Positions 1-64,000 of a stretch of DNA of 64,000 nt are shown here, one piece after another. The DNA lies in contig JAQXFO010000027.1 in the NCBI GenBank assembly GCA_029005135.1, positions 21,125-85,124 of the forward strand, read 5' to 3'. The notes beneath the pieces were generated by a model, which did not search any database, was not told the origin of the DNA, and worked only from the letters and a program-made list of their open reading frames with translations. A program made the translations under genes and the position numbers. Origin of the DNA: Lachnospiraceae bacterium (GTDB lineage Bacteria > Bacillota > Clostridia > Lachnospirales > Lachnospiraceae). The number at the start of each line of letters is the position of its first letter. Positions within the stretch are counted from its first letter, which is position 1.

Positions 1-2
1 TA

Positions 3-1502
3 GAAATTTTGGTATTTGTGGCTTACTTTGTTATTCTGTTCTTCGTCGGCCTTGTCTTTTTCTTCAATGGCAGCAATAAGAATGAGCAGGACTATTTTCT
101 GGGCGGCCGGAGCATGGGGCCCTGGGTCACGGCTATGTCGGCTCAGGCCTCAGATATGTCGGCCTGGCTTCTGATGGGTCTGCCGGGCTCGATCCTGGCC
201 TTCGGCTTCGGCCAGATCTGGATCGGCATCGGCCTGGCGCTGGGTACCGCGGCTAACTGGATCTTCTGCGCGGCACGGCTTCGCAAGCTGAGCAAGGCGG
301 CGGATGATGCCATCACCCTGCCCCAGTATCTGACGAATCGGTTTGCTTCCGACAAGAAGACCCTGCAGATCATCTGCGCGGTCATATTCCTCATTGCCTT
401 TACTGTCTATGTGGCGTCCGCCTTCGTGGCCGGCACCTCAGTTTTTACGATGCTCTTCCCGGGCATTACGGAGAGGACAGCCATGATCGTCTTTGCGCTG
501 ATCATTATCGGCTATACTTTCCTGGGCGGCTTCAAGGCTGTCTGCTGGACTGACTTTTTCCAGGGCATCCTGATGCTGGTCGCCCTGCTGGCCATTCCGA
601 TCATCGTGGCCTTGACGCAGAATCTTGACACCTCCCTGCTGAGCCAGGTTTACAGCTATACGGATGCCGGCGGTTCCATTGTGAACTGCGATTTCGGTGC
701 CGGTCTGTTTTCCGCCTCCTGGCAGGATGTGGTCTCGGGCCTGGGCTGGGGTCTCGGTTACTTCGGCATGCCCCACATCCTGGTGCGCTTCATGTCCATC
801 GAGAAGCCGTCAATGATCAAAAAGTCATCGGTGGTGGCCATCGTCTGGGTCGTTCTGTCCATCGGCGCCGCCTGCCTGCTGGCCTATGATGCCCGCATGA
901 TCGTGGCCGAAGAGCTGCTGCCCAGCGGCCTTCAGAAGACGGTCTTCATCGTGATGGCCCGCCGTTTCTTCCCGCCGGCCGTGGCCGGCCTTCTTCTGGC
1001 AGCGATCATGGCCGCTTCGGTCTCCACGGCCGATTCCCAGCTGCTGGTGGCTTCCAGTTCCTTCACGGCCGATATCTATCAGCCGCTGATCCGCAAGAAA
1101 GCCGGTGAGAAGGAGGTACTCTGGGTGGGCCGTCTGGCGGTCATCATCATCGCCGTGATCGCCTTCTTCATCGCCTCCTCCAAGGGCGCGGGTGCCCAGG
1201 CGATCATGAATATGGTGGAAAATGCCTGGGGGCTCTTCGGGGCCGCCTTCGGACCTGTTGTTCTTCTGTCCCTGTTCTGGCGCCGCTTTAACTATGCCGG
1301 TGCCTGCGCCGGCGTCGTGGCCGGTGCGGCGGTTGATGTGCTGTGGCTCTTCCTGCTGAGCGGTACGGGCGTCTATGAACTGGTGCCGGGCTTTATCGCC
1401 GGCGGTATAGCCGCTGTGATCGTGACCGTTATGACACCGGCGCCGGATAAGAAAGTGACGGCGATCTTCGACCGGGCGACGGCAGCCGATTTCGACGACT
1501 GA
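3..1502 (+). CDS. putP: Sodium/proline (solute) symporter, PutP type, 5' end cut by window
   Basis: Integral membrane Na+/substrate symporter of the SSS family, most like PutP, importing proline or a related solute with Na+. The sequence shows about twelve hydrophobic segments and the diagnostic stretch LGGRSMGPWVTAMSAQASD followed by MSAWLLMGLPG, which is nearly the PutP signature. A GG(A)xKAV-like loop and a C-terminal STADSQLLVASS segment also fit. The track starts the ORF at a TTG at base 9, but the frame stays open to the left edge (GAA ATT precede it) and the first transmembrane helix would be short, so the true start most likely lies outside the window. It ends at tandem stop codons TGA TAA. 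Family assignment is sure; proline as substrate is inferred from similarity. Confidence 0.92.
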   Translation, partial: EILVFVAYFVILFFVGLVFFFNGSNKNEQDYFLGGRSMGPWVTAMSAQASDMSAWLLMGLPGSILAFGFGQIWIGIGLALGTAANWIFCAARLRKLSKAADDAITLPQYLTNRFASDKKTLQIICAVIFLIAFTVYVASAFVAGTSVFTMLFPGITERTAMIVFALIIIGYTFLGGFKAVCWTDFFQGILMLVALLAIPIIVALTQNLDTSLLSQVYSYTDAGGSIVNCDFGAGLFSASWQDVVSGLGWGLGYFGMPHILVRFMSIEKPSMIKKSSVVAIVWVVLSIGAACLLAYDARMIVAEELLPSGLQKTVFIVMARRFFPPAVAGLLLAAIMAASVSTADSQLLVASSSFTADIYQPLIRKKAGEKEVLWVGRLAVIIIAVIAFFIASSKGAGAQAIMNMVENAWGLFGAAFGPVVLLSLFWRRFNYAGACAGVVAGAAVDVLWLFLLSGTGVYELVPGFIAGGIAAVIVTVMTPAPDKKVTAIFDRATAADFDD

Positions 1503-1904
1503 TAATGACAATGTTCTGCCGCCGTTGATGCCGGTAAGACTGGCGGGTACCGCGGAACGGGATATTCTGAGGGAGGACATACCTTGCCGCATTATGATAC
1601 CGGAATCATGGTCCTGACGGTCCTGAATATGGTGATCATGTGCCGGCGGTGAACCGGGCTTTGCGGAGGAGCAGAGGCCTGTGCTGGCGGAGCGCTATTG
1701 TGAGAAGCAGGAACAGTCAGGTCCCTGAAACGACAGCAGGAATGAAAGACCTTCCGGCCGGACAAGGTACGGCTGAAAGGTCTTTTTTATTTTGTATTTC
1801 CTGTGTTTTTTCTTTTCAACAGGGCGCATAAGGTGTATCCTTTGAAATTGGATTGATATTAGTCATAACAAAGGTGTCTGTCAGGCACCATTGAAGGACA
1901 AGAT
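1503..1904. other. Intergenic region between putP and feoAB
   Basis: About 400 bases without a convincing gene. The 63-codon ORF at 1640-1831 has arginine-rich, low-information sequence and no family resemblance. The region holds a rho-independent terminator (listed separately) and, just before feoAB, a short hairpin GGTGTCTGTCAGGCACC at 1873-1889 that could be an operator or leader hairpin. A TTGAAA at 1842 may be part of a feoAB promoter, but I see no good matching -10 element. I found no clear Fur or DtxR box. Confidence 0.6.
1745..1790 (+). terminator. Rho-independent terminator
   Basis: Stem AAAGACCTT / AAGGTCTTT extended by a CCGGCCG / CGGCTG inner part and followed by TTTTTTATTTT. It lies between putP and feoAB and reads on the plus strand. 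Confidence 0.8.
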
Positions 1905-4250
1905 ATGAAAAAAACTCTGAAAGATATTGCGGTGGGCTCTAAGGCCACGATCCAAAGTGTCGGAGGCTCCGGGGCTCTGAGGCAGCACCTGCTCGATATG
2001 GGCCTGATCCGGGGGACAGAGGTCACCGTGATAAAATATGCGCCCATGGGCGATCCCATCGAGCTGCGTGTTCACGATTATGAACTGACGCTGCGGCTGT
2101 CCGATGCGGCCTGCATCGAAGTCGATGATACGCCGTGCCAGGCGGCGCCGGCAGGCGGAGACAAGGCGATGCCGGGACGCCGGGCTTCCCATCCCGGTCT
2201 TGGTGAGGGCGGCCGGTTCCATGATAAAAAGGCAGAGAATCCGCTGCCGGAAGGGACGACGCTGACCTTTGCCCTGGTGGGCAATCAGAACTGCGGCAAG
2301 ACGACCCTCTTTAACCAGCTGACGGGCTCCAACCAGCATGTCGGCAATTTCCCGGGGGTGACGGTCGACCGTAAAGACGGTGTGATCAAGGGGCATCCCG
2401 ATACGCTGATCACCGATCTGCCGGGCATTTATTCCATGTCTCCCTACAGCAATGAAGAGATCGTGACCCGTGAATTTGTGCTTTCCGAGAAGCCGCGGGG
2501 CATTATCAATATCGTTGATGCCACGAATATCGAAAGGAATCTCTATCTGACGATGCAGCTCATGGAGCTGGAGATACCCATGGTCGTGGCGCTCAATATG
2601 ATGGATGAGGTGCGGGAAAATCACGGCGCCATCCGCATCAATGAGCTGGAGGATTTCCTCGGCGTGCCGGTGATCCCGATATCGGCGGCCAAGGGCGAGG
2701 GCATCGCAGAGCTGATCGATCATGCGATCCATGTCACCCGTTATCAGGAAAAACCGCGGCGCGTCGATTTCTGTGAGCCCGGTGATGCCGAAAGCGCCGT
2801 TCACCGCTGTATCCACGGCATCATGCATCAGATTGAGGATCATGCCGCCGCCAACGGCGTGCCGGTCCGTTTCGCCGCCAGCAAGCTGGCCGAGGGTGAC
2901 AGCGGCTTCTGCGAGAGATTGAAGCTCAGTCAGAATGAGTGTGAGACCATCGAGCACATGATCAGCCAGATGGAGGACGAAAGGGGCCTCGACAGGGCCT
3001 CCGCCATGGCGGATATGCGTTTCCGCTATATCCTCAGGGCCTGCAGCCGGACGGTCGTCAAGCCGAAGGAGAGCCGCGAGCATATCCGCAGCCGGCGTAT
3101 TGACCGCATCCTGACGGGCCGTTTTACCGGTCTGCCGGCGTTTGTCCTGATCATGGGCCTGGTCTTTTACCTGACTTTCCATGTGATCGGCGCCTCTCTG
3201 CAGTCGCTGCTGGAGAGAGGACTCGAGTACCTGACGGCACAGACGGCGGCGCTGATGACGGCAGCCGGCGTCAACAGCACGGTGGAATCCCTGGTCATCG
3301 ACGGCATTTTTAAGGGGGTGGGCAGCGTACTGACCTTCCTGCCGATCATCGTCACGCTGTTCTTCTTCCTGTCACTGCTGGAGGACAGCGGCTACATGGC
3401 ACGGGTGGCTTTCATTATGGATAAGCTGATGCGCAAATTCGGCCTCTCCGGCCGCTCCATCGTTCCGATGCTGGTCGGCTTCGGCTGCACGGTTCCGGGG
3501 GTCATGGCCAGCCGGACCCTCTCCTCGGAGCGTGACCGCAAGATGACGATCCTTCTGACGCCCTTCATGAGCTGTTCCGCCAAGATGCCTATATACGCCT
3601 TTTTTTCCGCCATGTTTTTCCCGGACAGGGCGGCGCTGGTGATGATCGGTCTGTATGTCTTCGGTATTGCGGTCGGTATCCTCTTTGCCTGCCTGCTGAA
3701 GGGAACCTTTTTCCGGGGAGAACCGGTGCCCTTTGTGATGGAACTGCCCAATTACCGGATGCCCGGCTTCAAAAACGTGATGCAGCTTTTGTGGGATAAG
3801 GCCAAAGACTTCCTTCAGAGGGCTTTTACCGTCATTTTTATCGCTACCATCGTGATCTGGTTCCTGCAGAATTTCTCGGTGACGCTGAACATGGTGTCCG
3901 ATACCGCTGACAGTATGCTGGCGCTTCTGGCCGGTGTGCTGGCGCCGCTCTTTAAACCGCTCGGCTTCGGCGATTGGCGCATGGTCACCGCTCTTCTGAC
4001 AGGCTTTCTGGCTAAGGAGAGCGTGGTCTCGACGATGACGATTCTCTTCGGCAGCACCGAGGCGATCCTGGGGGCGATGACGGTACCGGCAGCCGCCTCT
4101 TTCCTGGTCTTCTGTCTTCTGTATACGCCCTGTGTGGCCGCCGTGGCATCGATCCGGCGCGAGCTGGGCCGTTCCTGGGCCATGGGTGTCGTGATCATCC
4201 AATGCGTGATCGCTTATATGGCGGCATTTCTTGTCTTCCTGATCCTCTGA
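1905..4250 (+). CDS. feoB: Ferrous iron transporter, FeoA-FeoB fusion
   Basis: Fe2+ uptake permease of the inner membrane with a fused N-terminal FeoA domain. Residues 1-75 are FeoA (SH3-like, LLDMGLIRGTEVTVIKYAPMGDP). After a linker of about 40 residues rich in Gly/Pro/Ala comes the FeoB G domain: G1 GNQNCGKTTLFN, G2 region NFPGVTVDRK, G3 DLPGIYSMSPYSNEE and G4 NMMDE. The rest, from about residue 370, is the polytopic membrane part with the conserved cysteine segments FGCTVPGVMASRTL and MSCSAKMPIYAFF. Length 781 is what a FeoB of about 700 plus FeoA gives. ATG follows GAAGGACAAG. Monocistronic by appearance, closed by a bidirectional terminator. No separate feoA or feoC is seen beside it. 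Confidence 0.96.
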   Translation: MKKTLKDIAVGSKATIQSVGGSGALRQHLLDMGLIRGTEVTVIKYAPMGDPIELRVHDYELTLRLSDAACIEVDDTPCQAAPAGGDKAMPGRRASHPGLGEGGRFHDKKAENPLPEGTTLTFALVGNQNCGKTTLFNQLTGSNQHVGNFPGVTVDRKDGVIKGHPDTLITDLPGIYSMSPYSNEEIVTREFVLSEKPRGIINIVDATNIERNLYLTMQLMELEIPMVVALNMMDEVRENHGAIRINELEDFLGVPVIPISAAKGEGIAELIDHAIHVTRYQEKPRRVDFCEPGDAESAVHRCIHGIMHQIEDHAAANGVPVRFAASKLAEGDSGFCERLKLSQNECETIEHMISQMEDERGLDRASAMADMRFRYILRACSRTVVKPKESREHIRSRRIDRILTGRFTGLPAFVLIMGLVFYLTFHVIGASLQSLLERGLEYLTAQTAALMTAAGVNSTVESLVIDGIFKGVGSVLTFLPIIVTLFFFLSLLEDSGYMARVAFIMDKLMRKFGLSGRSIVPMLVGFGCTVPGVMASRTLSSERDRKMTILLTPFMSCSAKMPIYAFFSAMFFPDRAALVMIGLYVFGIAVGILFACLLKGTFFRGEPVPFVMELPNYRMPGFKNVMQLLWDKAKDFLQRAFTVIFIATIVIWFLQNFSVTLNMVSDTADSMLALLAGVLAPLFKPLGFGDWRMVTALLTGFLAKESVVSTMTILFGSTEAILGAMTVPAAASFLVFCLLYTPCVAAVASIRRELGRSWAMGVVIIQCVIAYMAAFLVFLIL

Positions 4251-4294
4251 GAGAGTTACCGCCGGTGACAGCACAAGTGTATTGTGATATAGAA

Positions 4295-4330
4295 AAGACC
4301 CCGGGTTAATTGAAAACCCGGGGTCTTATT
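4295..4330. terminator. Bidirectional terminator between feoAB and galM-like gene
   Basis: Perfect 13-bp stem AAGACCCCGGGTT / AACCCGGGGTCTT with a seven-base loop. The U-run is better on the minus strand (TTTT), so it mainly ends the convergent epimerase gene but can also stop feoAB transcripts. Confidence 0.85.
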
Positions 4331-4343
4331 CTGAAGAACAGGA

Positions 4344-5231
4344 TTATCCACCGATGACGATTTCGAAGGCGTAGCGCTTTGATTCGCCCGGATCGGCAAA
4401 CTGGCACAGGCGTTTTTCTTCGAAAATGTCGCCTTCATCGCTGCAGGTGGACATGCCGATCCACGGTTCGATCGCCAGGAAATCGGCGTGTTTTTTCGTG
4501 GACCACAGCATGATGTAGCTGAAATCGGCAAAGTTTAGGGTCAGCGTCTTGGCGCTCTTGCGGGAGGCCAGGGTGATGCTGCGGGATTTCAGCTCGTCCA
4601 GGCAGACCAGGTCAATGTCAAAGTAGGCGTGAGTAAGAGGCAGGATCTTCTGATGATCGAGGAACGGTGTCCGGACCGAGACATCGAAGAGGGCGGTTTC
4701 CGTATCGTCACGCGGCACGGTGCAGGTCTCTTCCTCGCTGAATTCCAGATAGTAATCCTCATAGGTCTCGCCCTCCAGAACCGGGCAGCAGAAGCCCGGA
4801 TGACCGCCCAGCATAAAGGGCATGACTTCTTCCGTCTCCAGATTGGTGACGGTGAAAGCCACCTCCAGAGCGTTCCCCTTCAGCGTGTAGGTGATGTCAA
4901 AACGGAAACGGAAGGGGAAGGCCTCGATCATGGCGTCATCGGCGGTGACGGACATGGTGACCGTCGTATCCTTGTGCGCGGTGCAGGTAAAGTCAGCGTT
5001 TTTCAGAAGACCGTGGCGCGGCATCTTCGTGATCTTGCCGTTTCTCAGAACAGCTTCGTTATTGCGGATGCTGCCGCAGATCGGGAAGCAGGTCGGATCC
5101 TGTCCCTTCCAGAAGCCGGGATCGCCCTGCCAGAGACGTTCGACGCCTTCGCTGTCTTTGATGGAGGTCAGCGCGCCGGCCGCCGTGGAGACCGTGACGG
5201 TCAGGGAGTCATTTTTAATAACGTATTCCAT
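4344..5231 (-). CDS. Aldose 1-epimerase family protein (GalM/LacX-like)
   Basis: Cytoplasmic mutarotase-fold protein of 295 residues, predicted to interconvert alpha and beta anomers of a sugar or sugar phosphate. The sequence has the conserved PRHGLL (candidate catalytic acid histidine, about residue 98) and GGHPGF (second conserved histidine, about residue 163) motifs, and a C-terminal EPWIGMSTC segment where the catalytic glutamate sits in the family. Its length and the N-terminal IKNDSLTVTVST place it with the short LacX-like branch rather than classical GalM. Start ATG follows AAGGAG on the minus strand. Single gene, convergent with feoAB. The actual sugar cannot be read from the context. 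Confidence 0.88.
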   Translation of the reverse strand: MEYVIKNDSLTVTVSTAAGALTSIKDSEGVERLWQGDPGFWKGQDPTCFPICGSIRNNEAVLRNGKITKMPRHGLLKNADFTCTAHKDTTVTMSVTADDAMIEAFPFRFRFDITYTLKGNALEVAFTVTNLETEEVMPFMLGGHPGFCCPVLEGETYEDYYLEFSEEETCTVPRDDTETALFDVSVRTPFLDHQKILPLTHAYFDIDLVCLDELKSRSITLASRKSAKTLTLNFADFSYIMLWSTKKHADFLAIEPWIGMSTCSDEGDIFEEKRLCQFADPGESKRYAFEIVIGG

Positions 5232-5280
5232 AGTTTTCTCCTTATCAGCCGATAAAGGCTTATGTCAGCTTACGGCCGGG

Positions 5281-5296
5281 GGTCACTTGCCTGACC
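5281..5296. promoter_or_regulatory. Palindrome in the leader of the epimerase gene
   Basis: GGTCACTTGCCTGACC, an inverted repeat GGTCA-N6-TGACC, lies about 50 bases upstream of the minus-strand epimerase start. It could be an operator. No regulator is known; low confidence. Confidence 0.3.
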
Positions 5297-5461
5297 GCCG
5301 GCACTACTTCGTCTATTTTAGCAGATGACGGAAAAAAGAAAAGGCGCCCTGTCCTTTGCGGAAAAGTTTTCACTGTAAGAGGGCATCAGAGGATGCCGGC
5401 ATCACAGACATGGCCATTTTTATCCTTTTGTGAGACAATGCCGGTGAGGTGTGAAAAAGTC

Positions 5462-5492
5462 TTGACTTTCCATCTTGTGGAAGGTGTATGGT
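5462..5492 (+). promoter_or_regulatory. MerR-type promoter with 19-bp spacer and operator
   Basis: TTGACT (5462-5467), a spacer of exactly 19 bases, then TATGGT (5487-5492). Within the spacer an inverted repeat CTTTCCA-N5-TGGAAGG overlaps the -35 region. An overlong spacer with a dyad inside it is the hallmark of promoters activated by MerR-family proteins, and the next gene is a MerR-family regulator, so autoregulation is likely. Confidence 0.8.
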
Positions 5493-5520
5493 GCTCTCAT
5501 CTCATAGGGAAAGGAGCTTT

Positions 5521-6165
5521 ATGAAGATCAACGAAGTGGAGCATATCGTCGGCATCACCAAGAAAAATATCCGGTTTTATGAAGAGCAGGGGCTTATCCG
5601 GCCGACACGGAACCTGGCCAACGGCTATCGTTCTTATACGGAGGAGGATGCCGAACGGCTGCTGAAGGTCAAACTGCTTCGCCGGCTGAATATTCCCATT
5701 GAAGAGATCCGCCGGATCATCGAGGGACATCTGAAGCTGACCGATTGTCTTGAGAGACACCAGATCATACTCAGACATGAGGCGTCGAATCTTCAGGTGA
5801 TCAGTGATGTCTGCAGCCGGATGGCGGAGGAGGGCTGTGAATTCGCGGATTTTCCGGCCCGTCGTTATCTCAGTGAACTGGATGAACTGGAGAAAGGGGG
5901 CAATCGGTTTGTGAAGGTGAAAAAAGTGGATGAGAAGAGCCGCCGGCGCAGTGCGGGTATCGCCGCGGCCGTCATGATTCTTCTGATGGTGTTTGTTGAG
6001 GTTCTTTTTATTTCCGTTCTGATGTCGGACCCTGAGGTGCCGCTGCCGGCGGCGATTTTTCTGACAGGAATTCCTGTGATCGTTACGGTGGGGATTCTGC
6101 TGGCCCTGAGAGAACGTATGCGTGAGATAAAGGAAGGAGAATACGATGAAGCTCTTAAGTATTGA
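5521..6165 (+). CDS. MerR-family regulator with C-terminal membrane segments
   Basis: DNA-binding regulator of 214 residues. N-terminal MerR winged helix: MKINEVEHIVGITKKNIRF followed by YEEQGLIRP and NGYRSYTEEDAERL, then the dimerisation helix. Residues about 140-165 (IAAAVMILLMVFVEVLFISVLM) and 178-198 (AAIFLTGIPVIVTVGILLAL) are strongly hydrophobic, so the C terminus appears to span the membrane twice, unlike classical MerR proteins. The track's start at 5488 lies in the promoter; the ATG at 5521 follows AAAGGAG and begins the HTH. The gene overlaps the YbjQ gene by 20 bases. The signal sensed is unknown; membrane location is predicted from hydrophobicity only. Confidence 0.85.
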   Translation: MKINEVEHIVGITKKNIRFYEEQGLIRPTRNLANGYRSYTEEDAERLLKVKLLRRLNIPIEEIRRIIEGHLKLTDCLERHQIILRHEASNLQVISDVCSRMAEEGCEFADFPARRYLSELDELEKGGNRFVKVKKVDEKSRRRSAGIAAAVMILLMVFVEVLFISVLMSDPEVPLPAAIFLTGIPVIVTVGILLALRERMREIKEGEYDEALKY

Positions 6166-6478
6166 ATACATTCCCGGCAAGAAGATTGAGGCCCTCGGCC
6201 TTGTGAGAGGGACGACCGTGCAGTGCCGGAATATCGGCAAGGACTTTATGTCCGGCATGAAGACGCTGGTGGGCGGTGAGGTGACGGCCTATACGGAAAT
6301 GCTTGTGGAAGCCCGTCAGATCGCCACCAAGCGCATGGTGGATGAGGCGGAAACTCTCGGCGCCGATGCCGTCATCGATGTGAAATTCGGCTCCTCTGCC
6401 ATCATGTCGGGGGCAGCCGAGGTTATCGCCTACGGCACCGCCGTTAAGATTATCGGTGAGTGTGACGTCGTGGGATGA
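6146..6478 (+). CDS. YbjQ-family (UPF0145) putative heavy-metal-binding protein
   Basis: Protein of 110 residues matching the YbjQ/UPF0145 family: KIEALGLVRGTTVQCRNIGKD, then a long helix with EARQIATKRMVDEAETLGADAVIDV and the end GTAVKI. The family forms small oligomeric soluble proteins of unknown function, annotated as putative metal binders. It overlaps the upstream membrane-anchored MerR gene by 20 bases and would be translationally coupled to it, suggesting that the two share a signal. Start ATG follows AAGGAG. Confidence 0.9.
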   Translation: MKLLSIEYIPGKKIEALGLVRGTTVQCRNIGKDFMSGMKTLVGGEVTAYTEMLVEARQIATKRMVDEAETLGADAVIDVKFGSSAIMSGAAEVIAYGTAVKIIGECDVVG

Positions 6479-6521
6479 CAAAACGGCCTTTTTCGGTTAG
6501 TATAATCAGTATCTCCCGGTG

Positions 6522-6557
6522 AGACGGGCTTCGGTATGGCCGGGGCCTGTCTTTTTC
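6522..6557 (+). terminator. Probable terminator after merR-ybjQ
   Basis: Stem AGACGGGC / GCCTGTCT (one G-U pair) followed by TTTTT. A TATAAT at 6501-6506 lies just upstream, so the hairpin might instead be in a leader of the next gene; I favour a simple terminator of merR-ybjQ. Confidence 0.5.
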
Positions 6558-6585
6558 GGACTGAACGGAAAAGAGAGGAATCCTG

Positions 6586-6876
6586 ATGAAAACAATCGAC
6601 GATGAAGAAGAGGAAGAACCGGTAAAGAAGGGTTTCGGCGAAGCCTATTATGCCGTTTTATCCATCGGCATGGGCCTGGCGGCTTTTCTGATGATGTTCA
6701 TACCGGCGACGACGGGATCCATTGCCTGTTTTGCACCGGCTATTCTGAGTGTTATCAGCGGCATTGCGGGACTTCGTTCCCGCTATAGGCTTGCTTCAGT
6801 CATAGGCCTTCTTCTGGGGCTGGCCTGGTTTGCCTTTGTGATCATCGGTGTGTTGATCCTGATGAGGGCGGGATAA
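6586..6876 (+). CDS. Small DUF4190-like membrane protein
   Basis: Ninety-six residues: an acidic, charged N-terminal tail (about 20 residues with DDEEEEEP) followed by two or three hydrophobic segments, AVLSIGMGLAAFLMMFIP, ACFAPAILSVISGIAGL and VIGLLLGLAWFAFVIIGVLIL. The general build (charged cytoplasmic tail, small hydrophobic hairpin with a Gly-rich middle) resembles DUF4190 proteins. ATG follows AAGAGAGG. It stands four bases before the next membrane protein gene and probably shares its transcript. Function unknown. Confidence 0.65.
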   Translation: MKTIDDEEEEEPVKKGFGEAYYAVLSIGMGLAAFLMMFIPATTGSIACFAPAILSVISGIAGLRSRYRLASVIGLLLGLAWFAFVIIGVLILMRAG

Positions 6877-6880
6877 CGGC

Positions 6881-7402
6881 ATGGTCAATCTTATCATCGG
6901 TAATCTGCTGTCAGCGGCAGCGGCTGTTTTTATGGCAGCGGCCAACTGGTCCGATAAGAAGACGACCAGCTTCCGCTATCAATGCCTCCAGTGCCTGATC
7001 CTGGCGGCGGCTTCTGTGTTCTTCGGCTCCTATGCCGGCGTGACGACCCTGCTGCTCTGTGCCGGGCGCAATTATCTCATCGGCATTGAGCGGTATACGG
7101 GGCGGATCTGCGTGATCTTCATGATCCTGACGGGGGGTGTCGGTGTCCTGGTCAACAACCGGGGCCTCCTCGGTCTGCTGCCGGTGGCCGCCACCGTGAT
7201 TTACTGTGCCGGCAGCTATCTGGCCCGCCGCATCATGGCCGTCAAGGTGAATATCCTTTTCAATCAGATTGCCTGGCTTATCTACGAGGCTTCGGTGATG
7301 GATATCGTCTCGGCGGCAACAGATGCCGTGACCATGGTGATTCTGATTGTTTCCATGGTGCGGTTGGGAAAAAAGAAGGAGATCGTGCATGATCTGGGAT
7401 AA
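6881..7402 (+). CDS. YgjV-family inner membrane protein
   Basis: Polytopic membrane protein of 173 residues resembling the YgjV family (Imp-YgjV). The N terminus IGNLLSAAAAVFMAAANWSDKK followed by a QCLQCLILAAASVFFGSYAGV helix and an RNYLIG motif is typical. About five or six hydrophobic segments. The family has no known function. It is followed with a 14-base overlap by the mscS gene (mscS starts at 7389), so membrane protein genes 6586, 6881 and 7389 look like one operon. Confidence 0.72.
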   Translation: MVNLIIGNLLSAAAAVFMAAANWSDKKTTSFRYQCLQCLILAAASVFFGSYAGVTTLLLCAGRNYLIGIERYTGRICVIFMILTGGVGVLVNNRGLLGLLPVAATVIYCAGSYLARRIMAVKVNILFNQIAWLIYEASVMDIVSAATDAVTMVILIVSMVRLGKKKEIVHDLG

Positions 7403-8189
7403 AATCAAAGACTACCTTTTGTCACCGGCACCGCTCCTGTCGGTTCTGGTGATTGTGGCCGCCGTCATTTTGTGGCGGCTTTTTGCCTCATTTATCACGA
7501 AGCGCCTTTCCCGGCTGGATGACAGACCCGCCGTGAAACGGTCTGTGAAATCCATACTGACGGTCTGCCGCATCATCGGTGCCTTTATTCTCGGTGTGGC
7601 GGTGCTCCAGATTAACGGCGTCAAGGTGTCGTCTCTGCTGGCAGGTCTGGGCATCACCGGCATCATCGTCGGCTACGGGCTGCAGGATCTGCTGAATGAC
7701 TGGGTTATGGGCGCTGCGATCATCATCGACAATTATTTTGTTCTTGGAGATTATATCCAGGTGGAGGATGTGATCGGGCAGGTAGAGAAGCTTTCACTCA
7801 AATGTACCCGCATCCGCGATATGTACACGGGCAATATCGTCACGATCAATAACCGTCTGCTGTCGAAGGTGCAGATCATTTCGGATTTCACGGCGGTACG
7901 CGTGCCGATCCCCTATGAGATGCCTGTGGGTGAGATGAACACCCTGATGGCGCTGCTTCAGGAAGAGATGAAAAAAATAAGCGGTGTGACCGGTGTCCGG
8001 CTCCTGGGAATACAGGAACTCGGGGAATCACAGATCACACAGCTTATTCGTCTGGATCTGGCACATAAGAAGGATCGCCCCCAGGTGACACGGGATGCGC
8101 TGACGACGATCCACCGTGTCTTCGATGAACGTCATGTTGCGATCCCGTACAATCAGCTGGATGTTCACATCAGCGCCACGGGAAAGTGA
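7389..8189 (+). CDS. mscS: Small-conductance mechanosensitive channel, MscS family
   Basis: Homo-oligomeric membrane channel that opens on membrane tension and releases solutes after osmotic downshock. Of 266 residues, the first 100 hold three hydrophobic helices; the pore-lining helix is seen in SSLLAGLGITGIIVGYGLQDL. The beta domain follows with GDYIQVEDVIGQVEKLSLKCTRIR, and an alpha/beta C-terminal domain ends the protein, as in E. coli MscS. The track start at 7347 is too early: ATG 7389 follows AAGGAG and begins with IWDKIKDYLL. Its 3' end overlaps the convergent NSS symporter gene by 20 bases, and I see no terminator between them. Confidence 0.92.
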   Translation: MIWDKIKDYLLSPAPLLSVLVIVAAVILWRLFASFITKRLSRLDDRPAVKRSVKSILTVCRIIGAFILGVAVLQINGVKVSSLLAGLGITGIIVGYGLQDLLNDWVMGAAIIIDNYFVLGDYIQVEDVIGQVEKLSLKCTRIRDMYTGNIVTINNRLLSKVQIISDFTAVRVPIPYEMPVGEMNTLMALLQEEMKKISGVTGVRLLGIQELGESQITQLIRLDLAHKKDRPQVTRDALTTIHRVFDERHVAIPYNQLDVHISATGK

Positions 8190-9504
8190 TGAGGCCGTAG
8201 ATATAGAGGACCAGGATGATGGCCGGGACGACGTAAGAGAAGAGCGGACGCATCCAGGCTTTGATCTTCAGGCCTTTGCCGGCATTGGCTTCGGCCACGA
8301 AGCCGTCCCAGCCCCAGCCGATACGGGTGGTACAGAAAAGGGCAAAACACAGAGACCCCAGGGGCAGGATATTGGTACTGACGATGAAGTCCCAGAAATC
8401 CAGCCAGACCGTGCCTTCAGCGAAGGGCTGGAAGTGCCAGACACTGAAGCCCAGGGCCGTGGTCAGGGCCAGAAGGAAGATGCTCAGACCACAGACGACA
8501 CCGGTGAAGGGACGCTTCCAACCGGTCTTTTCCCGGACGGCGGCGATGATCGCCTCCAGGACGGTCAGCTCGGTGGAGAGGGCGGCAAAGACCATGAAGA
8601 GGAAGAACAGGCTTCCCCAGAGACGGCCGCCTTCCATATGGCTGAACACAACGGCCATCGTGTCGAAGAGCAGGGAAGGCCCGGCATTGACTTCGACACC
8701 GTAGGTAAAACAGGCCGGGAAGATGATGAGGCCCGCCGTGATGGCCACAAAGGTGTCCAGGAGGATGACATACAGCGATTCCCCCATCAGAGAATGGGAT
8801 TTGTCGATGTAGCTGCCGAAGATGGCGACGCCGCCCATGCCGATGGAGAGGGTGAAGAAGGCCTGATTCATGGCACTGACGATGACCTGGGGCGTCAGCT
8901 TCGAAAAGTCGGGCATCAGGTAGAAACGGATGCCGCCGGCGGCACCGTCCAGGAGGCAGCTGCGGACCGCCAGCACAAGAATCAGGATGAGGAGAGCGCT
9001 CATCATGTATTTGATGACCCGCTCCAGCCCCTTCTGCAGATTGAAACACAGAATGACGATGCTGATGATCATGGTGAGGGCCAGATAGGTTACATTGACG
9101 GCCGGGGAGCTGATCATGCCGCCGAAGCTCAGCCCGGCAGTGCGCCCGGAGACAAAACGGCAGAAATAACAGATCATCCAGCCGGTGACCACGGAGTAAA
9201 AGGCCAGCAGGCAGATATTGCCGATCAGGCCGACGGTACCGTGGATATGCCATTTCTGACCGGGCTTTTCAAGGCGGGGATACATGCCCAGCAGACCGGC
9301 CTGTGAGGCGCGGCCGACGGCGAATTCCATCGTCATGATGGGAAGCCCGAGGACAGCCAGACAGATCAGATAGACCAGGACAAAGGCACCGCCACCGGAT
9401 TGACCGACTATCCAGGGGAATTTCCAGACATTGCCGCAGCCGATGGCACAGCCGGCGGACAGGAAAATGAAGCCCAGACGACTTTGCAGATGTTCACGTT
9501 CCAT
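8170..9504 (-). CDS. Neurotransmitter:sodium symporter (NSS) family transporter
   Basis: Na+-dependent secondary transporter of the LeuT/NSS family, 444 residues, importing an amino acid or related amine. Transmembrane helix 1 is clear: SRLGFIFLSAGCAIGCGNV followed by WKFPWIVGQSGGGAF, matching the family's unwound Na+/substrate-binding region. About eleven hydrophobic segments can be counted. The track start would include a 12-residue leader; the ATG at 9504 (MEREHLQSRLGF) follows GAAAGGGA and is preferred. Divergent from a LysR-type gene with a dyad in the shared upstream region, so it is a likely LysR target. Tail overlaps mscS by 20 bases. Substrate unknown. Confidence 0.92.
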   Translation of the reverse strand: MEREHLQSRLGFIFLSAGCAIGCGNVWKFPWIVGQSGGGAFVLVYLICLAVLGLPIMTMEFAVGRASQAGLLGMYPRLEKPGQKWHIHGTVGLIGNICLLAFYSVVTGWMICYFCRFVSGRTAGLSFGGMISSPAVNVTYLALTMIISIVILCFNLQKGLERVIKYMMSALLILILVLAVRSCLLDGAAGGIRFYLMPDFSKLTPQVIVSAMNQAFFTLSIGMGGVAIFGSYIDKSHSLMGESLYVILLDTFVAITAGLIIFPACFTYGVEVNAGPSLLFDTMAVVFSHMEGGRLWGSLFFLFMVFAALSTELTVLEAIIAAVREKTGWKRPFTGVVCGLSIFLLALTTALGFSVWHFQPFAEGTVWLDFWDFIVSTNILPLGSLCFALFCTTRIGWGWDGFVAEANAGKGLKIKAWMRPLFSYVVPAIILVLYIYGLITFPWR

Positions 9505-9576
9505 AACAATATCCCTTTCTGAATGATAAATTTCAGTCATATTGATTATAGTTGATGGGGAATGTTAAAAAAAATT

Positions 9577-9598
9577 GATAGTTTCGTGTTATACTATC
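9577..9598. promoter_or_regulatory. Candidate LysR operator between NSS symporter and lysR gene
   Basis: Inverted repeat GATAGT-N10-ACTATC in the 120-base divergent intergenic region. LysR-type proteins bind dyads with this general layout near their own start and the divergent target. Confidence 0.45.
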
Positions 9599-9624
9599 GA
9601 AAAACGTGATGACAGGAGACGCCT

Positions 9625-10509
9625 ATGGATATCAACGTACTGAGGACCTTTGTGGCGGTGTGCGAGTATGCCGGCTTTTCCGCTGCCGGCGAAAAGCTGG
9701 GCTATTCCCAGTCGACGGTGTCATCTCAGATTAAGCAGCTCGAAACGGAGTTGAATACGGTGCTGATCGACAGGATCCGCCACAAGATTAAGGTGACGGA
9801 CGACGGCGCCCTGGTGCTGACCTATGCCCGGGCGATCCTGGAACAGTATCAGAAAATGCGGGAAGCCGTCAGCCGGTCGTCCGCCATCCGGGGGGAACTT
9901 CGTCTGGCCATGGCCGATTCTGTACGGTCCCGTTATTTTACGGAGGATTATGTGGCCTTCCATCGGAAGTACCCGCAGATCCGCATGACGGTGACCACCT
10001 GCGGCACGGAGCAGATGTTTGATATGCTGCGCAAAAATGAAGTGGATGCGGTGATCACGCTGGACTCTCATATCTACGATTCGGAATTCCGGATTCTCAG
10101 TGAGGCGAAGGAACAGACTCGCTTTGTGGTATCGCCGGAGCATCCTCTGGCGGGACAGAAGGGCCTGACACTGCGGGATATCGCCGATCAGCCCTTTATC
10201 CTGACGGAGAAGAACATGAGCTACCGCAAGGTTCTGGACAGCTGTCTGGCCGAGCAGTCGTTGGAGATCCGGCCGATTCTCGAAATCAGCGATCCTAACC
10301 AGATCTGCCGCATCCTGACGGAGACCGAGGCGGTGTCATTTCTCCCGGACTTCATCACGGAGAACTATATTCGGGCCGGCCGGCTTGTCTGTCTGGAAGT
10401 CAGCGACTGCGATATCAGTGTTTGGACACAGGTACTGATCCACCGGCACAAATGGCGTTCCGAGGCAATCAATGGCTTTGTGGACTTTTTTAAGGAGATC
10501 ATGACATGA
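9625..10509 (+). CDS. LysR-family transcriptional regulator
   Basis: Regulator of 294 residues. N-terminal winged helix: MDINVLRTFVAVCEYAGFS, then AAGEKLGYSQSTVSSQIKQLE, the standard LysR recognition helix. The rest is a periplasmic-binding-protein-like effector domain (residues about 90-290; SRYFTEDYVAFHRKYPQIRMTV). Start ATG follows GACAGGAG. The stop overlaps the start of the SIS protein gene by four bases (ATGA), so regulator and SIS gene are co-translated. It likely controls the divergent NSS symporter and/or the downstream genes; the effector is unknown. Confidence 0.92.
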   Translation: MDINVLRTFVAVCEYAGFSAAGEKLGYSQSTVSSQIKQLETELNTVLIDRIRHKIKVTDDGALVLTYARAILEQYQKMREAVSRSSAIRGELRLAMADSVRSRYFTEDYVAFHRKYPQIRMTVTTCGTEQMFDMLRKNEVDAVITLDSHIYDSEFRILSEAKEQTRFVVSPEHPLAGQKGLTLRDIADQPFILTEKNMSYRKVLDSCLAEQSLEIRPILEISDPNQICRILTETEAVSFLPDFITENYIRAGRLVCLEVSDCDISVWTQVLIHRHKWRSEAINGFVDFFKEIMT

Positions 10510-11585
10510 TAAACGCGATTCTTGATGAGATACTGACGTGTTTTGAAGGCATCGATGAAGGGCAGGCGGAGGATTTCTGCCGTCTTGTCCGTTCGTCACG
10601 GCGGCTTTTCAATCATCCGAAGGGGCGGATGGGGATGGCGATGAAGGCCTTTGGGGCTCTCCTTGAGGACATCATTCCCTACTATGTGATCGGCGATACG
10701 GGTATCCCGGCCATCGGGGAGGGAGATCTGCTTCTGGTGGCTCCTACCGGCGGTGATCCGCGATCTTCGACGCGTTTCATTAACATAGCCCGTGACCGGG
10801 GAGCCCGCGTGGCCGCCTTCACCGCTAATCGGCAGGGCCCGATCGGTACTATGGCGGACTGTTTTATCGAGGTCAGCGCCAGGACGATGCTGCCGGGAGA
10901 CGAGACGCCCAGCCTTCAGCCGATGTGCTCCACCATGGAGCAGGCGGGGCTTCTGTTCTTTGACATGATATATCTGATGCTGAAGGACCCGACCCTGACG
11001 ACAGCGGTGGCCCGGCAGAGGATTTCAGAAGGCCTTCGCGCTTCTCTTGGCAGCCTGAATCCTGCCGCTGAGGCGGGCATGCAGGCACTGAAGGCTTATC
11101 TGCCTGCCTGCCGTCGGCTCTTTTTTGACGGCGATACCCGCGAAAAACAGATACTTTGCTGCTTTGCCATGCGGCTTTTCCATATGGGCGAGGCGATCCG
11201 TGTGCCTGGTGAGATAAGCGCCGGCCATCCCGCCTCCGGCGACGGTCTTATTCTGGCCGGTGCGGATGTGACGGACCCGGCCTTCCGTTTCCGTGTCGAG
11301 ACGGCAAAGCGGGCGGGGGCTGCGGTCTTTCTTATCACAGATCCGGCAGGACGACGGGCTCTGCCGGGGGACCTGGCGGCGGCAGCTGACGGTATCTGGG
11401 AGATACCCTCCGGCGGCGGAGCCCGTGACGGCGATACGGTCGGGAGTGAAACGGCAGGGTCATTGCCGCTCATAGCTTTTACCGAAAACCTGCTCATCCT
11501 TCTTGACTGCCTGGTGGCAGAACTGATGACCGAACGCGGCCTGAGTGAGCGCGATATGGCGGCCAGGCATACCAATCTTGAATAA
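10506..11585 (+). CDS. Tandem SIS-domain protein (hexuloisomerase-like), second copy degenerate
   Basis: Protein of 359 residues that I read as two sugar-isomerase (SIS) domains in tandem. The first (about 1-165) resembles 6-phospho-3-hexuloisomerase: EGDLLLVAPTGGDPRSST, then ARDRGARVAAFTAN, GTMADCFIEVSAR and the C-terminal EQAGLLFFDMIYLML helix. The second (about 175-345) repeats the same plan with SGDGLILAGADVTDPAFRF, AKRAGAAVFLITDP, AAAADGIWEIPSG and TENLLILLDCLVAEL. SIS domains bind phosphosugars, either as isomerases or as sensors. Four-base overlap with lysR and a position before phosphoglucomutase suggest a sugar-phosphate role. Substrate and activity unknown. Confidence 0.72.
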   Translation: MINAILDEILTCFEGIDEGQAEDFCRLVRSSRRLFNHPKGRMGMAMKAFGALLEDIIPYYVIGDTGIPAIGEGDLLLVAPTGGDPRSSTRFINIARDRGARVAAFTANRQGPIGTMADCFIEVSARTMLPGDETPSLQPMCSTMEQAGLLFFDMIYLMLKDPTLTTAVARQRISEGLRASLGSLNPAAEAGMQALKAYLPACRRLFFDGDTREKQILCCFAMRLFHMGEAIRVPGEISAGHPASGDGLILAGADVTDPAFRFRVETAKRAGAAVFLITDPAGRRALPGDLAAAADGIWEIPSGGGARDGDTVGSETAGSLPLIAFTENLLILLDCLVAELMTERGLSERDMAARHTNLE

Positions 11586-11620
11586 CAGACTGCTTTTTCC
11601 CGAAGGGAGGTTTGATCGTG

Positions 11621-13312
11621 ATGACAACGGAAGACACTTATAAACTCTGGCTTGACAGGCTTGACAGCACGGATCCCCTGTACCGGGAGCTGCTGGCGAT
11701 CCGCGAGGACCCTGCTGAGATCAACGACCGTTTCTACACGACGATTGTCTTCGGCACGGCGGGGCTTCGCGGAATCTGCGGCGCCGGTACCAACCGGATG
11801 AACCGCCTGACGGTGGGTCGTGCCAGCCGCGGTATCGCCGACTATATCCTTGCCTCCGGAGAGGATGCCTCACGAGGCGTGGTCATCGCCTACGACTGCC
11901 GGCATTTTTCCAGAGAATTCTCGGAACTGGCCGCCGGTATTCTGGCAGGCCGGGGCATACCGGTCTATCTCTTTCCGTCCCTCAGGCCGACGCCGGAGCT
12001 GTCCTTTGCGATCCGCCGCCTCGGGGCTCTGTCGGGCATCAATATGACGGCCAGCCATAATCCGAAGGAATACAACGGCTACAAGGTCTACTGGGCTGAC
12101 GGCGCCCAGATTTCCGGTAATGTCTCCGACGGCATGCAGGCGGCCATTGAGGCTCTGGATTTCTTTGATGATTTCGGCGGAATCTCTCTTGAGGAGGCGC
12201 GCCGCGCCGGTCTGGTGACGATGCTGGGCGAGGAAATGGACAGATCTTATCAGGATTATGTGATGTCTTTAAGCGTCAGAGACGGCGACGAACTGGATAA
12301 GAGCATCGGCATTGTCTATACGCCGCTCAACGGCGCCGGCAGCCGTCCGCTGACGGCGATCGCAGAGGCACGGGGCTTCACGGGCTTTGTTGTCGTGTCA
12401 GAGCAGCGGGACCCCGATCCCGATTTTACAACAGTGCCTTATCCGAATCCGGAAAACCCGGCGGCCTTCGCTCTGGCGGAGTCACTCGGCAAAAGCATCG
12501 GGGCCGAGGTGCTGATCGCCACGGATCCCGACAGTGACCGCATGGCGGTGGAAATCCGGACGGAGGACGGCGGCTTCCGCTTCCTGAACGGCAATCAGAC
12601 GGGGGCTCTTCTGATTGCCTACCTGGCACAGGCCCGCCGCGACAGAGGTGAGCTTCAGGGCCGTCAGGCTATGATAAAATCGATCGTGACCGGCGATTTC
12701 GGCCGGGCGATCTGTGAGGATTACGGCATCGAGGTCTATGAGACCCTGACGGGCTTTAAAAATATCTGCGGCCGCATCGATGAGCTGAAGGCGGAGGGCT
12801 GCCGTTACTTCTTCGGCTACGAGGAAAGTATCGGCTGTGCCCCCGGAGAAGAGGTCCGTGATAAGGACGGCATCAGTGCAGCGATGCTGGTAATGGAGAT
12901 GGCAGCCTGGTGCCGCCGCCGCGGGACGACGCTGGGCGGTATGCTGGAGGATCTGTGGCGGCAATACGGCTGGTTTGCCGAAGATCAGGTCTCACTGGTT
13001 CTGACCGGTCAGGAGGGGAACGCCAGGATCAGCCGTATTATGGAGGCCTTCCGAAAGGAGGCACCGTCAGCCTTCGGCGGCACGGCTGTGTCGGCGGTGA
13101 TCGATTACCGGGACGGTTATCGGGATATTCCGCCGCAGAATGCGATGACCTTTATTCTTGCCGATGGGACCCGTTTTTCCCTGAGACCCTCCGGCACGGA
13201 ACCCAAGCTGAAGTTTTATTTTTATACATCGGCATCATCCCTCAGCGAGGCCGGCTGCCGGATGACCGCTGTGAGGGACGCGGTGACCGCCATGGCGGAC
13301 GGCGTCCGATGA
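11621..13312 (+). CDS. pgcA: Phosphoglucomutase/phosphomannomutase
   Basis: Alpha-D-phosphohexomutase of 563 residues, interconverting hexose 1- and 6-phosphates (glucose, perhaps mannose) for glycan and glycogen precursors. All four signature loops are present: the phosphoserine loop TASHNP (Ser145), the metal loop DPDSDRM, the sugar loop GYEESIGC and the phosphate loop RPSGTEPKLKFY. Length and order match the PgcA/ManB type of Bacillota. The track start (TTG 11612) sits one base after GGGAGG; ATG 11621, or GTG 11618, is better placed. Follows the SIS gene by 35 bases and precedes the CmpB-like gene by nine. Confidence 0.95.
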   Translation: MTTEDTYKLWLDRLDSTDPLYRELLAIREDPAEINDRFYTTIVFGTAGLRGICGAGTNRMNRLTVGRASRGIADYILASGEDASRGVVIAYDCRHFSREFSELAAGILAGRGIPVYLFPSLRPTPELSFAIRRLGALSGINMTASHNPKEYNGYKVYWADGAQISGNVSDGMQAAIEALDFFDDFGGISLEEARRAGLVTMLGEEMDRSYQDYVMSLSVRDGDELDKSIGIVYTPLNGAGSRPLTAIAEARGFTGFVVVSEQRDPDPDFTTVPYPNPENPAAFALAESLGKSIGAEVLIATDPDSDRMAVEIRTEDGGFRFLNGNQTGALLIAYLAQARRDRGELQGRQAMIKSIVTGDFGRAICEDYGIEVYETLTGFKNICGRIDELKAEGCRYFFGYEESIGCAPGEEVRDKDGISAAMLVMEMAAWCRRRGTTLGGMLEDLWRQYGWFAEDQVSLVLTGQEGNARISRIMEAFRKEAPSAFGGTAVSAVIDYRDGYRDIPPQNAMTFILADGTRFSLRPSGTEPKLKFYFYTSASSLSEAGCRMTAVRDAVTAMADGVR

Positions 13313-13321
13313 GGATTGCTT

Positions 13322-14362
13322 ATGGATAATCTCATACCGTTCCTCTGTGACCACGTCCTGCTCTTTATCACCTTTTCCGTGGCAGGGTGGTGCATGGAGG
13401 TATTTCTGAAATACCGGGAATTCCACCGCTTCATCAACCGCGGCTTTCTGGTGGGGCCTTATCTGCCGATCTACGGCTTCGGGGCTGTCTCCGTCACGCT
13501 GGTGATGGAGCTGCTGGGCGCCTTTGACAACTCGCTGGGCACGACCTTCGTCATGGCCTTTGTGGTCTGTGGTGTGATCGAATACCTGGCCAGCTATTAT
13601 CTGGAAAAAAGATTTCACGCCCGGTGGTGGGATTATACCGGCAAGCCCATGAATCTCAACGGCCGTGTCTGGATCGGCAATCTGATCCTTTTCGGCCTTG
13701 GCGGCACGGTCATCGTCAAGGTGATCGATCCGGCCTTCTTTTCACTGACGGCAAGGATCCCCCTGCCGGTTCGGGGCTTTTTAAGCTTTGCTCTGGGTAC
13801 CCTGTTTGCCGCTGACTTTGTTTTCTCTCATTTCATTATGAAGATGATCAAGATGGGCATCGAAAGCAGTACCGCCGACAACACAGAAGCCATCGGTCGT
13901 GAAATCAGGCTGATGATGTCGGACAAGACGATCTTCCACCAGCGGTTCGTCAATGCCTATCCGGAGGTCGTCTACCGTACGGAACGCATTAACCGCAAGC
14001 TGAATGAGATACGCCGTGAGACCGAAGAATTCCGCAATGAGATCAGCGAACGCCTGGATGAGGAGCGGGAGGCTCTCGTGTACCGTCTGGAACCGGCGGC
14101 CTTTATCAAAAATGACATCATCGAAAAGCAGACGGCCCTGATCGACAGTCTGAAGACAGCCCGGGAACTGACAGATGAGGAGAGCACTCTGATGGCCGAG
14201 ATCGACAGCCGACTCGTCCAGCTTTCTTCCCGTGAAAACCGGCTGACACGCATTGTGTCGGTGATCCGCCAGAAACTGGATGACGATGCTGATTCAGAGA
14301 CAGAAACAGCGGCTGCCGCAGAGGAAGGCGCTGTCTCAGACAAGGTTAATGATACAGAATAA
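13322..14362 (+). CDS. CmpB-like membrane protein (putative ABC transporter type IV) with coiled-coil tail
   Basis: Protein of 346 residues. The N-terminal 170 residues hold about four or five hydrophobic segments and match the CmpB family (PF06541): FSVAGWCMEVFLKYREFH, then INRGFLVGPYLPIYGFGAV. The C-terminal half is charged and helical with heptad-like Leu/Ile (RINRKLNEIRRETEEFRNEI), a probable coiled coil, ending in an acidic tail. The start is set at ATG 13322, after GAGGATTGCTT, rather than the TTG of the track. Despite the family name no ABC partner is nearby. Function unknown; common in Clostridia. Confidence 0.78.
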   Translation: MDNLIPFLCDHVLLFITFSVAGWCMEVFLKYREFHRFINRGFLVGPYLPIYGFGAVSVTLVMELLGAFDNSLGTTFVMAFVVCGVIEYLASYYLEKRFHARWWDYTGKPMNLNGRVWIGNLILFGLGGTVIVKVIDPAFFSLTARIPLPVRGFLSFALGTLFAADFVFSHFIMKMIKMGIESSTADNTEAIGREIRLMMSDKTIFHQRFVNAYPEVVYRTERINRKLNEIRRETEEFRNEISERLDEEREALVYRLEPAAFIKNDIIEKQTALIDSLKTARELTDEESTLMAEIDSRLVQLSSRENRLTRIVSVIRQKLDDDADSETETAAAAEEGAVSDKVNDTE

Positions 14363-14372
14363 GGAGGGGCTT

Positions 14373-14585
14373 ATGGTAAGCTTTGACCAGGTCCTGATAT
14401 TTAAGAAAGATATCATGGAGCGCTTTGGGTTATATCTTCATTTTCATGATGGCTGCGGCGGTCAGTATTTCAGTTTTGATGAACCGGCGGGGGATCGCGC
14501 CGGGGAAATCGCGGCCTATTTTGCCGAAAAAGGTTTCAAGGCCGCTTTTTCCGAAGACCTGACGATCCTCACGCTTCGGGACTGA
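14373..14585 (+). CDS. Small conserved protein, RDAC-like
   Basis: Seventy residues starting at the ATG after AAGGAGGGGC (the track's earlier start runs through the previous gene). It contains the striking segment LYLHFHDGCGGQYFSFDEP and ends KAAFSEDLTILTLRD. I recall similar small proteins in Clostridia named RDAC family, but this naming is from memory. One Cys/two His in HFHDGC could bind a metal. It lies ten bases after the CmpB-like gene and is the last gene before the trp leader. Function unknown. Confidence 0.65.
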   Translation: MVSFDQVLIFKKDIMERFGLYLHFHDGCGGQYFSFDEPAGDRAGEIAAYFAEKGFKAAFSEDLTILTLRD

Positions 14586-14586
14586 G

Positions 14587-14609
14587 TTTCCGGGCCGGCG
14601 GCCGGAAAT
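14587..14609 (+). terminator. Hairpin after the RDAC-like gene
   Basis: TTTCCGG-N8-CCGGAAA stem directly after the stop codon, without a good U-run. Possibly a weak terminator insulating the trp promoter. Confidence 0.4.
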
Positions 14610-14615
14610 CCGGGG

Positions 14616-14644
14616 TTGCATTTTCAAAAATAAAGGACTATACT
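14616..14644 (+). promoter_or_regulatory. Promoter of the trp operon
   Basis: TTGCAT (14616-14621), 17-base spacer, TATACT (14639-14644). It lies immediately before the T-box leader and is the only good vegetative promoter in the gap. Confidence 0.8.
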
Positions 14645-14650
14645 GTCTTC

Positions 14651-14936
14651 AATTAAAGAAGTAAACCGTTGAAGCGGAAATAACGGCAGTCATGCCTGTC
14701 CAGAGAATCCGGGGTGGTGCGATCCGGGTGTGAAACAGGCTGTCAAATGGCCCGCTGAGGGTGCATGGAAATGAGGCCGCAGTCTCAGAGTATGATGCAA
14801 CGTGTTGACATACGTCAGTTGTCGGAAATATGCAGGTATTTCGCAAAGAGTACGGTTCAAACCGTGAAAGCAGGGTGGCACCGCGGATAAGTCTATTCGT
14901 CCCTGACAGATGAGAGAACATCTGTCGGGGTTTTTT
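14651..14936 (+). ncRNA. T-box riboswitch, tRNA-Trp specific
   Basis: Leader that reads the charging state of tRNA and controls a terminator. The canonical T-box AGGGTGGCACCGCGG is exact at 14872-14886. Stem I elements are upstream (AGAGAAtcc near 14702) and the specifier is best placed at TGG, 14748-14750, in the context CAAATGGCCC, which fits tryptophan and the genes that follow. The intrinsic terminator CCCTGACAGATG / CATCTGTCGGGG plus TTTTTT is at 14901-14936. Uncharged tRNA-Trp pairing with the T-box would form the antiterminator and let transcription enter trpD. Confidence 0.95.
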
Positions 14937-14978
14937 ATTGCCTGCAGCTTGTGCCGGTGCGGAAACGGAGGTTTTTCC

Positions 14979-15998
14979 ATGATCAAAGAAGCTATTGTCA
15001 AAATCGTTAATAAGGAGGATCTGACTTATCAGGAAGCCTATACTGTCATGAATGAAATCATGAGCGGTGAGACGACGGCGACGCAGAACGCCGCCTTCCT
15101 GTCGGCGCTGTCCACCAAGAGCGCCCGGGCCGAGACGACGGATGAGATCGCCGGCTGCGCTGCGGCGATGCGGGAGCATGCCGTTCCTGTCGTCACCGGG
15201 ATGGACACCATCGATATCGTCGGCACCGGCGGTGACAATGCCCACAGCTTCAACATTTCCACGACGGCGTCCATCGTGGCCGCAGCCGGCGGTCTGAAGG
15301 TGGCCAAGCACGGCAATCGCGCTGCGTCTTCGCAGAGCGGTACCGCTGACTGTCTGGAGGCCCTCGGCGTCAATATCGACCAGAGCCCTGAGAAGGCCGT
15401 CGAGATGCTGAAGGAGGCCGGTATGTGCTTCTTCTTTGCTCAGAAATATCACACTTCCATGAAATACGTCGGGGCGATCCGCCGAGAACTGGGCTTCCGT
15501 ACCGTGTTCAATATCCTCGGTCCGCTGACGAATCCGGCCTCGCCCGCTTATCAGCTGCTGGGTGTTTACGACGAATATCTGGCGGCGCCGCTGGCCCAGG
15601 TCCTGATGAGCCAGGGCGTCCGGCGCGGTATGGTGGTTTACGGCCGCGATAAGCTGGATGAGATCTCCATGAGCGCCCCCACGGCTGTCTGCGAGATCAA
15701 GGACGGCTGGTTCAAATCCTATACGATCACACCGGAGCAGTTCGGCTTTGAGCGCTGTACACGGGAGGATCTGGCCGGCGGGACTCCGGAGGAAAATGCG
15801 GCAATCACACGGTCGATCCTCAACGGCGAGACGGGCTGCCGACGCCATGCCGTTCTTATGAATGCCGGTGCCGCTCTCTATATCGGCGGTAAAGCCGATA
15901 CCCTGGCCGACGGCATTACGCTGGCCGGTGAGCTGATTGATTCCGGCCGGGCCGCCGGAACCCTGGAAACGATGATTACGGTCAGCAACCGTACCTGA
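14979..15998 (+). CDS. trpD: Anthranilate phosphoribosyltransferase
   Basis: Joins anthranilate and PRPP to give phosphoribosyl anthranilate, the second step of tryptophan synthesis. The 339-residue protein carries the glycine-rich PRPP loop [18 protein letters not shown] and the [19 protein letters not shown] segment with the expected conserved KHGNR. The track start (14910) lies inside the T-box terminator; ATG 14979 follows ACGGAGG and starts [15 protein letters not shown]. First gene after the Trp T-box. It is not fused to a glutamine amidotransferase, and no trpE or trpG precedes it. Confidence 0.97.
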
Positions 15999-16055
15999 AA
16001 AGCAGTCAGAAGAAAAGCGTGCAAAAGATAAGTGATCACTGAAAAGAGGTCAAAG

Positions 16056-16850
16056 ATGACAATACTGGATGAACTGGCTGCCTATGCGGCTGTTCGCTGT
16101 GCGGAAGCGAAGACAAGGGTGCCGCCGGAGGCGATGACGGCAGCGGCCCTTTCCCTGCCGAAGTTGGATTTTGCCTTTGAAAAGGCACTGGCCGCCCCTG
16201 GGCTGTCGGTGATCTGTGAATGCAAAAAGGCATCGCCCTCCCGCGGACTTATCGCACCGGAGTTTCCTTATCTTGACATCGCCCGGACCTATGAAGCGGC
16301 CGGAGCCGATGCCGTCTCGGTCCTGACGGAGCCGAAATGGTTTCTCGGCAGCGATGCGTATCTCCGTGAGATCGCCGGAGCCCTGACGATACCCTGCCTG
16401 AGAAAGGATTTTATCGTTGACGATTATATGATCTACGAAGCCAGAGTGCTGGGCGCCTCGGCGGTCCTTCTGATCACAGCGCTTCTTGAGGAAGCGGAAT
16501 TGGCCCGTATGATCGGTATCTGCGATGAACTGGGTCTGTCGGCCCTGGTGGAGGTCCACGATGCCGATGAGATCAGCCGGGCTCTGCGGGCCGGTGCCCG
16601 GGTGGTGGGTGTCAATAACCGCAATCTGAAGGACTTCTCGGTGGATACCGGCAACAGCGGACGTCTCCGGGAGCTGGTGCCGCCGGAGGTGATCTTCGTG
16701 GCGGAGAGCGGCATCAGAGGCGGTGCGGATGCCCGTGCTCTGGAAAGCATCGGCGTCGATGCCGTTCTTGTGGGCGAGACCATGATGCGGGCCGCTGACA
16801 AGGCCGCCGTGCTGGCGGATATCAAAGGAGTGCCCTATGACACACATTAA
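16056..16850 (+). CDS. trpC: Indole-3-glycerol phosphate synthase
   Basis: TIM-barrel enzyme that closes the indole ring, producing indole-3-glycerol phosphate from CdRP. In 264 residues the family motifs are clear: ICECKKASPSRGLI (lysine and serine of the active site), LRKDFIVDDYMIYEA, VEVHDADEI, VGVNNRNLKDF and FVAESGI. ATG 16056 follows AAGAGGT; the track start at 16032 adds an unlikely leader. It overlaps trpF by 14 bases, so translation is coupled. TrpC and TrpF are separate proteins here, unlike the enterobacterial fusion. Confidence 0.97.
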   Translation: MTILDELAAYAAVRCAEAKTRVPPEAMTAAALSLPKLDFAFEKALAAPGLSVICECKKASPSRGLIAPEFPYLDIARTYEAAGADAVSVLTEPKWFLGSDAYLREIAGALTIPCLRKDFIVDDYMIYEARVLGASAVLLITALLEEAELARMIGICDELGLSALVEVHDADEISRALRAGARVVGVNNRNLKDFSVDTGNSGRLRELVPPEVIFVAESGIRGGADARALESIGVDAVLVGETMMRAADKAAVLADIKGVPYDTH

Positions 16851-17457
16851 GCTCTGCGGCATGCGTCGTCCCGAAGATATCGACGCCGTCAACCGTCTGC
16901 TGCCGGACTATATCGGTTTTATTTTTGCCCCGAAAAGCCGCCGGTATGTCACCAAGGATGAGGCCGCCTCTCTCAGAAAGGCCCTCGACAGGCGGATCCG
17001 TGCCGTCGGCGTCTTTGTCAATGCGGCAGAAGACGAGATTCTGGTACCGGTGCGGGAGGGCATCATCGACGATGTGCAGCTTCACGGCGTCGAGACGCCG
17101 GCCATGATACGGCAGCTGCGGGCGAAGCTTGACGCCGGCGGCTTTTCGGAAACACGGATCATCAAGGCTTTTTCGATGACATCGCCGGAGGATACGGCGG
17201 CGGCACTGGCCTCGCCGGCAGATCTTATCCTGCTGGATTCGGGCAGCGGCGGAACGGGGGCGGCCTTTGACTGGGCGCTTCTTAAGAATTTCCCCAGACC
17301 CTTTTTCCTGGCCGGTGGTCTCAGCCCCGACAATGCGGCGGCGGCACTCACGGAGGTCCGCCCCTGGGGACTGGATGTCAGCTCCGGCATCGAGACAGAC
17401 GGTTTTAAAGACAATGCTAAGATGGCCCGTTTTATGCAGGCCGTCGGAAGGATGTGA
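16837..17457 (+). CDS. trpF: Phosphoribosylanthranilate isomerase
   Basis: TIM-barrel enzyme of 206 residues that converts phosphoribosylanthranilate to CdRP by an Amadori rearrangement. [12 protein letters not shown] provides the conserved N-terminal KxCG (general base Cys), followed by [34 protein letters not shown] and LAGGLSPDN. The catalytic Asp of the family lies in the LLDSG segment. Start ATG overlaps the end of trpC; its stop is two bases before the preferred trpB start. Confidence 0.96.
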
Positions 17458-17459
17458 CC

Positions 17460-18650
17460 ATGACAAATCCCAAAGGACGTTTCGGCAGTCACGGTGGACA
17501 GTACATACCCGAGACACTGATGAATGCCGTGAATGAGCTGGAACAGGCTTACGACTACTACAAAAATGATCCCGATTTCAACCGGGAACTGACGGCGCTG
17601 CTCAACGAGTACGCCGGGCGCCCATCACGTCTTTATGAGGCAGATAAGATGACAGCAGATCTGGGAGGCGCGAAGATCTATCTCAAGCGTGAGGATCTGA
17701 ACCATACCGGCTCCCATAAGATCAACAATGTTCTCGGTCAGGCGCTGCTGGCTAAGAAGATGGGCAAGACCCGTCTGATCGCCGAGACCGGTGCCGGCCA
17801 GCACGGCGTGGCCACAGCCACGGCCGCCGCCCTGATGGGCATGTCCTGCGTTGTCTTTATGGGCAAGGAGGATACGATCCGTCAGGCCCTTAATGTGTAC
17901 CGCATGCGGCTGCTCGGTGCTGAGGTGATTCCCGTTGAGAGCGGCACGGGTACCCTCAAGGATGCGGTCTCGGAGGCTATGCGCGAGTGGACTTCCCGGA
18001 TCGATGATACCCATTACTGCCTGGGTTCCGTCATGGGCCCTCATCCCTTCCCCACGATTGTGAGGGATTTCCAGGCGGTGATTTCCCGGGAGATAAAAGC
18101 GCAGATCCTCGAAAAGGAAGGACGTCTGCCCGATGCGGTGGTGGCCTGTGTGGGCGGAGGCTCCAATGCCATCGGCGCCTTCTATCATTTTATTGACGAT
18201 CCGTCGGTGCGGCTGATCGGCTGCGAGGCGGCGGGCCGGGGCATCGATACTTTCGAGACGGCGGCCACGGTCAACACCGGGCGCCCGGGCATTTTCCACG
18301 GGATGAAATCCTACTTCTGCCAGGATGAATACGGTCAGATCGCGCCGGTATATTCGATCTCGGCGGGATTGGATTATCCGGGCGTCGGTCCGGAACATGC
18401 CTATCTCCACGATATCGGCCGGGCCGAATATGTGCCGGTGACGGATGAGGAGGCGGTGGCAGCATTTGAATATCTGTCACGGACAGAAGGCATCATTCCG
18501 GCTATCGAATCGGCCCATGCCGTGGCCTATGCCATGAAGCTGGCACCGACGATGGCCAAAGACAGGATTATCGTCGTCAACATCTCGGGCCGCGGTGATA
18601 AGGATTGCGCCGCCATAGCCCGTTACCGGGGAGAAAACATCTATGAATAG
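17460..18650 (+). CDS. trpB: Tryptophan synthase beta subunit
   Basis: PLP enzyme that condenses indole with L-serine to tryptophan in the alpha2-beta2 complex with TrpA. The 396-residue protein is the standard TrpB1 type: [16 protein letters not shown] at the N terminus, PLP lysine in [12 protein letters not shown] (Lys87), the [12 protein letters not shown] loop and the PLP phosphate loop [11 protein letters not shown] 17460 is eight bases after GGAAGG; the track's GTG at 17454 is too close to it. Overlaps trpA by eight bases. Confidence 0.97.
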
Positions 18651-19440
18651 AATTCACGAAGCTTTTGAAGGCAAAAAGGCCTTTATCCCGTTTTTTACCT
18701 GCGGTTATCCGGATCTTGATACCACGGAGCGCTGTGTCAGGGAGGCTGTTGCCGCCGGGGCTGCGCTGGTGGAGCTGGGCATACCCTTCTCGGATCCGAC
18801 AGCGGAGGGGCCGGTGATTCAGGAAGCCAGCCTGAAGGCTCTGGAGGGCGGTGTGACGACCGATGCTGTCTTTGATCTGGTGGCTCGTCTGCGACGGGAT
18901 ATCACGGTACCGCTGGTTTTCATGACCTACGCCAATGTGGTGTATTCCTACGGTTCGGAACATTTTATCGGCCGCTGTGCGGAAACCGGCGTCGACGGCC
19001 TCATCCTGCCGGATGTGCCATTTGAGGAAAAGGAGGAGTTTCTGCCTTACTGCCGCCGCTATGGCGTCTCGCTGATCTCACTGGTGGCGCCCACCTCGGC
19101 CGACCGGATCGCCATGATTGCCCGGGAAGCGGAAGGGTTTATTTACCTTGTCTCTTCGCTGGGCGTGACCGGGACGCGCCGAGAAATCACCACGGATCTT
19201 AAGGCCATCGTCCGGCAGATACGGGCGGCGGCCCAGGTGCCCTGCGCCGTCGGCTTCGGTATCAGCACACCGGAACAGGCGGCAGCCATGGCCTCGCTGT
19301 CGGACGGGGCGATCGTCGGCTCGGCGATTGTGAAGCTCATCGGTCAGTACGGTCAGGAGGCGCCGGCCTATGTCGGCGATTATGTCCGCCGGATGACGGC
19401 CGCCATCGATAATTGCCCGCCGGAGGCAGTCTGTGTATAA
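18643..19440 (+). CDS. trpA: Tryptophan synthase alpha subunit
   Basis: Cleaves indole-3-glycerol phosphate to indole, which is channelled to TrpB. Of 265 residues, [10 protein letters not shown] holds the catalytic glutamate (Glu44); the second catalytic acid, Asp in Salmonella (ADGP), is Glu55 here (TAEGPVIQ), a change I believe also occurs in other anaerobe TrpA proteins. The phosphate-binding end is shown by [13 protein letters not shown] and [12 protein letters not shown] overlaps trpB. There is no terminator behind it, so the nitroreductase gene is probably in the same operon. Confidence 0.96.
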
Positions 19441-19482
19441 TAACGTCATAGCATAAGTTCAGTTTATTATAGGAGGCTTATG

Positions 19483-19998
19483 ATGGAATTCTTTGACGTC
19501 ATCAGCAAACGTGCCAGTTATCGCGGAAAATTCAGGAAAACATCTGTGCCGGAGGCGGATCTGGAAAAGATCCTGAAGGCCGGCCTTCAGGCACCGTCAG
19601 GTTACAATCTGCAGACGACACGCTACTATGTCGTGACCTCGGCCGCTGTGCGCCTGGAGATCGCCCGGCTTCTGCCGACGCCGGCCGTGCGCACGGCGCC
19701 GGTCATCCTGGTGCCGGTTTCCGTATATGAGACGACCGACAGCGGCCTGTCCTTTGAGACCGAGGACTACGGGGCGTCGGTAGAAAATGTCCTTTTGGCC
19801 GCGGCGGCCCTGGGCTATGCCTGCGTCTGGATGGATGGTCAGGTCCGCTTTGACGGCATCGCCGAAAAGCTGGAGGAACTTCTGGAACTGCCCGCTGGTG
19901 AGTATCTCAGAGCGGTGATCCCCCTGGGAATTCCGGAGGAGGAGCCGGTTCAGAAGGAGAAGAAGCCACTGTCAGAACGGGTCGTCTTTATCCGCTGA
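19483..19998 (+). CDS. Nitroreductase family FMN protein
   Basis: FMN-dependent oxidoreductase of the nitroreductase fold, 171 residues. It begins FFDVISKRASYRGKFRK, the usual RxS FMN-phosphate-binding start, followed by LQAPSGYNLQTTRYYVV. A VLLAAAALGYACVWMDGQV helix and a C-terminal IPLGIPEEEP also match the fold. ATG 19483 is six bases after AGGAGG; the ATG at 19480 is three. Forty bases after trpA with a terminator behind it, it is probably the last gene of the trp transcript; a link to tryptophan metabolism is not established. Confidence 0.88.
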   Translation: MEFFDVISKRASYRGKFRKTSVPEADLEKILKAGLQAPSGYNLQTTRYYVVTSAAVRLEIARLLPTPAVRTAPVILVPVSVYETTDSGLSFETEDYGASVENVLLAAAALGYACVWMDGQVRFDGIAEKLEELLELPAGEYLRAVIPLGIPEEEPVQKEKKPLSERVVFIR

Positions 19999-20027
19999 CA
20001 GCCCCGACAGAGGACAGAAGAACAACA

Positions 20028-20057
20028 GGTACCGGGAGGATATCCCGGTATCTTTTT
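20028..20057 (+). terminator. Terminator of the trp-nitroreductase operon
   Basis: Stem TACCGGGA / TCCCGGTA with loop GGATA, extended by AG/CT, followed by TTTTTG. Confidence 0.85.
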
Positions 20058-20149
20058 GTGCGTCAATAAGCTAATAAAAAGTTATAGAGTATTCAATAGA
20101 TTGCATAAATGTGAATATTCTGAAAATTAAAAATTATAAAACAAAATGA

Positions 20150-20178
20150 TTGACAATACAAAGGGTGCATGGTATTAT
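20150..20178 (+). promoter_or_regulatory. Consensus vegetative promoter of the RNA candidate
   Basis: TTGACA (20150-20155), exactly 17 bases, TATTAT (20173-20178). It is the closest match to a sigma-A promoter in the window. Predicted transcription start about 20185. Confidence 0.85.
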
Positions 20179-20184
20179 CATATC

Positions 20185-20450
20185 AACAAAACAAACACGA
20201 CAGACAACACTCAAGGAAATGCATTTCTTGAACACATCACAGGAAACCCGTTAACCCTTATCGATATGGAGGTCGGTCCATTGGAATAAGCAGAGATCTT
20301 CCCAATATTTCCTTAAGGAGGTACGGTCCGACAAAAACTTAATAGAAATGCCCCATATTTCATGAAAGCGAAGGTGTAGACAATGAAATTGCAGGAAATT
20401 CATTAAGGGCCCGATCGAGATAACAGCGTTTCGATCGGGCTCATTTTTTA
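20185..20450 (+). ncRNA. Candidate structured non-coding RNA, about 265 nt
   Basis: Transcript defined by a consensus promoter and a strong intrinsic terminator, with no ORF of note. Predicted helices: TCAAGgAAATG / CATTTCTTGA near 20212-20233; a nested element with outer GTCGGTCC (20272-20279) / GGTCCGAC (20325-20332, one mismatch), inner ATTGG / CCAAT and AAG / CTT; AATGAA / TTCATT near 20382-20404; and the terminator. The nested element contains the palindrome TCCTTAAGGA, which would hide a perfect AAGGAGGT that has no start codon at proper distance. It does not show the hallmarks of SRP RNA, tmRNA, RNase P or a known riboswitch class that I recognise. Identity unknown. Confidence 0.6.
20409..20450 (+). 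terminator. Terminator of the RNA candidate
   Basis: Ten-bp perfect stem GCCCGATCGA / TCGATCGGGC followed by TCATTTTTT. Confidence 0.9.
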
Positions 20451-20477
20451 TCCGGATCATTATCGTCCGGACCGATA

Positions 20478-20516
20478 ACCGGCCGGTGATTATGCGTATT
20501 AACCCGGCCGCGGCCG
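20478..20516 (+). promoter_or_regulatory. Palindromes, candidate upstream activating sequences
   Basis: ACCGGCCGGT (20478-20487) and CGGCCGCGGCCG (20505-20516), two perfect palindromes about 70-110 bases before the sigma-54 promoter, a typical distance for enhancer sites of a sigma-54 activator. A third palindrome ACTACGTGTAGT (20575-20586) touches the -24 element. Assignment to the adjacent LevR-like protein is inference. Confidence 0.45.
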
Positions 20517-20585
20517 TTTCGTTATAATGGAATGAGAGAGCGGCAGCGACAGAAACGGCGGTTTATGATAAAATACTACGTGTAG

Positions 20586-20601
20586 TGGCACGAAACTTGC
20601 A
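20586..20601 (+). promoter_or_regulatory. Sigma-54 (-24/-12) promoter of the PTS operon
   Basis: TGGCACGAAACTTGCA matches the consensus TGGCAC-N5-TTGCA exactly. It lies 29 bases before the EIIA start codon and the second gene of the operon encodes a sigma-54 activator with an intact GAFTGA motif, so the assignment is strong. Confidence 0.92.
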
Positions 20602-20629
20602 TATATTAATAATAAGGGGGTAATTATGC

Positions 20630-21052
20630 ATGTCTGACTACACATTTGATCCGGCGCTGCCGGGCATCTTACTGTTATCACACGGACCGCTCTGCGAAGC
20701 GATCCTCTCATCGGCGAGGCTGATCGCCGGGTCCTGTGACAATGTGGCGGCTCTGCCGCTGAGAGAAGACGATGATGTGGAGGCCTACGGCGACAAGGCG
20801 ATGGCTTTGTTCAAGAGCATGCCGGAAGGGTCTATCGTCCTTTTTGATCTTCTGGGCGGCACACCCTTTAATCAGCTGATGATGAAGAGCGGCGGCGAAG
20901 CCTTCCCGGGCCTCTGCGGCATGAATCTGCCGATGCTTCTTGAAGCGGTCAGCCTCCGTGAGGTGATGAACGGCGATGAGCTGATCGACACGCTGGCCGA
21001 TTCGGCCAGAGAAGCTGTCGTGAATATCAGGAGCTTCTTCGAGGTGTCATGA
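20630..21052 (+). CDS. PTS EIIA component, mannose/fructose/sorbose family
   Basis: Phosphocarrier of a mannose-family phosphotransferase system, taking phosphate from HPr and passing it to EIIB. In 140 residues the EIIA-Man fold is evident: GILLLSHGPLCEAIL with the phosphorylated histidine (His18), VLFDLLGGTPFNQLM and LCGMNLPMLLEAV, all family signatures. The short N-terminal extension of about ten residues is slightly unusual. ATG 20630 follows AAGGGGG. First gene behind the sigma-54 promoter; stop overlaps the activator start (ATGA). Confidence 0.94.
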   Translation: MSDYTFDPALPGILLLSHGPLCEAILSSARLIAGSCDNVAALPLREDDDVEAYGDKAMALFKSMPEGSIVLFDLLGGTPFNQLMMKSGGEAFPGLCGMNLPMLLEAVSLREVMNGDELIDTLADSAREAVVNIRSFFEVS

Positions 21053-23832
21053 GAAAAGACATCGTATTAGAGTATGTTCTCGAATGCAGCCGGAGCCGGT
21101 CCGATTTTTCGGGCGTGACAGCGACGGAGACGGCCGGGGCACTCGGTATCTGGCGGAACGATGCGGCTGTGGAACTGAATAAACTGGTGGCCGAAGGCAG
21201 GCTGGCACGGAGCGGCAGGAAGAATATCCGTTTTTTTCCGGCTCCGGAGACGACAGCCTCGGCGGCAGTTTCCTCAGAGACTTCGGAAGAGGCCGGCGGC
21301 AGCCCGGAGGACGGTATCGCCCGCTGTGCGGCCTTCCGTGACCTCATCGGTGCCGACGGGAGCCTGAAGTATCAGCTTCGTGTGGCGATGGCCGCGGTTT
21401 CCTATCCGCCCAACGGACTGAATATGCTGATCACGGGCCCCACCGGCAGCGGCAAGAGTCATCTGGCCCGCGTGATCTGGGAGTACGCCAAAGAAGCGGG
21501 GACCTTCCGTCTGCCGAAGGACAGGATACCTTTTGTTGTCTTCAACTGTGCTGAGTATGCGGATAATCCGCAGCTGCTTTTATCGCATCTCTTCGGTTAT
21601 AAGAAAGGCGCGTTTACCGGCGCCTTTGAGGATAAGCCCGGTCTGGTGGAAAAAGCCGACGGCGGCATCCTGTTTCTGGATGAGATCCATTGTCTGTCTG
21701 CCTCGGGGCAGGAGACTTTTTTCACCCTGCTGGACAGCGGGATCTACCGGCGCATCGGCGACAACACACCGCGGGAATCCCATTTTATGCTGATCGGTGC
21801 TACAACGCGGCCTCTGACAGATCTTCTGGAGACGTTTCTCCGTCGAATGCCGGTGGTGATCTCGATGCCGACGCTGTCGGAGAGGCCGAACAAGGAGCGT
21901 CTGGAACTGATATCCTATTTCTACTCACAGGAGGCCGCTCATATCGGCCGGCCGCTGAGGGTCGAGAAAAATGCGCTGAACAGCATTCTGGATTATTCGC
22001 TGCACGCCAACCTGGGCGCCCTGAAGAATATGATCCAGATCTCCTGCGCTAAGGCTTTCCTCCGCCACAGCATGGCGGGGCGCCGGACGGATGAGATAGA
22101 AGTGGGCTTCGCCGATCTGTCCTTCCGGACTTATAACGGCGTTGCTGAGGAAGACGGCTTCAGCGGTGCGGAACGGCATTTTGACAGGGATCTGGTAGCG
22201 TCGCCCGGCGGTATGCCGGCAGGCGCCAGACAGCCCTCCTCCTTTATGGATGTCTATGATTTTGTGGAAAAAAAGATCTCGGACAGTGCCTTGGGCGGGC
22301 ACCAGACCGGCGATATACAGCAGGTGATCGCGTCGGAGATCGATCATTATTATCTTGATCTTGAAAAAGCCCTCGGGGATGATCAGTCGGACAGTCAGAT
22401 GCTGGACAGTGTGCTGTTTCCCAAGGCCATCGGTATCTGCAGTGAGTTCCTCGACAGAGCGTCCCACGCCCTTGGCCGTGTCTATCCTCCGTCGGCGGCC
22501 ACCTTGCTGGCCCTTCATATCAGCCAGTATGTGAGCCGCATGCGCTCCGAGATGCCGGCCTTTCCGGTGGATGTCCGGGGCGGTATGAAGGATTACGATG
22601 AGGAACTGGCCTTTCTGGAGGCCAATCGCAGCTGGCTGTCGGAAACCCTGAAGGTCAGGGTGTCATCGGACGAGATCAACTGTCTGGCGATCTTTCTCAG
22701 ACAGTCGGATGAAGGACGGCATCAGCCATCGGTATGGCTGACGCTGGTATCGGGCAATGACAGTGTGGCCGCCGGCATGGCTGCTCATCTGAACGGCGTG
22801 TATCGCAGCTCCCATATCCACTGGGTCGATTCCAGCAGTTCAGGAAGCCTGTTCCGGGCGGTATGTGACAATATCCGCCTGTTCCACGGTACTGCCGGCA
22901 ATATCATTTTCACCGATGTCAAGGGCCTGCCGACGCTGGAGGCCGAGGTGGAAAAGGAATCCGGCGTTCCCTGCCGCGTCGTGCCGATTCTGGAGAATCG
23001 TCTACTGATGGAAGCCGGCCGCCTGACGCAGAATGCGGAAGCCGCGGCTCTGGATGTGATGCGGGACCGGATCCTGGAAAACTATCGGAAAAGCATGGTG
23101 CGCTTCTTTGACACTGCCGGCATATCTCCGGCGGAGACTGCAGAGGACACCGGTGAGAAGGTCATCCTCTCTCTGTGTGTGACCGGCTGCGGCAGTGCCC
23201 GGAGTATCAAGACGATGCTGGAGCAGAAGCTGTCACATATCCCGAATCTGCGGATCGCGGCCAGAAGCTCTCTTGATACGCCCGCACAGCTGATGGCGGA
23301 GGGAGACATCCTCCTGATCGTCGGGACAGTCAATCCGCATTTGCCGGATGTGCCTTTCTTCACAGCAGACCGGGTGTTCAGCCGGGAGGGCCTGATGGCG
23401 ATCGCCTCCGTCGTGGATGACTGGAGTCTGGATACGGGCAAAAATGCCGGTGAGGATGACGAACTGTCGAAGCTTGAGACGATGAGCCTTTTGGCGGAGA
23501 GTCTGCAGTACATCGCACCCCATGTGGACAGTGAGCAGACAATCGCCTGCATTGAAAGCTTTATCGAAGCCATCGAGACCCGCCATTACGGCCGTGAGAT
23601 GCCGGCGGATGTCCGTGTCCGCTGCTTTATGCACGCGGCCGCGATGCTGGAGCGGATGGCCAACGGCGAAACGCTGGTCATGGATCCGGAGCATGAGAAG
23701 CTGCTTCAGGAGAGAGCCTCCTGGTTTGTCTATCTGGAGGATCTGATCCGCCGGGCCTTTGCTCCCTTTGGAATGGAGATCCCGCGGGCTGAGAATTTTT
23801 ATTTTATGCTTTCTATACCGGAAAGCTTGTGA
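21049..23832 (+). CDS. LevR-like sigma-54-dependent PTS regulator
   Basis: Transcriptional activator of 927 residues that opens sigma-54 promoters and is tuned by PTS phosphorylation. Order: N-terminal HTH (1-65), AAA+ domain with Walker A GPTGSGKS (about 129), the sigma-54 contact loop GAFTGA (187) and Walker B LFLDEIH; PRD1 (about 395-530, candidate His490 in LALHISQYV); an EIIA-Man-like domain (about 560-690); an EIIB-like segment with CVTGCGSA (about 707); PRD2 (about 805-920, His862 in CFMHAAAM). The EIIA-like domain reads TLVSGNDSVAAGMA where LevR proteins have a THG-type active histidine, so that site looks lost. It probably activates its own operon from TGGCAC-N5-TTGCA. Confidence 0.93.
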   Translation: MRKDIVLEYVLECSRSRSDFSGVTATETAGALGIWRNDAAVELNKLVAEGRLARSGRKNIRFFPAPETTASAAVSSETSEEAGGSPEDGIARCAAFRDLIGADGSLKYQLRVAMAAVSYPPNGLNMLITGPTGSGKSHLARVIWEYAKEAGTFRLPKDRIPFVVFNCAEYADNPQLLLSHLFGYKKGAFTGAFEDKPGLVEKADGGILFLDEIHCLSASGQETFFTLLDSGIYRRIGDNTPRESHFMLIGATTRPLTDLLETFLRRMPVVISMPTLSERPNKERLELISYFYSQEAAHIGRPLRVEKNALNSILDYSLHANLGALKNMIQISCAKAFLRHSMAGRRTDEIEVGFADLSFRTYNGVAEEDGFSGAERHFDRDLVASPGGMPAGARQPSSFMDVYDFVEKKISDSALGGHQTGDIQQVIASEIDHYYLDLEKALGDDQSDSQMLDSVLFPKAIGICSEFLDRASHALGRVYPPSAATLLALHISQYVSRMRSEMPAFPVDVRGGMKDYDEELAFLEANRSWLSETLKVRVSSDEINCLAIFLRQSDEGRHQPSVWLTLVSGNDSVAAGMAAHLNGVYRSSHIHWVDSSSSGSLFRAVCDNIRLFHGTAGNIIFTDVKGLPTLEAEVEKESGVPCRVVPILENRLLMEAGRLTQNAEAAALDVMRDRILENYRKSMVRFFDTAGISPAETAEDTGEKVILSLCVTGCGSARSIKTMLEQKLSHIPNLRIAARSSLDTPAQLMAEGDILLIVGTVNPHLPDVPFFTADRVFSREGLMAIASVVDDWSLDTGKNAGEDDELSKLETMSLLAESLQYIAPHVDSEQTIACIESFIEAIETRHYGREMPADVRVRCFMHAAAMLERMANGETLVMDPEHEKLLQERASWFVYLEDLIRRAFAPFGMEIPRAENFYFMLSIPESL

Positions 23833-23865
23833 TTAAGTAAAAAAAAGAGAAAGAGGAAAGCTGTT

Positions 23866-24138
23866 ATGGTCAGTCAGATCGTCGAAGTAAAAAATGCGTC
23901 CGGTCTTCATGCCAGACCCGCCAATGTTTTTGTAAAAGAAGCCCTCAGCCATAAGGGCTGCAAGATCACGTTCAAAAAGGAAGGCGAGGACAGAGTGTTT
24001 CAGGCGCGTTCCATGGTATCAGTACTCCAGGCTGTCGTGAAATGCGGCACCCGCATCGAGATCTTTGCCGAAGGTGAAGATGAAGAGGCCGCGCTGCAGG
24101 CGATGGTCGAGGCGGTGGCGTCGGGACTGGGCGAATAA
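23866..24138 (+). CDS. ptsH: HPr phosphocarrier, operon-specific
   Basis: Small soluble phosphocarrier (90 residues) between EI and EIIA. GLHARPA carries the EI-dependent phosphorylation site His15. The helix-2 region reads QARSMVSVLQAVVKCG; Ser49 aligns with regulatory Ser46 of Bacillota HPr, so control by HPr kinase is possible, though the surrounding sequence is divergent and there is a small insertion before it. ATG follows AAAGAGGAAAG. It is placed between the activator and EI genes of this PTS operon, implying a dedicated phosphate chain or the cell's only one. Confidence 0.94.
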   Translation: MVSQIVEVKNASGLHARPANVFVKEALSHKGCKITFKKEGEDRVFQARSMVSVLQAVVKCGTRIEIFAEGEDEEAALQAMVEAVASGLGE

Positions 24139-24150
24139 CGGAGGCACAGC

Positions 24151-25821
24151 ATGGGCAGATTATTGAAGGGCAGAGGCTACTCGGAAGGCCTGGCGCTGGC
24201 TGAGGTGCTGATCTACAGCCGCGAACTTCCTCCGGTGCCGCAGGACCCCGCCTCCGATCCTGAAGACGATGTTCGGCGGCTCGGCGAGATCCTTGACAAG
24301 GGAGCTAAAGAGCTTGAGTCGCTCTATGAGGATGCCGTCGGGCGTATGGGCGAGGCTCAGGCTGAAATTTTTCTGGCTCATCAGACGATCCTCGAAGACG
24401 ATTATTCGATCCGTGAGCCGATCGAGGCCCTGATCCGCGAGGAAAAAATGAATACGGCAGCGGCCATCGACCGTCAGTTCCGTGAACTGGCGGAGATGTT
24501 CCGTTCTATGGATGATGAACTGATGTCGGAGCGTGCCGCCGATTTTGACGATATCCGGCAGATGCTTCTCCGGATAGCGCTGAGCAGCACCGTTCAGGAT
24601 ATTTCAAAGCTTGATAAGGATGCCATCATTGCGGCGGAGGAACTGACCCCGTCGGATACTGTTCGGATGGATATGGCTCATATCAAAGGTATTGCCACCA
24701 GACTGGGAGGCCCCACGGCCCACAGCGCCATCATCGCACGCTCTCTGGGCATTCCCTATGTGTCGGGGATCGATGACGCGGCCGAAGGCGGTCTGGAAGG
24801 CCATCCGGCCATCCTTAACGGGACGGAAGGCTGGCTTCTTGTCGATCCCGATGAGGATGAGGTGTGCCGCTTCAAAGAGAGCCGCGCTGAGATGGAAGCG
24901 CAAATGAAAGACCTGGAGGACTATATTCATAAGCCGTCTCAGACGGCGGACGGCAGGTCTCTGGAGATTTGTGCCAATATCGGTACGCCTGCGGAAGCCG
25001 CGGAGGCGGTGTCAGCCGGCGCCGACGGTATCGGCTTGTTCCGCAGTGAGTTCCTCTTCATGGACCGCGATGATCTGCCGTCGGAGGAGGAGCAGTACCT
25101 GGCTTACCGGAAAGCGCTGGCCGCCCTTGAGGGACGTCCGCTCATCGTCAGAACACTGGATATCGGCGGCGACAAGAAACTGCCGGCTCTGCCGATGCCG
25201 CAGGAGGACAATCCCTTCCTGGGACTTCGGGCCATTCGTTTGACCATGGCCAATCCGGCTCTTTTCCGGACTCAGCTTCGCGCTCTTCTGAGGGCTTCGG
25301 CGGAAGGGAATCTGCGAATCATGTTCCCGATGATTTCCTCACCGGAAGAACTGGCGTCGGCGAAAGCCATTCTTAATGAAGAGAAGGCCGCGCTGGCTGC
25401 GGAGGGACTCAGCGTCGATCCGCCGGTGGGCATGATGATCGAAGTGCCGTCAGCGGCGGTTCTGGCCGATGTTTTTGCCCGGGAAGTGGATTTTTTCTCG
25501 ATCGGTACCAACGATCTGACTCAGTACACCCTGGCTGTCGAAAGAAACAATGCGGCTGTGGCCGATCTGTACCGGCCGGATCATCCGGCTGTGCTTCGCC
25601 TGATCGCGATGACGGCGCAGGCGGCCGTCAGAGCCGGTATTCCCTGCGGCATGTGCGGGGAATCCGCCGGTGATCCGGCGTTGGCACCGGCCTTTGTCGG
25701 CATGGGCGTGACGGAACTGTCGATGTCCCCGAAGCGGATCACAGCGGTGAGAAAGCTCCTGGGCAGCCTGACGTGGGAGGAATGCCGCGACATGGCGGAG
25801 GCTCTGATCGGCGCAAAATGA
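24151..25821 (+). CDS. ptsI: PTS enzyme I (PEP-protein phosphotransferase)
   Basis: Transfers phosphate from PEP to HPr. The 556-residue protein has the full family layout: N-terminal HPr-binding helical domain, the phosphohistidine loop GGPTAHSAIIARS (His191), linker, and PEP-binding barrel with GIGLFRSEFLFM, RTLDIGGDK, the FFSIGTNDLTQYT signature and the active cysteine in GMCGES (Cys502). Slightly shorter than typical EI (about 570). Starts 12 bases after HPr, ATG after CGGAGGCAC. Presence of EI inside a sugar-specific operon is less usual than a separate ptsHI operon. Confidence 0.96.
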   Translation: MGRLLKGRGYSEGLALAEVLIYSRELPPVPQDPASDPEDDVRRLGEILDKGAKELESLYEDAVGRMGEAQAEIFLAHQTILEDDYSIREPIEALIREEKMNTAAAIDRQFRELAEMFRSMDDELMSERAADFDDIRQMLLRIALSSTVQDISKLDKDAIIAAEELTPSDTVRMDMAHIKGIATRLGGPTAHSAIIARSLGIPYVSGIDDAAEGGLEGHPAILNGTEGWLLVDPDEDEVCRFKESRAEMEAQMKDLEDYIHKPSQTADGRSLEICANIGTPAEAAEAVSAGADGIGLFRSEFLFMDRDDLPSEEEQYLAYRKALAALEGRPLIVRTLDIGGDKKLPALPMPQEDNPFLGLRAIRLTMANPALFRTQLRALLRASAEGNLRIMFPMISSPEELASAKAILNEEKAALAAEGLSVDPPVGMMIEVPSAAVLADVFAREVDFFSIGTNDLTQYTLAVERNNAAVADLYRPDHPAVLRLIAMTAQAAVRAGIPCGMCGESAGDPALAPAFVGMGVTELSMSPKRITAVRKLLGSLTWEECRDMAEALIGAK

Positions 25822-25846
25822 TGCTTGCTTTGAAGGAGGTTTTCCT

Positions 25847-26614
25847 ATGACATATGAAGGCAAAGTCGTGATTCTTACCGGCGCGGGCGGCGGCATCGCC
25901 TCGGCGATGGCCCGGAAGTTCGCATCGCTTGGTGCCTCTCTGGCACTTTTGGATATCGCCGAAGAACCGGTGAAAAAGCTGGCAGCTCAGCTGGCACTGC
26001 CGGCGGACCGCGTCATGACGGCGGCCGCTGATGTGTCCGATGAGGACAGTGTGCGTCGGACTGTGGAGAAGGTTCGTGAGTATTTCGGCCGCATCGACGT
26101 GCTTGTCAACACGGCCGGTATTCCCGGCCCCAGTGCCCGGGTCCAGGATTACAGCTATGCGGATTGCCGGCGTGTTTTTGAAGTGAATGTCTTCGGCACC
26201 TTCCTGATGATGAAATACGTCCTGCCGGTGATGCAGGCACAGAAGAAGGGGGCTGTCCTCAATATCGGTTCGGTTTCCGGTATGGTGGGTTATCCTTATG
26301 AATCCGCCTACGGCGCCAGCAAGGCCGCCATCATTCATCTGACCAAAAACGCTGCCAGTGAAAACGGCGGCAACGGTGTGCGTATCAACTGCCTGTCACC
26401 GGGCTGGGTCAATACGGCGATGATGAAAACGATCGTCGACAGCTATGTGGATGTCGGTATTGCCGATACCTCCGAGAATGTCACCCTCGGTCCGATGGGA
26501 CGTCCCGGTGAACCGGCAGAAATGGCAGAAGTGGCCGCCTTTCTCTGCTCCGATGACGCTTCCTATGTCAACGGCTCCAACTGGCTGGCAGACGGCGGCA
26601 TGACTCTGGGATGA
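25847..26614 (+). CDS. Short-chain dehydrogenase/reductase (SDR)
   Basis: NAD(P)-dependent oxidoreductase of 255 residues acting on an alcohol or keto group, here probably of the imported sugar or its product. Classical SDR features: cofactor loop TGAGGGIASAMA, LLDIAEEP (acidic residue after strand 2, favouring NAD+), NTAGIPG, catalytic Ser in NIGSVSG and the YxxxK pair Tyr155/Lys159 in YGASKAA. The C terminus SYVNGSNWLADGGMTL is standard. Strong RBS AAGGAGG. Located between EI and the FAD reductase, 13 bases from the latter. Confidence 0.9.
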   Translation: MTYEGKVVILTGAGGGIASAMARKFASLGASLALLDIAEEPVKKLAAQLALPADRVMTAAADVSDEDSVRRTVEKVREYFGRIDVLVNTAGIPGPSARVQDYSYADCRRVFEVNVFGTFLMMKYVLPVMQAQKKGAVLNIGSVSGMVGYPYESAYGASKAAIIHLTKNAASENGGNGVRINCLSPGWVNTAMMKTIVDSYVDVGIADTSENVTLGPMGRPGEPAEMAEVAAFLCSDDASYVNGSNWLADGGMTLG

Positions 26615-26626
26615 AAGGAGAAAACT

Positions 26627-28339
26627 ATGACATTGGACAAGCATCTGAAAGTGGTTGTGGTCGGCGGTGTGGCCGGCGGTGCTTCCGCAGCGGCCCGCAT
26701 CAAGCGCCTCGACGAGAAAGCGGAAGTGGTGGTGCTGGAAAAGGGTGAGCATGTCTCATTTTCAAACTGCTGTCTGCCCTATCATCTGAGCGGTACCGTT
26801 GAAAAAAGCGAATCACTGATCCTGATGACACCGCAGGCTTTTAAAGTCAAACATGATATTGATGTCCGCGTCAAAAGCTGCGTGACGGCCATTGACCGGC
26901 AGAAGAAGACGGTCACTGTCGACGGTCCTGACGGCGTTTACGAAGAAAGCTACGACAAACTGGTTCTGTCTCCCGGAGCTTCGCCGATCGTACCCGGCGG
27001 ACTGAAAGGCGCTGACAAGGCCCATGTCTTTACTGTGAGAAATGTGACGGATATCCGGGCAATCAAGGCTAAGATCGACGATCCCGCCGTGGAGAAGATC
27101 GCCGTTGTCGGCGGCGGCTTCATCGGCATCGAAGTGGCTGAGAATCTGCAGATGGCCGGCAAGACGGTCACCATCATCGAGATGGCACCCCAGATCCTGG
27201 CCCCCTTTGATGAGGACATGGTTCAGATCCTTCACAAGGAACTGGATGATAACGGTATCCGGCTGATGGTCGGTACTGAACTTCTGTCGATCGGCGATAA
27301 GACCGTCACGGTCCGCCGTGACGGCCGGGAATCCCGTCTGAAGGCTGATGCGGTCGTTCTGGCCATCGGTGTGCGGCCCGAGACAGCACTGGCCCGGGAA
27401 GCCGGTCTGGAGATCGGGGAGACCGGGGCGATACGGGTCGATGCCCAGTATCGCACCAACGATCCGGATATCTATGCCGTGGGTGATGCCGTGGAAGTCT
27501 ATATGGCACAGACCAGGACCGTCGGGCGGCTGCCTCTGGCCGGTCCGGCTCAGATGGAAGCAAGGGCGGCTGCGGATCATATTTGCGGCATCGCCGACAG
27601 AAACGAAGGCTTTATCAGTGCGATGTGTCTCCGTGTCTTCCGCCAGAATGCGGCGGCGGCCGGTCTGAACGAAACGCAGTGCCGACGGGCCGGTCTGAAT
27701 TACGATTCCGTCCTGCTGTTCCCGACGGATAAGGTCGGTATCATGCCGGGATCGCATTACATGGCCCTCAAGATCCTCTTTGAAAAGCCGACGGGACTCG
27801 TCCTCGGTGCCCAGGCTGTCGGTCCTGGCGACGTGGTGGGCCGCATCAACACCGCAGCGGCAGTGATCCGCCTGAAGGGAACGCTGTACGATCTGAAGGA
27901 TCTGAATCTCTGTTATTCGCCGGTCTACAACACCGCGAAGGATCCGGTCAATATGGCAGCCCTGGTGGGTATCAATATCCTTGAAAACCGGGTCCGCCAG
28001 GTTCATGTCAGAGAAGTGAGAGGTCTGGTGGAACAGGGTGCCTTTATCGTCGACGTGCGGGAGAAGAAGGAATACGCCGCCGGTCATCTGAAGGGTTCGG
28101 TCAACATTCCGCTGACAGAACTCAGAGCCCGAGCCGGAGAGATACCGAAGGATGTGCCGGTTTATCTCCACTGCCGCTCAAGCCAGCGGAGCTATTACGC
28201 GATCCGCTGTCTCCAGGGCCTGGGCTGGGATAACCTGTACAACATCAGCGGTTCTTATCTGGGCATCAGCCTGTATGAATATTTCCGGGATAAAACGGAA
28301 GGCCGCGAGCCGATCCTTGACAATTACAATTTCAGATAA
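26627..28339 (+). CDS. CoA-disulfide reductase-like FAD oxidoreductase with rhodanese domain
   Basis: Pyridine nucleotide-disulfide reductase of 570 residues with a C-terminal rhodanese domain, the CoADR-RHD layout. FAD loop VVVGGVAGGASAAARI, redox cysteine in SFSNCCLPYHLSG (Cys48, with Cys49 next to it), NAD loop VVGGGFIGIEVAENL and FAD loop IYAVGDAVEV. Residues about 465-560 are rhodanese with VYLHCRSSQRS (Cys516). Relatives reduce CoA disulfides, persulfides or polysulfides with NAD(P)H. Its place inside a PTS operon is unexpected and hints at sulfur or redox chemistry with the substrate, or a redox-protective role. Confidence 0.9.
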   Translation: MTLDKHLKVVVVGGVAGGASAAARIKRLDEKAEVVVLEKGEHVSFSNCCLPYHLSGTVEKSESLILMTPQAFKVKHDIDVRVKSCVTAIDRQKKTVTVDGPDGVYEESYDKLVLSPGASPIVPGGLKGADKAHVFTVRNVTDIRAIKAKIDDPAVEKIAVVGGGFIGIEVAENLQMAGKTVTIIEMAPQILAPFDEDMVQILHKELDDNGIRLMVGTELLSIGDKTVTVRRDGRESRLKADAVVLAIGVRPETALAREAGLEIGETGAIRVDAQYRTNDPDIYAVGDAVEVYMAQTRTVGRLPLAGPAQMEARAAADHICGIADRNEGFISAMCLRVFRQNAAAAGLNETQCRRAGLNYDSVLLFPTDKVGIMPGSHYMALKILFEKPTGLVLGAQAVGPGDVVGRINTAAAVIRLKGTLYDLKDLNLCYSPVYNTAKDPVNMAALVGINILENRVRQVHVREVRGLVEQGAFIVDVREKKEYAAGHLKGSVNIPLTELRARAGEIPKDVPVYLHCRSSQRSYYAIRCLQGLGWDNLYNISGSYLGISLYEYFRDKTEGREPILDNYNFR

Positions 28340-28350
28340 CAGGAGATGCC

Positions 28351-28788
28351 ATGAGTGATAACCATATGACGGAAGAGAAAGCCCTGGCTCTGATGGAAGA
28401 GGGCTTTCACTGCTCACAGGTTGTGTTCGGCCACCTGGCCGGCCGCCTCGGATTTGACGAGGCCCTGGCCCGCCGCCTGACAGCGGGGCTCGGCGCCGGC
28501 TTCTGTCACGGAGATACCTGCGGTGCCGTGGCCGGAGCCGTGCTGGCTCTCGGCCTGGCGCAGGGGTTTGACAAACCGGATGCCGACACGGATGCCGCAC
28601 TTTTTGCGGCAGTGAGGGAACTGGAGAAGGTCTTTGAGGAGGAGCACGGGAGTCTGTTGTGCCGCGAGCTTCTGGGCGGCTTCGACAGGGCGGATCTTTC
28701 CGCCGTGTCCGGGGAACACACCTACGACAACTGCCCGGCCTACTGCACGCTGGCCTGTGCGCTGGCGGAGAAGCGCCTGGGGCTTTAA
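28351..28788 (+). CDS. C_GCAxxG_C_C family redox-active protein
   Basis: Cysteine-rich protein of 145 residues of the C_GCAxxG_C_C family (PF09719). HCSQVVFGHLAGRLGF supplies the first cysteine, GDTCGAVAGAVLALGL the diagnostic GxCGAxxGA motif, and CRELLGG and DNCPAYC the C-terminal cysteines. The family is thought to bind a metal or cluster and often adjoins redox genes; function unknown. ATG follows AACAGGAG 11 bases after the CoADR-like gene, so the two are co-expressed. Confidence 0.88.
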   Translation: MSDNHMTEEKALALMEEGFHCSQVVFGHLAGRLGFDEALARRLTAGLGAGFCHGDTCGAVAGAVLALGLAQGFDKPDADTDAALFAAVRELEKVFEEEHGSLLCRELLGGFDRADLSAVSGEHTYDNCPAYCTLACALAEKRLGL

Positions 28789-28920
28789 CCCCCGGCCGTA
28801 ATCCGTATCATAATGAATTGTCTGTAACCGCCGACAGGCGGATGAAAGGTCCTGTGCTTTTGGTATTGTCCAAAGCGGTGCAAACCTCGAAACAGAAAAC
28901 GCAAGAAAGGAGGGAGAAGC

Positions 28921-29397
28921 TTGAGAAATGTGGTATTAACAAGAATCGACGAACGATTGATTCACGGACAGATCATGACATCCTGGCTGAAACTTTGCAG
29001 TGCCAACAAGATTCTTATCATTGACAAGATGTCGGCAACAAATGCGTTCATGAAGCGTATTCTGTTTGCGGCGGCGCCGAAGGATATAGAACTTCTGGTT
29101 ATGCAGGAAGATGAAGCGGCCGCCTGGCTCAAGGAGGATGCCGATCCCGGTGAAAAAGTTCTTGTGCTGACCAAAGTGCCGAAGCCTCTGCTGGATATGA
29201 TCCAGGCAGGCATTCCGTTTACCGAGATCATCCTCGGCAATATGGGCGGCGCTGCCGGCAGAAAACGTTTTAACAAGAATATTTCCGCCAGTCCCGAAGA
29301 GATCGGGCACCTCAAGGAGATCGTCGCCGCCGGCGTCAAGATCTACTGTCAGATGGTGCCGTCCGATTCGAAAGAAGACATTGTGAAATTGTTCTGA
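28921..29397 (+). CDS. PTS EIIB component, mannose/fructose/sorbose family
   Basis: Phosphotransfer subunit that hands phosphate to the incoming sugar, 158 residues. VLTRIDERLIHGQIMTSWL is the family signature with phosphohistidine His15. The later EIILGNMGGAAGRKRFNK and GVKIYCQMVPSDSKEDI also fit. It begins with TTG six bases after AAGGAGGG; the next in-frame candidate (GTG 28930) would shorten the first strand. It follows a 130-base gap in which I see no clear terminator or sigma-54 site. Confidence 0.94.
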   Translation: MRNVVLTRIDERLIHGQIMTSWLKLCSANKILIIDKMSATNAFMKRILFAAAPKDIELLVMQEDEAAAWLKEDADPGEKVLVLTKVPKPLLDMIQAGIPFTEIILGNMGGAAGRKRFNKNISASPEEIGHLKEIVAAGVKIYCQMVPSDSKEDIVKLF

Positions 29398-29423
29398 TTC
29401 TTTTAGTGAGAGAGGAGAAATGC

Positions 29424-31028
29424 ATGGAACTGCATATTTGGCAAATTGTTCTTATTGCTCTTTACTACTGCCTCGGTGAGAGTGCCTGGCCCTTCGGCTC
29501 CATGGGTACCTGGGCTACCGTCAACAGACCGCTGGTTTCCGGTCTTGTCGTCGGTCTCATTCTCGGTGATCCGGTCACCGGTACGATCATCGGTGCCACG
29601 ATCAACATCATGTATCTCGGTATTATTTCCGCCGGCGGTTCTCTTCCGTCCGACTCCGGTATGGCCGGTGTTCTCGGTACGGCCTTCGCCCTGATCGGCG
29701 GCCTTGATGTCAATGCCGCTCTGGCGCTGGCTGTCCCGCTGGGCCTCTTCGGTTCCGTTCTGTGGATCCTGACCATGACAGCGCAGTGCTTCTGCATTCC
29801 GCTGGCCGACAAGTGGGTCGAGGAAAATAAGCCGAACCGTCTGATGCTGATCAACCTGTGGATCCCCTATGCCATCAAATGGGTCATTCGCTTCATCTTC
29901 GTGTATGTTGTTCTGTACTTCGGCTCTGATGCCGTCGTCAAAGTCTGTGAGATGCTGGAAGGCCCGGCGATGGATGCTCTGGGCGTCATGGGCGGCCTGC
30001 TTCCTGCCGTTGGTATCGGTCTCATGCTTCTGACCATCTTCAAGGGCAATGCCCGCTACTTCCTGCTGCTGGGCTTCCTGGCCACGAGCTTCCTGGGCCT
30101 CAATACGATCGCGGTTGCTCTGACCTTCGGTATCATCGCTATCCTGATCGTCGGCTTCACACCGGAAGATTTCGAAGCCTTCAAGAATGTGGAAGACACC
30201 AACGATACGGCTTACAAGCTGATCAGCAAGAAAGATCTGGTTCGTTCCTGGGTACGCTGGGAATACTACAACGAATCCTGCTACAACTATGAGAGAATGC
30301 AGGGCCTTGGCTTCTGTACTGCCATGGTTCCGGTTCTCAACAAGATCTATGCCGGTGATGCGGAAGGCATGAAGGGCGCTCTGAAGCGTCACATCATGTT
30401 CTTCAATACCGACCACAACTTCGGCGGTATGATCCTCGGTATCTGCACCTCGATGGAAGAGCAGAAGAAACTCGGCGCTGATATTCCGGATGAAGCCTTT
30501 GTTTCTCTGAAGTCCGGTCTGATGGGCCCGTGCGCCGGTATCGGTGATACGCTGTCTCAGGTCGTCCTTCTGCCGACTCTGGCTGTTATCTTCATCAACC
30601 TGGCTCAGAAGGGTGCTGTCTGGGCTCCGATCGCCTACACGGTCCTGTTCGTCGGCATCTTCTATTCTGTCGGTTACTGGATGCTGTTCGTCGGTTACAA
30701 GAACGGCGGTGAAGCCGTCCTGAAGCTGATGGAAGGCGGTCTGTTCGACAAGGTCATCAAAGTGGCCAATATTCTCGGCTGTGCCGTGGCCGGCGCTCTG
30801 ATCTGCAGCTATGTCTCCTTCAACTGGAATGTCATCATGATGAAGGAAGAGGTTGAAATGTTCAACCTTCAGACAGGCGTGTTCGATGCGATCCTGCCGA
30901 ATGCCATGCCGCTTGTCCTGACGATGGGCATCTACTATGCCGCCAAGAAGGGTGTCAAGAGCTCCTACATCACCTTCGGCGTGATGATCATCGGCTTCAT
31001 CCTGGGTATCCTGGGCCTTATCGCCTGA
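29424..31028 (+). CDS. PTS EIIC-EIID fusion protein, mannose family
   Basis: Membrane permease of a mannose-family PTS in which EIIC and EIID are one protein of 534 residues. Residues about 1-255 are EIIC: LYYCLGESAWPFG, LVSGLVVGLILGDPVTG and GATINIMYLGIISAGGS are EIIC signatures. After a short charged linker, EIID starts near 265: SKKDLVRSWVRWEYYNESC, YERMQGLGFCTAMVPVL, FFNTDHNFGGMILGI and LMGPCAGIGDTLSQVVLLP. In most such systems C and D are separate. ATG 29424 after AGAGGAG is preferred over the track's GTG. The sequence is continuous, with no frameshift sign. Sugar specificity is unknown. Confidence 0.93.
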   Translation: MELHIWQIVLIALYYCLGESAWPFGSMGTWATVNRPLVSGLVVGLILGDPVTGTIIGATINIMYLGIISAGGSLPSDSGMAGVLGTAFALIGGLDVNAALALAVPLGLFGSVLWILTMTAQCFCIPLADKWVEENKPNRLMLINLWIPYAIKWVIRFIFVYVVLYFGSDAVVKVCEMLEGPAMDALGVMGGLLPAVGIGLMLLTIFKGNARYFLLLGFLATSFLGLNTIAVALTFGIIAILIVGFTPEDFEAFKNVEDTNDTAYKLISKKDLVRSWVRWEYYNESCYNYERMQGLGFCTAMVPVLNKIYAGDAEGMKGALKRHIMFFNTDHNFGGMILGICTSMEEQKKLGADIPDEAFVSLKSGLMGPCAGIGDTLSQVVLLPTLAVIFINLAQKGAVWAPIAYTVLFVGIFYSVGYWMLFVGYKNGGEAVLKLMEGGLFDKVIKVANILGCAVAGALICSYVSFNWNVIMMKEEVEMFNLQTGVFDAILPNAMPLVLTMGIYYAAKKGVKSSYITFGVMIIGFILGILGLIA

Positions 31029-31096
31029 CCGGGAGGCTGAATCCCAAATTTTCTGCGGCTTTGCACAGGGCACACCTCTGACGGGGCTGTGCCGCC

Positions 31097-31129
31097 CGGG
31101 GCGTATCCTTTGGGAATGCGTCCCGGGAC
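31097..31129 (+). repeat. Strong hairpin without U-run between EIICD and next gene
   Basis: CCCGGGGCGTAT / ATGCGTCCCGGG, about 12 pairs with two G-U pairs, loop of about nine bases. No U-run follows on either side. Candidate RNA-processing or mRNA-stability element separating the transport genes from the downstream ones. Confidence 0.6.
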
Positions 31130-31141
31130 AGAGGTCTGTCT

Positions 31142-31594
31142 ATGGAAAAAGAATTTCTGGATTTTCTGCCGCTTTCGGAAGTATCGGTTAAGGGTACCCG
31201 GAAACGGCGCATCGGTTACAAACCCTACACCGGCATTGCCCTGCTGGCGGCCTTTGCTGTCTTTGCCGTCTGCATTCCCAACACGATCTGCCGGATCATG
31301 GGTATTTTTGTTATGGCTGTGGCCGCCCTTGTGCAGTTTACCGTCAGGGACAGGCATGTGATGGATATCTATACGGAAGGCGTCCTGTTCTATGAGCACA
31401 GGGATGACAGCCGCGCCGCCTTTTTTCCGTATACGTCGATCGAGGGCTGGAGCGTCAGACGCAACAAGGGCAGCGGACAGACCGTCCTTCTGCTGCTGGA
31501 CGATCAGCGCTTTGTCATGACCGATACCTTTTCCCTGGTCAAGGCGGAAAATGTGCTGTTTTCCGTGATGCCGGGAAAAGAAATACGAGCTTGA
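31142..31594 (+). CDS. Small membrane protein with C-terminal PH-like domain
   Basis: One hundred fifty residues. A charged N terminus, two hydrophobic helices (IALLAAFAVFAVCIPN and IMGIFVMAVAALVQF) and then a beta-rich soluble part (VLFYEHRDDSRAAFFPYTSIEGWSV) that resembles YcxB/bPH2-type PH-like domains. No catalytic motif. Membership of the PTS operon is suggested by position (113 bases after EIICD, same strand, no terminator with U-run) but not proven. Function unknown. Confidence 0.6.
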   Translation: MEKEFLDFLPLSEVSVKGTRKRRIGYKPYTGIALLAAFAVFAVCIPNTICRIMGIFVMAVAALVQFTVRDRHVMDIYTEGVLFYEHRDDSRAAFFPYTSIEGWSVRRNKGSGQTVLLLLDDQRFVMTDTFSLVKAENVLFSVMPGKEIRA

Positions 31595-31636
31595 AAATAA
31601 TATCCGCTGAGGATAATGATAAACAGGAGGAAAGCT

Positions 31637-32020
31637 ATGAAACTTCATAATGTAGGTATGTTCGTCAACGATCTTGACGCTGCCGTCAATTTCTTCGTGG
31701 ATTATTTCGGTGCCGCGATCCATTATCAGGAAGAGGATGAATCCGGTTTCCGTGAAGTGATCCTGAAGTTTAACGACAGCGCTGACGGCGCCAAGCTGGA
31801 GATCATGACGAAACCGACCGTAGTTGATGACAAAAAGGATGCCAACAGAACCGGCTATGCCCATATCTGCATCCGTGTCGACAGCCGTGAAAAGCTAGAT
31901 GAGATCATCGATAAGATCCACAAGGCCGGCTATGAGGTCCAGTATGAACCGGCCACTAACGGCGGCAAGGAGATCCGGGCCATCACCTTTGAAGACAACG
32001 TGATTGAAGTCAACTGCTGA
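31637..32020 (+). CDS. VOC-fold (glyoxalase/bleomycin resistance) protein
   Basis: Metal-dependent VOC protein of 127 residues. Two beta-alpha-beta-beta-beta halves are visible: LHNVGMFVNDLDAAVNFFV...KLEIMTKP and YAHICIRVDSREKLDEIIDK...ITFEDNVIEVNC. The usual four metal ligands appear kept: His4, Glu in KLEIM, His in YAHIC and Glu in NVIEV. Family members are glyoxalases, epimerases, dioxygenases or resistance proteins. ATG 31637 follows AGGAGGAAAG. Within the PTS operon it may isomerise or epimerise a sugar-derived intermediate; this is inference. Confidence 0.85.
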   Translation: MKLHNVGMFVNDLDAAVNFFVDYFGAAIHYQEEDESGFREVILKFNDSADGAKLEIMTKPTVVDDKKDANRTGYAHICIRVDSREKLDEIIDKIHKAGYEVQYEPATNGGKEIRAITFEDNVIEVNC

Positions 32021-32062
32021 TCAGTACAGATGACATTCAAGATAGAAAAGAGGGAAAAAATT

Positions 32063-32851
32063 ATGAAACAGAACGAATTTTTCAAGAAGAAAATGGTTAT
32101 CGGCATGGTTCATCTGGATCCGCTGCCGGGCAACGCCTCCTATAAGGGTAATAAGGACGAGATTATCGCCAATGCCGTCCGCGATGCCCATACCCTGATC
32201 GACTGCGGCTGCGATGCCATCATGGTCGAGAATTTCAGCGACTGGCCCCAGTACAGTACGGAGGTTCCGCTGGAGGGTTATTCCGTTCAGCTGGTTGCTG
32301 CGGCCAAGATCAAGGAATTCTGCCCGGTTCCCTTCGGTATCAATATCGAAATGAATGCCTGGAAGCAGGAATGGATCATGGCTTACAGCCTGAATGCCGA
32401 CTTTATCCGTGTGGAGGCTTTCGTTGACAATCGTGCCGGCTCCTTCGGTTATATTGAAGGCTGCTCCACGGGCATGATGAATCTGATGGCTCAGCTGCCG
32501 TCTCCGGAGACGATGATTTTCGCTGACGTCCATACGCAGGAGACCTACGGCATGCCGGATGTCCCGATCAATGAGCTGGCCGGCAACGCCAGAAACCACG
32601 ATGCCTCCGCTGTCGTCGTGACGGAAAACGATCAGTGCCGCCGCATCACCGTTGAGGATGTCAAATCCATGCGTGAAGTTATGGGTGACTTCCCGATCAT
32701 CGTCGGCTCCGGCGTCAAACCTGAAAATGTCCTTGACTATATGGAATACGCCGACGCCGTTATCGTCGGCCGCGGCTTCAAGAAGGATCACAAGGTGGAT
32801 CCGGACCTTGTTAAGGAATTCATGGCGATCGTCCGCTCCAAATACAACTAA
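32063..32851 (+). CDS. btpA: BtpA/SgcQ family TIM-barrel protein
   Basis: Protein of 262 residues of the BtpA family (PF03437). MVIGMVHLDPLPGN at the N terminus, CDAIMVENFSDWP, PFGINIEMNAW, SADFIRVEAFVD and VGSGVKPENV are clear family segments. BtpA was named for photosystem I assembly in cyanobacteria, but the same family occurs in sugar operons, as SgcQ next to the E. coli Sgc PTS. A TIM-barrel phosphosugar enzyme role is therefore plausible but unproven. ATG 32063 after AGAGGGA. Last gene of the PTS operon, ended by a strong terminator. Confidence 0.9.
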   Translation: MKQNEFFKKKMVIGMVHLDPLPGNASYKGNKDEIIANAVRDAHTLIDCGCDAIMVENFSDWPQYSTEVPLEGYSVQLVAAAKIKEFCPVPFGINIEMNAWKQEWIMAYSLNADFIRVEAFVDNRAGSFGYIEGCSTGMMNLMAQLPSPETMIFADVHTQETYGMPDVPINELAGNARNHDASAVVVTENDQCRRITVEDVKSMREVMGDFPIIVGSGVKPENVLDYMEYADAVIVGRGFKKDHKVDPDLVKEFMAIVRSKYN

Positions 32852-32875
32852 GGCACAGAAAAAGCATTCCGGATT

Positions 32876-32905
32876 CCGGCGTTCCGTGAGGGACGCCGGT
32901 TTTTC
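32876..32905 (+). terminator. Terminator of the PTS/BtpA operon
   Basis: Perfect stem CCGGCGTTCC / GGGACGCCGG (one G-U) with loop GTGA, followed by TTTTTCTG. Confidence 0.92.
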
Positions 32906-33003
32906 TGTGACGCCGGCCGTATCACGGCGGCGGGAGTTATGCTATACTGATAACAGCAAAAAACGACGGCACCGTCCGGGACGGCAGCCGGGAAGGAGGG
33001 CTT

Positions 33004-33345
33004 ATGGTCAGAAAACCGGAACCTGTGATAAGAGAAAATATGCGGGGCGGCAGAGGCAGGGTCTACATCTACGATGTCATCTCGAAGGAAGAATTTCTGG
33101 GACACGGACGGATGTACGCGAAGATGGTCATCCCGCCGGGAGGGTCCATCGGTGTCCATGTCCACGACAATGAGACCGAGCCTTACTACATACTGGAGGG
33201 GACGGGCATTTTCATCGATGAAAACGGCGACCGTATTCCGGTCGGCCCCGGCGACAGCTGCACGATCCTGCCGGGGCAGTCTCACGGCATAGAAAATGCC
33301 GGCGATACTGATCTGGTTTTCATGGCGCTGATCTACAACGCCTGA
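33004..33345 (+). CDS. Cupin-domain protein
   Basis: Single-domain cupin of 113 residues. Motif 1 is GVHVHDNETEPYYILEG (two His and one Glu as metal ligands), motif 2 PGQSHGIENAGD (third His). ATG follows GGAAGGAGGGCTT. A TATACT at 32943 may be its -10 element. Such stand-alone cupins bind a metal and a small ligand such as a sugar or keto acid; specific function unknown. It follows the PTS operon terminator, so it is probably a separate unit, though a sugar connection is possible. Confidence 0.88.
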   Translation: MVRKPEPVIRENMRGGRGRVYIYDVISKEEFLGHGRMYAKMVIPPGGSIGVHVHDNETEPYYILEGTGIFIDENGDRIPVGPGDSCTILPGQSHGIENAGDTDLVFMALIYNA

Positions 33346-33412
33346 AAAGACAGCGGCGGTATGCCGGCAGGAAAAAAACTCTGATGATAATGCAGGAATC
33401 GGGAGCCGCCGA

Positions 33413-33640
33413 TCACTGCTGACGGGTCAGGATATCGACCGTCTTCAGATCGTCGGCCGTCACGCGGATGTTGCAGACAAGATCGGTGCCGTCGGGTTGG
33501 GTGACTTTCATCTCAATGACGGAGCCCTCTGTGATCCTGCCGCTGAGTGCCTGAAAAAAAGGCATGACCCGCGGATGCTGATTCATGAAGATATCCATGC
33601 GTTCTTTGAGTTTCATGAATTCCATCGGATTAACAGCCAT
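33413..33640 (-). CDS. Conserved hypothetical small protein
   Basis: Seventy-five residues, mixed helix and strand: NPMEFMKLKERMDIFMNQHPRVMPFFQALSGR then a strand-rich end VIEMKVTQPDGTDLVCNIRV. ATG follows CAGGAGGTAATCT on the minus strand, a strong ribosome binding site, which supports it being real. No domain recognised. It diverges from coaX with about 90 bases between them. Confidence 0.6.
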   Translation of the reverse strand: MAVNPMEFMKLKERMDIFMNQHPRVMPFFQALSGRITEGSVIEMKVTQPDGTDLVCNIRVTADDLKTVDILTRQQ

Positions 33641-33728
33641 AGATTACCTCCTGAAAAAAGTTCTGAACTATAGAATAGCAGTGTTTCGGGAAGAGGTCAA
33701 TCCGGTGACAACGTTGTGAGGTGATGCG

Positions 33729-34523
33729 ATGCTGTTGGCTCTTGATATCGGCAATACCAGTATGACACTGGGGGTCTGGGATGAGGACTGCCTGCTGTTT
33801 AATGACCGCCTGGCGGCGGATCCGCGGCGAACTTCTCTCGATTACGCTGTTTCCCTGAGAGAGGTGCTGTCGCTGTACGGCTGTGGGACGGGCCCTTATG
33901 AAGGCGCGATCATTGCCTCCGTTGTGCCGGGACTCACGGAGGCGATGGCGGAGGCTGTGGATAAGGTGCTGGGACTTCGTCCTCTGGTGGTGGGCCCCGG
34001 TGTCAGAAACGGTCTGCGCATCGCCATCGACGATCCGAAACAGCTGGGCGCCGACATGGTCGTGGGGGCTGTAGGCGCCTGTGCCGCCCACGAAGGCCCG
34101 ATGGTCGTGATCAATATGAGGACCGCCACGACACTGTCTGTCATCGACGAAAAGGGCGTTTTCCTGGGGGCTGTGATCATGCCCGGCATGACAACCGCCT
34201 TCCGGGCTCTGTCCTCCTACACGGCGGCCCTGCCCCATATCACGCCGGAAAATCCGGGCCATGTGATTGGCACGAATACCGTTCATGCTATGCAGAGCGG
34301 CGCCGTTTTCGGCCTGGCGGCTCAGCTTGACGGCCTGGTGGACAGGATAGAGGCGGAACTGGGGAGACCTCTGAAGACGGTGGCGGCGACAGGATATCCC
34401 GCCGACCGCGTCATTCCCTGCTGCCGCCGGGACATTCTGATCGACAACGACCTGATGATGAAGGGTCTGCGCGAGATCTACCGGCTGAATCAAAAACGTC
34501 GTATGAAAAGACCTTCCGTGTAG
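33729..34523 (+). CDS. coaX: Type III pantothenate kinase (CoaX), altered motif
   Basis: Acetate-kinase-fold kinase that phosphorylates pantothenate in CoA synthesis, 264 residues. The N-terminal phosphate loop LLALDIGNTSMTLGVW and the GAD motif (QLGADMVVGA) with its catalytic aspartate are kept. The usual D-(M/F)-G-TATT motif reads NMRTATT here: Asn129 for Asp and Arg131 for Gly, each one base change from the standard codon. This residue pair helps bind the cation and substrate in the family, so activity may be altered. ATG follows GAGGTGATGCG. The terminator overlaps its stop codon. Confidence 0.88.
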   Translation: MLLALDIGNTSMTLGVWDEDCLLFNDRLAADPRRTSLDYAVSLREVLSLYGCGTGPYEGAIIASVVPGLTEAMAEAVDKVLGLRPLVVGPGVRNGLRIAIDDPKQLGADMVVGAVGACAAHEGPMVVINMRTATTLSVIDEKGVFLGAVIMPGMTTAFRALSSYTAALPHITPENPGHVIGTNTVHAMQSGAVFGLAAQLDGLVDRIEAELGRPLKTVAATGYPADRVIPCCRRDILIDNDLMMKGLREIYRLNQKRRMKRPSV

Positions 34524-34541
34524 GAAGGTCTTTCGTTTTTC
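34507..34541 (+). terminator. Terminator overlapping the coaX stop codon
   Basis: Perfect 11-bp stem AAAGACCTTCC / GGAAGGTCTTT; the five-base loop and first stem base hold the TAG stop. Followed by CGTTTTTC. Confidence 0.88.
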
Positions 34542-34643
34542 TCTGATTGTGCTGTTGATTGCGGGGGAAGACAGTGCCGGAATGTGTCGGTCCGGCTGCC
34601 GGTGATGATAGGATAGAACCATCAGAAAACGGAGGTTCACCGC

Positions 34644-35222
34644 ATGACAAGGATTATCGTTGCCGCCGGCACCGAGGCCGGTTTCCGCCGCCTTCTGGCG
34701 GCTCTGGGTCTGGATGAGCATGACAGCCGGGTGAGTCGTGTCCGCCGTGTAGGGGACGCCGCTCTCTATGCCGGCAGTGAGGAGGCTGTGGTGATCACCG
34801 CCGCCGGCAGAGAGACCGGAGGCGAGACATTGTCCCGGTATGATGAGGACAGCTTCTGCGACGGGCGGGATGCCGCCGTCGCTGTCAGAGAAATGATTCG
34901 CTACAACTACATGACTTCCGATACCGCCCGGGATTACGCGGCGAAGGTGCATCTGTCCCTGACTTATCTCTGCCGCGTTTTCCGGCGGGAGCACGGCCGG
35001 TCCATCGGTGCGGTGATTATGGCCACGCGGATGGAGAAGGCCGCCGATATTCTGATGACTTCGGGTCTGATGGTCAAGGAGACAGCCGCACTGGTCGGTT
35101 TTTCCAATTTTTCCTATTTCTGCAAGAAGTTTCGCGAGCATTACGGCATGACTCCGGCGGAATACCGGCGCCGGAGCCGTGTCGGGAAGATCAGCGGAGG
35201 TGATACGGATGACAGGAGATGA
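34644..35222 (+). CDS. Short AraC-type regulator, first of an overlapping pair
   Basis: One hundred ninety-two residues. Residues about 85-185 are an AraC-type double HTH: YAAKVHLSLTYLCRVFRREHG and VKETAALVGFSNFSYFCKKFREHYGMTPAEYRR, the usual second-helix signature. The N-terminal 80 residues (IIVAAGTEAGFRRLLAAL...) are too short for a cupin sensor and are not recognised. ATG follows CGGAGG. Its 3' end overlaps the next AraC-type gene by 14 bases, so both are made together. Confidence 0.82.
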   Translation: MTRIIVAAGTEAGFRRLLAALGLDEHDSRVSRVRRVGDAALYAGSEEAVVITAAGRETGGETLSRYDEDSFCDGRDAAVAVREMIRYNYMTSDTARDYAAKVHLSLTYLCRVFRREHGRSIGAVIMATRMEKAADILMTSGLMVKETAALVGFSNFSYFCKKFREHYGMTPAEYRRRSRVGKISGGDTDDRR

Positions 35223-35802
35223 CAGAGAATACGTCTGGGCTGTTTGGATAAGGGACAAAGCCGTCGGTGAGGAGGTACAGCCTCTTCAGCTGGCAGCCGG
35301 CACCGAAGGGATGAATCTGGTGGGACAGGGGAGTTTTCCTGTGCTGTCGGGGCTGGATCCTACCGCTTCCTTCGAGATACGGGATGCCGGGAGAATCGAG
35401 AAGATCCTGTATCATATCCGGCGGGACGATGAGGAGGCGGATGCCGTCAGGCATGTCAGCGAAGCGGAACAGCTGATGACGAAGATACGCGCGGCAGTGG
35501 AGGATAATCTGGCGGCACACGACATCACCCTGAGAACCGCCCGGGCCGTGTCCTTTTCCGTGAGTCATTTTCAGGCTCTCTTCAAAGACATGACCGGCGA
35601 AGCCTTCATGAGCTACGTCCGCAAGTACCGGCTGTCGCGGGCCAGGCTTCTGATCCGGATGAGCAGCTCCACCCTTTCCGAGATCGGAGAGAAGGTGGGG
35701 TATCCGAATCCTTCCTACTTTTCCACCGTTTACAAACAGCATTTCGGACTGACGCCGCGGGAAGAGAGGGAGAACCTCTACCGGCTGACCTCGCGCGGAT
35801 AG
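35209..35802 (+). CDS. Short AraC-type regulator, second of an overlapping pair
   Basis: One hundred ninety-seven residues from ATG 35209 after CGGAGGTGATA (the track start at 35179 is within the previous gene). N terminus (1-85) unrecognised, with a hydrophilic strand-like pattern; residues 95-195 are an AraC HTH pair: ARAVSFSVSHFQALFKDMTGE and LSEIGEKVGYPNPSYFSTVYKQ. Co-translated with the first regulator. Targets unknown; the nearest downstream unit is xdhC-hypF, with a TATAAT at 35828 just after this gene. Confidence 0.82.
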   Translation: MTGDDREYVWAVWIRDKAVGEEVQPLQLAAGTEGMNLVGQGSFPVLSGLDPTASFEIRDAGRIEKILYHIRRDDEEADAVRHVSEAEQLMTKIRAAVEDNLAAHDITLRTARAVSFSVSHFQALFKDMTGEAFMSYVRKYRLSRARLLIRMSSSTLSEIGEKVGYPNPSYFSTVYKQHFGLTPREERENLYRLTSRG

Positions 35803-35943
35803 GGTTTCCGGAAGCGGCGGATTCTGCTATAATCGTATCGAATCGGGACGGCGCCCGGCATCGTCAGGACGCCGCTGCCGATATCGATTACGGTGATGAA
35901 GACCGCGGTCAGAAGACTGCAAACCGCACAGGAGGCCGTCTCA

Positions 35944-36966
35944 ATGAACCATGTTTTACAATTGTTAAGTGCTTCGGAGGATATCAGCCGTTACCGCACA
36001 GCGGTGATCATCGACGGCCCGCAGGCCGGCGCGAGGGCAATAGAAGCGCCGGGGATTGCCGAGGGCCCCGATGACCGGGATGCCGATTTTTTTAAAGCGC
36101 ATTGGGAAGAGGTCTTCCGGGATGAGTCCGACGGTATGAAGCACATCGACGGCTGCCGTGTTTTCGTAGAGACGGTCGGAGCGCCGGATGAGATGGTTAT
36201 CTGCGGCGGCGGTCATGTCTCGATTCCGGTGATCCGGATTGCGAAGATGACGGGCTTTCACGTGACGGTTCTGGAAGACAGGCCGCTCTTTGCCGGTCAT
36301 GCCCGGGATGCCGGGGCCGATGAGGTGCTTCTGGATGCCTTCGAAAAAAGTCTTGAGAAGGTCGCCGGCAGCGACAGAAGCTATTATGTCATTCTGACGC
36401 GCGGCCATCGTTTCGATATGATCTGCCTTCAGGATCTGCTGGCCAAGCGCCATGCCTATATCGGCATGATCGGCAGCCGCGCCCGCGTGGCCAGAGCCAA
36501 AACGATCCTGGAGGAGCAGGGCTTCTCACGCCGCCTGCTGGATACGCTGCATTCGCCCATCGGCCTCGGCATCGGGGCGGAGACGCCGGCGGAGATCGCC
36601 GTGGCGATTATGGCGGAGATCATAGCTGAAAGGAGCGCCCTTCGCAAGAGCAGCGGCTTTCCGGAGGATATCATCCAAGGCCTGGTCCGTGAGGGAAGCA
36701 AGATTCTGGTAACGATCATCGAAAGACATGGTTCGGCTCCGCGAAGTATCGGAACCAAGATGCTGGTGATGGATGACGGGACCTTTGCCGGGACGATCGG
36801 CGGCGGCTGCGCCGAAAATGAGATCATCGGCTATGCCCGTGCCATGCTCATGGATGAGCAGGCGTGCATCCGGATCGCCGAGGCCGATATGACGCCGGGC
36901 GCTGATGACGACGGCATGGTCTGCGGCGGCCGTATTCAGGTACTCATGGAGAAGATCACAACGTGA
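35944..36966 (+). CDS. XdhC/CoxI family protein, domain order permuted
   Basis: Maturation factor of the XdhC/CoxI family, which inserts or sulfurates the molybdenum cofactor of xanthine dehydrogenase-like enzymes; 340 residues. The Rossmann XdhC_C domain comes first (about 85-230: MVICGGGHVSIPVIRIA, TRGHRFDMICLQDLL, YIGMIGSRARV, SPIGLGIGAETPAEIAVAIMAEI), and the CoxI domain last (about 250-338: LVTIIERHGSAPRSIGTKM, GTIGGGCAENEII). In standard XdhC the CoxI part is N-terminal. ATG 35944 follows GGAGG. Overlaps hypF by four bases (GTGA). No molybdenum hydroxylase gene is in the window. Confidence 0.85.
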   Translation: MNHVLQLLSASEDISRYRTAVIIDGPQAGARAIEAPGIAEGPDDRDADFFKAHWEEVFRDESDGMKHIDGCRVFVETVGAPDEMVICGGGHVSIPVIRIAKMTGFHVTVLEDRPLFAGHARDAGADEVLLDAFEKSLEKVAGSDRSYYVILTRGHRFDMICLQDLLAKRHAYIGMIGSRARVARAKTILEEQGFSRRLLDTLHSPIGLGIGAETPAEIAVAIMAEIIAERSALRKSSGFPEDIIQGLVREGSKILVTIIERHGSAPRSIGTKMLVMDDGTFAGTIGGGCAENEIIGYARAMLMDEQACIRIAEADMTPGADDDGMVCGGRIQVLMEKITT

Positions 36967-39356
36967 CACCGATGCCGGAACATAAGAGCATACGGCTTTA
37001 CGGGATCGTTCAGGGCGTCGGTTTCCGGCCTTTTGTCCATCGCCTGGCCTTAAGAGAAGGCATACGGGGATATGTGGCCAATATGAGCTCCTGTGTTGAG
37101 ATCGAAGCCGAAGGCAGTCCGGCGGCCCTTGACCGCTTTATCAGGGCTCTGACGGACGAAGCGCCGGAGCGCGCCGTTATCGTGAACGCCGGGATCACCG
37201 CCGCGGCCTGTGTCGGTTATGATGACTTTCGTATCGTGGAGAGCCGGCCTGACAGCGGAGACATTTTTGTCTCCCCTGATATCGCTGTCTGTCCGGAATG
37301 CCTGCGGGAACTGTACACCCCGTCAGACCGCCGTTTCGGGCATCCCTTTATCAACTGCACAGCCTGTGGGCCCCGGCTGACGATTCTGAAGAGTATGCCC
37401 TACGACCGCCCCGGCACAAGCATGGGAGCCTTTCCCATGTGCCCGGCCTGTTTCCGGGAGTACACGGATCCGACTGCCCGGCGGTATCATGCCCAGCCGG
37501 TAGCCTGTCCCGACTGCGGTCCGACCCTTTATTGTCTTGATGGCAGGGAGAGAGGTGCTGAGGGTCATGAAGCCCTGCTGGCTGCCCGGTCCGTTATCGC
37601 CCGCGGAGGTATTGCCGCAGTCAAGGGGATAGGCGGCTTCCATCTGTGCTGTGATGCGGAAAATGACGATGCCGTCAGACGTCTTCGGAAATTGAAACAA
37701 CGGCCGTCGAAACCCTTTGCCGTGATGGCAGCCGATATCGAGGCCGCCTTCGCCGTCGCGGAGACGGACGAGGACGCTGTGCGGATTCTGGACGGACCTG
37801 AGAAGCCGATCCTTCTTCTGAAGAAAAAGCCCGGTTCATCTCTGTCGCCCGCCGTTGCGCCCGGTAATCCCCGTGTGGGTCTCATGCTGCCTTATACACC
37901 GCTTCATGCCCTTCTTTTCCATGATCCCCGGGATCTCATAAACGGTGACAGGCGTGTCCTGGTTATGACCTCAGCCAACCCGCCCGGTCAGCCGATCTGC
38001 CGTACGGATGAGGCTGTCCTGGCCTGGTACGGCGGCATCTGTGATATTATCCTGAGTCACGACCGAGAGATCCTGACGGCAGCCGATGACTCCGTCATGA
38101 CACGTGTCCGCGGCGAGGTGCTGATGATCCGCCGCTCCCGCGGCTATGCCCCGCTGCCGGTGGCCTCTCGTGTGAAGACCGGTGCTCTGACGGACTGTCC
38201 GGAAGAGGAATCCGCCGATGTTCTGGCGATGGGAGGAGAACTGAAGAATGCGTTCTGTCTCGGAAACGCGCGTTATCTGTATCCGTCGGCTTATCTGAGC
38301 GATATGACGGATGTCAGGAGCCTTGAGGCTCTGGAGACCGCGATCGGCCATATGAGCCGTCTTCTGCATATGTCACCTTCGGTCATTGCCGTTGATAAGC
38401 ATCCGCGCTACGCGGTATCGGCTCTGGGTCGTCGTATGGCCGGGGACAGAGGCCTTCCGGTTATTGAGATCCAGCACCATTTTGCCCATATGGTTTCGGT
38501 CATGGCGGAGAACCATCTGGATGAGATGATCACAGGGGCGGTCTTTGACGGTACCGGTTACGGCGATGACGGGACGGTCTGGGGCGGTGAATTCCTGACG
38601 GGAGACCGGCGGCAGTATGTGCGCCGCGGCTGCCTGCACCGCCTCTATCTGGCCGGCGGCGACAGTGCTTCGAGAGAGGGCTGGCGCAGTGCCTGTGCCT
38701 GGCTGTACGATGCCCTGGGAGAAGAGGCCGGACCACTCTGCCGGAAGCTTCAGCTGGCCTCTGACGAGGCTGCTGCCGCTCAGCTGGCGATGACGTCAAA
38801 ACACTTCGGCGGCATCATGACCTCCAGCGGCGGCCGCCTTTTTGATGCCGCGAGTGCGATCCTCGGTTTATGCCGCGTCTCCACCTTCGAAGGTGAGGCA
38901 GCGATGGCACTTCAGTTTGCGGCGCAGACTTATCGGGAGAATCATACGGAAAGCCTTGCGGATCCCTCCCTTTTTACCTGCCGCCGCACAAACCTTTCGG
39001 ATGAAAGCGGCCGGGAGGGCGATTTCTTTGAAATGGACCCGTCGGCACTCCTGTGCCGGCTGGCGGAAGGCCGCCTCAGGGGCGAGGACCCGCGTTATCT
39101 GGCGGCGCTGTTCCATGACACGATGGCGTTATTGATCGCAGAGGGCGTCAGCGAGGCGTCTCAGGCGGCAGGCGGCATCAAAAAAGCCGCCCTGAGCGGC
39201 GGCGTTATGGTCAATGATTATCTGGCGGCCCTTATCAGTGACAGGCTGACGGAGCGGGGGTTTGATGTGTACACACATCATATGATTCCGCCCGGCGACA
39301 ACGGACTGGCTCTCGGTCAGGCTGCGGCGGCGTTGGCCCTTATCAGACAGCGGTGA
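36963..39356 (+). CDS. hypF: Carbamoyltransferase HypF, [NiFe]-hydrogenase maturation
   Basis: Makes the cyanide ligand precursor of the NiFe active site: carbamoyl phosphate is adenylated and the carbamoyl group transferred to HypE. The 797 residues contain acylphosphatase (1-90, GIVQGVGFRPFVHRLA), two zinc fingers (CPEC...CTAC and CPAC...CPDC, about 110-190), the YrdC-like adenylation domain (about 205-390, KGIGGFHLCCDA, KPFAVM) and the Kae1-like domain (about 415-797, metal site HHFAH, FDGTGYGDDGTVWGGEF). GTG start overlaps xdhC. No other hyp gene is near, which is unusual. Confidence 0.96.
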   Translation: MTPMPEHKSIRLYGIVQGVGFRPFVHRLALREGIRGYVANMSSCVEIEAEGSPAALDRFIRALTDEAPERAVIVNAGITAAACVGYDDFRIVESRPDSGDIFVSPDIAVCPECLRELYTPSDRRFGHPFINCTACGPRLTILKSMPYDRPGTSMGAFPMCPACFREYTDPTARRYHAQPVACPDCGPTLYCLDGRERGAEGHEALLAARSVIARGGIAAVKGIGGFHLCCDAENDDAVRRLRKLKQRPSKPFAVMAADIEAAFAVAETDEDAVRILDGPEKPILLLKKKPGSSLSPAVAPGNPRVGLMLPYTPLHALLFHDPRDLINGDRRVLVMTSANPPGQPICRTDEAVLAWYGGICDIILSHDREILTAADDSVMTRVRGEVLMIRRSRGYAPLPVASRVKTGALTDCPEEESADVLAMGGELKNAFCLGNARYLYPSAYLSDMTDVRSLEALETAIGHMSRLLHMSPSVIAVDKHPRYAVSALGRRMAGDRGLPVIEIQHHFAHMVSVMAENHLDEMITGAVFDGTGYGDDGTVWGGEFLTGDRRQYVRRGCLHRLYLAGGDSASREGWRSACAWLYDALGEEAGPLCRKLQLASDEAAAAQLAMTSKHFGGIMTSSGGRLFDAASAILGLCRVSTFEGEAAMALQFAAQTYRENHTESLADPSLFTCRRTNLSDESGREGDFFEMDPSALLCRLAEGRLRGEDPRYLAALFHDTMALLIAEGVSEASQAAGGIKKAALSGGVMVNDYLAALISDRLTERGFDVYTHHMIPPGDNGLALGQAAAALALIRQR

Positions 39357-39867
39357 CGGCCATGTGGCGGAAACCCCTGGCGCCGTAGTCACGGACAAGG
39401 GCGGCCAGTAAGTCAGCTGTTTCGCGATAGAAGGCTGTCAGGACATTGATGTGAGAGGCAAGGAGCGCTGTTTTCTCGGTGGGGGTGCTGAGAGCGGCAA
39501 TCGTGCGCTCTTCCCCGGGGAGCAGGAGTTCGACGGGAATGTGGCGCTTGAAATCGGCCAGGGCCGGATCGTTGTAACGGGTCTCCAGAAGATCGGCGGT
39601 CTCTCGCAGGGAACGGATGAGGCGTTTGACGGCGGAGAAGCCGAGGATATTGATCTCATCCCCAAAGGCGAAGGGATTCTTCATAACGTCTTCGATGAAG
39701 GGCAGCAGAAGCATGCGGCCCGCCTCGTTGTCGAGACAGAGCTCGTCCGCGGTGATCCAGTCGGCATCGGCATTCATGATCGCTTTGTTAACGGGTGTCA
39801 TACGAAAAGTCAGATCGCGGGTATAGCCGGATCTGACGGGGATTCTGTAAGCTGTGTCTTTTGTCAT
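39343..39867 (-). CDS. Conserved hypothetical protein
   Basis: One hundred seventy-four residues, probably all helical in the second half (LGFSAVKRLIRSLRETADLL; TEKTALLASHINVLTAFYRETADLLAALV). No known domain, signal peptide or membrane segment. ATG follows GGAAGGATC on the minus strand. The 3' end overlaps hypF by 14 bases in convergent orientation. Its promoter region faces the radical-SAM-like gene. Function unknown. Confidence 0.6.
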   Translation of the reverse strand: MTKDTAYRIPVRSGYTRDLTFRMTPVNKAIMNADADWITADELCLDNEAGRMLLLPFIEDVMKNPFAFGDEINILGFSAVKRLIRSLRETADLLETRYNDPALADFKRHIPVELLLPGEERTIAALSTPTEKTALLASHINVLTAFYRETADLLAALVRDYGARGFRHMAVTAV

Positions 39868-39967
39868 GGCAGATCCTTCCTTTCATGGTATCGTCAGGAC
39901 AGCCGTCGGTGACAACTGCTGACCTAAGACAGTATTGTAGCACAAGAAGACAGGAGCATGCAATTTT

Positions 39968-40750
39968 ATGGGAACCGGCTTTTCACAGGAAGAGAGACAG
40001 CGCTGCACGCTGTGTGCTGCCGGCTGCCTTCTCGGTGAGGGTGAGACCGGACATTGTGGCCAGCGCCGTCGGGTGGAAGGCCGCCTGATGGCGATCGGCT
40101 ACGGCCGTATAACTCAGCTGTCGCCGCTGCCGGCGGAAGATCTGCTGTCCCGGGCCTATCCGGGAAGCCTTCTGATGACAATTGGCTGCGGGACGGACGG
40201 GAATGCCCGCTGCTGCAGGCCGTCAGAAATCGCCGGTGAGATTAAAGCGCTGAAAAAGCACGGCTGCATCGGAGCGGCCTATATGTACCGGGAACCTTTG
40301 CAGAACTGGGAATTCGTCCGCGACACGGCCCGGGAGGTCCGGCTGTCCGGTATGAAGAACGTCCTGGTCACCGGTGGCCTTTGCGATCCGGCTCTTCTTT
40401 CGCGCCTGAGGCATGAACTGGATATCCTGGTGCTGCGTTGTGATGCTGCAGGCAGGGCGGAAAGGCCCGATCCGGCGGCTGCCGAAGAGGTTTCCGGGCA
40501 CCGGCGCCGCTTCCTTGAAAAAGCCGCCGCGATGCTGCCGACGGAGCTTCTGCTTGTGCTTCAAGGCGGCGGTGGCGATGAGGTTCTGGTCAGGACGATG
40601 GCCCGTGAAGCGGCCGCCATCCGGCGGGGTATGCCTATGAGCCTTCGGCTTAAACACTCTGATGCCGGGCCGGAAGCCGCGATACACCTTAACGCCATGA
40701 AAAAGGCAGCCGAAGAGGAACTGACCTGTGTGACGATCCGAATTATCTGA
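39968..40750 (+). CDS. Degenerate AmrS-like radical SAM homologue
   Basis: Protein of 260 residues that aligns with AmrS/PflA-type radical SAM enzymes (AmmeMemoRadiSam group): N-terminal cysteine motif CTLCAAGCLLGEGETGHCG, YGRITQLSPLP, a SLLMTIGCGTD strand and a later GAAYMYREPLQNWEFVRDTA with KNVLVTGGL. In place of the CxxxCxxC cluster motif after the first strand there is GCGTDGNARCCRPSE, with cysteines at the wrong spacing, so an SAM-binding 4Fe-4S cluster is unlikely. The second half of the barrel is weakly conserved. Whether it acts as a binding protein or has other chemistry is unknown. Divergent from the preceding hypothetical gene. Confidence 0.75.
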   Translation: MGTGFSQEERQRCTLCAAGCLLGEGETGHCGQRRRVEGRLMAIGYGRITQLSPLPAEDLLSRAYPGSLLMTIGCGTDGNARCCRPSEIAGEIKALKKHGCIGAAYMYREPLQNWEFVRDTAREVRLSGMKNVLVTGGLCDPALLSRLRHELDILVLRCDAAGRAERPDPAAAEEVSGHRRRFLEKAAAMLPTELLLVLQGGGGDEVLVRTMAREAAAIRRGMPMSLRLKHSDAGPEAAIHLNAMKKAAEEELTCVTIRII

Positions 40751-40780
40751 GTCATGAAAAAATGACGGGGTAATTCGGAT

Positions 40781-40814
40781 TTTTCTTTTCTTTTACCTTA
40801 GTTTTACATATAAT
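40781..40814 (+). promoter_or_regulatory. Promoter of the Na/Pi symporter with possible Pho-box repeats
   Basis: TATAAT at 40809-40814. Upstream, TTTTCT (40781), TTTACC (40792) and TTTACA (40803) repeat at an 11-base interval, resembling the TTAACA-type direct repeats bound by PhoP in Bacillus. PhoP control of a phosphate symporter makes sense, but the repeats are imperfect. Confidence 0.4.
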
Positions 40815-40858
40815 AAACCTGTCTGGCTAATTTTTGAAAAAGTCTCGGGGGAGCTTTT

Positions 40859-42670
40859 ATGGATATTTTTAACATTTTCCAACTTCTCGGCGGTCTGGCC
40901 TTCTTCCTTTACGGTATGACCGTCCTGTCGGGAAACCTGCAGAAAATGGCGGGCGGCAAGCTTGAGAAGATGCTGCAGCTCGTGACAGACAACAAATTTC
41001 TGGGTCTGATCTTCGGTATTGTTATCACCGTGGCGATCCAGTCCTCATCCGCCATGACGGTTATGCTGGTCGGTTTTGTTAACTCCGGCATCATGAAAGT
41101 CGGACAGACGATCAGCGTGATTATGGGCTCCGACATCGGTACGACGCTGACCTCCTGGATTTTATCCCTGTCCGGCGTCAGCTCTGACAATCCTTTCATC
41201 AAGCTGCTGAATCCGAAGTATTTCTCACCGATCGTGGCCCTTATCGGTATCCTGATGTTTATGGTTTCCAAGAAGGAAAAGCGCAAAAACATCGGTGCCA
41301 TGCTTCTTGGCTTCTCTATCCTGATGACCGGTATGAACATGATGAGTTCGGCCATGAGCCCGCTGTCCGATATGCCGGAATTCACCGAGATCCTGACGGC
41401 CTTTACGAACCCGATCCTTGGCGTGCTTGTCGGTACGGCCCTGACCGCCGTGGTTCAGAGCTCGGCGGCGACCGTCGGTATCCTGCAGGCCTTGTCTCTG
41501 ACGGGCCAGATTACCTACGGTATGGCGATTCCCATCGTCATGGGCGAGAATATCGGCACCTGTATGACCGCTATCCTGTCGGCCTTCGGCGTCAATCGCA
41601 AGGCAAAAAGGGTGGCGACGATCCATGTGGCGATCAAAGTCATCGGTACGATCATAGGCCTTGCCGTTTACTATGTGATCGACCTGGCGCTGAATCTGAG
41701 TTTCCTGCAGTCGGCCACAAGTCCGATCTCCATCGCTATCATCCATACGGTCTTCAATATCTGCCTTGTGGCGGTCACCTTCCCCTTCCAGAAACAGCTT
41801 GAGAAGCTGGCTAACTGGCTTCTGCCGGATAAGAAGGATGATCAGGAACTGTTCCTCGACGAGCGTCTGCTCGTCACACCTTCCGTGGCTATGGCCGAAT
41901 GCAGCCGTGCCATGATGCGTATGACGGAACTGACCGAGAAGAGTCTGGATATCGCGATCGACCTGTTCTATCGCTACGATGCCGAGGATATGCTTTTTAT
42001 CACACAGAATGAAGAACGCATCGACGCTTACGAAGACCACATCGGCAATTATCTGATGAAGATCAATATGGCTGACATGGGCCTGTCGGATGCCGATACC
42101 CTGAAGTCCTCCAAGGTCCTTCACGGCATCAACGAATTCGAACGTCTGGCCGACCATGCGCTTAAGCTGGCCCAGTCGGCGGAGGAGATGCATGAGAAGG
42201 ATATCAAGTTCTCGGTACAGGCCTCCGACGAGATTGAGAATATCCTCAATGCCATGACTGAGATCTATAACACCGCCATCGAGTGCTTCCGTGAGGATAA
42301 TATCGTCAAGGCGAAGAAATGTCAGCCTCTGCAGGCTGTCATCGATGTGCTGGTCTATGAATACAAGGAAAATCATGTCGACCGTATCCAGAAGCAGCAG
42401 TGCAGCACGGAACAGGGCTTCATTTTCAATGACATGCTGACCAGCATCAACCGGATATCCGATCACTGCATGAATATTGCGGCCTCGGTTCTGCGCAACG
42501 AAAACAGAGACAGGCCGGGTGTTCAGGGTTACATGCACGATATTAAGGAAAAGACCCGCGAAGAATATATTGACCAGTATAATGAATACTACGCCAGATA
42601 CGTCGAGCATTCGACTGCCGGACGTCGTACCGAAAACGCCGGGGATGTAGAGATCATTTCCGCACAATAA
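40859..42670 (+). CDS. Na+/phosphate symporter family protein with PhoU-like domain
   Basis: Membrane symporter of 603 residues of the Na+/Pi cotransporter type II (NptA/YjbB) family. Two inverted repeats each carry the QSS hallmark: IQSSSAMTVMLVGF and VQSSAATVGILQAL. GSDIGTTLTSWI and GENIGTCMTAILSAFG are the paired GxxxGT loops. Residues about 345-560 form a PhoU-like helical regulatory domain (KSLDIAIDLFYR..., HGINEFERLADHA). ATG follows GGGGGAGC. A phosphate importer is likely; export is possible for this family. Single gene ended by a long hairpin. Confidence 0.92.
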   Translation: MDIFNIFQLLGGLAFFLYGMTVLSGNLQKMAGGKLEKMLQLVTDNKFLGLIFGIVITVAIQSSSAMTVMLVGFVNSGIMKVGQTISVIMGSDIGTTLTSWILSLSGVSSDNPFIKLLNPKYFSPIVALIGILMFMVSKKEKRKNIGAMLLGFSILMTGMNMMSSAMSPLSDMPEFTEILTAFTNPILGVLVGTALTAVVQSSAATVGILQALSLTGQITYGMAIPIVMGENIGTCMTAILSAFGVNRKAKRVATIHVAIKVIGTIIGLAVYYVIDLALNLSFLQSATSPISIAIIHTVFNICLVAVTFPFQKQLEKLANWLLPDKKDDQELFLDERLLVTPSVAMAECSRAMMRMTELTEKSLDIAIDLFYRYDAEDMLFITQNEERIDAYEDHIGNYLMKINMADMGLSDADTLKSSKVLHGINEFERLADHALKLAQSAEEMHEKDIKFSVQASDEIENILNAMTEIYNTAIECFREDNIVKAKKCQPLQAVIDVLVYEYKENHVDRIQKQQCSTEQGFIFNDMLTSINRISDHCMNIAASVLRNENRDRPGVQGYMHDIKEKTREEYIDQYNEYYARYVEHSTAGRRTENAGDVEIISAQ

Positions 42671-42684
42671 GAACGGACATTCTT

Positions 42685-42731
42685 TAGCCATTCAGCGCAA
42701 AAAAGGATTGCTTTTTTCCGCTGAATGGCTA
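42685..42731 (+). terminator. Long hairpin terminator overlapping the gdhA promoter
   Basis: Stem TAGCCATTCAGCG / CGCTGAATGGCTA (13 pairs) with an inner AAAAAAG / CTTTTTT helix. Works as a stop for the symporter; the same bases hold the -35 and part of the -10 for gdhA. Confidence 0.7.
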
Positions 42732-42735
42732 TAAT
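42708..42735 (+). promoter_or_regulatory. Candidate gdhA promoter
   Basis: TTGCTT (42708-42713), 16-base spacer, TATAAT (42730-42735). It leaves a leader of about 180 bases before gdhA, containing the small dyad GTTGC-N6-GCAAC near 42787. Confidence 0.5.
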
Positions 42736-42779
42736 GATGAGAGGGTTAAAAAACCCGGTATGAATAAGCATAACGATGA

Positions 42780-44255
<1,476 letters not shown>

Positions 44256-44290
44256 TAACGGAATAGTGACGGCTGTTTGAGGCCGGCCGG

Positions 44291-44330
44291 AAGCGCAGAA
44301 CAAGAGAGATCCTGTTCTGCGCTTTCCTTA
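44291..44330 (+). terminator. Terminator after gdhA
   Basis: Perfect 12-bp stem AAGCGCAGAACA / TGTTCTGCGCTT with loop of ten bases. U-run is weak (TTCCTT). Confidence 0.75.
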
Positions 44331-44500
44331 TGCGTAAAATGTCGTGAAGCGGCCTTGGCGTCAGGGCGGCCGTTATGAATTGAGTCCGCTGCCGAAAATA
44401 TTTTCAAAATTTCTCCGTTAAAAAAAGGAAATCCCTTTTTTGTACGGAATAAATAGTTGTAGACATTTTTGGAGACCCGGGACGGGAGAAAGGGGATGCG

Positions 44501-45511
44501 GTGCTGATCAGAGAAGAACTTGAGATCAGGGAAAAAGAGACCTTAAGCCCCTTTGCCTGTCTGTCGGCCGACAGTCGGGGCCGAAGTCGCCCCGAGGAAC
44601 CCTGTGATATCCGAACCTGTTATATGCGCGACCGAGACAGGATTGTTCACAGCAAGGCCTTTCGACGGCTGAAGGACAAGACGCAGGTATTCCTGTCGCC
44701 CCAGGGGGATCATTACCGGACTCGGATGATGCACACGCTGGAGGTTTCACAGACCGCCCGAACCGTGGCCCGCTGTCTCAGACTCAACGAAGATCTGGTG
44801 GAAGCCATAGCCCTGGGCCATGATCTTGGCCATACACCCTTCGGACACGCCGGAGAGAGAGCACTCAATGACGTGAGCCCCGACGGCTTTGTCCACAGTG
44901 CTCAGAGCCTTCGTATCGTCGATAGCCTTGAAAAGGAAGGCCGCGGACTCAATCTGACGGCCGAGGTGCGGGACGGGATCCTGAATCACGGTACCAAGGA
45001 TCAGCCCTCGACATTGGAGGGACAGGTGGTCAGGCTGTGTGACAAGATTGCCTATGTTCATCATGATACCGATGACGGCATCCGGGCCGGCCTTATCAGC
45101 GAGGGGGATATTCCGGCCTCTCTGAGACAGCTTCTGGGCGAGAACACACGTGCCAGACTCAATACCTTTATCCACGATATCGTCCGTGAATCCCGCGGAC
45201 AGGATCATATCAGCATGTCGCCGCTGATCGGCGAGGCTCTTTTTGACATGCGCGACTTCATGTTCCGCCATCTCTATACGAATCCGGCGGCCAAGAGCGA
45301 GGAGATCAAGGCCGACCGTATGCTGAAGCAGCTGTACACCTATTACACGACATACCCGGAGACCATGGGACCCGAATTCTTCCGCATGATTACGGAGGGC
45401 GGGGAAAAGACAGAGCGGGTGGTCTGTGACTATATTTCCGGGATGACGGATCAGTATTCTATCGCACGGTACCGTGAAATCTTCGTGCCACGGTCATGGA
45501 GTAAATACTAA
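44501..45511 (+). CDS. dgt: Deoxyguanosinetriphosphate triphosphohydrolase-like HD protein
   Basis: dNTPase that removes triphosphate from dGTP or other dNTPs, 336 residues. The metal site is intact: RMMHTLEVSQTARTVA (His), ALGHDLGHTPFGHAGE (HD pair) and the third Asp later in VRLCDKIAYVHHDTDD. YMRDRDRIVHSKAFRRLKDKTQVF is the family's N-terminal signature. GTG start after AAAGGGGATGCG. Its stop shares one base with the dnaG start, a dgt-dnaG-rpoD arrangement common in Clostridia. Confidence 0.94.
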   Translation: MLIREELEIREKETLSPFACLSADSRGRSRPEEPCDIRTCYMRDRDRIVHSKAFRRLKDKTQVFLSPQGDHYRTRMMHTLEVSQTARTVARCLRLNEDLVEAIALGHDLGHTPFGHAGERALNDVSPDGFVHSAQSLRIVDSLEKEGRGLNLTAEVRDGILNHGTKDQPSTLEGQVVRLCDKIAYVHHDTDDGIRAGLISEGDIPASLRQLLGENTRARLNTFIHDIVRESRGQDHISMSPLIGEALFDMRDFMFRHLYTNPAAKSEEIKADRMLKQLYTYYTTYPETMGPEFFRMITEGGEKTERVVCDYISGMTDQYSIARYREIFVPRSWSKY

Positions 45512-47316
45512 TGAGCTATCAATATTCGGGTGATCAGATCGAAGCGGTCAGGTCTGCCAATGACATCGTGGATGTTATCGGCGCTGTCGTTGCGCTGAAG
45601 CGGTCCGGCTCCAATTACACGGGCCTGTGTCCTTTTCATAACGAAAAGACACCCTCCTTCAGTGTCAGCCGCACCAAGCAGATGTATTACTGCTTCGGCT
45701 GTCATGCCGGCGGTAATGTCCTGACATTCGTCATGGAATACTATCAGTATTCTTTTGTGGAGGCTCTGCAGTTTCTGGCCGACCGTGCGGGCATAACTCT
45801 GCCGAAAGCCGAGGATACCGGCCGCAGCAAGGCCTATCTGGACCGGCAGGCACGTCTCTATGACATCCAGAAGAAGGCGGCGGCCTATTATCATTATCGC
45901 CTGAAACAGCCGTCCGGCGAGGCGGGCCTGCGTTATCTCAGGAAGCGCGGGCTTAGCGATGAGACGATTCGGACCTTCGGCCTTGGCTATGCCGGCAAAT
46001 ACAGTCAGGATCTGTACCGTTATCTTAAGAGCAAGGATTTTTCGGATGAGGATCTGAAAGACGCAGGACTCTTTACCTTCACGGAGAAAAACGGCTTCAC
46101 CGATAAATTCTGGAATCGCGTCATGTTTCCGATCCAGAATGTGCAGGGTAAGGTGATCGGCTTCGGCGGGCGCGTTATGGGCGACGGCAAGCCTAAATAT
46201 CTCAATTCGCCGGATACGGATCTTTTCAATAAAAGAAAAAATCTCTATGCGCTGAATATCGCCCGCCGATCGCGAGAGAAAACGATCATCCTCTGCGAAG
46301 GCTACATGGATGTCATATCCATGCATCAGGCGGGCTTTACCAATGCGGTAGCTTCTCTGGGAACGGCGCTGACACCGGAGCAGGCAGCTCTTCTCAAACG
46401 CTATACGTCAGATATCCGTCTGCTCTATGACAGCGACGGTGCCGGCGTCAATGCCGCCCTGAGGGCCTTCCCGATTCTGGCGGAGGCAGGGCTCCGGGCC
46501 CGGGTCGTCGATCTGAAGCCCTACAAGGATCCTGACGAACTGATACGGGCTGAGGGCGCTGACGGGCTCAGGCGGCGTCTGGCATCAAGCCGGGATGCCT
46601 TCATGTTCGAACTGGACCAGCTGGCCCGGGGCTATCGCCTGAATGATCCCCAGGAGGCCACCATTTTCCAGGAAAAGACAGCCGAAAAGCTGCTGCGCTT
46701 TGCTGATGATATGGAACGTGAAAACTACCTGAGGGCTGCCTCTGCGGATTATCATATTCCGGAAAGCGCCCTGAGGAAAAAGGTGGTGACACTGGCCCTT
46801 CGCGGGACACCGGCCTCCGCCTACAATACGCCGAAGCCGACGGGAAAGACGGTCCTTACCAGAGAAGAAGCCGGAGCACTGCCGGAGAAAATGATGCTGA
46901 CCTATCTGGCTTCCTATCCGGAGGCCTTTGCCGAGACGGCCCGCTATATCGGTCCGGAGGATTTCCGGGATCCGTTGTGCCGGGAGATCGCCGTTGAGCT
47001 CTACGCTCAGAAAGAAACGGGACAGGTCAGAGAAGCCGCGCTTCTCAACCGCTTCACGGATCCGGAGACGCAGAAGACCGTGGCCGGATTATTTCACACC
47101 ACGGTGGATGTGGCGACAGAAGCCGAACAGGACCGCGCGTTCACGGATACCGTCCTGAAACTGATGGAAAACAGCCTGACTGCCGCGCTCGACAGCTGGG
47201 ACGGCGATCCGGAGGCCCTCAGGGCGCTCATGACAAAACGATCGGAATGGGAGATGATGAAGAAAAACCGGCTTTTTCATCTGCCTTTTGATAAAGAGAA
47301 TGGAACAGGAGTGTAA
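45511..47316 (+). CDS. dnaG: DNA primase
   Basis: Synthesises RNA primers for replication, 601 residues. N-terminal zinc-binding domain [20 protein letters not shown] followed by CFGCHAGG; the TOPRIM domain has [15 protein letters not shown] and [12 protein letters not shown]; core motif [19 protein letters not shown]. The C-terminal 150 residues are the variable helicase-interaction domain. TAATG junction with dgt; rpoD starts two bases after its stop. Slightly short tail compared with E. coli DnaG, as usual for Bacillota. Confidence 0.97.
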
Positions 47317-47318
47317 AC

Positions 47319-48461
47319 ATGGATAACAATCAAATTCAGTTTTCCCAGAAACTGTCTGAGCTTTTGATTCTTTCCTCACGGAAAAACAAGGTTCTGGATT
47401 ACAAGGAGATCGGTGATGCCTTCAAAACCGTGACATTGTCGACGGAAGACATGGAAAAGGTGCTGGATTTCCTCGAAGCCGCCGGGATCGATGTGCTGAG
47501 AATGGAGGAATCCCCGGAGGGTGATGACAGCCTGCTGCTTCTGCAGGACGATGATGACGTCGATTTGAGCGAAGAAGAAGAGGTGGATGTCGAGAAGATC
47601 GATCTCTCCGTCCCTGAGGGCATATCCATAGAAGACCCTGTCCGTATGTATCTGAAGGAGATCGGCAAGGTGCCGCTTCTGACGGCCGAAGAGGAGATTG
47701 AGCTGTCAAAACAGATGGAAGAGGGGGGCGAGAAGGGGAAAATGGCCCAGCAGAGACTGGCGGAGGCCAACCTGCGTCTGGTCGTCTCCATCGCCAAGCG
47801 GTATGTCGGCCGCGGCATGCTTTTCCTTGACCTGATCCAGGAGGGCAACCTCGGTCTGATCAAGGCTGTTGAAAAATACGATTACCGCAAGGGTTTCAAG
47901 TTCTCCACCTATGCTACCTGGTGGATCCGTCAGGCCATTACCCGCGCTATCGCGGATCAGGCCAGAACGATCCGTATCCCGGTTCATATGGTCGAGACGA
48001 TCAACAAACTGATCCGTGTCTCCCGGCAGCTGCTGCAGGAACTCGGCCGTGAACCTACACCGGATGAGATCGCCGATAAGATGGGCATGTCACCGGAGCG
48101 TGTCCGTGAGATTCTCAAGATTTCTCAGGAGCCGGTCTCTCTGGAGACCCCCATCGGCGAAGAGGAGGACAGCCATCTGGGTGACTTCATTCAGGACGAC
48201 AACGTGCCGGTACCGGCCGATGCCGCGGCTTTTACGCTGCTGAAGGAACAACTCGGGGAAGTACTGAATACGCTGACAGACCGGGAACAGAAGGTGCTGC
48301 GGCTGCGCTTTGGTCTGGATGACGGCCGTGCCAGAACACTGGAGGAGGTCGGCAAGGAATTCAACGTAACCCGTGAACGTATCCGCCAGATCGAAGCCAA
48401 GGCGCTCCGGAAACTGAGACATCCGAGCCGCAGCCGCAAGCTGAAGGATTATCTCGACTGA
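47319..48461 (+). CDS. rpoD: Primary sigma factor RpoD (SigA)
   Basis: Housekeeping sigma-70 factor, 380 residues, of the Bacillota SigA size. Region 1.2 [18 protein letters not shown], region 2 ([32 protein letters not shown], the -10 recognition helix), region 3 ([20 protein letters not shown]) and region 4 ([30 protein letters not shown], the -35 helix). An acidic N-terminal stretch DEEEEVD... of about 100 residues replaces the longer region 1.1. It shares one base with trmK. Confidence 0.98.
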
Positions 48462-49177
48462 TGCTGCTGTCGGAACGCCTGGAAGGCGTGGCATCCCTGA
48501 TCACGGCAGGGATCCCGGTCATTGATGTGGGTACGGATCATGCCTATCTTCCCGTGAGTCTTGTCGGGCGCGGGTATACGCCGTATGCGCTCTGCAGTGA
48601 TCTGAGGCAGGGGCCCATCGACCGGGCTGCGGACAATATCCGGCAGGCCGGTCTGGAGGACCGCATCCGTACCGTCCGCTGCGACGGCGTTCCGCCGGCC
48701 GAAGCTCTGACGGAGGATCTCCGGGGCGGCGCCCTGGTGATGGCCGGTATGGGCGGTCCGCTGATGGCCTCTATTCTGGAAAAAGCAGCGGATCGGCTCG
48801 GTTTTTTCTCCGAGATCATCGCCGAGCCCCAGTCGGATGCGGCGGCCTTCCGGCGCTGTCTTGTGAACCTTGGCTTTCGTATTACCGACGAGAAGATGGT
48901 GAAGGAGGAAAATAAGTTCTATCCGATCATCCGGACTGTGAAGGCAGAAGAGCCTGTGCCGGCTCTGAAGGAGGCGGCCCTTGCTTTCGGCCCCTGCCTT
49001 CTCGCAGCCAAAGATCCGGTTCTGAAGGCCTGTCTTGAAAAGCAGCTGGCGGTCAATGAAGCCCTGATCCGGCAACTTTCGGATCTTGGCGATAAGGCAT
49101 CGGCCCAGACGGAAAAACGCCTCAGCCGTCTCACTGAGGAGGGACGATTGCTGACCGCTGTGCTGGCCGGCCTGTGA
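48461..49177 (+). CDS. trmK: tRNA (adenine22-N1)-methyltransferase
   Basis: SAM-dependent methyltransferase of 238 residues that makes m1A22 in tRNA. Rossmann motif I is VIDVGTDHAYLPVSLV, with the family features SDLRQGPIDRAADNI, DGVPPAEALTEDLRGG... and ALVMAGMGGPLM. The C-terminal coiled helix (residues about 160-235) is typical for TrmK. Overlaps rpoD by one base and the nif3 ORF's upstream region. Gene order rpoD-trmK-nif3 is widely kept in Bacillota. Confidence 0.95.
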   Translation: MLLSERLEGVASLITAGIPVIDVGTDHAYLPVSLVGRGYTPYALCSDLRQGPIDRAADNIRQAGLEDRIRTVRCDGVPPAEALTEDLRGGALVMAGMGGPLMASILEKAADRLGFFSEIIAEPQSDAAAFRRCLVNLGFRITDEKMVKEENKFYPIIRTVKAEEPVPALKEAALAFGPCLLAAKDPVLKACLEKQLAVNEALIRQLSDLGDKASAQTEKRLSRLTEEGRLLTAVLAGL

Positions 49178-49218
49178 TGCCGGATACCATCTCTGCGATA
49201 CGAGGAGGAAATGACATC

Positions 49219-50010
49219 GTGCTTACCTGCGGTGATATCATCGACGCCCTTGAAGCGTCATATCCGCCGTCACTGGCGGAGGAATGGGACAATCCCGGCC
49301 TTCAGGTCGGGAATCGCCAGCGAACCGTAACGACGGTTCTGACCGCCCTGGATCTGACGGAGGCGGTGATCGACCGGGCCGAAGCCATCGGCGCCGGTCT
49401 TATTGTGACGCATCATCCTTTGATTTTCCGTCCTGTCAGACATGTCACCGGCGATGATCTGACGGGAAGCCGCATCCTGAGACTGGCAGAGGCGGGCATC
49501 GCCTGTTATGCCATGCATACGAATTTTGATGTCACCGCTATGGGAAGGCTCAACGCTGCGGCTCTCGGACTTAGCGGCGGTGAGATTCTCAGTGTCACAG
49601 GCAGCTATGACAGCGGTGAGGCGGTCGGTCTCGGCTGTGTCGGAAATCTGGAAAAACCGGTCAGAGCTGAAGAGGCCGCCGCCATGGTAAGGGAAGCCCT
49701 CCGGCTTGAAGCCGTCAGACTCTACGGCGATCCTGACGCTGTCGTCCGGCGGGCGGCCGTCTGCGGCGGCTCCGGCCGGTCCTTGATCGGCGCGGCGCTG
49801 AAGGCCGGTGCCGACATCTACATCACCGGTGATCTCGATCATCACAGTGCTCTGGATGCCGTCTCCTCCGGCCTGATCCTCATCGATGCCGGTCATGCGG
49901 GCACGGAAAACGTCTTTGCCGGCTTTGTCAGGGATCAGCTGACGGCGCGATTCCCGTCTCTCATGGTGGAGGCCATGCCGCCGGAAAAACCTTATTCAGT
50001 CATTATGTAA
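49219..50010 (+). CDS. Nif3-like dinuclear metal-binding protein (GTP cyclohydrolase I type 2 homologue)
   Basis: Nif3/YqfO family protein, 263 residues. WDNPGLQVGN, ADIVTHH-like GLIVTHHPLIF and YAMHTNFDVT provide the conserved metal ligands His and Asp. GDLDHHSALDA and DAGHAGTEN complete the dinuclear site. I place the start at GTG 49219 ten bases after AGGAGG; the track start is inside trmK. Often fused to a PII-like insert in Bacillus, not here. Function in the family is still unclear. Confidence 0.9.
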   Translation: MLTCGDIIDALEASYPPSLAEEWDNPGLQVGNRQRTVTTVLTALDLTEAVIDRAEAIGAGLIVTHHPLIFRPVRHVTGDDLTGSRILRLAEAGIACYAMHTNFDVTAMGRLNAAALGLSGGEILSVTGSYDSGEAVGLGCVGNLEKPVRAEEAAAMVREALRLEAVRLYGDPDAVVRRAAVCGGSGRSLIGAALKAGADIYITGDLDHHSALDAVSSGLILIDAGHAGTENVFAGFVRDQLTARFPSLMVEAMPPEKPYSVIM

Positions 50011-50038
50011 ACCCATATCACAGACAGAGGTGACGAAA

Positions 50039-51712
50039 ATGGAGAAAACCAGGACAGATGCGGTGACCGTCACGGTCGGCGAAACCACGGCCCGATATCC
50101 GGCGGACACAGCCCTCGGCACAATCGCAGCCGATTTCCAGAAGAACTATCCCTATGATATTGTGCTGGCTTCGGTGGACGGTGTCCTCCGTGAGCTTCAC
50201 CATACCGTTCGCGAAGACTGTCGTGTGAGTTTTATGACACCCGCCGATGGCCCTGGCCATGCCACCTACTGCCGCAGCTGCAGCATGCTGTTCCTGGCGG
50301 CCCTGTATCAGACGGCGGGCTATCGACGTGATCTCCGGGCGATCCTGCACTTCAGTCTCGGTGACGGCTATTACTATACGGTGGAAGGCTACGATCTGAC
50401 TGAGGAAGGCATTCACCTGATTGAAGAGCATATGCGGGTCATGGTTGACCGCTGTCTGCCATTCATGAAACGTTCGGTCAACACCGCCGAAGCGGCGGCG
50501 CTTTTCGGTCGTCATCACATGAAGGACAAGGAGCTGCTTTTCCGGACGCGTCTGAGCTCCCGTGTGAATATCTACAATCTGGGAGAGTATGAAGACTACA
50601 ATTACGGCTATATGGTGCCGCATACCGGCTGCCTGCGCCTGTTCCGCCTGGTGCCCTATGAGGGAGGCGTGATCCTTCAGATGCCGGGAAGACGGCAGCC
50701 CGATGTCCTGAAGCCGGTACTTGACAGCGAGCAGTTTTTCAGGACACAGCTCCTGGGCGAAAAGGCGGCGGAGGAGATGGGAATACCGACACTGGGCTAT
50801 CTCAACAGCCGTATCATTCGTCAGGATACGCGTTCCATGATTCTGACGGCTGAGGCTCTTCAGGAAAGCCGTCTGACGGAACTGGCTGATGACATTGCCT
50901 CACGGCAGGATGTCAAATTCGTGATGATCGCCGGACCGTCGTCCTCCGGCAAGACGACCTTTTCCCAGAGACTCATCATCCAGCTGATGGCCCGGGGTCT
51001 GAAGCCGCATTACGTCGGAGTGGATAACTATTTCGTGGAACGGGAGGAAACACCCCTCCTTCCCAACGGACAGAAGGATTTCGAAAGCCTCCGGGCCATC
51101 GATGTTCCGCTTTTCAACCGCCATATGACAGAGCTGCTTGAGGGAAAAGCCGTAGTGCTGCCTCAGTTTGATTTTGTCGAAGGCAAAAAGTTCTACAAGG
51201 GCGCGCCCATGAAACTCGGTCCGAAGGACATCCTCGTGATCGAAGGCATCCATTGCCTGAACGACGATTTGTCCTATTCCCTGCCGAAGGAAAGCAAATA
51301 CCGCGTCTATATCAGCGCCCTGACACAGCTCAATGTCGATGAGCACAACCGGATCCCGTCGGCGGATGGGCGCCTTCTGCGCCGCATTGTCCGCGATAAC
51401 CGGACCCGAGGTTATAATGCCGCCAGGACCCTGAACCTCTGGCCGAATGTCAGAGCAGGAGAGGAGGAAAACATCTTTCCCTATCAGGAAAGTGCGGATT
51501 TTGTTTTCAATACGGCGCTCCCCTATGAGCTGGCCATCCTGAAGCAGTATGTCCAGCCATTGCTTTTCCAGGTGGAAAAGGAGGATCCCATGTATTTCGA
51601 AGCCAGACGGCTTCTGAAATTTCTGGACTATATTATCGGCCTCCCCTCGGAGGACGTGCCGGCAAACTCAATCTTACGCGAATTTATCGGCGGCGGCTGT
51701 TTCCATCTGTGA
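50039..51712 (+). CDS. TGS-domain nucleoside kinase (uridine kinase-like)
   Basis: Kinase of 557 residues composed of a ThrRS-like N-terminal half (TGS domain 1-70, then an editing-domain-like region up to about 270 with ILHFSLGDGYYYTVEG) and a C-terminal uridine kinase/phosphoribulokinase P-loop domain from about 290: MIAGPSSSGKTTFSQRL, YVGVDNYFVEREETPLL, IEGIHCLNDDL. Such proteins are annotated as nucleoside kinase in Clostridia. ATG 50039 follows AGAGGTGA. A terminator overlaps its stop. Confidence 0.9.
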   Translation: MEKTRTDAVTVTVGETTARYPADTALGTIAADFQKNYPYDIVLASVDGVLRELHHTVREDCRVSFMTPADGPGHATYCRSCSMLFLAALYQTAGYRRDLRAILHFSLGDGYYYTVEGYDLTEEGIHLIEEHMRVMVDRCLPFMKRSVNTAEAAALFGRHHMKDKELLFRTRLSSRVNIYNLGEYEDYNYGYMVPHTGCLRLFRLVPYEGGVILQMPGRRQPDVLKPVLDSEQFFRTQLLGEKAAEEMGIPTLGYLNSRIIRQDTRSMILTAEALQESRLTELADDIASRQDVKFVMIAGPSSSGKTTFSQRLIIQLMARGLKPHYVGVDNYFVEREETPLLPNGQKDFESLRAIDVPLFNRHMTELLEGKAVVLPQFDFVEGKKFYKGAPMKLGPKDILVIEGIHCLNDDLSYSLPKESKYRVYISALTQLNVDEHNRIPSADGRLLRRIVRDNRTRGYNAARTLNLWPNVRAGEEENIFPYQESADFVFNTALPYELAILKQYVQPLLFQVEKEDPMYFEARRLLKFLDYIIGLPSEDVPANSILREFIGGGCFHL

Positions 51713-51733
51713 CGGCAGCCGCCGAATTTTTTT
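51691..51733 (+). terminator. Terminator after the nucleoside kinase
   Basis: Stem CGGCGGCTG / CAGCCGCCG overlapping the last codons and stop, followed by AATTTTTTT. Confidence 0.88.
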
Positions 51734-51901
51734 GAAAACGCCTGTGGATTTATATATTGTGTCGATAATACAAGAAATATCTGCTATACTATTGGTAATG
51801 TTTATGAATCCATCCGAAATGCCGGGGGGCTTTCGGGCGGACAGCCGCACACGGCATGACAGACATCCCAAACGGGAAATTCGCAACCAAAGGAGAAGTG
51901 T

Positions 51902-54900
51902 ATGGTACAGAAAAACAGAATGAGCCTAATCAGAAAAAGGCTGATAGCAGGTATTATGACGGCAGCGATGCTGATCCCCCTGGTCATCGGCGGTACCGGT
52001 GTGACGGTCAGGGCCGCCCAGTCGGTTGATGTGGAATTGTGTATCCGACCGGGATTGAGTATGTCTCTTGACGGTACCGAAGGCGATACGATCGATGATA
52101 TGCTGACGGCGAATCCGGAAGATGTCTTTGTCTGGGATGAGGAAACACAGACAACCAAGCCGGTTACCTGCAAAACGCTGGACGACGTTGTCGAGGCTTC
52201 GTCTATGTATGTCTATGACAGAAAGTCTGACAGCATGGTGAAATACACCGCCTCTTCCTGGCTGGACAGCAGCGGCAGCCTTTATGACGGCTCAACACCG
52301 ATCATGGCCGCCGACAGCGGCAAACAGCTCAGGGCTCACTGGGATGACCTTGACTGGTACAGCGTGAATCTGACAAACGATCCGTCTCAGTCTTACGTCA
52401 TGAGCCTTCGCAGCGGCACGGATCCGAAGTATCTCAGCCTTACCGACGATAACAACGGCATTATGACGGGCATTTCGGTGACGCCGGTGCAGGCCGGACT
52501 TGGCTGGTATGAGGGAACCGTGACCACGGAGCCTATCAGCGGCAATAGCGTTATGCTCTCGGTGGACTGCTCCTGTGAAAGATTTGAACTTTCCTATTAT
52601 GATAACGCTTTCACGGAGAATACTGGAAGTTTCTATGTCGATACCGTCAGCGCCTCCATGACGGTGGCCGACGCCCTGATAACCATGGGCATCAACGCTG
52701 TTGACGTGGAAGTTGCCCTGGGCGGCGAGTTCCTGGGCTGGGGCACCGTGGTTGAAGATGAGAATGGCTTGAGTGTGGTCGACGACTCCGTACCGCTTCT
52801 GACAACAGCACAGCTTATGGCGCTTCCCGTCGATAAGTCGCTGCATTTTTGTGTCGTGTCAACGCTGGATGCGGCCGAACCGCAGTTCCTTTATCTGATG
52901 ACCGGGACCGGGTCGCTGACCTGGGATGAGGTTTGGGACGATAAGACGATCTCGCGAAAGGAAAACGAGAGAAGCTTTGGTCTTCTGAATGTACCGAGCC
53001 GGGTGGATGACTGCATGCAGGTCTATGACGGCGTCTCGAACGTCGAAGTGGCAGCCGCTGACGATGCCGGCCGGACATTCCTCGGCTGGAAGCAGGCCAG
53101 GATCCTGACAGATGGCGAGGGTTTTACCTATGTGGACACCAACGTCTTCGGGGACGCGGCGGTCTATGAGGATAAACCGCTGTACTCCACCGCGGATCTG
53201 ATGGCCATGTCCTGCAGCGACCTTCGCCTTATCAGTCAGATGCTGGGTGATCCCGCGTATGAAGAAGGGCCTACCGCCGTTTTTGCGGCTCAGTATGACG
53301 GCAATACGGCTGATTATTATCAGGCTGTTTTCTTTGAATCTCCTTTTTTCTGCAAGGTGACGGGGACATACGATGATTATGATGAGACAGGCAGTCCGGT
53401 AACGAACAATTTCGAAGAAATCTGGATGCCGGCCGGTTTCGGTATTCGCCGTGACGGTGAGACCGCGGCGGAGGCGGTCTGCAGAGAACACGGCAGGACC
53501 ATCTCAGACATGTCAGATCCGATCTACGACTGGGACGGCACGTTGATCGTTGATTTTGAACCCTTTAGAGGCTGGCGCCTGCTGGATGACAGCTATGAGT
53601 TTGTCGATGACAAATTGTATACCACCCAAGAGGCCCTGGCCTATCGCATGACAGTCGACGGACCGTCTGAGCTCCATTTTGTGGATGCGCGAGCCGCGGA
53701 ACGCGAGGATGACGGCAGCTTCTTTGATCAGCCGGCTCCGGTTCTGATCCACGCCGGCAACGGTGAGTTCACGTTGGCGTCCAAGGTCGATCCCTCCGAT
53801 ACGCTGACTACTGACTGGACGGATGTTACCGAAGTCAATGCCGGGACAAGAGCGTCTGTCGAGATCACCGCTGTGGCGCGCGATGGCTTTACCTTTGACG
53901 GCTGGGATGTCATCAGCTATGAGAGCGGCGGGGTTTTTGAGGGTATGCCGGGTCAGGAAGGCGTCTACGACGGCGGAGTCTATGATGTCACTCTGAGTCG
54001 GGATGTCTATGAGACGGGCATGCCGGTTTTCACGTATGCCGCATTATATGACTGTACGGTATTGGATGAAGGTGTCTCCACAGAAGTGGTGAATGGTTAT
54101 CTTAACGATCCGGAAAATTACCCCAAGCTCTATCTGCGTGCCCGCTGGCTCTATGATAATGAAGGCGCGGTCCTGAAAACAAAAACAGAACCCCTGACCA
54201 CCGTGCCGGCCGAGCTGTCCTCGGTCTACAGCTCGGCCGAAGAGATCGAGGCTGACCTCCATCAGGCACTGGCTGAGCTGCCTGACGCCTATGAACCCGG
54301 TGATGTCGTTGACGGCTATGTGTATACGGTGGACGATGAAGGCGAACATATCCTCAGCGAAGAGGAGATCGCCTCACAGGAAGGCCCCGTCTATGTGAAG
54401 CTGCCGTATCCCGAAGGCAGCACAAGTCAGGGCCGCTTTATCATTCTTCATATGATCGATTCCGGTGAAAAGGCCGGTGAGATCGAAACACTCTACCCCG
54501 AAGCCAATCCCGACGGCCTTGTGGTTCAGGTCAACGGCACATCGCCTTTCCTGGTCGGTTATATGAGTGTACGGGATGAGGACGAGGACGAAAAGCTGAT
54601 TCTGGCCGCCGGCGATGACCGTTACGAAACGAATGTCATCATTGCTGCGGAAGCCTTCCCCGAAGGCAGCGATACCGTCGTGATCGTGACCGGCAAGAAT
54701 TTCCCGGATGCGCTGACAGCCAATGGCTTTGCCGGTTCCGTCGGCACAGGTGTCCCGATCCTGATGTCGAAGCTTCAGGCTCTGCCGGACTGCACAAAAA
54801 CACTGCTGACGGATATCTGGAACGGTTCTGTCAAGAAGGCCATCGTCATCGGCGGCGGTTTCACCGACACCTTCAAGGCTGATCTGAGACGATGCGGCAT

Positions 54901-55576
54901 CACGACGATAACGGAGATCAAAGGCAAGGATCGTTTTGCAACGGCTGAAGAGGTCTGCAAGGCCGGTTTTGCCTCCGGTCAGTATACCGGCGACAGTACC
55001 CTGGTTATTGCCACCGGGATGGCAGCCGCCGATGCCCTGTCTATGTCATCATGGTGCTATCTTGACGGTATGCCGATGCTGCTTGTCAACTCCAGCGGCA
55101 ATCTGCGTCAGTCGGCAAAGGATCTGATCCGTGAATACGGCTTCAAAAACATCATTGTGGCCGGTGCCGAATCCCGTGTGGCCTCTGCCGGGCTTGCCGA
55201 ACTGGGCTACTCGGAGGAGAATGGCAATCTGGTGCGTCTGGCCTCAAATACGCGCTACACCACATCCATCGAGATCGCTAAGTACTTCCTGAATAAGACA
55301 GGTCATACCGGCACTTATGATGGTCTGTGCTTTGCCCCCGGTTCTGACAAGAATTTCCCGGATGCCCTGTCCGGCGGTATGCTGGCAGCGGCCAACGGTA
55401 TGCCGGTGGTCCTGATCAATAAGAATGCCGAATCCGATCCGGTCATCAGCTGGTGCCAGTCCGAAAACCTGTCTGAGTCGCATAATATGTATGCCCTCGG
55501 GGCCTGCAGCACTGAGGCCATTCTGGAGCGCGTGCTGGCCTGCTGCTCAGCATCCGGCATTCCGGCATTGACTTAA
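51902..55576 (+). CDS. Large exported protein with InlB-like repeats and cell-wall-binding repeats
   Basis: Secreted protein of 1224 residues. N terminus RKRLIAGIMTAAMLIPLVIGG with ARA-type cleavage is a signal peptide. Residues about 30-890 are an acidic region with repeated modules marked by FLGW (277, 393), FRGW (555) and FDGW (665) and a following LxTxxxLMA motif (LLTTAQLMAL, LYSTADLMAM, LYTTQEALAY). Residues about 900-1215 are three cell-wall-binding repeats (CWB2/PF04122): DRYETNVIIAAEAF, DRFATAEEVCKAGF and TRYTTSIEIAKYFL, each with an NFPDAL or similar motif. It is thought to attach non-covalently to cell-wall polymer. Functions as adhesin or surface enzyme are unknown. ATG follows GGAGAAGTGT. 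Confidence 0.88.
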   Translation: MVQKNRMSLIRKRLIAGIMTAAMLIPLVIGGTGVTVRAAQSVDVELCIRPGLSMSLDGTEGDTIDDMLTANPEDVFVWDEETQTTKPVTCKTLDDVVEASSMYVYDRKSDSMVKYTASSWLDSSGSLYDGSTPIMAADSGKQLRAHWDDLDWYSVNLTNDPSQSYVMSLRSGTDPKYLSLTDDNNGIMTGISVTPVQAGLGWYEGTVTTEPISGNSVMLSVDCSCERFELSYYDNAFTENTGSFYVDTVSASMTVADALITMGINAVDVEVALGGEFLGWGTVVEDENGLSVVDDSVPLLTTAQLMALPVDKSLHFCVVSTLDAAEPQFLYLMTGTGSLTWDEVWDDKTISRKENERSFGLLNVPSRVDDCMQVYDGVSNVEVAAADDAGRTFLGWKQARILTDGEGFTYVDTNVFGDAAVYEDKPLYSTADLMAMSCSDLRLISQMLGDPAYEEGPTAVFAAQYDGNTADYYQAVFFESPFFCKVTGTYDDYDETGSPVTNNFEEIWMPAGFGIRRDGETAAEAVCREHGRTISDMSDPIYDWDGTLIVDFEPFRGWRLLDDSYEFVDDKLYTTQEALAYRMTVDGPSELHFVDARAAEREDDGSFFDQPAPVLIHAGNGEFTLASKVDPSDTLTTDWTDVTEVNAGTRASVEITAVARDGFTFDGWDVISYESGGVFEGMPGQEGVYDGGVYDVTLSRDVYETGMPVFTYAALYDCTVLDEGVSTEVVNGYLNDPENYPKLYLRARWLYDNEGAVLKTKTEPLTTVPAELSSVYSSAEEIEADLHQALAELPDAYEPGDVVDGYVYTVDDEGEHILSEEEIASQEGPVYVKLPYPEGSTSQGRFIILHMIDSGEKAGEIETLYPEANPDGLVVQVNGTSPFLVGYMSVRDEDEDEKLILAAGDDRYETNVIIAAEAFPEGSDTVVIVTGKNFPDALTANGFAGSVGTGVPILMSKLQALPDCTKTLLTDIWNGSVKKAIVIGGGFTDTFKADLRRCGITTITEIKGKDRFATAEEVCKAGFASGQYTGDSTLVIATGMAAADALSMSSWCYLDGMPMLLVNSSGNLRQSAKDLIREYGFKNIIVAGAESRVASAGLAELGYSEENGNLVRLASNTRYTTSIEIAKYFLNKTGHTGTYDGLCFAPGSDKNFPDALSGGMLAAANGMPVVLINKNAESDPVISWCQSENLSESHNMYALGACSTEAILERVLACCSASGIPALT

Positions 55577-55599
55577 GACGACAATATCTGATAATATTT

Positions 55600-55950
55600 T
55601 CAGGCAGGCAGAACATACGGCCGCGGCAGCAGCAGCTGACGAGGAAAGTCCGGGCTTCACAGGGCAGGATGCCGGATAACGTCCGGTAGGGGTAACCCTC
55701 AGGAAAGCGCAGCAGAAATGATACCGCCGCCTCCGGGCGGTAAGGGTGAAATGGCAGTGTAAGAGACTACCGCCTCCGCGGTAACGGGGAGGGCATATGC
55801 AAGCCCCATCCGAAGCAAGGCTGAAAGGGAACGATACAGCGGCCCGCTGTGTTCCGGGTTAGCCGCTTGAGCCGTCCGGCAACGGGCGGCCTAGACAGAT
55901 GGCCGTACACGACATAACCCGGCTTACCGTTCTGCCTGTTCCATAGTTTT
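55600..55950 (+). ncRNA. rnpB: RNase P RNA (class A)
   Basis: Catalytic RNA that matures tRNA 5' ends. The universal core GAGGAAAGTCCGGGCTTC is exact, followed by GGTAGGGGTAACCCTC-type P-region, AAGGGTGAAATGGCAGTGTAAGAG and GGCATATGCAAGCCC (pairs J/P segments). P1 is formed by CAGGCAGAAC (55605-55614) and GTTCTGCCTG (55929-55938). The size (about 345) suits the bacterial A type. It lies between the cell-wall protein and the MerR gene with its own terminator. Confidence 0.96.
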
Positions 55951-55954
55951 ATCC

Positions 55955-55990
55955 AGGCATCCTTCACTCAACCGTGAAGGGTGCCTTTTT
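55955..55990 (+). terminator. Terminator after rnpB
   Basis: Stem AGGCATCCTTCAC / GTGAAGGGTGCCT (one G-U) followed by TTTTTG. Confidence 0.9.
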
Positions 55991-56102
55991 GATGGGGTCA
56001 TATCTCCATAAAGACAGTGTTTTTCTCGCCAGATTTCGCTATAATAAAGAAAAAACTCTCTTCTTACATGAGACTTTATGAGGAGGTTATCAGGAAGATT
56101 CT

Positions 56103-56939
56103 ATGGAAAGGGATCTGATCAGTATCGGAAAAATGGCCCGGATGAGCGGTCTCAGCGTGCCGACGCTGCGCCTCTATGATGAGATGGGACTTCTGAAGCC
56201 GGCCCGTGTCGATAAGAAGACCGGTTATCGGTATTACAGCCTCAGTCAGAACGCCCGTCTCGATATGATCGCCTATATGAAGGAGCTGGGTATGAGTCTG
56301 TCGGAGATCAGCGATGTGCTGAAGAAGGAGGATCTGGCACTTATAGAACAGATCCTGGCGCGCAAAAACGAGCAGCTGCATGAGCAGATGCGGGAACTCA
56401 AGTCGCGTCACGAAGCGGTGGAGAGGGCAATCGCCAGCATCGAGCGCTACCGCAAATCTCCCGCGACGGGAACGGTATCTCTGGAATACATCGACCGACG
56501 TGTGGTGGTCAGTATGCCCTGCCGGGAGGATTTTTACCGGTTGGGGCTTCAAAGCTACGAGAATTCCCTGGCGGGCTTCCGGCGCGCCCTGGCGGAAAAG
56601 GGACTGCCTCAGGTCCATTCCTATAACGTGGCCACGACGATCACGTCGGCGGATTTTGCTGAGGAAAAATATGTGCCCGATCGGTTTTATGCCTTCCTGG
56701 GGCCGCAGGATATCAGCCGGCCCGACGCGGAGGTCCTCGACAGCGGGATGTATGCCTGCATTTATCTGGACAGCTTTGACCGCGAGATCGAGAGCGCGGG
56801 GCGCCTCAGGGATATCTGCCGCGAGAACGGCTACCGGATCTGCGGCGATTATATCTGTGAGGTACTGACGGAGTTCAATGTCTTCGACAGCCGCACCCGG
56901 GCCATGTTCCTCCGTCTCCAGGTACCGGTCCGGTTCTGA
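56103..56939 (+). CDS. BmrR-like MerR-family regulator with GyrI-like effector domain
   Basis: Transcriptional regulator of 278 residues. Residues 1-75 are a MerR HTH (ISIGKMARMSGLSVPTLRLYDE, KKTGYRYYSLSQNARL); a long coiled dimer helix follows (about 80-120); residues 125-278 resemble the GyrI-like ligand-binding domain (VSMPCREDFYRLGLQSYEN, YICEVLTEFN). TATAAT at 56040 is a probable -10. The gene is followed by a MerR-type promoter and a dehydrogenase gene that it likely controls. Ligand unknown. Confidence 0.9.
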   Translation: MERDLISIGKMARMSGLSVPTLRLYDEMGLLKPARVDKKTGYRYYSLSQNARLDMIAYMKELGMSLSEISDVLKKEDLALIEQILARKNEQLHEQMRELKSRHEAVERAIASIERYRKSPATGTVSLEYIDRRVVVSMPCREDFYRLGLQSYENSLAGFRRALAEKGLPQVHSYNVATTITSADFAEEKYVPDRFYAFLGPQDISRPDAEVLDSGMYACIYLDSFDREIESAGRLRDICRENGYRICGDYICEVLTEFNVFDSRTRAMFLRLQVPVRF

Positions 56940-57063
56940 CGACGGAGGGAAGCTTTGGAAGAAGCCGAGGCGGTATCCTTGGAAAATCTGCCCAAAGACA
57001 GCGGACGGCAATCTGACATTGTGATGAAAAAATCAATGATGATAAATAAATAACAAAATACCC

Positions 57064-57094
57064 TTGACACTCAGGCAGCAGGAGGGTTTACAGT
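57064..57094 (+). promoter_or_regulatory. MerR-type promoter of the DapB-like dehydrogenase
   Basis: TTGACA (57064-57069), 19-base spacer, TACAGT (57089-57094), with inverted repeat ACTC...GAGGGT and flanking CCCTTGACACTC / GAGGGTTTAC. This closely resembles BmrR-type operators. The adjacent MerR protein is the natural activator. Confidence 0.82.
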
Positions 57095-57139
57095 GAAAGC
57101 ATCAGAGATTTCTCTTCATAATGAAAAGGAGGATTTGTT

Positions 57140-58165
57140 ATGGACAAAATTAAAGTGGTACAGTATGGCTGTGGCAAGATGAGCAAATACATTCTCCGCT
57201 ACCTGTATGAAAACGGCGCACAGATCGTTGGCGCCATCGATGTCAATCCGGCCGTTGTCGGTATGGATGTCGGCGATTATGCCGAACTGGGGGTCAAGAC
57301 CGGCATCATCATTTCCAATGACGCCGACAAGGTCCTTGACGAGTGCGATGCCGATGTGGCAATCGTGACACTGTTCAGCTTCATCAACGATATCTATGAT
57401 CATGTTGAAAAATGTGTGGCCCGCGGCATTAACGTGATCACCACCTGCGAAGAAGCGATTTATCCGTGGACGACAGCGGCGGCCCAGATCAATCGTCTGG
57501 ATGCCCTGGCCAAGGAAAACGGCTGCACCGTGACAGGTTCCGGTATGCAGGATATCTTCTGGATCAACATGGTGGCTCTGGTGGCCGGCGGCTGCCATAA
57601 GATCACCAAGATCAAGGGCGCTTACAGCTACAACGTCGATGAATACGGTATGGCCCTTGCCAAGGCTCACGGCTGCGATCTGACACCGGAGGAATTCGAA
57701 AAAGAGATCGCCCATCCGGCCGAATTCGAACCGTCCTATGCCTGGAATGCTGCCGAAGCGATCTGCAACAAGCTTGGCCTGACGATCAAATCCATCGATC
57801 AGAAACATGTCCCGTGCATCATTGACAAGCCGATCGAGTCCTCCACCATGGGCAAGACCATCGAAGCCGGCCGTGCCATCGGTATGTCTGCTGTCGTGAC
57901 GATCGAAACCATGCAGGGGATCACGGTTGAAGAGGAGACCATCGGCAAGGTCTACGGACCGGAAGACGGCGATATGTGCGACTGGTGGATCTCCGGCGAA
58001 CCGGATACCGAATTCCATGTGGTGAAGCCGGCGACCGTCGAGCATACCTGCGCAACGATTGTTAACCGTATTCCGAGCCTTCTGGCAGCTCCGGCCGGTT
58101 ATGTGACCGCTGATCAGCTGGCTCCGGTGGAATATCTGACATTCCCGATGGAATGGTATTGCTGA
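57140..58165 (+). CDS. DapB-like NAD(P)-dependent dehydrogenase (2,4-diaminopentanoate dehydrogenase type)
   Basis: Oxidoreductase of 341 residues with a Rossmann N terminus ([34 protein letters not shown]) and the DapB-type dimer domain. Members of this family include 2,4-diaminopentanoate dehydrogenase (Ord) of ornithine fermentation and related amine dehydrogenases, often misnamed dihydrodipicolinate reductase. Genuine DapB has EXHHxxKxDxPSGTA, which is absent. ATG follows AAGGAGG. Sits behind a MerR-type promoter. No other ornithine-degradation gene is seen here, so the substrate is open. Confidence 0.85.
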
Positions 58166-58248
58166 TAATCAAAAAAGAAAAGGCCTCCGCGTCGGCGGGG
58201 GCCGTAAAAAGGTCATTGAAAAGCCGGGAACGGCATAGTTTTCAAGGG

Positions 58249-58272
58249 ACGGCGTGACGTTTGTCACGCCGT
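58249..58272. repeat. Strong inverted repeat
   Basis: ACGGCGTGAC-GTTT-GTCACGCCGT, ten perfect pairs with a tetraloop, followed by TTCCTTT. Possibly a first terminator for the dehydrogenase gene. Confidence 0.6.
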
Positions 58273-58305
58273 TTCCTTTGGCTCGGGGTATTTCAATATA
58301 AAAAA

Positions 58306-58348
58306 CTCAGTATCATCCTGTTTCCCTGATGATACTGAGCGGTTTTTA
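58306..58348. terminator. Bidirectional terminator between dehydrogenase and pyrI
   Basis: Perfect 12-bp stem CTCAGTATCATC / GATGATACTGAG; TTTTTATTT follows on the plus strand and TTTTTTATATT on the minus strand. Confidence 0.9.
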
Positions 58349-58400
58349 TTTCTGCCGATCCTGACAGCCGTGCGTGCTTTTCTGTGAAGGGCAGGGCAGC

Positions 58401-58850
58401 TTACTTGCGGCCGGTGTATTTTTCTTCACAGTATTTGCAGCGGTAGATTTCATTTTTTTCATCAGTCAGAACAAAGACCTGATCCAGCCCCTGTTCGATG
58501 GAGGTGATGCAGCGCGGGTTCTTGCAGGCGATCACATTCACGATCTGCTTCGGCAGACGCAGGGTTTTCTTTTCGATGATCTTGCGGTCCTTGACGATAT
58601 TGACCGTGATGTCGTGGTCGATGAAGCCCAGAACATCCAGATCGAGATAGTCAATCGGGCATTCGACCTTGATGATGTCCTTGCGGCCCATCTTGCCAGA
58701 GCGGGCATTTTTTATGATGGCGACGGTGCAGTCGAGTTTCCCAAGCTTCAGATCGCGATAGATCGTCATGGCGTTGCCGGCTTTGATATGGTCGAGAACG
58801 ATACCTTCCTTGATCTCGCCGATAGACAGTTCATCATTCATATTGGCCAT
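58401..58850 (-). CDS. pyrI: Aspartate carbamoyltransferase regulatory subunit
   Basis: Regulatory chain of ATCase, 149 residues; binds nucleotides and zinc and bridges catalytic trimers. N-terminal allosteric domain (IGEIKEGIVLDHIKAGNAM, GRKDIIKVE) and C-terminal zinc domain with CKNPRC and CKYC, the four zinc ligands. ATG overlaps the pyrB stop (TAATG), after GGAGG inside pyrB. In Bacillota, PyrI occurs in Clostridia but not Bacillus. Confidence 0.97.
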   Translation of the reverse strand: MANMNDELSIGEIKEGIVLDHIKAGNAMTIYRDLKLGKLDCTVAIIKNARSGKMGRKDIIKVECPIDYLDLDVLGFIDHDITVNIVKDRKIIEKKTLRLPKQIVNVIACKNPRCITSIEQGLDQVFVLTDEKNEIYRCKYCEEKYTGRK

Positions 58851-59773
58851 TATGCTACCTCCAGTCCGAGTAAGGTGATGATCAGAGCCATGCGGACATA
58901 GACGCCGTACTGCGCCTGCTTAAAGTAGGCGGCACGCGGATCGTCGTCGACCTCGACTGAGATCTCATTGACGCGGGGAAGGGGATGCAGCACCAGCATC
59001 TTGTCCGGTGCGACTTCCATCTTGGCTTTGTCCAGAATGTAGAAGTCCTTCATGCGGATATAGTCTTCTTCGTTGAAGAAGCGTTCCTTCTGAACACGTG
59101 TCATATACAGAATATCCAGATCCTTCATGGTGGTCTCGTCAAGACGGACGACCTCTTCGAAGGGGATGTTCTTGGCTTTCATGGATTCCTTGACGTAGCC
59201 GGGAACCTGCAGCTCTTCCGGGGAAATCAGGACAAAGCGGACGTCATGGTAGCGGCTCAGGGCATCGATCAGAGAGTGAACGGTACGGCCGAATTTCAGG
59301 TCGCCGCAAAGACCGATGGTCAGACCGTTGAAACGGCCCTTCAGGGAGCGGATAGTCAGAAGATCGGTCAGGGTCTGGGTCGGATGCTGATGGCCGCCGT
59401 CACCGGCGTTGATAACAGGGATGAGGGAACGCATCGACGCTACCAGAGGCGCGCCTTCCTTCGGATGACGGATGGCCGCGATGTCGGCGTAGCAGGAGAT
59501 GACGCGCATGGTATCACCGACGCTTTCGCCTTTTTTGGTGGAGGAAGAATCACCGGAATGGAAACCGAGGACGGAACCGCCAAGGTTGAGCATGGCCGCC
59601 TCGAAGGAAAGACGTGTGCGGGTACTGGGTTCAAAGAAAAGCGTAGCCAGTTTTTTGCCGTCGCAGATGTGTGCGTATTTTGCGGGATTTCTCTCGATGT
59701 CGCCGGCCAGATCCAGAAGTCGGTCGAGCTCTTCCACAGAGAAATCCAGGGGACTCATGAGATGTTTAATCAT
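58850..59773 (-). CDS. pyrB: Aspartate carbamoyltransferase catalytic subunit
   Basis: Condenses carbamoyl phosphate and aspartate, the committed step of pyrimidine synthesis; 307 residues. Carbamoyl phosphate site [13 protein letters not shown], second-domain aspartate site with [17 protein letters not shown], and [12 protein letters not shown] follows AGGAGTCC on the minus strand. Forms a two-gene operon with pyrI, from a promoter at about 59845-59817. No PyrR attenuator is seen in the short leader. Confidence 0.97.
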
Positions 59774-59816
59774 GTGGACTCCTTTTCTTCTGAGTAAAGG
59801 TTTAATCGCCTTGTCT

Positions 59817-59845
59817 ATAATAATATAAAGGCCTTGTTAAATCAA
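59817..59845 (-). promoter_or_regulatory. pyrBI promoter with overlapping palindrome
   Basis: On the minus strand TTGATT, 17-base spacer, TATTAT. The palindrome CCTTG-N6-CAAGG (59832-59847) lies over the -35 region and could be an operator. Confidence 0.7.
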
Positions 59846-59922
59846 GGTAAAGGCCGGGAATTTGCCTTTACGCGGTTACAAAAAAATTTTATAATAAAAG
59901 GACTTATAAAGGGGGTGTTCAC

Positions 59923-60195
59923 ATGAGAGAACTGAGCGAATGCCGCCGTGAGATCGACCGTATCGACAGTGAGATCCAGCGCCTTTTTGAGGAGCGGATG
60001 CGTGTCGTGGCCGATGTGGCGGATTACAAGAAGGCCCATAATCTGCCGGTCAACGACCCGGTCAGAGAGCAGGCCAGGATAGAAGCGCTGAGGGCCGGTG
60101 CTGCCGATGAAAGCCTGGCTGACGGCATCGAGGCCGTATACCGCACGATCTTTGCTGTCAGCAAGGACAGGGAGACGGTGAGGATAGAAGCATGA
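59923..60195 (+). CDS. Chorismate mutase (AroQ type)
   Basis: Converts chorismate to prephenate on the route to phenylalanine and tyrosine, 90 residues. AroQ-type all-helical protein: ECRREIDRIDSEIQRLFEERM with the active-site Arg in helix 1, VADYKKAHNLPVNDPVREQARIEALR with Lys and Arg of the active site. ATG follows AAAGGGGGTG; a TATAAT near 59890 is a likely -10. Stop overlaps the DUF815 start (ATGA). Confidence 0.93.
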   Translation: MRELSECRREIDRIDSEIQRLFEERMRVVADVADYKKAHNLPVNDPVREQARIEALRAGAADESLADGIEAVYRTIFAVSKDRETVRIEA

Positions 60196-61493
60196 GGCAT
60201 ATCGATGATCTGATTCTCTACCGCGACATGCCCGGCGACGGCATCCTCCGGCGTATGACGTCCCTGATGGAGTCCATCGAGGCCGTGTCGGTACAGGAAG
60301 AGGAGGCGCGCAGTCTCTTCTTCGGCTGTGTCGGAGATCTGGTGGAGATGGCCGCCGCCTACGGCTTTTCCGGCAATCTCTGGCACGATTATCTGACCTA
60401 TCTGCTGGTTAATCACGAAAATGCCTATACGCTGGCCAGTGAGATCCGCGGTGCTGTCGAGGGCAGTCTGAATGAACTGGCCTTCCACGATTTCCGCATT
60501 TTCAAGGAGCTGTTCGACTACGATCTGACCGCTGTCGGCCGGGCACTGGGATCCTCTCAAAGCGCGGTCCTGTCGGATTTTCGTCCGGATCCGAACCGGG
60601 GCATCCTCTACAATGCCCGTATCCGCGACCGTATCTGCCAGCTGGCCGGGCGGCTTGAGGAGGTGGAAACCACCGAGGGCTTCAAGGCCGAGATGGAACA
60701 GTTTTACAGGGAATACGGCGTCGGCAGTCTGGGTCTTCATAAGGCCTTCCGCATCACCCATGACGCTGATGATCAGCCCTGCCTGCTGCCGATCACGAAT
60801 ATCGCCCACGTCACTCTCGATGATCTGGTGGGCTATGAGATCCCGAAGAAAAAGCTGGTTGATAACACGGAGGCCTTTATCAACGGCCGCCGGGCCAACA
60901 ACTGCCTGCTCTACGGCGATGCCGGCACCGGCAAATCGACCAGCGTCAAAGCGTTGCTGAATCAGTATTATGACAGGGGCCTGCGCATCATTGAGGTCTA
61001 TAAGCACCAGATCCGCGACATCAACGCGATCATGGCGCAGATCAAGAACCGTCATTACAAATTTATCTTTTTCATGGACGATCTGTCCTTTGAGGAATTT
61101 GAAGTCGAGTACAAGTACCTGAAGGCGGTCATCGAGGGAGACCTTGAGAAACGTCCGGAAAATGTCGTTATCTACGCCACTTCTAACCGCCGGCACCTCA
61201 TCAAGGAGGACTACGCCGACAAAGAAGGCCGCCGGTATGCCGATATGCATTCTTCGGATACGGTTCAGGAAAAGCTGTCGCTGGCCTCACGCTTCGGTGT
61301 CGCCATCTATTTCCCGGCACCGGGCAAGAAGGACTACAATACGATCGTCAGGACACTGTCGGCCCGGGCCGGGCTGGACATGGATGAAGAGACTCTGCTG
61401 CTGGAGGCCAATAAGTGGGAGATCAGCCACGGCGGCTTCTCCGGCAGGACGGCATCGCAGTTTATTGATTATCTGTCAGGTCAGGAGGTCTGA
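60192..61493 (+). CDS. DUF815 family AAA+ ATPase
   Basis: ATPase of 433 residues of the DUF815 family. The C-terminal half (about 200-425) has VTLDDLVGYEIPKKKLVDNTE, Walker A LLYGDAGTGKST, Walker B IFFMDDLSFEEFE and sensor IYATSNRRHLI. The N-terminal 190 residues are helical and specific to the family. Function unknown. Overlaps chorismate mutase by four bases and precedes the Ppx-like gene by seven, so the four genes to the right edge look like an operon. Confidence 0.92.
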   Translation: MRHIDDLILYRDMPGDGILRRMTSLMESIEAVSVQEEEARSLFFGCVGDLVEMAAAYGFSGNLWHDYLTYLLVNHENAYTLASEIRGAVEGSLNELAFHDFRIFKELFDYDLTAVGRALGSSQSAVLSDFRPDPNRGILYNARIRDRICQLAGRLEEVETTEGFKAEMEQFYREYGVGSLGLHKAFRITHDADDQPCLLPITNIAHVTLDDLVGYEIPKKKLVDNTEAFINGRRANNCLLYGDAGTGKSTSVKALLNQYYDRGLRIIEVYKHQIRDINAIMAQIKNRHYKFIFFMDDLSFEEFEVEYKYLKAVIEGDLEKRPENVVIYATSNRRHLIKEDYADKEGRRYADMHSSDTVQEKLSLASRFGVAIYFPAPGKKDYNTIVRTLSARAGLDMDEETLLLEANKWEISHGGFSGRTASQFIDYLSGQEV

Positions 61494-61500
61494 AGCCGGT

Positions 61501-63042
61501 ATGGCAGCATTGACTTTTGCGGCAATTGATATCGGTTCCTACAACGTTTCCATGGAGATCTTCGAGATCGGCCGGCGCAGCACGCTGCGTTCTCTGAACC
61601 GCGTCAGGACGCGGCTTGAACTGGGGGCCGATACCTTCAATCTGAAACGGATCTCAGGGGAACGGCTGAGGGAACTGATCGTTATTCTCAATGATTACCG
61701 CCATATGATGGCGGAGTATCAGGTGACGGCCTACCGGGCCTGCGCCAAATCGGCTCTGCGGGAGGCGGCCAACAGCGCTCTGGTGCTGGAGGCTGTCTAT
61801 CAGGCCACATCGATCCGCATCGATATTCTGGCCAATGCCGAACAGCGTTTCCTCGGCTGCCAGTCCATCGCGGCTGCCGGCAGCGCTTTCCACGATTATA
61901 TCGCAGAAGGCACGGCCATCATCGATCTGGGCGGCGGCTCCGTCCAGATATCTCTCTTTGATCAGAAAAAACTGGTGTCCACCGCCAACATGCCTCTGGG
62001 CTCTCTGCGCATCCGTGAGAAGCTGGCGGGACTGGAGCGTATGGCACGTCATTATCCGGAACTGGTGGAAGAGGTGATCAACCGGGAGATCGAGAATTTC
62101 AAACGTCTCTATCTCGGGGAAAGACGGATCAAAAATGTCATTCTGGTAGGTGACTATTTTACCAATCTGATCTTCCAGAACCGGGCTGATACCAGCAAGA
62201 TCGAGACAAGAGCTGAATTCATGCACTGGTACGACCACATCATCCGTCAGTCAAGCGCTGAGCTTGAGCGGGAGATGGGGATTGACAGCGAGATGGCTTC
62301 GGTGGTAATTCCTTCCGCGATTCTCTATCGCCGTCTTATAGAGGAACTGGGCGCTGACACGATATGGCTGCCCGGCATCCAGCTGACGGACGGTATCGCG
62401 TATGACTACGCCCACCGACACAAGCTGCTTCGTGAGACACACAATTTCGATCAGGACATTCTGGCCTCCGCCGCTCATATCGCCGATCGTTTCGGCTGCA
62501 GCCGGCCGCATATCGCCAATGTGACGATGATCGCCGAGAGCATTTTCGACGGTGTCCGCAAGGGCAGCGGTCTCGGTCCGCGGGAGAAGCTGCTGCTGAG
62601 AACGGCGGCGATGCTGTATGAATGCGGTCGGTTTATCAGCCTCAACGATGCGGGCGAAAGTGCCTGCAATATTATCATGGCCACCGAGATCATAGGATTG
62701 TCCCGTCGTGAGCGCGAGATCATCGCCGGTGCGGCGCTCTATCAGGAGCAGCCCTTCGATTACAGCGGCAAGAGCCGTCTGTCCGATCTGGATACGGGGA
62801 GCCTTATGTGCGCCGTCAAGCTGACTGCCATTCTGAGACTGGCCTCAGCCCTGGATGAAAGCCGCCGCCAGAAGGCTGAAAGTGTCTCGTGCAGCCGCAG
62901 GGGTGATGTGTTCACCGTCCAGATAGTCACGGAGAAGGATTTTATCCTGGAAGCCGGCAGCTTTGAAAGCCGCGGGAGCCTCTTTGAGGAGGTTTTCGGC
63001 ATGAAGCTTCAGCTCAAAATCACGAAGAAGAAAGGCAGATAA
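61501..63042 (+). CDS. ppx: Ppx/GppA-family exopolyphosphatase-like protein
   Basis: Phosphatase of the actin-like ASKHA fold, 513 residues, predicted to remove phosphate from polyphosphate or pppGpp. Phosphate loop 1 FAAIDIGSYNVSMEIFE, phosphate loop 2 TAIIDLGGGSVQISLFD and RLGSLRI-like PLGSLRIREKL match the family. The C-terminal half (about 320-500) is the HD-like helical domain, but its usual HD dyad reads YE (MLYECGRFISL). The real start is ATG 61501; the track's 632-residue ORF has 119 false residues read through DUF815. The neighbour ppk1 supports polyphosphate work. Confidence 0.9.
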   Translation: MAALTFAAIDIGSYNVSMEIFEIGRRSTLRSLNRVRTRLELGADTFNLKRISGERLRELIVILNDYRHMMAEYQVTAYRACAKSALREAANSALVLEAVYQATSIRIDILANAEQRFLGCQSIAAAGSAFHDYIAEGTAIIDLGGGSVQISLFDQKKLVSTANMPLGSLRIREKLAGLERMARHYPELVEEVINREIENFKRLYLGERRIKNVILVGDYFTNLIFQNRADTSKIETRAEFMHWYDHIIRQSSAELEREMGIDSEMASVVIPSAILYRRLIEELGADTIWLPGIQLTDGIAYDYAHRHKLLRETHNFDQDILASAAHIADRFGCSRPHIANVTMIAESIFDGVRKGSGLGPREKLLLRTAAMLYECGRFISLNDAGESACNIIMATEIIGLSRREREIIAGAALYQEQPFDYSGKSRLSDLDTGSLMCAVKLTAILRLASALDESRRQKAESVSCSRRGDVFTVQIVTEKDFILEAGSFESRGSLFEEVFGMKLQLKITKKKGR

Positions 63043-63043
63043 C

Positions 63044-64000
63044 ATGGCAGATAAATCTCTCAGAGATCCGTCCTATTACCGCAACCGGGAACTGTCCTGG
63101 GTGGCCTTCAACGAGCGCTGCCTCTCGGAGGCCCGGGACAAGGCCCTGGTCCCTCTGTTTGAAAGATTAAAGTTCCTGTCGATCACGGCCTCCAATCTTG
63201 ACGAGTTTTTCATGATCCGGGTGGCCTCCCTGAAAGACCAGGTGCATGCCGGCTATACCAAAAGGGATATTGCCGGTATGACAGCCCAGGAGCAGCTGGA
63301 TGCGCTGGCTGTACGGACTCATGAGTTTGTCAGGGATCAGTATAAGGTCTACAACCGCTCCCTTCTGCCGGCACTCAAAAAAGCCGGTCTTGAGGTGGTT
63401 ACCCGCCATGAGAATCTGACGGAGGAACAGAGCCGGTATCTCGACCGTTATTTCAAAGACAATATCTATCCGGTGCTGACGCCTATGGCGATGGATTCGT
63501 CCCGTCCCTTTCCTCTGATCCGGAATAAGACCCTGAATATCGGCGCGCTGATTGCTGCCAAAGACGGCGGAGGACCGGGACTTCGGAAGCCCGCCGGCAA
63601 GAAGGCCGGCAAGGATAAAGGCCGCCGCCGTTTTGAGTTTGCGACGGTTCAGGTGCCCTCCGTCCTGCCGCGTATCGTCCGGCTGCCGGATGGCGAGGAC
63701 GGCCGCCGGATCGTGATCCTCCTGGAGGAAGTGATCGAGAAATACATCGGTCTGCTTTTCCAGCATTACGATGTGATCTGCGCCCATCCCTACCGCGTCA
63801 TGCGTAATGCCGATTTCACCATCGATGAGGATGAGGCGGAGGATCTGCTGGCCGAGATCCAGAAACAGCTGAAGAAGCGTCAGTGGGGTGAAGTTATCCG
63901 TCTGGAGGCCGAGGCAGGTATGGATCCGCGGCTGCTGAACATATTGAAGACAGAATTTAACAGCCGGGAGGAGGATATTTTCTCTATTAATGGTCCTCTG
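63044..64000 (+). CDS. ppk1: Polyphosphate kinase 1, 3' end cut by window
   Basis: Makes polyphosphate from ATP reversibly. Not in the ORF track because it has no stop before the edge; 319 codons are visible. N-terminal PPK_N domain YRNRELSWVAFNERCLSEA, SITASNLDEFFMIRVASLK and the start of the middle domain YPVLTPMAMDSSRPFPLI are exact family segments. A Lys/Gly-rich insertion (about residues 180-200, KKAGKDKGRRR) is unusual. ATG is one base after the Ppx stop. The catalytic histidines lie beyond the window. Confidence 0.95.
   Translation, partial: MADKSLRDPSYYRNRELSWVAFNERCLSEARDKALVPLFERLKFLSITASNLDEFFMIRVASLKDQVHAGYTKRDIAGMTAQEQLDALAVRTHEFVRDQYKVYNRSLLPALKKAGLEVVTRHENLTEEQSRYLDRYFKDNIYPVLTPMAMDSSRPFPLIRNKTLNIGALIAAKDGGGPGLRKPAGKKAGKDKGRRRFEFATVQVPSVLPRIVRLPDGEDGRRIVILLEEVIEKYIGLLFQHYDVICAHPYRVMRNADFTIDEDEAEDLLAEIQKQLKKRQWGEVIRLEAEAGMDPRLLNILKTEFNSREEDIFSINGPL

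Follow-up and report, generated by a model that had tools for sequence, protein, structure and literature searches.

Does an operon that carries EI and HPr genes of its own, together with a LevR-like activator and several metabolic genes, form a self-contained sigma-54-controlled PTS, and which substrate could it import? The operon lies in a 64,000-nucleotide stretch of contig JAQXFO010000027.1 from a Lachnospiraceae bacterium (GCA_029005135.1), which as a whole we call the window. Labels beginning with L denote the compared loci, and C86 is another contig of the same genome. The gene content, the promoter and the distribution among relatives point with good probability to a catabolic PTS cassette, self-contained and spread horizontally, that combines a private phosphorelay, a LevR/sigma-54 switch and an SDR-VOC-BtpA route, with its redox genes as later additions.

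Gene content of the operon

All genes of the operon (window 20586–32900) are encoded on the (+) strand in the following order.

20575–20586, +, palindrome ACTACGTGTAGT, candidate operator or UAS, sharing one base, the first, with the −24 box; sole copy in the window
20586–20601, +, sigma-54 promoter TGGCACGAAACTTGCA; exact −24/−12 match, conserved in L075 and L077
20630–21052, +, EIIA, mannose family (PF03610, 2.2e-17)
21049–23832, +, LevR-type sigma-54 activator with AAA+ and PRD domains (PF00158, 6.9e-37; PF00874)
23866–24138, +, private HPr (PF00381, 5.6e-24)
24151–25821, +, private EI (TIGR01417, 565 bits)
25847–26614, +, SDR dehydrogenase (PF13561, 8e-64)
26627–28339, +, CoA-disulfide reductase-rhodanese fusion (CoADR-rhodanese), by domain matches; outside the conserved core, absent from relatives
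28351–28788, +, C_GCAxxG_C_C protein (PF09719, 7.8e-24); outside the conserved core
28921–29397, +, EIIB, sorbose/mannose family (PTSIIB_sorb), TTG start (PF03830, 6.5e-42)
29424–31028, +, fused EIIC-EIID permease (EII-Sor plus EIID-AGA; PF03609 and PF03613)
31142–31594, +, orphan of 150 aa with no Pfam match; L076 has a homolog (34%) in the corresponding position
31637–32020, +, VOC-superfamily (glyoxalase-like) enzyme (PF00903, 2.7e-12)
32063–32851, +, BtpA/SgcQ-family TIM-barrel enzyme of the BtpA-2 type (PF03437, 1.5e-49)
32876–32899, +, intrinsic terminator; 10-bp stem, 8 GC pairs, T tail

The original prediction listed a full chain of EI, HPr, EIIA, EIIB and EIIC-EIID, a LevR-like activator, a set of metabolic genes and a strong terminator closing the operon. 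Each of the genes is present with a family match, and the terminator is located as listed. EIIA-man, EIIB-sorb, EIIC and EIID domains (PF03610, PF03830, PF03609, PF03613) place the transporter in the EII-Man family. The 150-aa orphan was missing from that earlier list. Its homolog at the matching place in L076 argues that the gene is not noise, and members of this family stand in two genera between the genes for EIIC-EIID and VOC (window 31142–31594, L076:4400–4873). The lack of a sugar kinase had been taken as an oddity but is expected, because PTS import itself phosphorylates the substrate. Intergenic gaps range from −4 to 42 bp, with the exceptions of 132 bp between the C_GCAxxG_C_C gene and EIIB and 113 bp between EIIC-EIID and the orphan. 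The GC content of the operon does not clearly differ from that of its flanks and thus gives no foreign signature, so that it is the patchy distribution that makes the case for transfer.

Elsewhere in the window, we observe a class A RNase P RNA at 55605–55942 (306 bits). Adjoining it at 51902–55576 is a gene for a secreted-looking protein of 1224 aa, whose C-terminal part resembles cell-wall-binding repeats by eye.

A sigma-54 promoter joined to a palindrome

The exact TGGCAC-N5-TTGCA noted ahead of the operon is found at position 20586 and is the only exact match in the window; shuffling of the upstream region reached such a match in 0 of 300 cases. Genome-wide, the plain pattern occurs three times and its reversed control once, so that conviction comes from its place before the LevR operon. 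A −24/−12 promoter also precedes EIIA in L075 and L077. In L075, L076 and L077, a second one lies in the gap between EI and EIIB. The gaps of the window operon contain no second sigma-54 promoter, the best candidate having 4 mismatches, the same as in shuffles.

The palindrome occurs in the form ACTACNNGTAGT at all six cluster promoters (the window and five from orthologous clusters) with 0–2 mismatches. Its register is fixed, as the last base is in every case the first T of TGGCA. This candidate operator or UAS, ACTACNNGTAGTGGCAC, is probably the binding site of LevR or of a co-regulator. Across seven whole genomes, the extended motif TAGTGGCAY-N5-TTGC returns the six cluster sites and one more in Dielma, with no match for the reversed control; in the window's own genome it returns the cluster site alone. 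A search for a separate upstream activator site 100–250 bp before the promoter gave a perfect palindrome in L077, at a distance of about 106 bp, and none in the window and L075. Just before EIIA in L094, L095, L138 and L152, which are further mannose PTS operons of the LevR type, the −24 box is abutted by an inverted repeat of another sequence, ATACACAT...ATGTGTAT. Since such operons carry different sequences at the −24 box, some with an inverted repeat of their own, this placement may be a wider habit of these activators.

LevR has intact GAFTGA and Walker A motifs and is 53–54% identical to the L075 and L077 proteins. An AAA+ activator with GAFTGA and PRD beside EII genes, a −24/−12 promoter and rpoN in the genome are features of a LevR-type sigma-54 PTS operon. 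The activator does not score as DagR, the activator of the D-glucosaminate PTS, with 346 bits for NF047795 against a cut-off of 1400. The genome encodes a single RpoN, and LevR is its only strong sigma-54 activator; three other PF00158 matches are weak, and at least the first reads as a Clp-type ATPase from its N-terminus. Of 37 genomes of the genus, this one counted, 3 have an RpoN above the cut-off. A single RpoN, a single strong activator and the rarity of rpoN in the genus suggest that sigma-54 may serve mainly this operon here, which would make it an unusually clean circuit for study.

Just before the operon, a sigma-70-like promoter (20150–20178, 11 of 12 positions, TG before the −10 element) is followed about 230 bases further by a strong terminator at 20407–20442. 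The two may delimit a small RNA of ~260 nt. The region 20150–20450 has a fold z-score of −2.3 and matched no Rfam family.

A conserved core in distant genomes

Among 99 near relatives, no other genome holds a close copy of the permease, all other matches being below 40% identity. The wide scan covered a collection with one genome per species (85,462 species) and recovers an EIIC-EIID of 61–78% identity in Dielma fastidiosa (78%), one Flavonifractor MAG, two Candidatus Galloscillospira MAGs and two Erysipelotrichaceae MAGs. Where contigs suffice, these clusters share a core of EIIB, EIIC-EIID, VOC, BtpA-1, SDR and BtpA-2, which in the two Erysipelotrichaceae can be followed only as far as the contigs reach. 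EIIA, LevR, HPr and EI lie upstream of the core in Flavonifractor and in one Galloscillospira, and the contig of the other Galloscillospira begins inside HPr. In Dielma, a PRD/EIIA2 regulator replaces LevR and the cluster contains neither HPr nor EI; L079 likewise keeps the core without HPr, EI and LevR beside it. Therefore, the private relay is not obligatory. The expectation that the gene set is kept in distant genomes thus holds for the core and, in some genomes, for LevR, HPr and EI, and fails for CoADR-rhodanese and C_GCAxxG_C_C, which occur in none of them.

The window departs from its relatives in three respects. Its SDR follows EI, while the SDR homologs of the relatives are located between the two BtpA genes; CoADR-rhodanese and C_GCAxxG_C_C come next; and BtpA-1 is missing. 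BtpA-1 was not found anywhere in the own genome, where BtpA-2 is the only BtpA match at E≤1e-25. The presence of the core set in distant Firmicutes suggests a catabolic pathway that has not been described before.

Private EI and HPr

HPr keeps the His15-type motif GLHARPA, and the active-site motifs of both HPr and EI look intact. The original prediction had asked whether the genome holds another ptsHI. It does: there are two EIs and five HPr-domain matches, and the second EI adjoins an HPr on C86. The operon pair is hence not the sole pair of the cell, and its EI and HPr, being distinct from the housekeeping copies, complete a private phosphorelay. In a tree of 25 EIs, the private EIs of the window, Flavonifractor and both Galloscillospira form one clade with support of 100/100, and the long branches flagged by the program fall outside it. 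As the other EIs of the same genomes are placed elsewhere, EI came with the cassette, either by descent or by transfer. EI and HPr thus travel with one transporter as a unit. From these sequences, we infer phosphate transfer from private EI and HPr to EIIA and EIIB.

An unlikely, though still appreciable, alternative is that private EI and HPr are mainly regulatory and form an insulated relay to the PRDs of LevR and to EIIA, leaving most of the phosphorylation for transport to the housekeeping ptsHI. This would fit L075 and L077, where EIIA-LevR-HPr-EI is the first block under promoter P1 and EIIB, EIIC-EIID and the enzymes stand under their own sigma-54 promoter P2, and it would also fit Dielma, which keeps transporter and enzymes without private EI/HPr and LevR. 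In the window, however, no second sigma-54 promoter separates the regulatory from the transport block, and the intact-looking motifs of HPr and EI also speak against a merely regulatory role.

The same arrangement raises the question of two adjacent operons, EIIA-LevR-HPr-EI-SDR-CoADR-CGCA and EIIB-EIIC/D-orphan-VOC-BtpA, which we consider improbable. The 132-bp gap before EIIB is the site of the second sigma-54 promoter in the relatives and makes a single transcript through 32851 less certain. Yet neither such a promoter nor a strong terminator is seen in this gap of the window. Moreover, both blocks adjoin in L075 and L077, each with the same sigma-54/palindrome promoter, and in L076 HPr and EI occur with the second block.

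Redox genes as probable local additions

CoADR-rhodanese and C_GCAxxG_C_C had been counted as part of the system. Their absence from every orthologous cluster marks them as a local feature. In the class, 174 of 391 genomes have a CoADR-rhodanese, and its 29 best matches all lack a C_GCAxxG_C_C gene, an SDR and EIIB within ~1.5 kb. The protein stays below the cut-off of the CoA-disulfide reductase equivalog TIGR03385 (393.7 against 578.8 bits), and its functional assignment stands on similarity to 3icr and 8a56. That both genes follow SDR with gaps of 11–12 bp and that C_GCAxxG_C_C is annotated as putatively redox-active could indicate thiol- or persulfide-linked uptake, in which they process a sulfur-containing or thiol-conjugated sugar, but with both genes absent from all orthologous clusters and CoADR-rhodanese widespread and not PTS-linked, this is very improbable.

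Enzymes of the core and the likely substrate

The SDR is 45–49% identical to the cluster SDRs versus 38% to another SDR, and it retains the YxxxK motif and cluster-specific stretches. VOC is 54–66% identical to its counterparts in the relatives and is putatively glyoxalase- or methylmalonyl-CoA-epimerase-like, with ambiguous metal ligands and a model of moderate quality (pLDDT 70). BtpA, 67–75% identical to the BtpA of the relatives, belongs to the BtpA/SgcQ family (PF03437, 169 bits against a cut-off of 30). Its model (pLDDT 88.6) is a TIM barrel that resembles phosphate-handling barrels such as KDPG aldolase, ThiE, TrpA and PRAI. A single-sequence search of the PDB gave no relatives for BtpA, and a profile search gave only weak phosphate-barrel matches, to the C-terminal phosphate-binding half of TrpA, OMP decarboxylase and PcrB. 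A search of a viral fold library gave nothing informative. The only invariant lysines are 14 and 244, neither of them in strand 6 (187–190), so that we reject a KDPG-type Schiff-base lysine and claim no aldolase mechanism of this type. The literature searched on SgcQ or BtpA held nothing useful on function and no assigned catalytic activity.

Outside the cluster, BtpA genes of plasmids and class genomes occur in other contexts, including nucleoside-ABC/PfkB operons, without a second copy of the cluster. In L069–L072, family members share operons with a nucleoside-type ABC transporter and with isochorismatase-like, PfkB, phosphorylase-like, Fe-ADH-like and TrpA-like genes (named from N-termini).

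In the EIID tree, the core clade is sister to operons that encode Zn-ADH and class II aldolase and in many cases also HPr and EI. In L. salivarius, a more distant relative lies beside ADH, rpe, fsa and tkt, which together look like a pentitol set. By this analogy, we tentatively propose a polyol or ketose as substrate, with low confidence.

In the proposed mechanism, private EI and HPr would relay phosphate from PEP to EIIA and EIIB of the mannose family. Import and phosphorylation of a small carbohydrate, most likely a polyol or a sugar of the ketose type, would fall to the fused EIIC-EIID. LevR would activate the operon via sigma-54 and is probably itself controlled through phosphorylation of its PRDs by the PTS. 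SDR would oxidize or reduce the phosphorylated product, and VOC with one or two BtpA TIM-barrel enzymes would isomerize or cleave it into central metabolism, with CoADR-rhodanese and C_GCAxxG_C_C as presumed later local additions. Proteins of the BtpA/SgcQ family are widespread. With two of them linked to PTS, SDR and VOC in a conserved cluster, a small, testable pathway is at hand. A bolder reading is a new mobile and fully insulated PTS pathway that combines an EI-HPr relay of its own, a sigma-54 circuit dedicated to it and maybe the host's only reason for rpoN, a composite promoter in which activator site and −24 box are merged, and a novel paired-BtpA route for an undescribed phosphorylated substrate. 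In this full form we hold it to be doubtful.

Comparison with known systems

The claim that private EI and HPr make this a PTS layout not described before was too strong, given the precedents of E. coli fry, the clostridial DhaQ regulon and other mannose-family clusters with HPr and EI. For the present gene combination with its composite promoter, a literature search limited to open-licence PMC found no description.

E. coli fry, too, is a PTS operon that encodes EI and HPr activities itself. FryA is a multiphosphoryl transfer protein that combines EI, HPr and EIIA activities. In contrast to the window operon, fry has this single fused protein and fructose-type EIIs, and it lacks LevR and BtpA. 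E. coli sgc (sgcXBCQAER) places the BtpA-family SgcQ beside PTS EII genes of unknown substrate, but SgcQ is only 25% identical to the BtpA of the window, the epimerase SgcE stands in place of SDR and VOC, and the EII family differs from the mannose family.

The SorC-regulated mannose-family clusters (L080, L081, L083–L086) have EIIC/D of 45–50% identity and private HPr and EI. They differ in their SorC-type regulator, in Zn-ADH and aldolase that replace SDR, VOC and BtpA, and in EIs that fall elsewhere in the tree. HPr and EI genes were likewise seen in the mannose-family PTS clusters of L105, L109 and L122; most of this whole group also has Zn-ADH and class II aldolase. In the genomes of L080, L083 and L086, the cluster EI seems to be the only EI.

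The clostridial sigma-54 DhaQ regulon, which contains dhaKLM and ptsI, also places an EI gene under sigma-54 in a dedicated pathway, but it serves dihydroxyacetone phosphorylation and no transport EIIs are listed for it (PMC6615313). PRD-type sigma-54 activators of PTS operons are described in Clostridiales (PMC6615313). The LevR/levDEFG-type mannose PTS operons, namely lev of B. subtilis and the clostridial LevR, GfrR and AtlR regulons (PMC6615313), share with the window operon the PRD-bearing sigma-54 activator beside PTS genes and the −24/−12 promoter. The window operon differs from them in having private EI and HPr, the SDR-VOC-BtpA set, a palindrome fused to the −24 box and EIIC-EIID in one protein.
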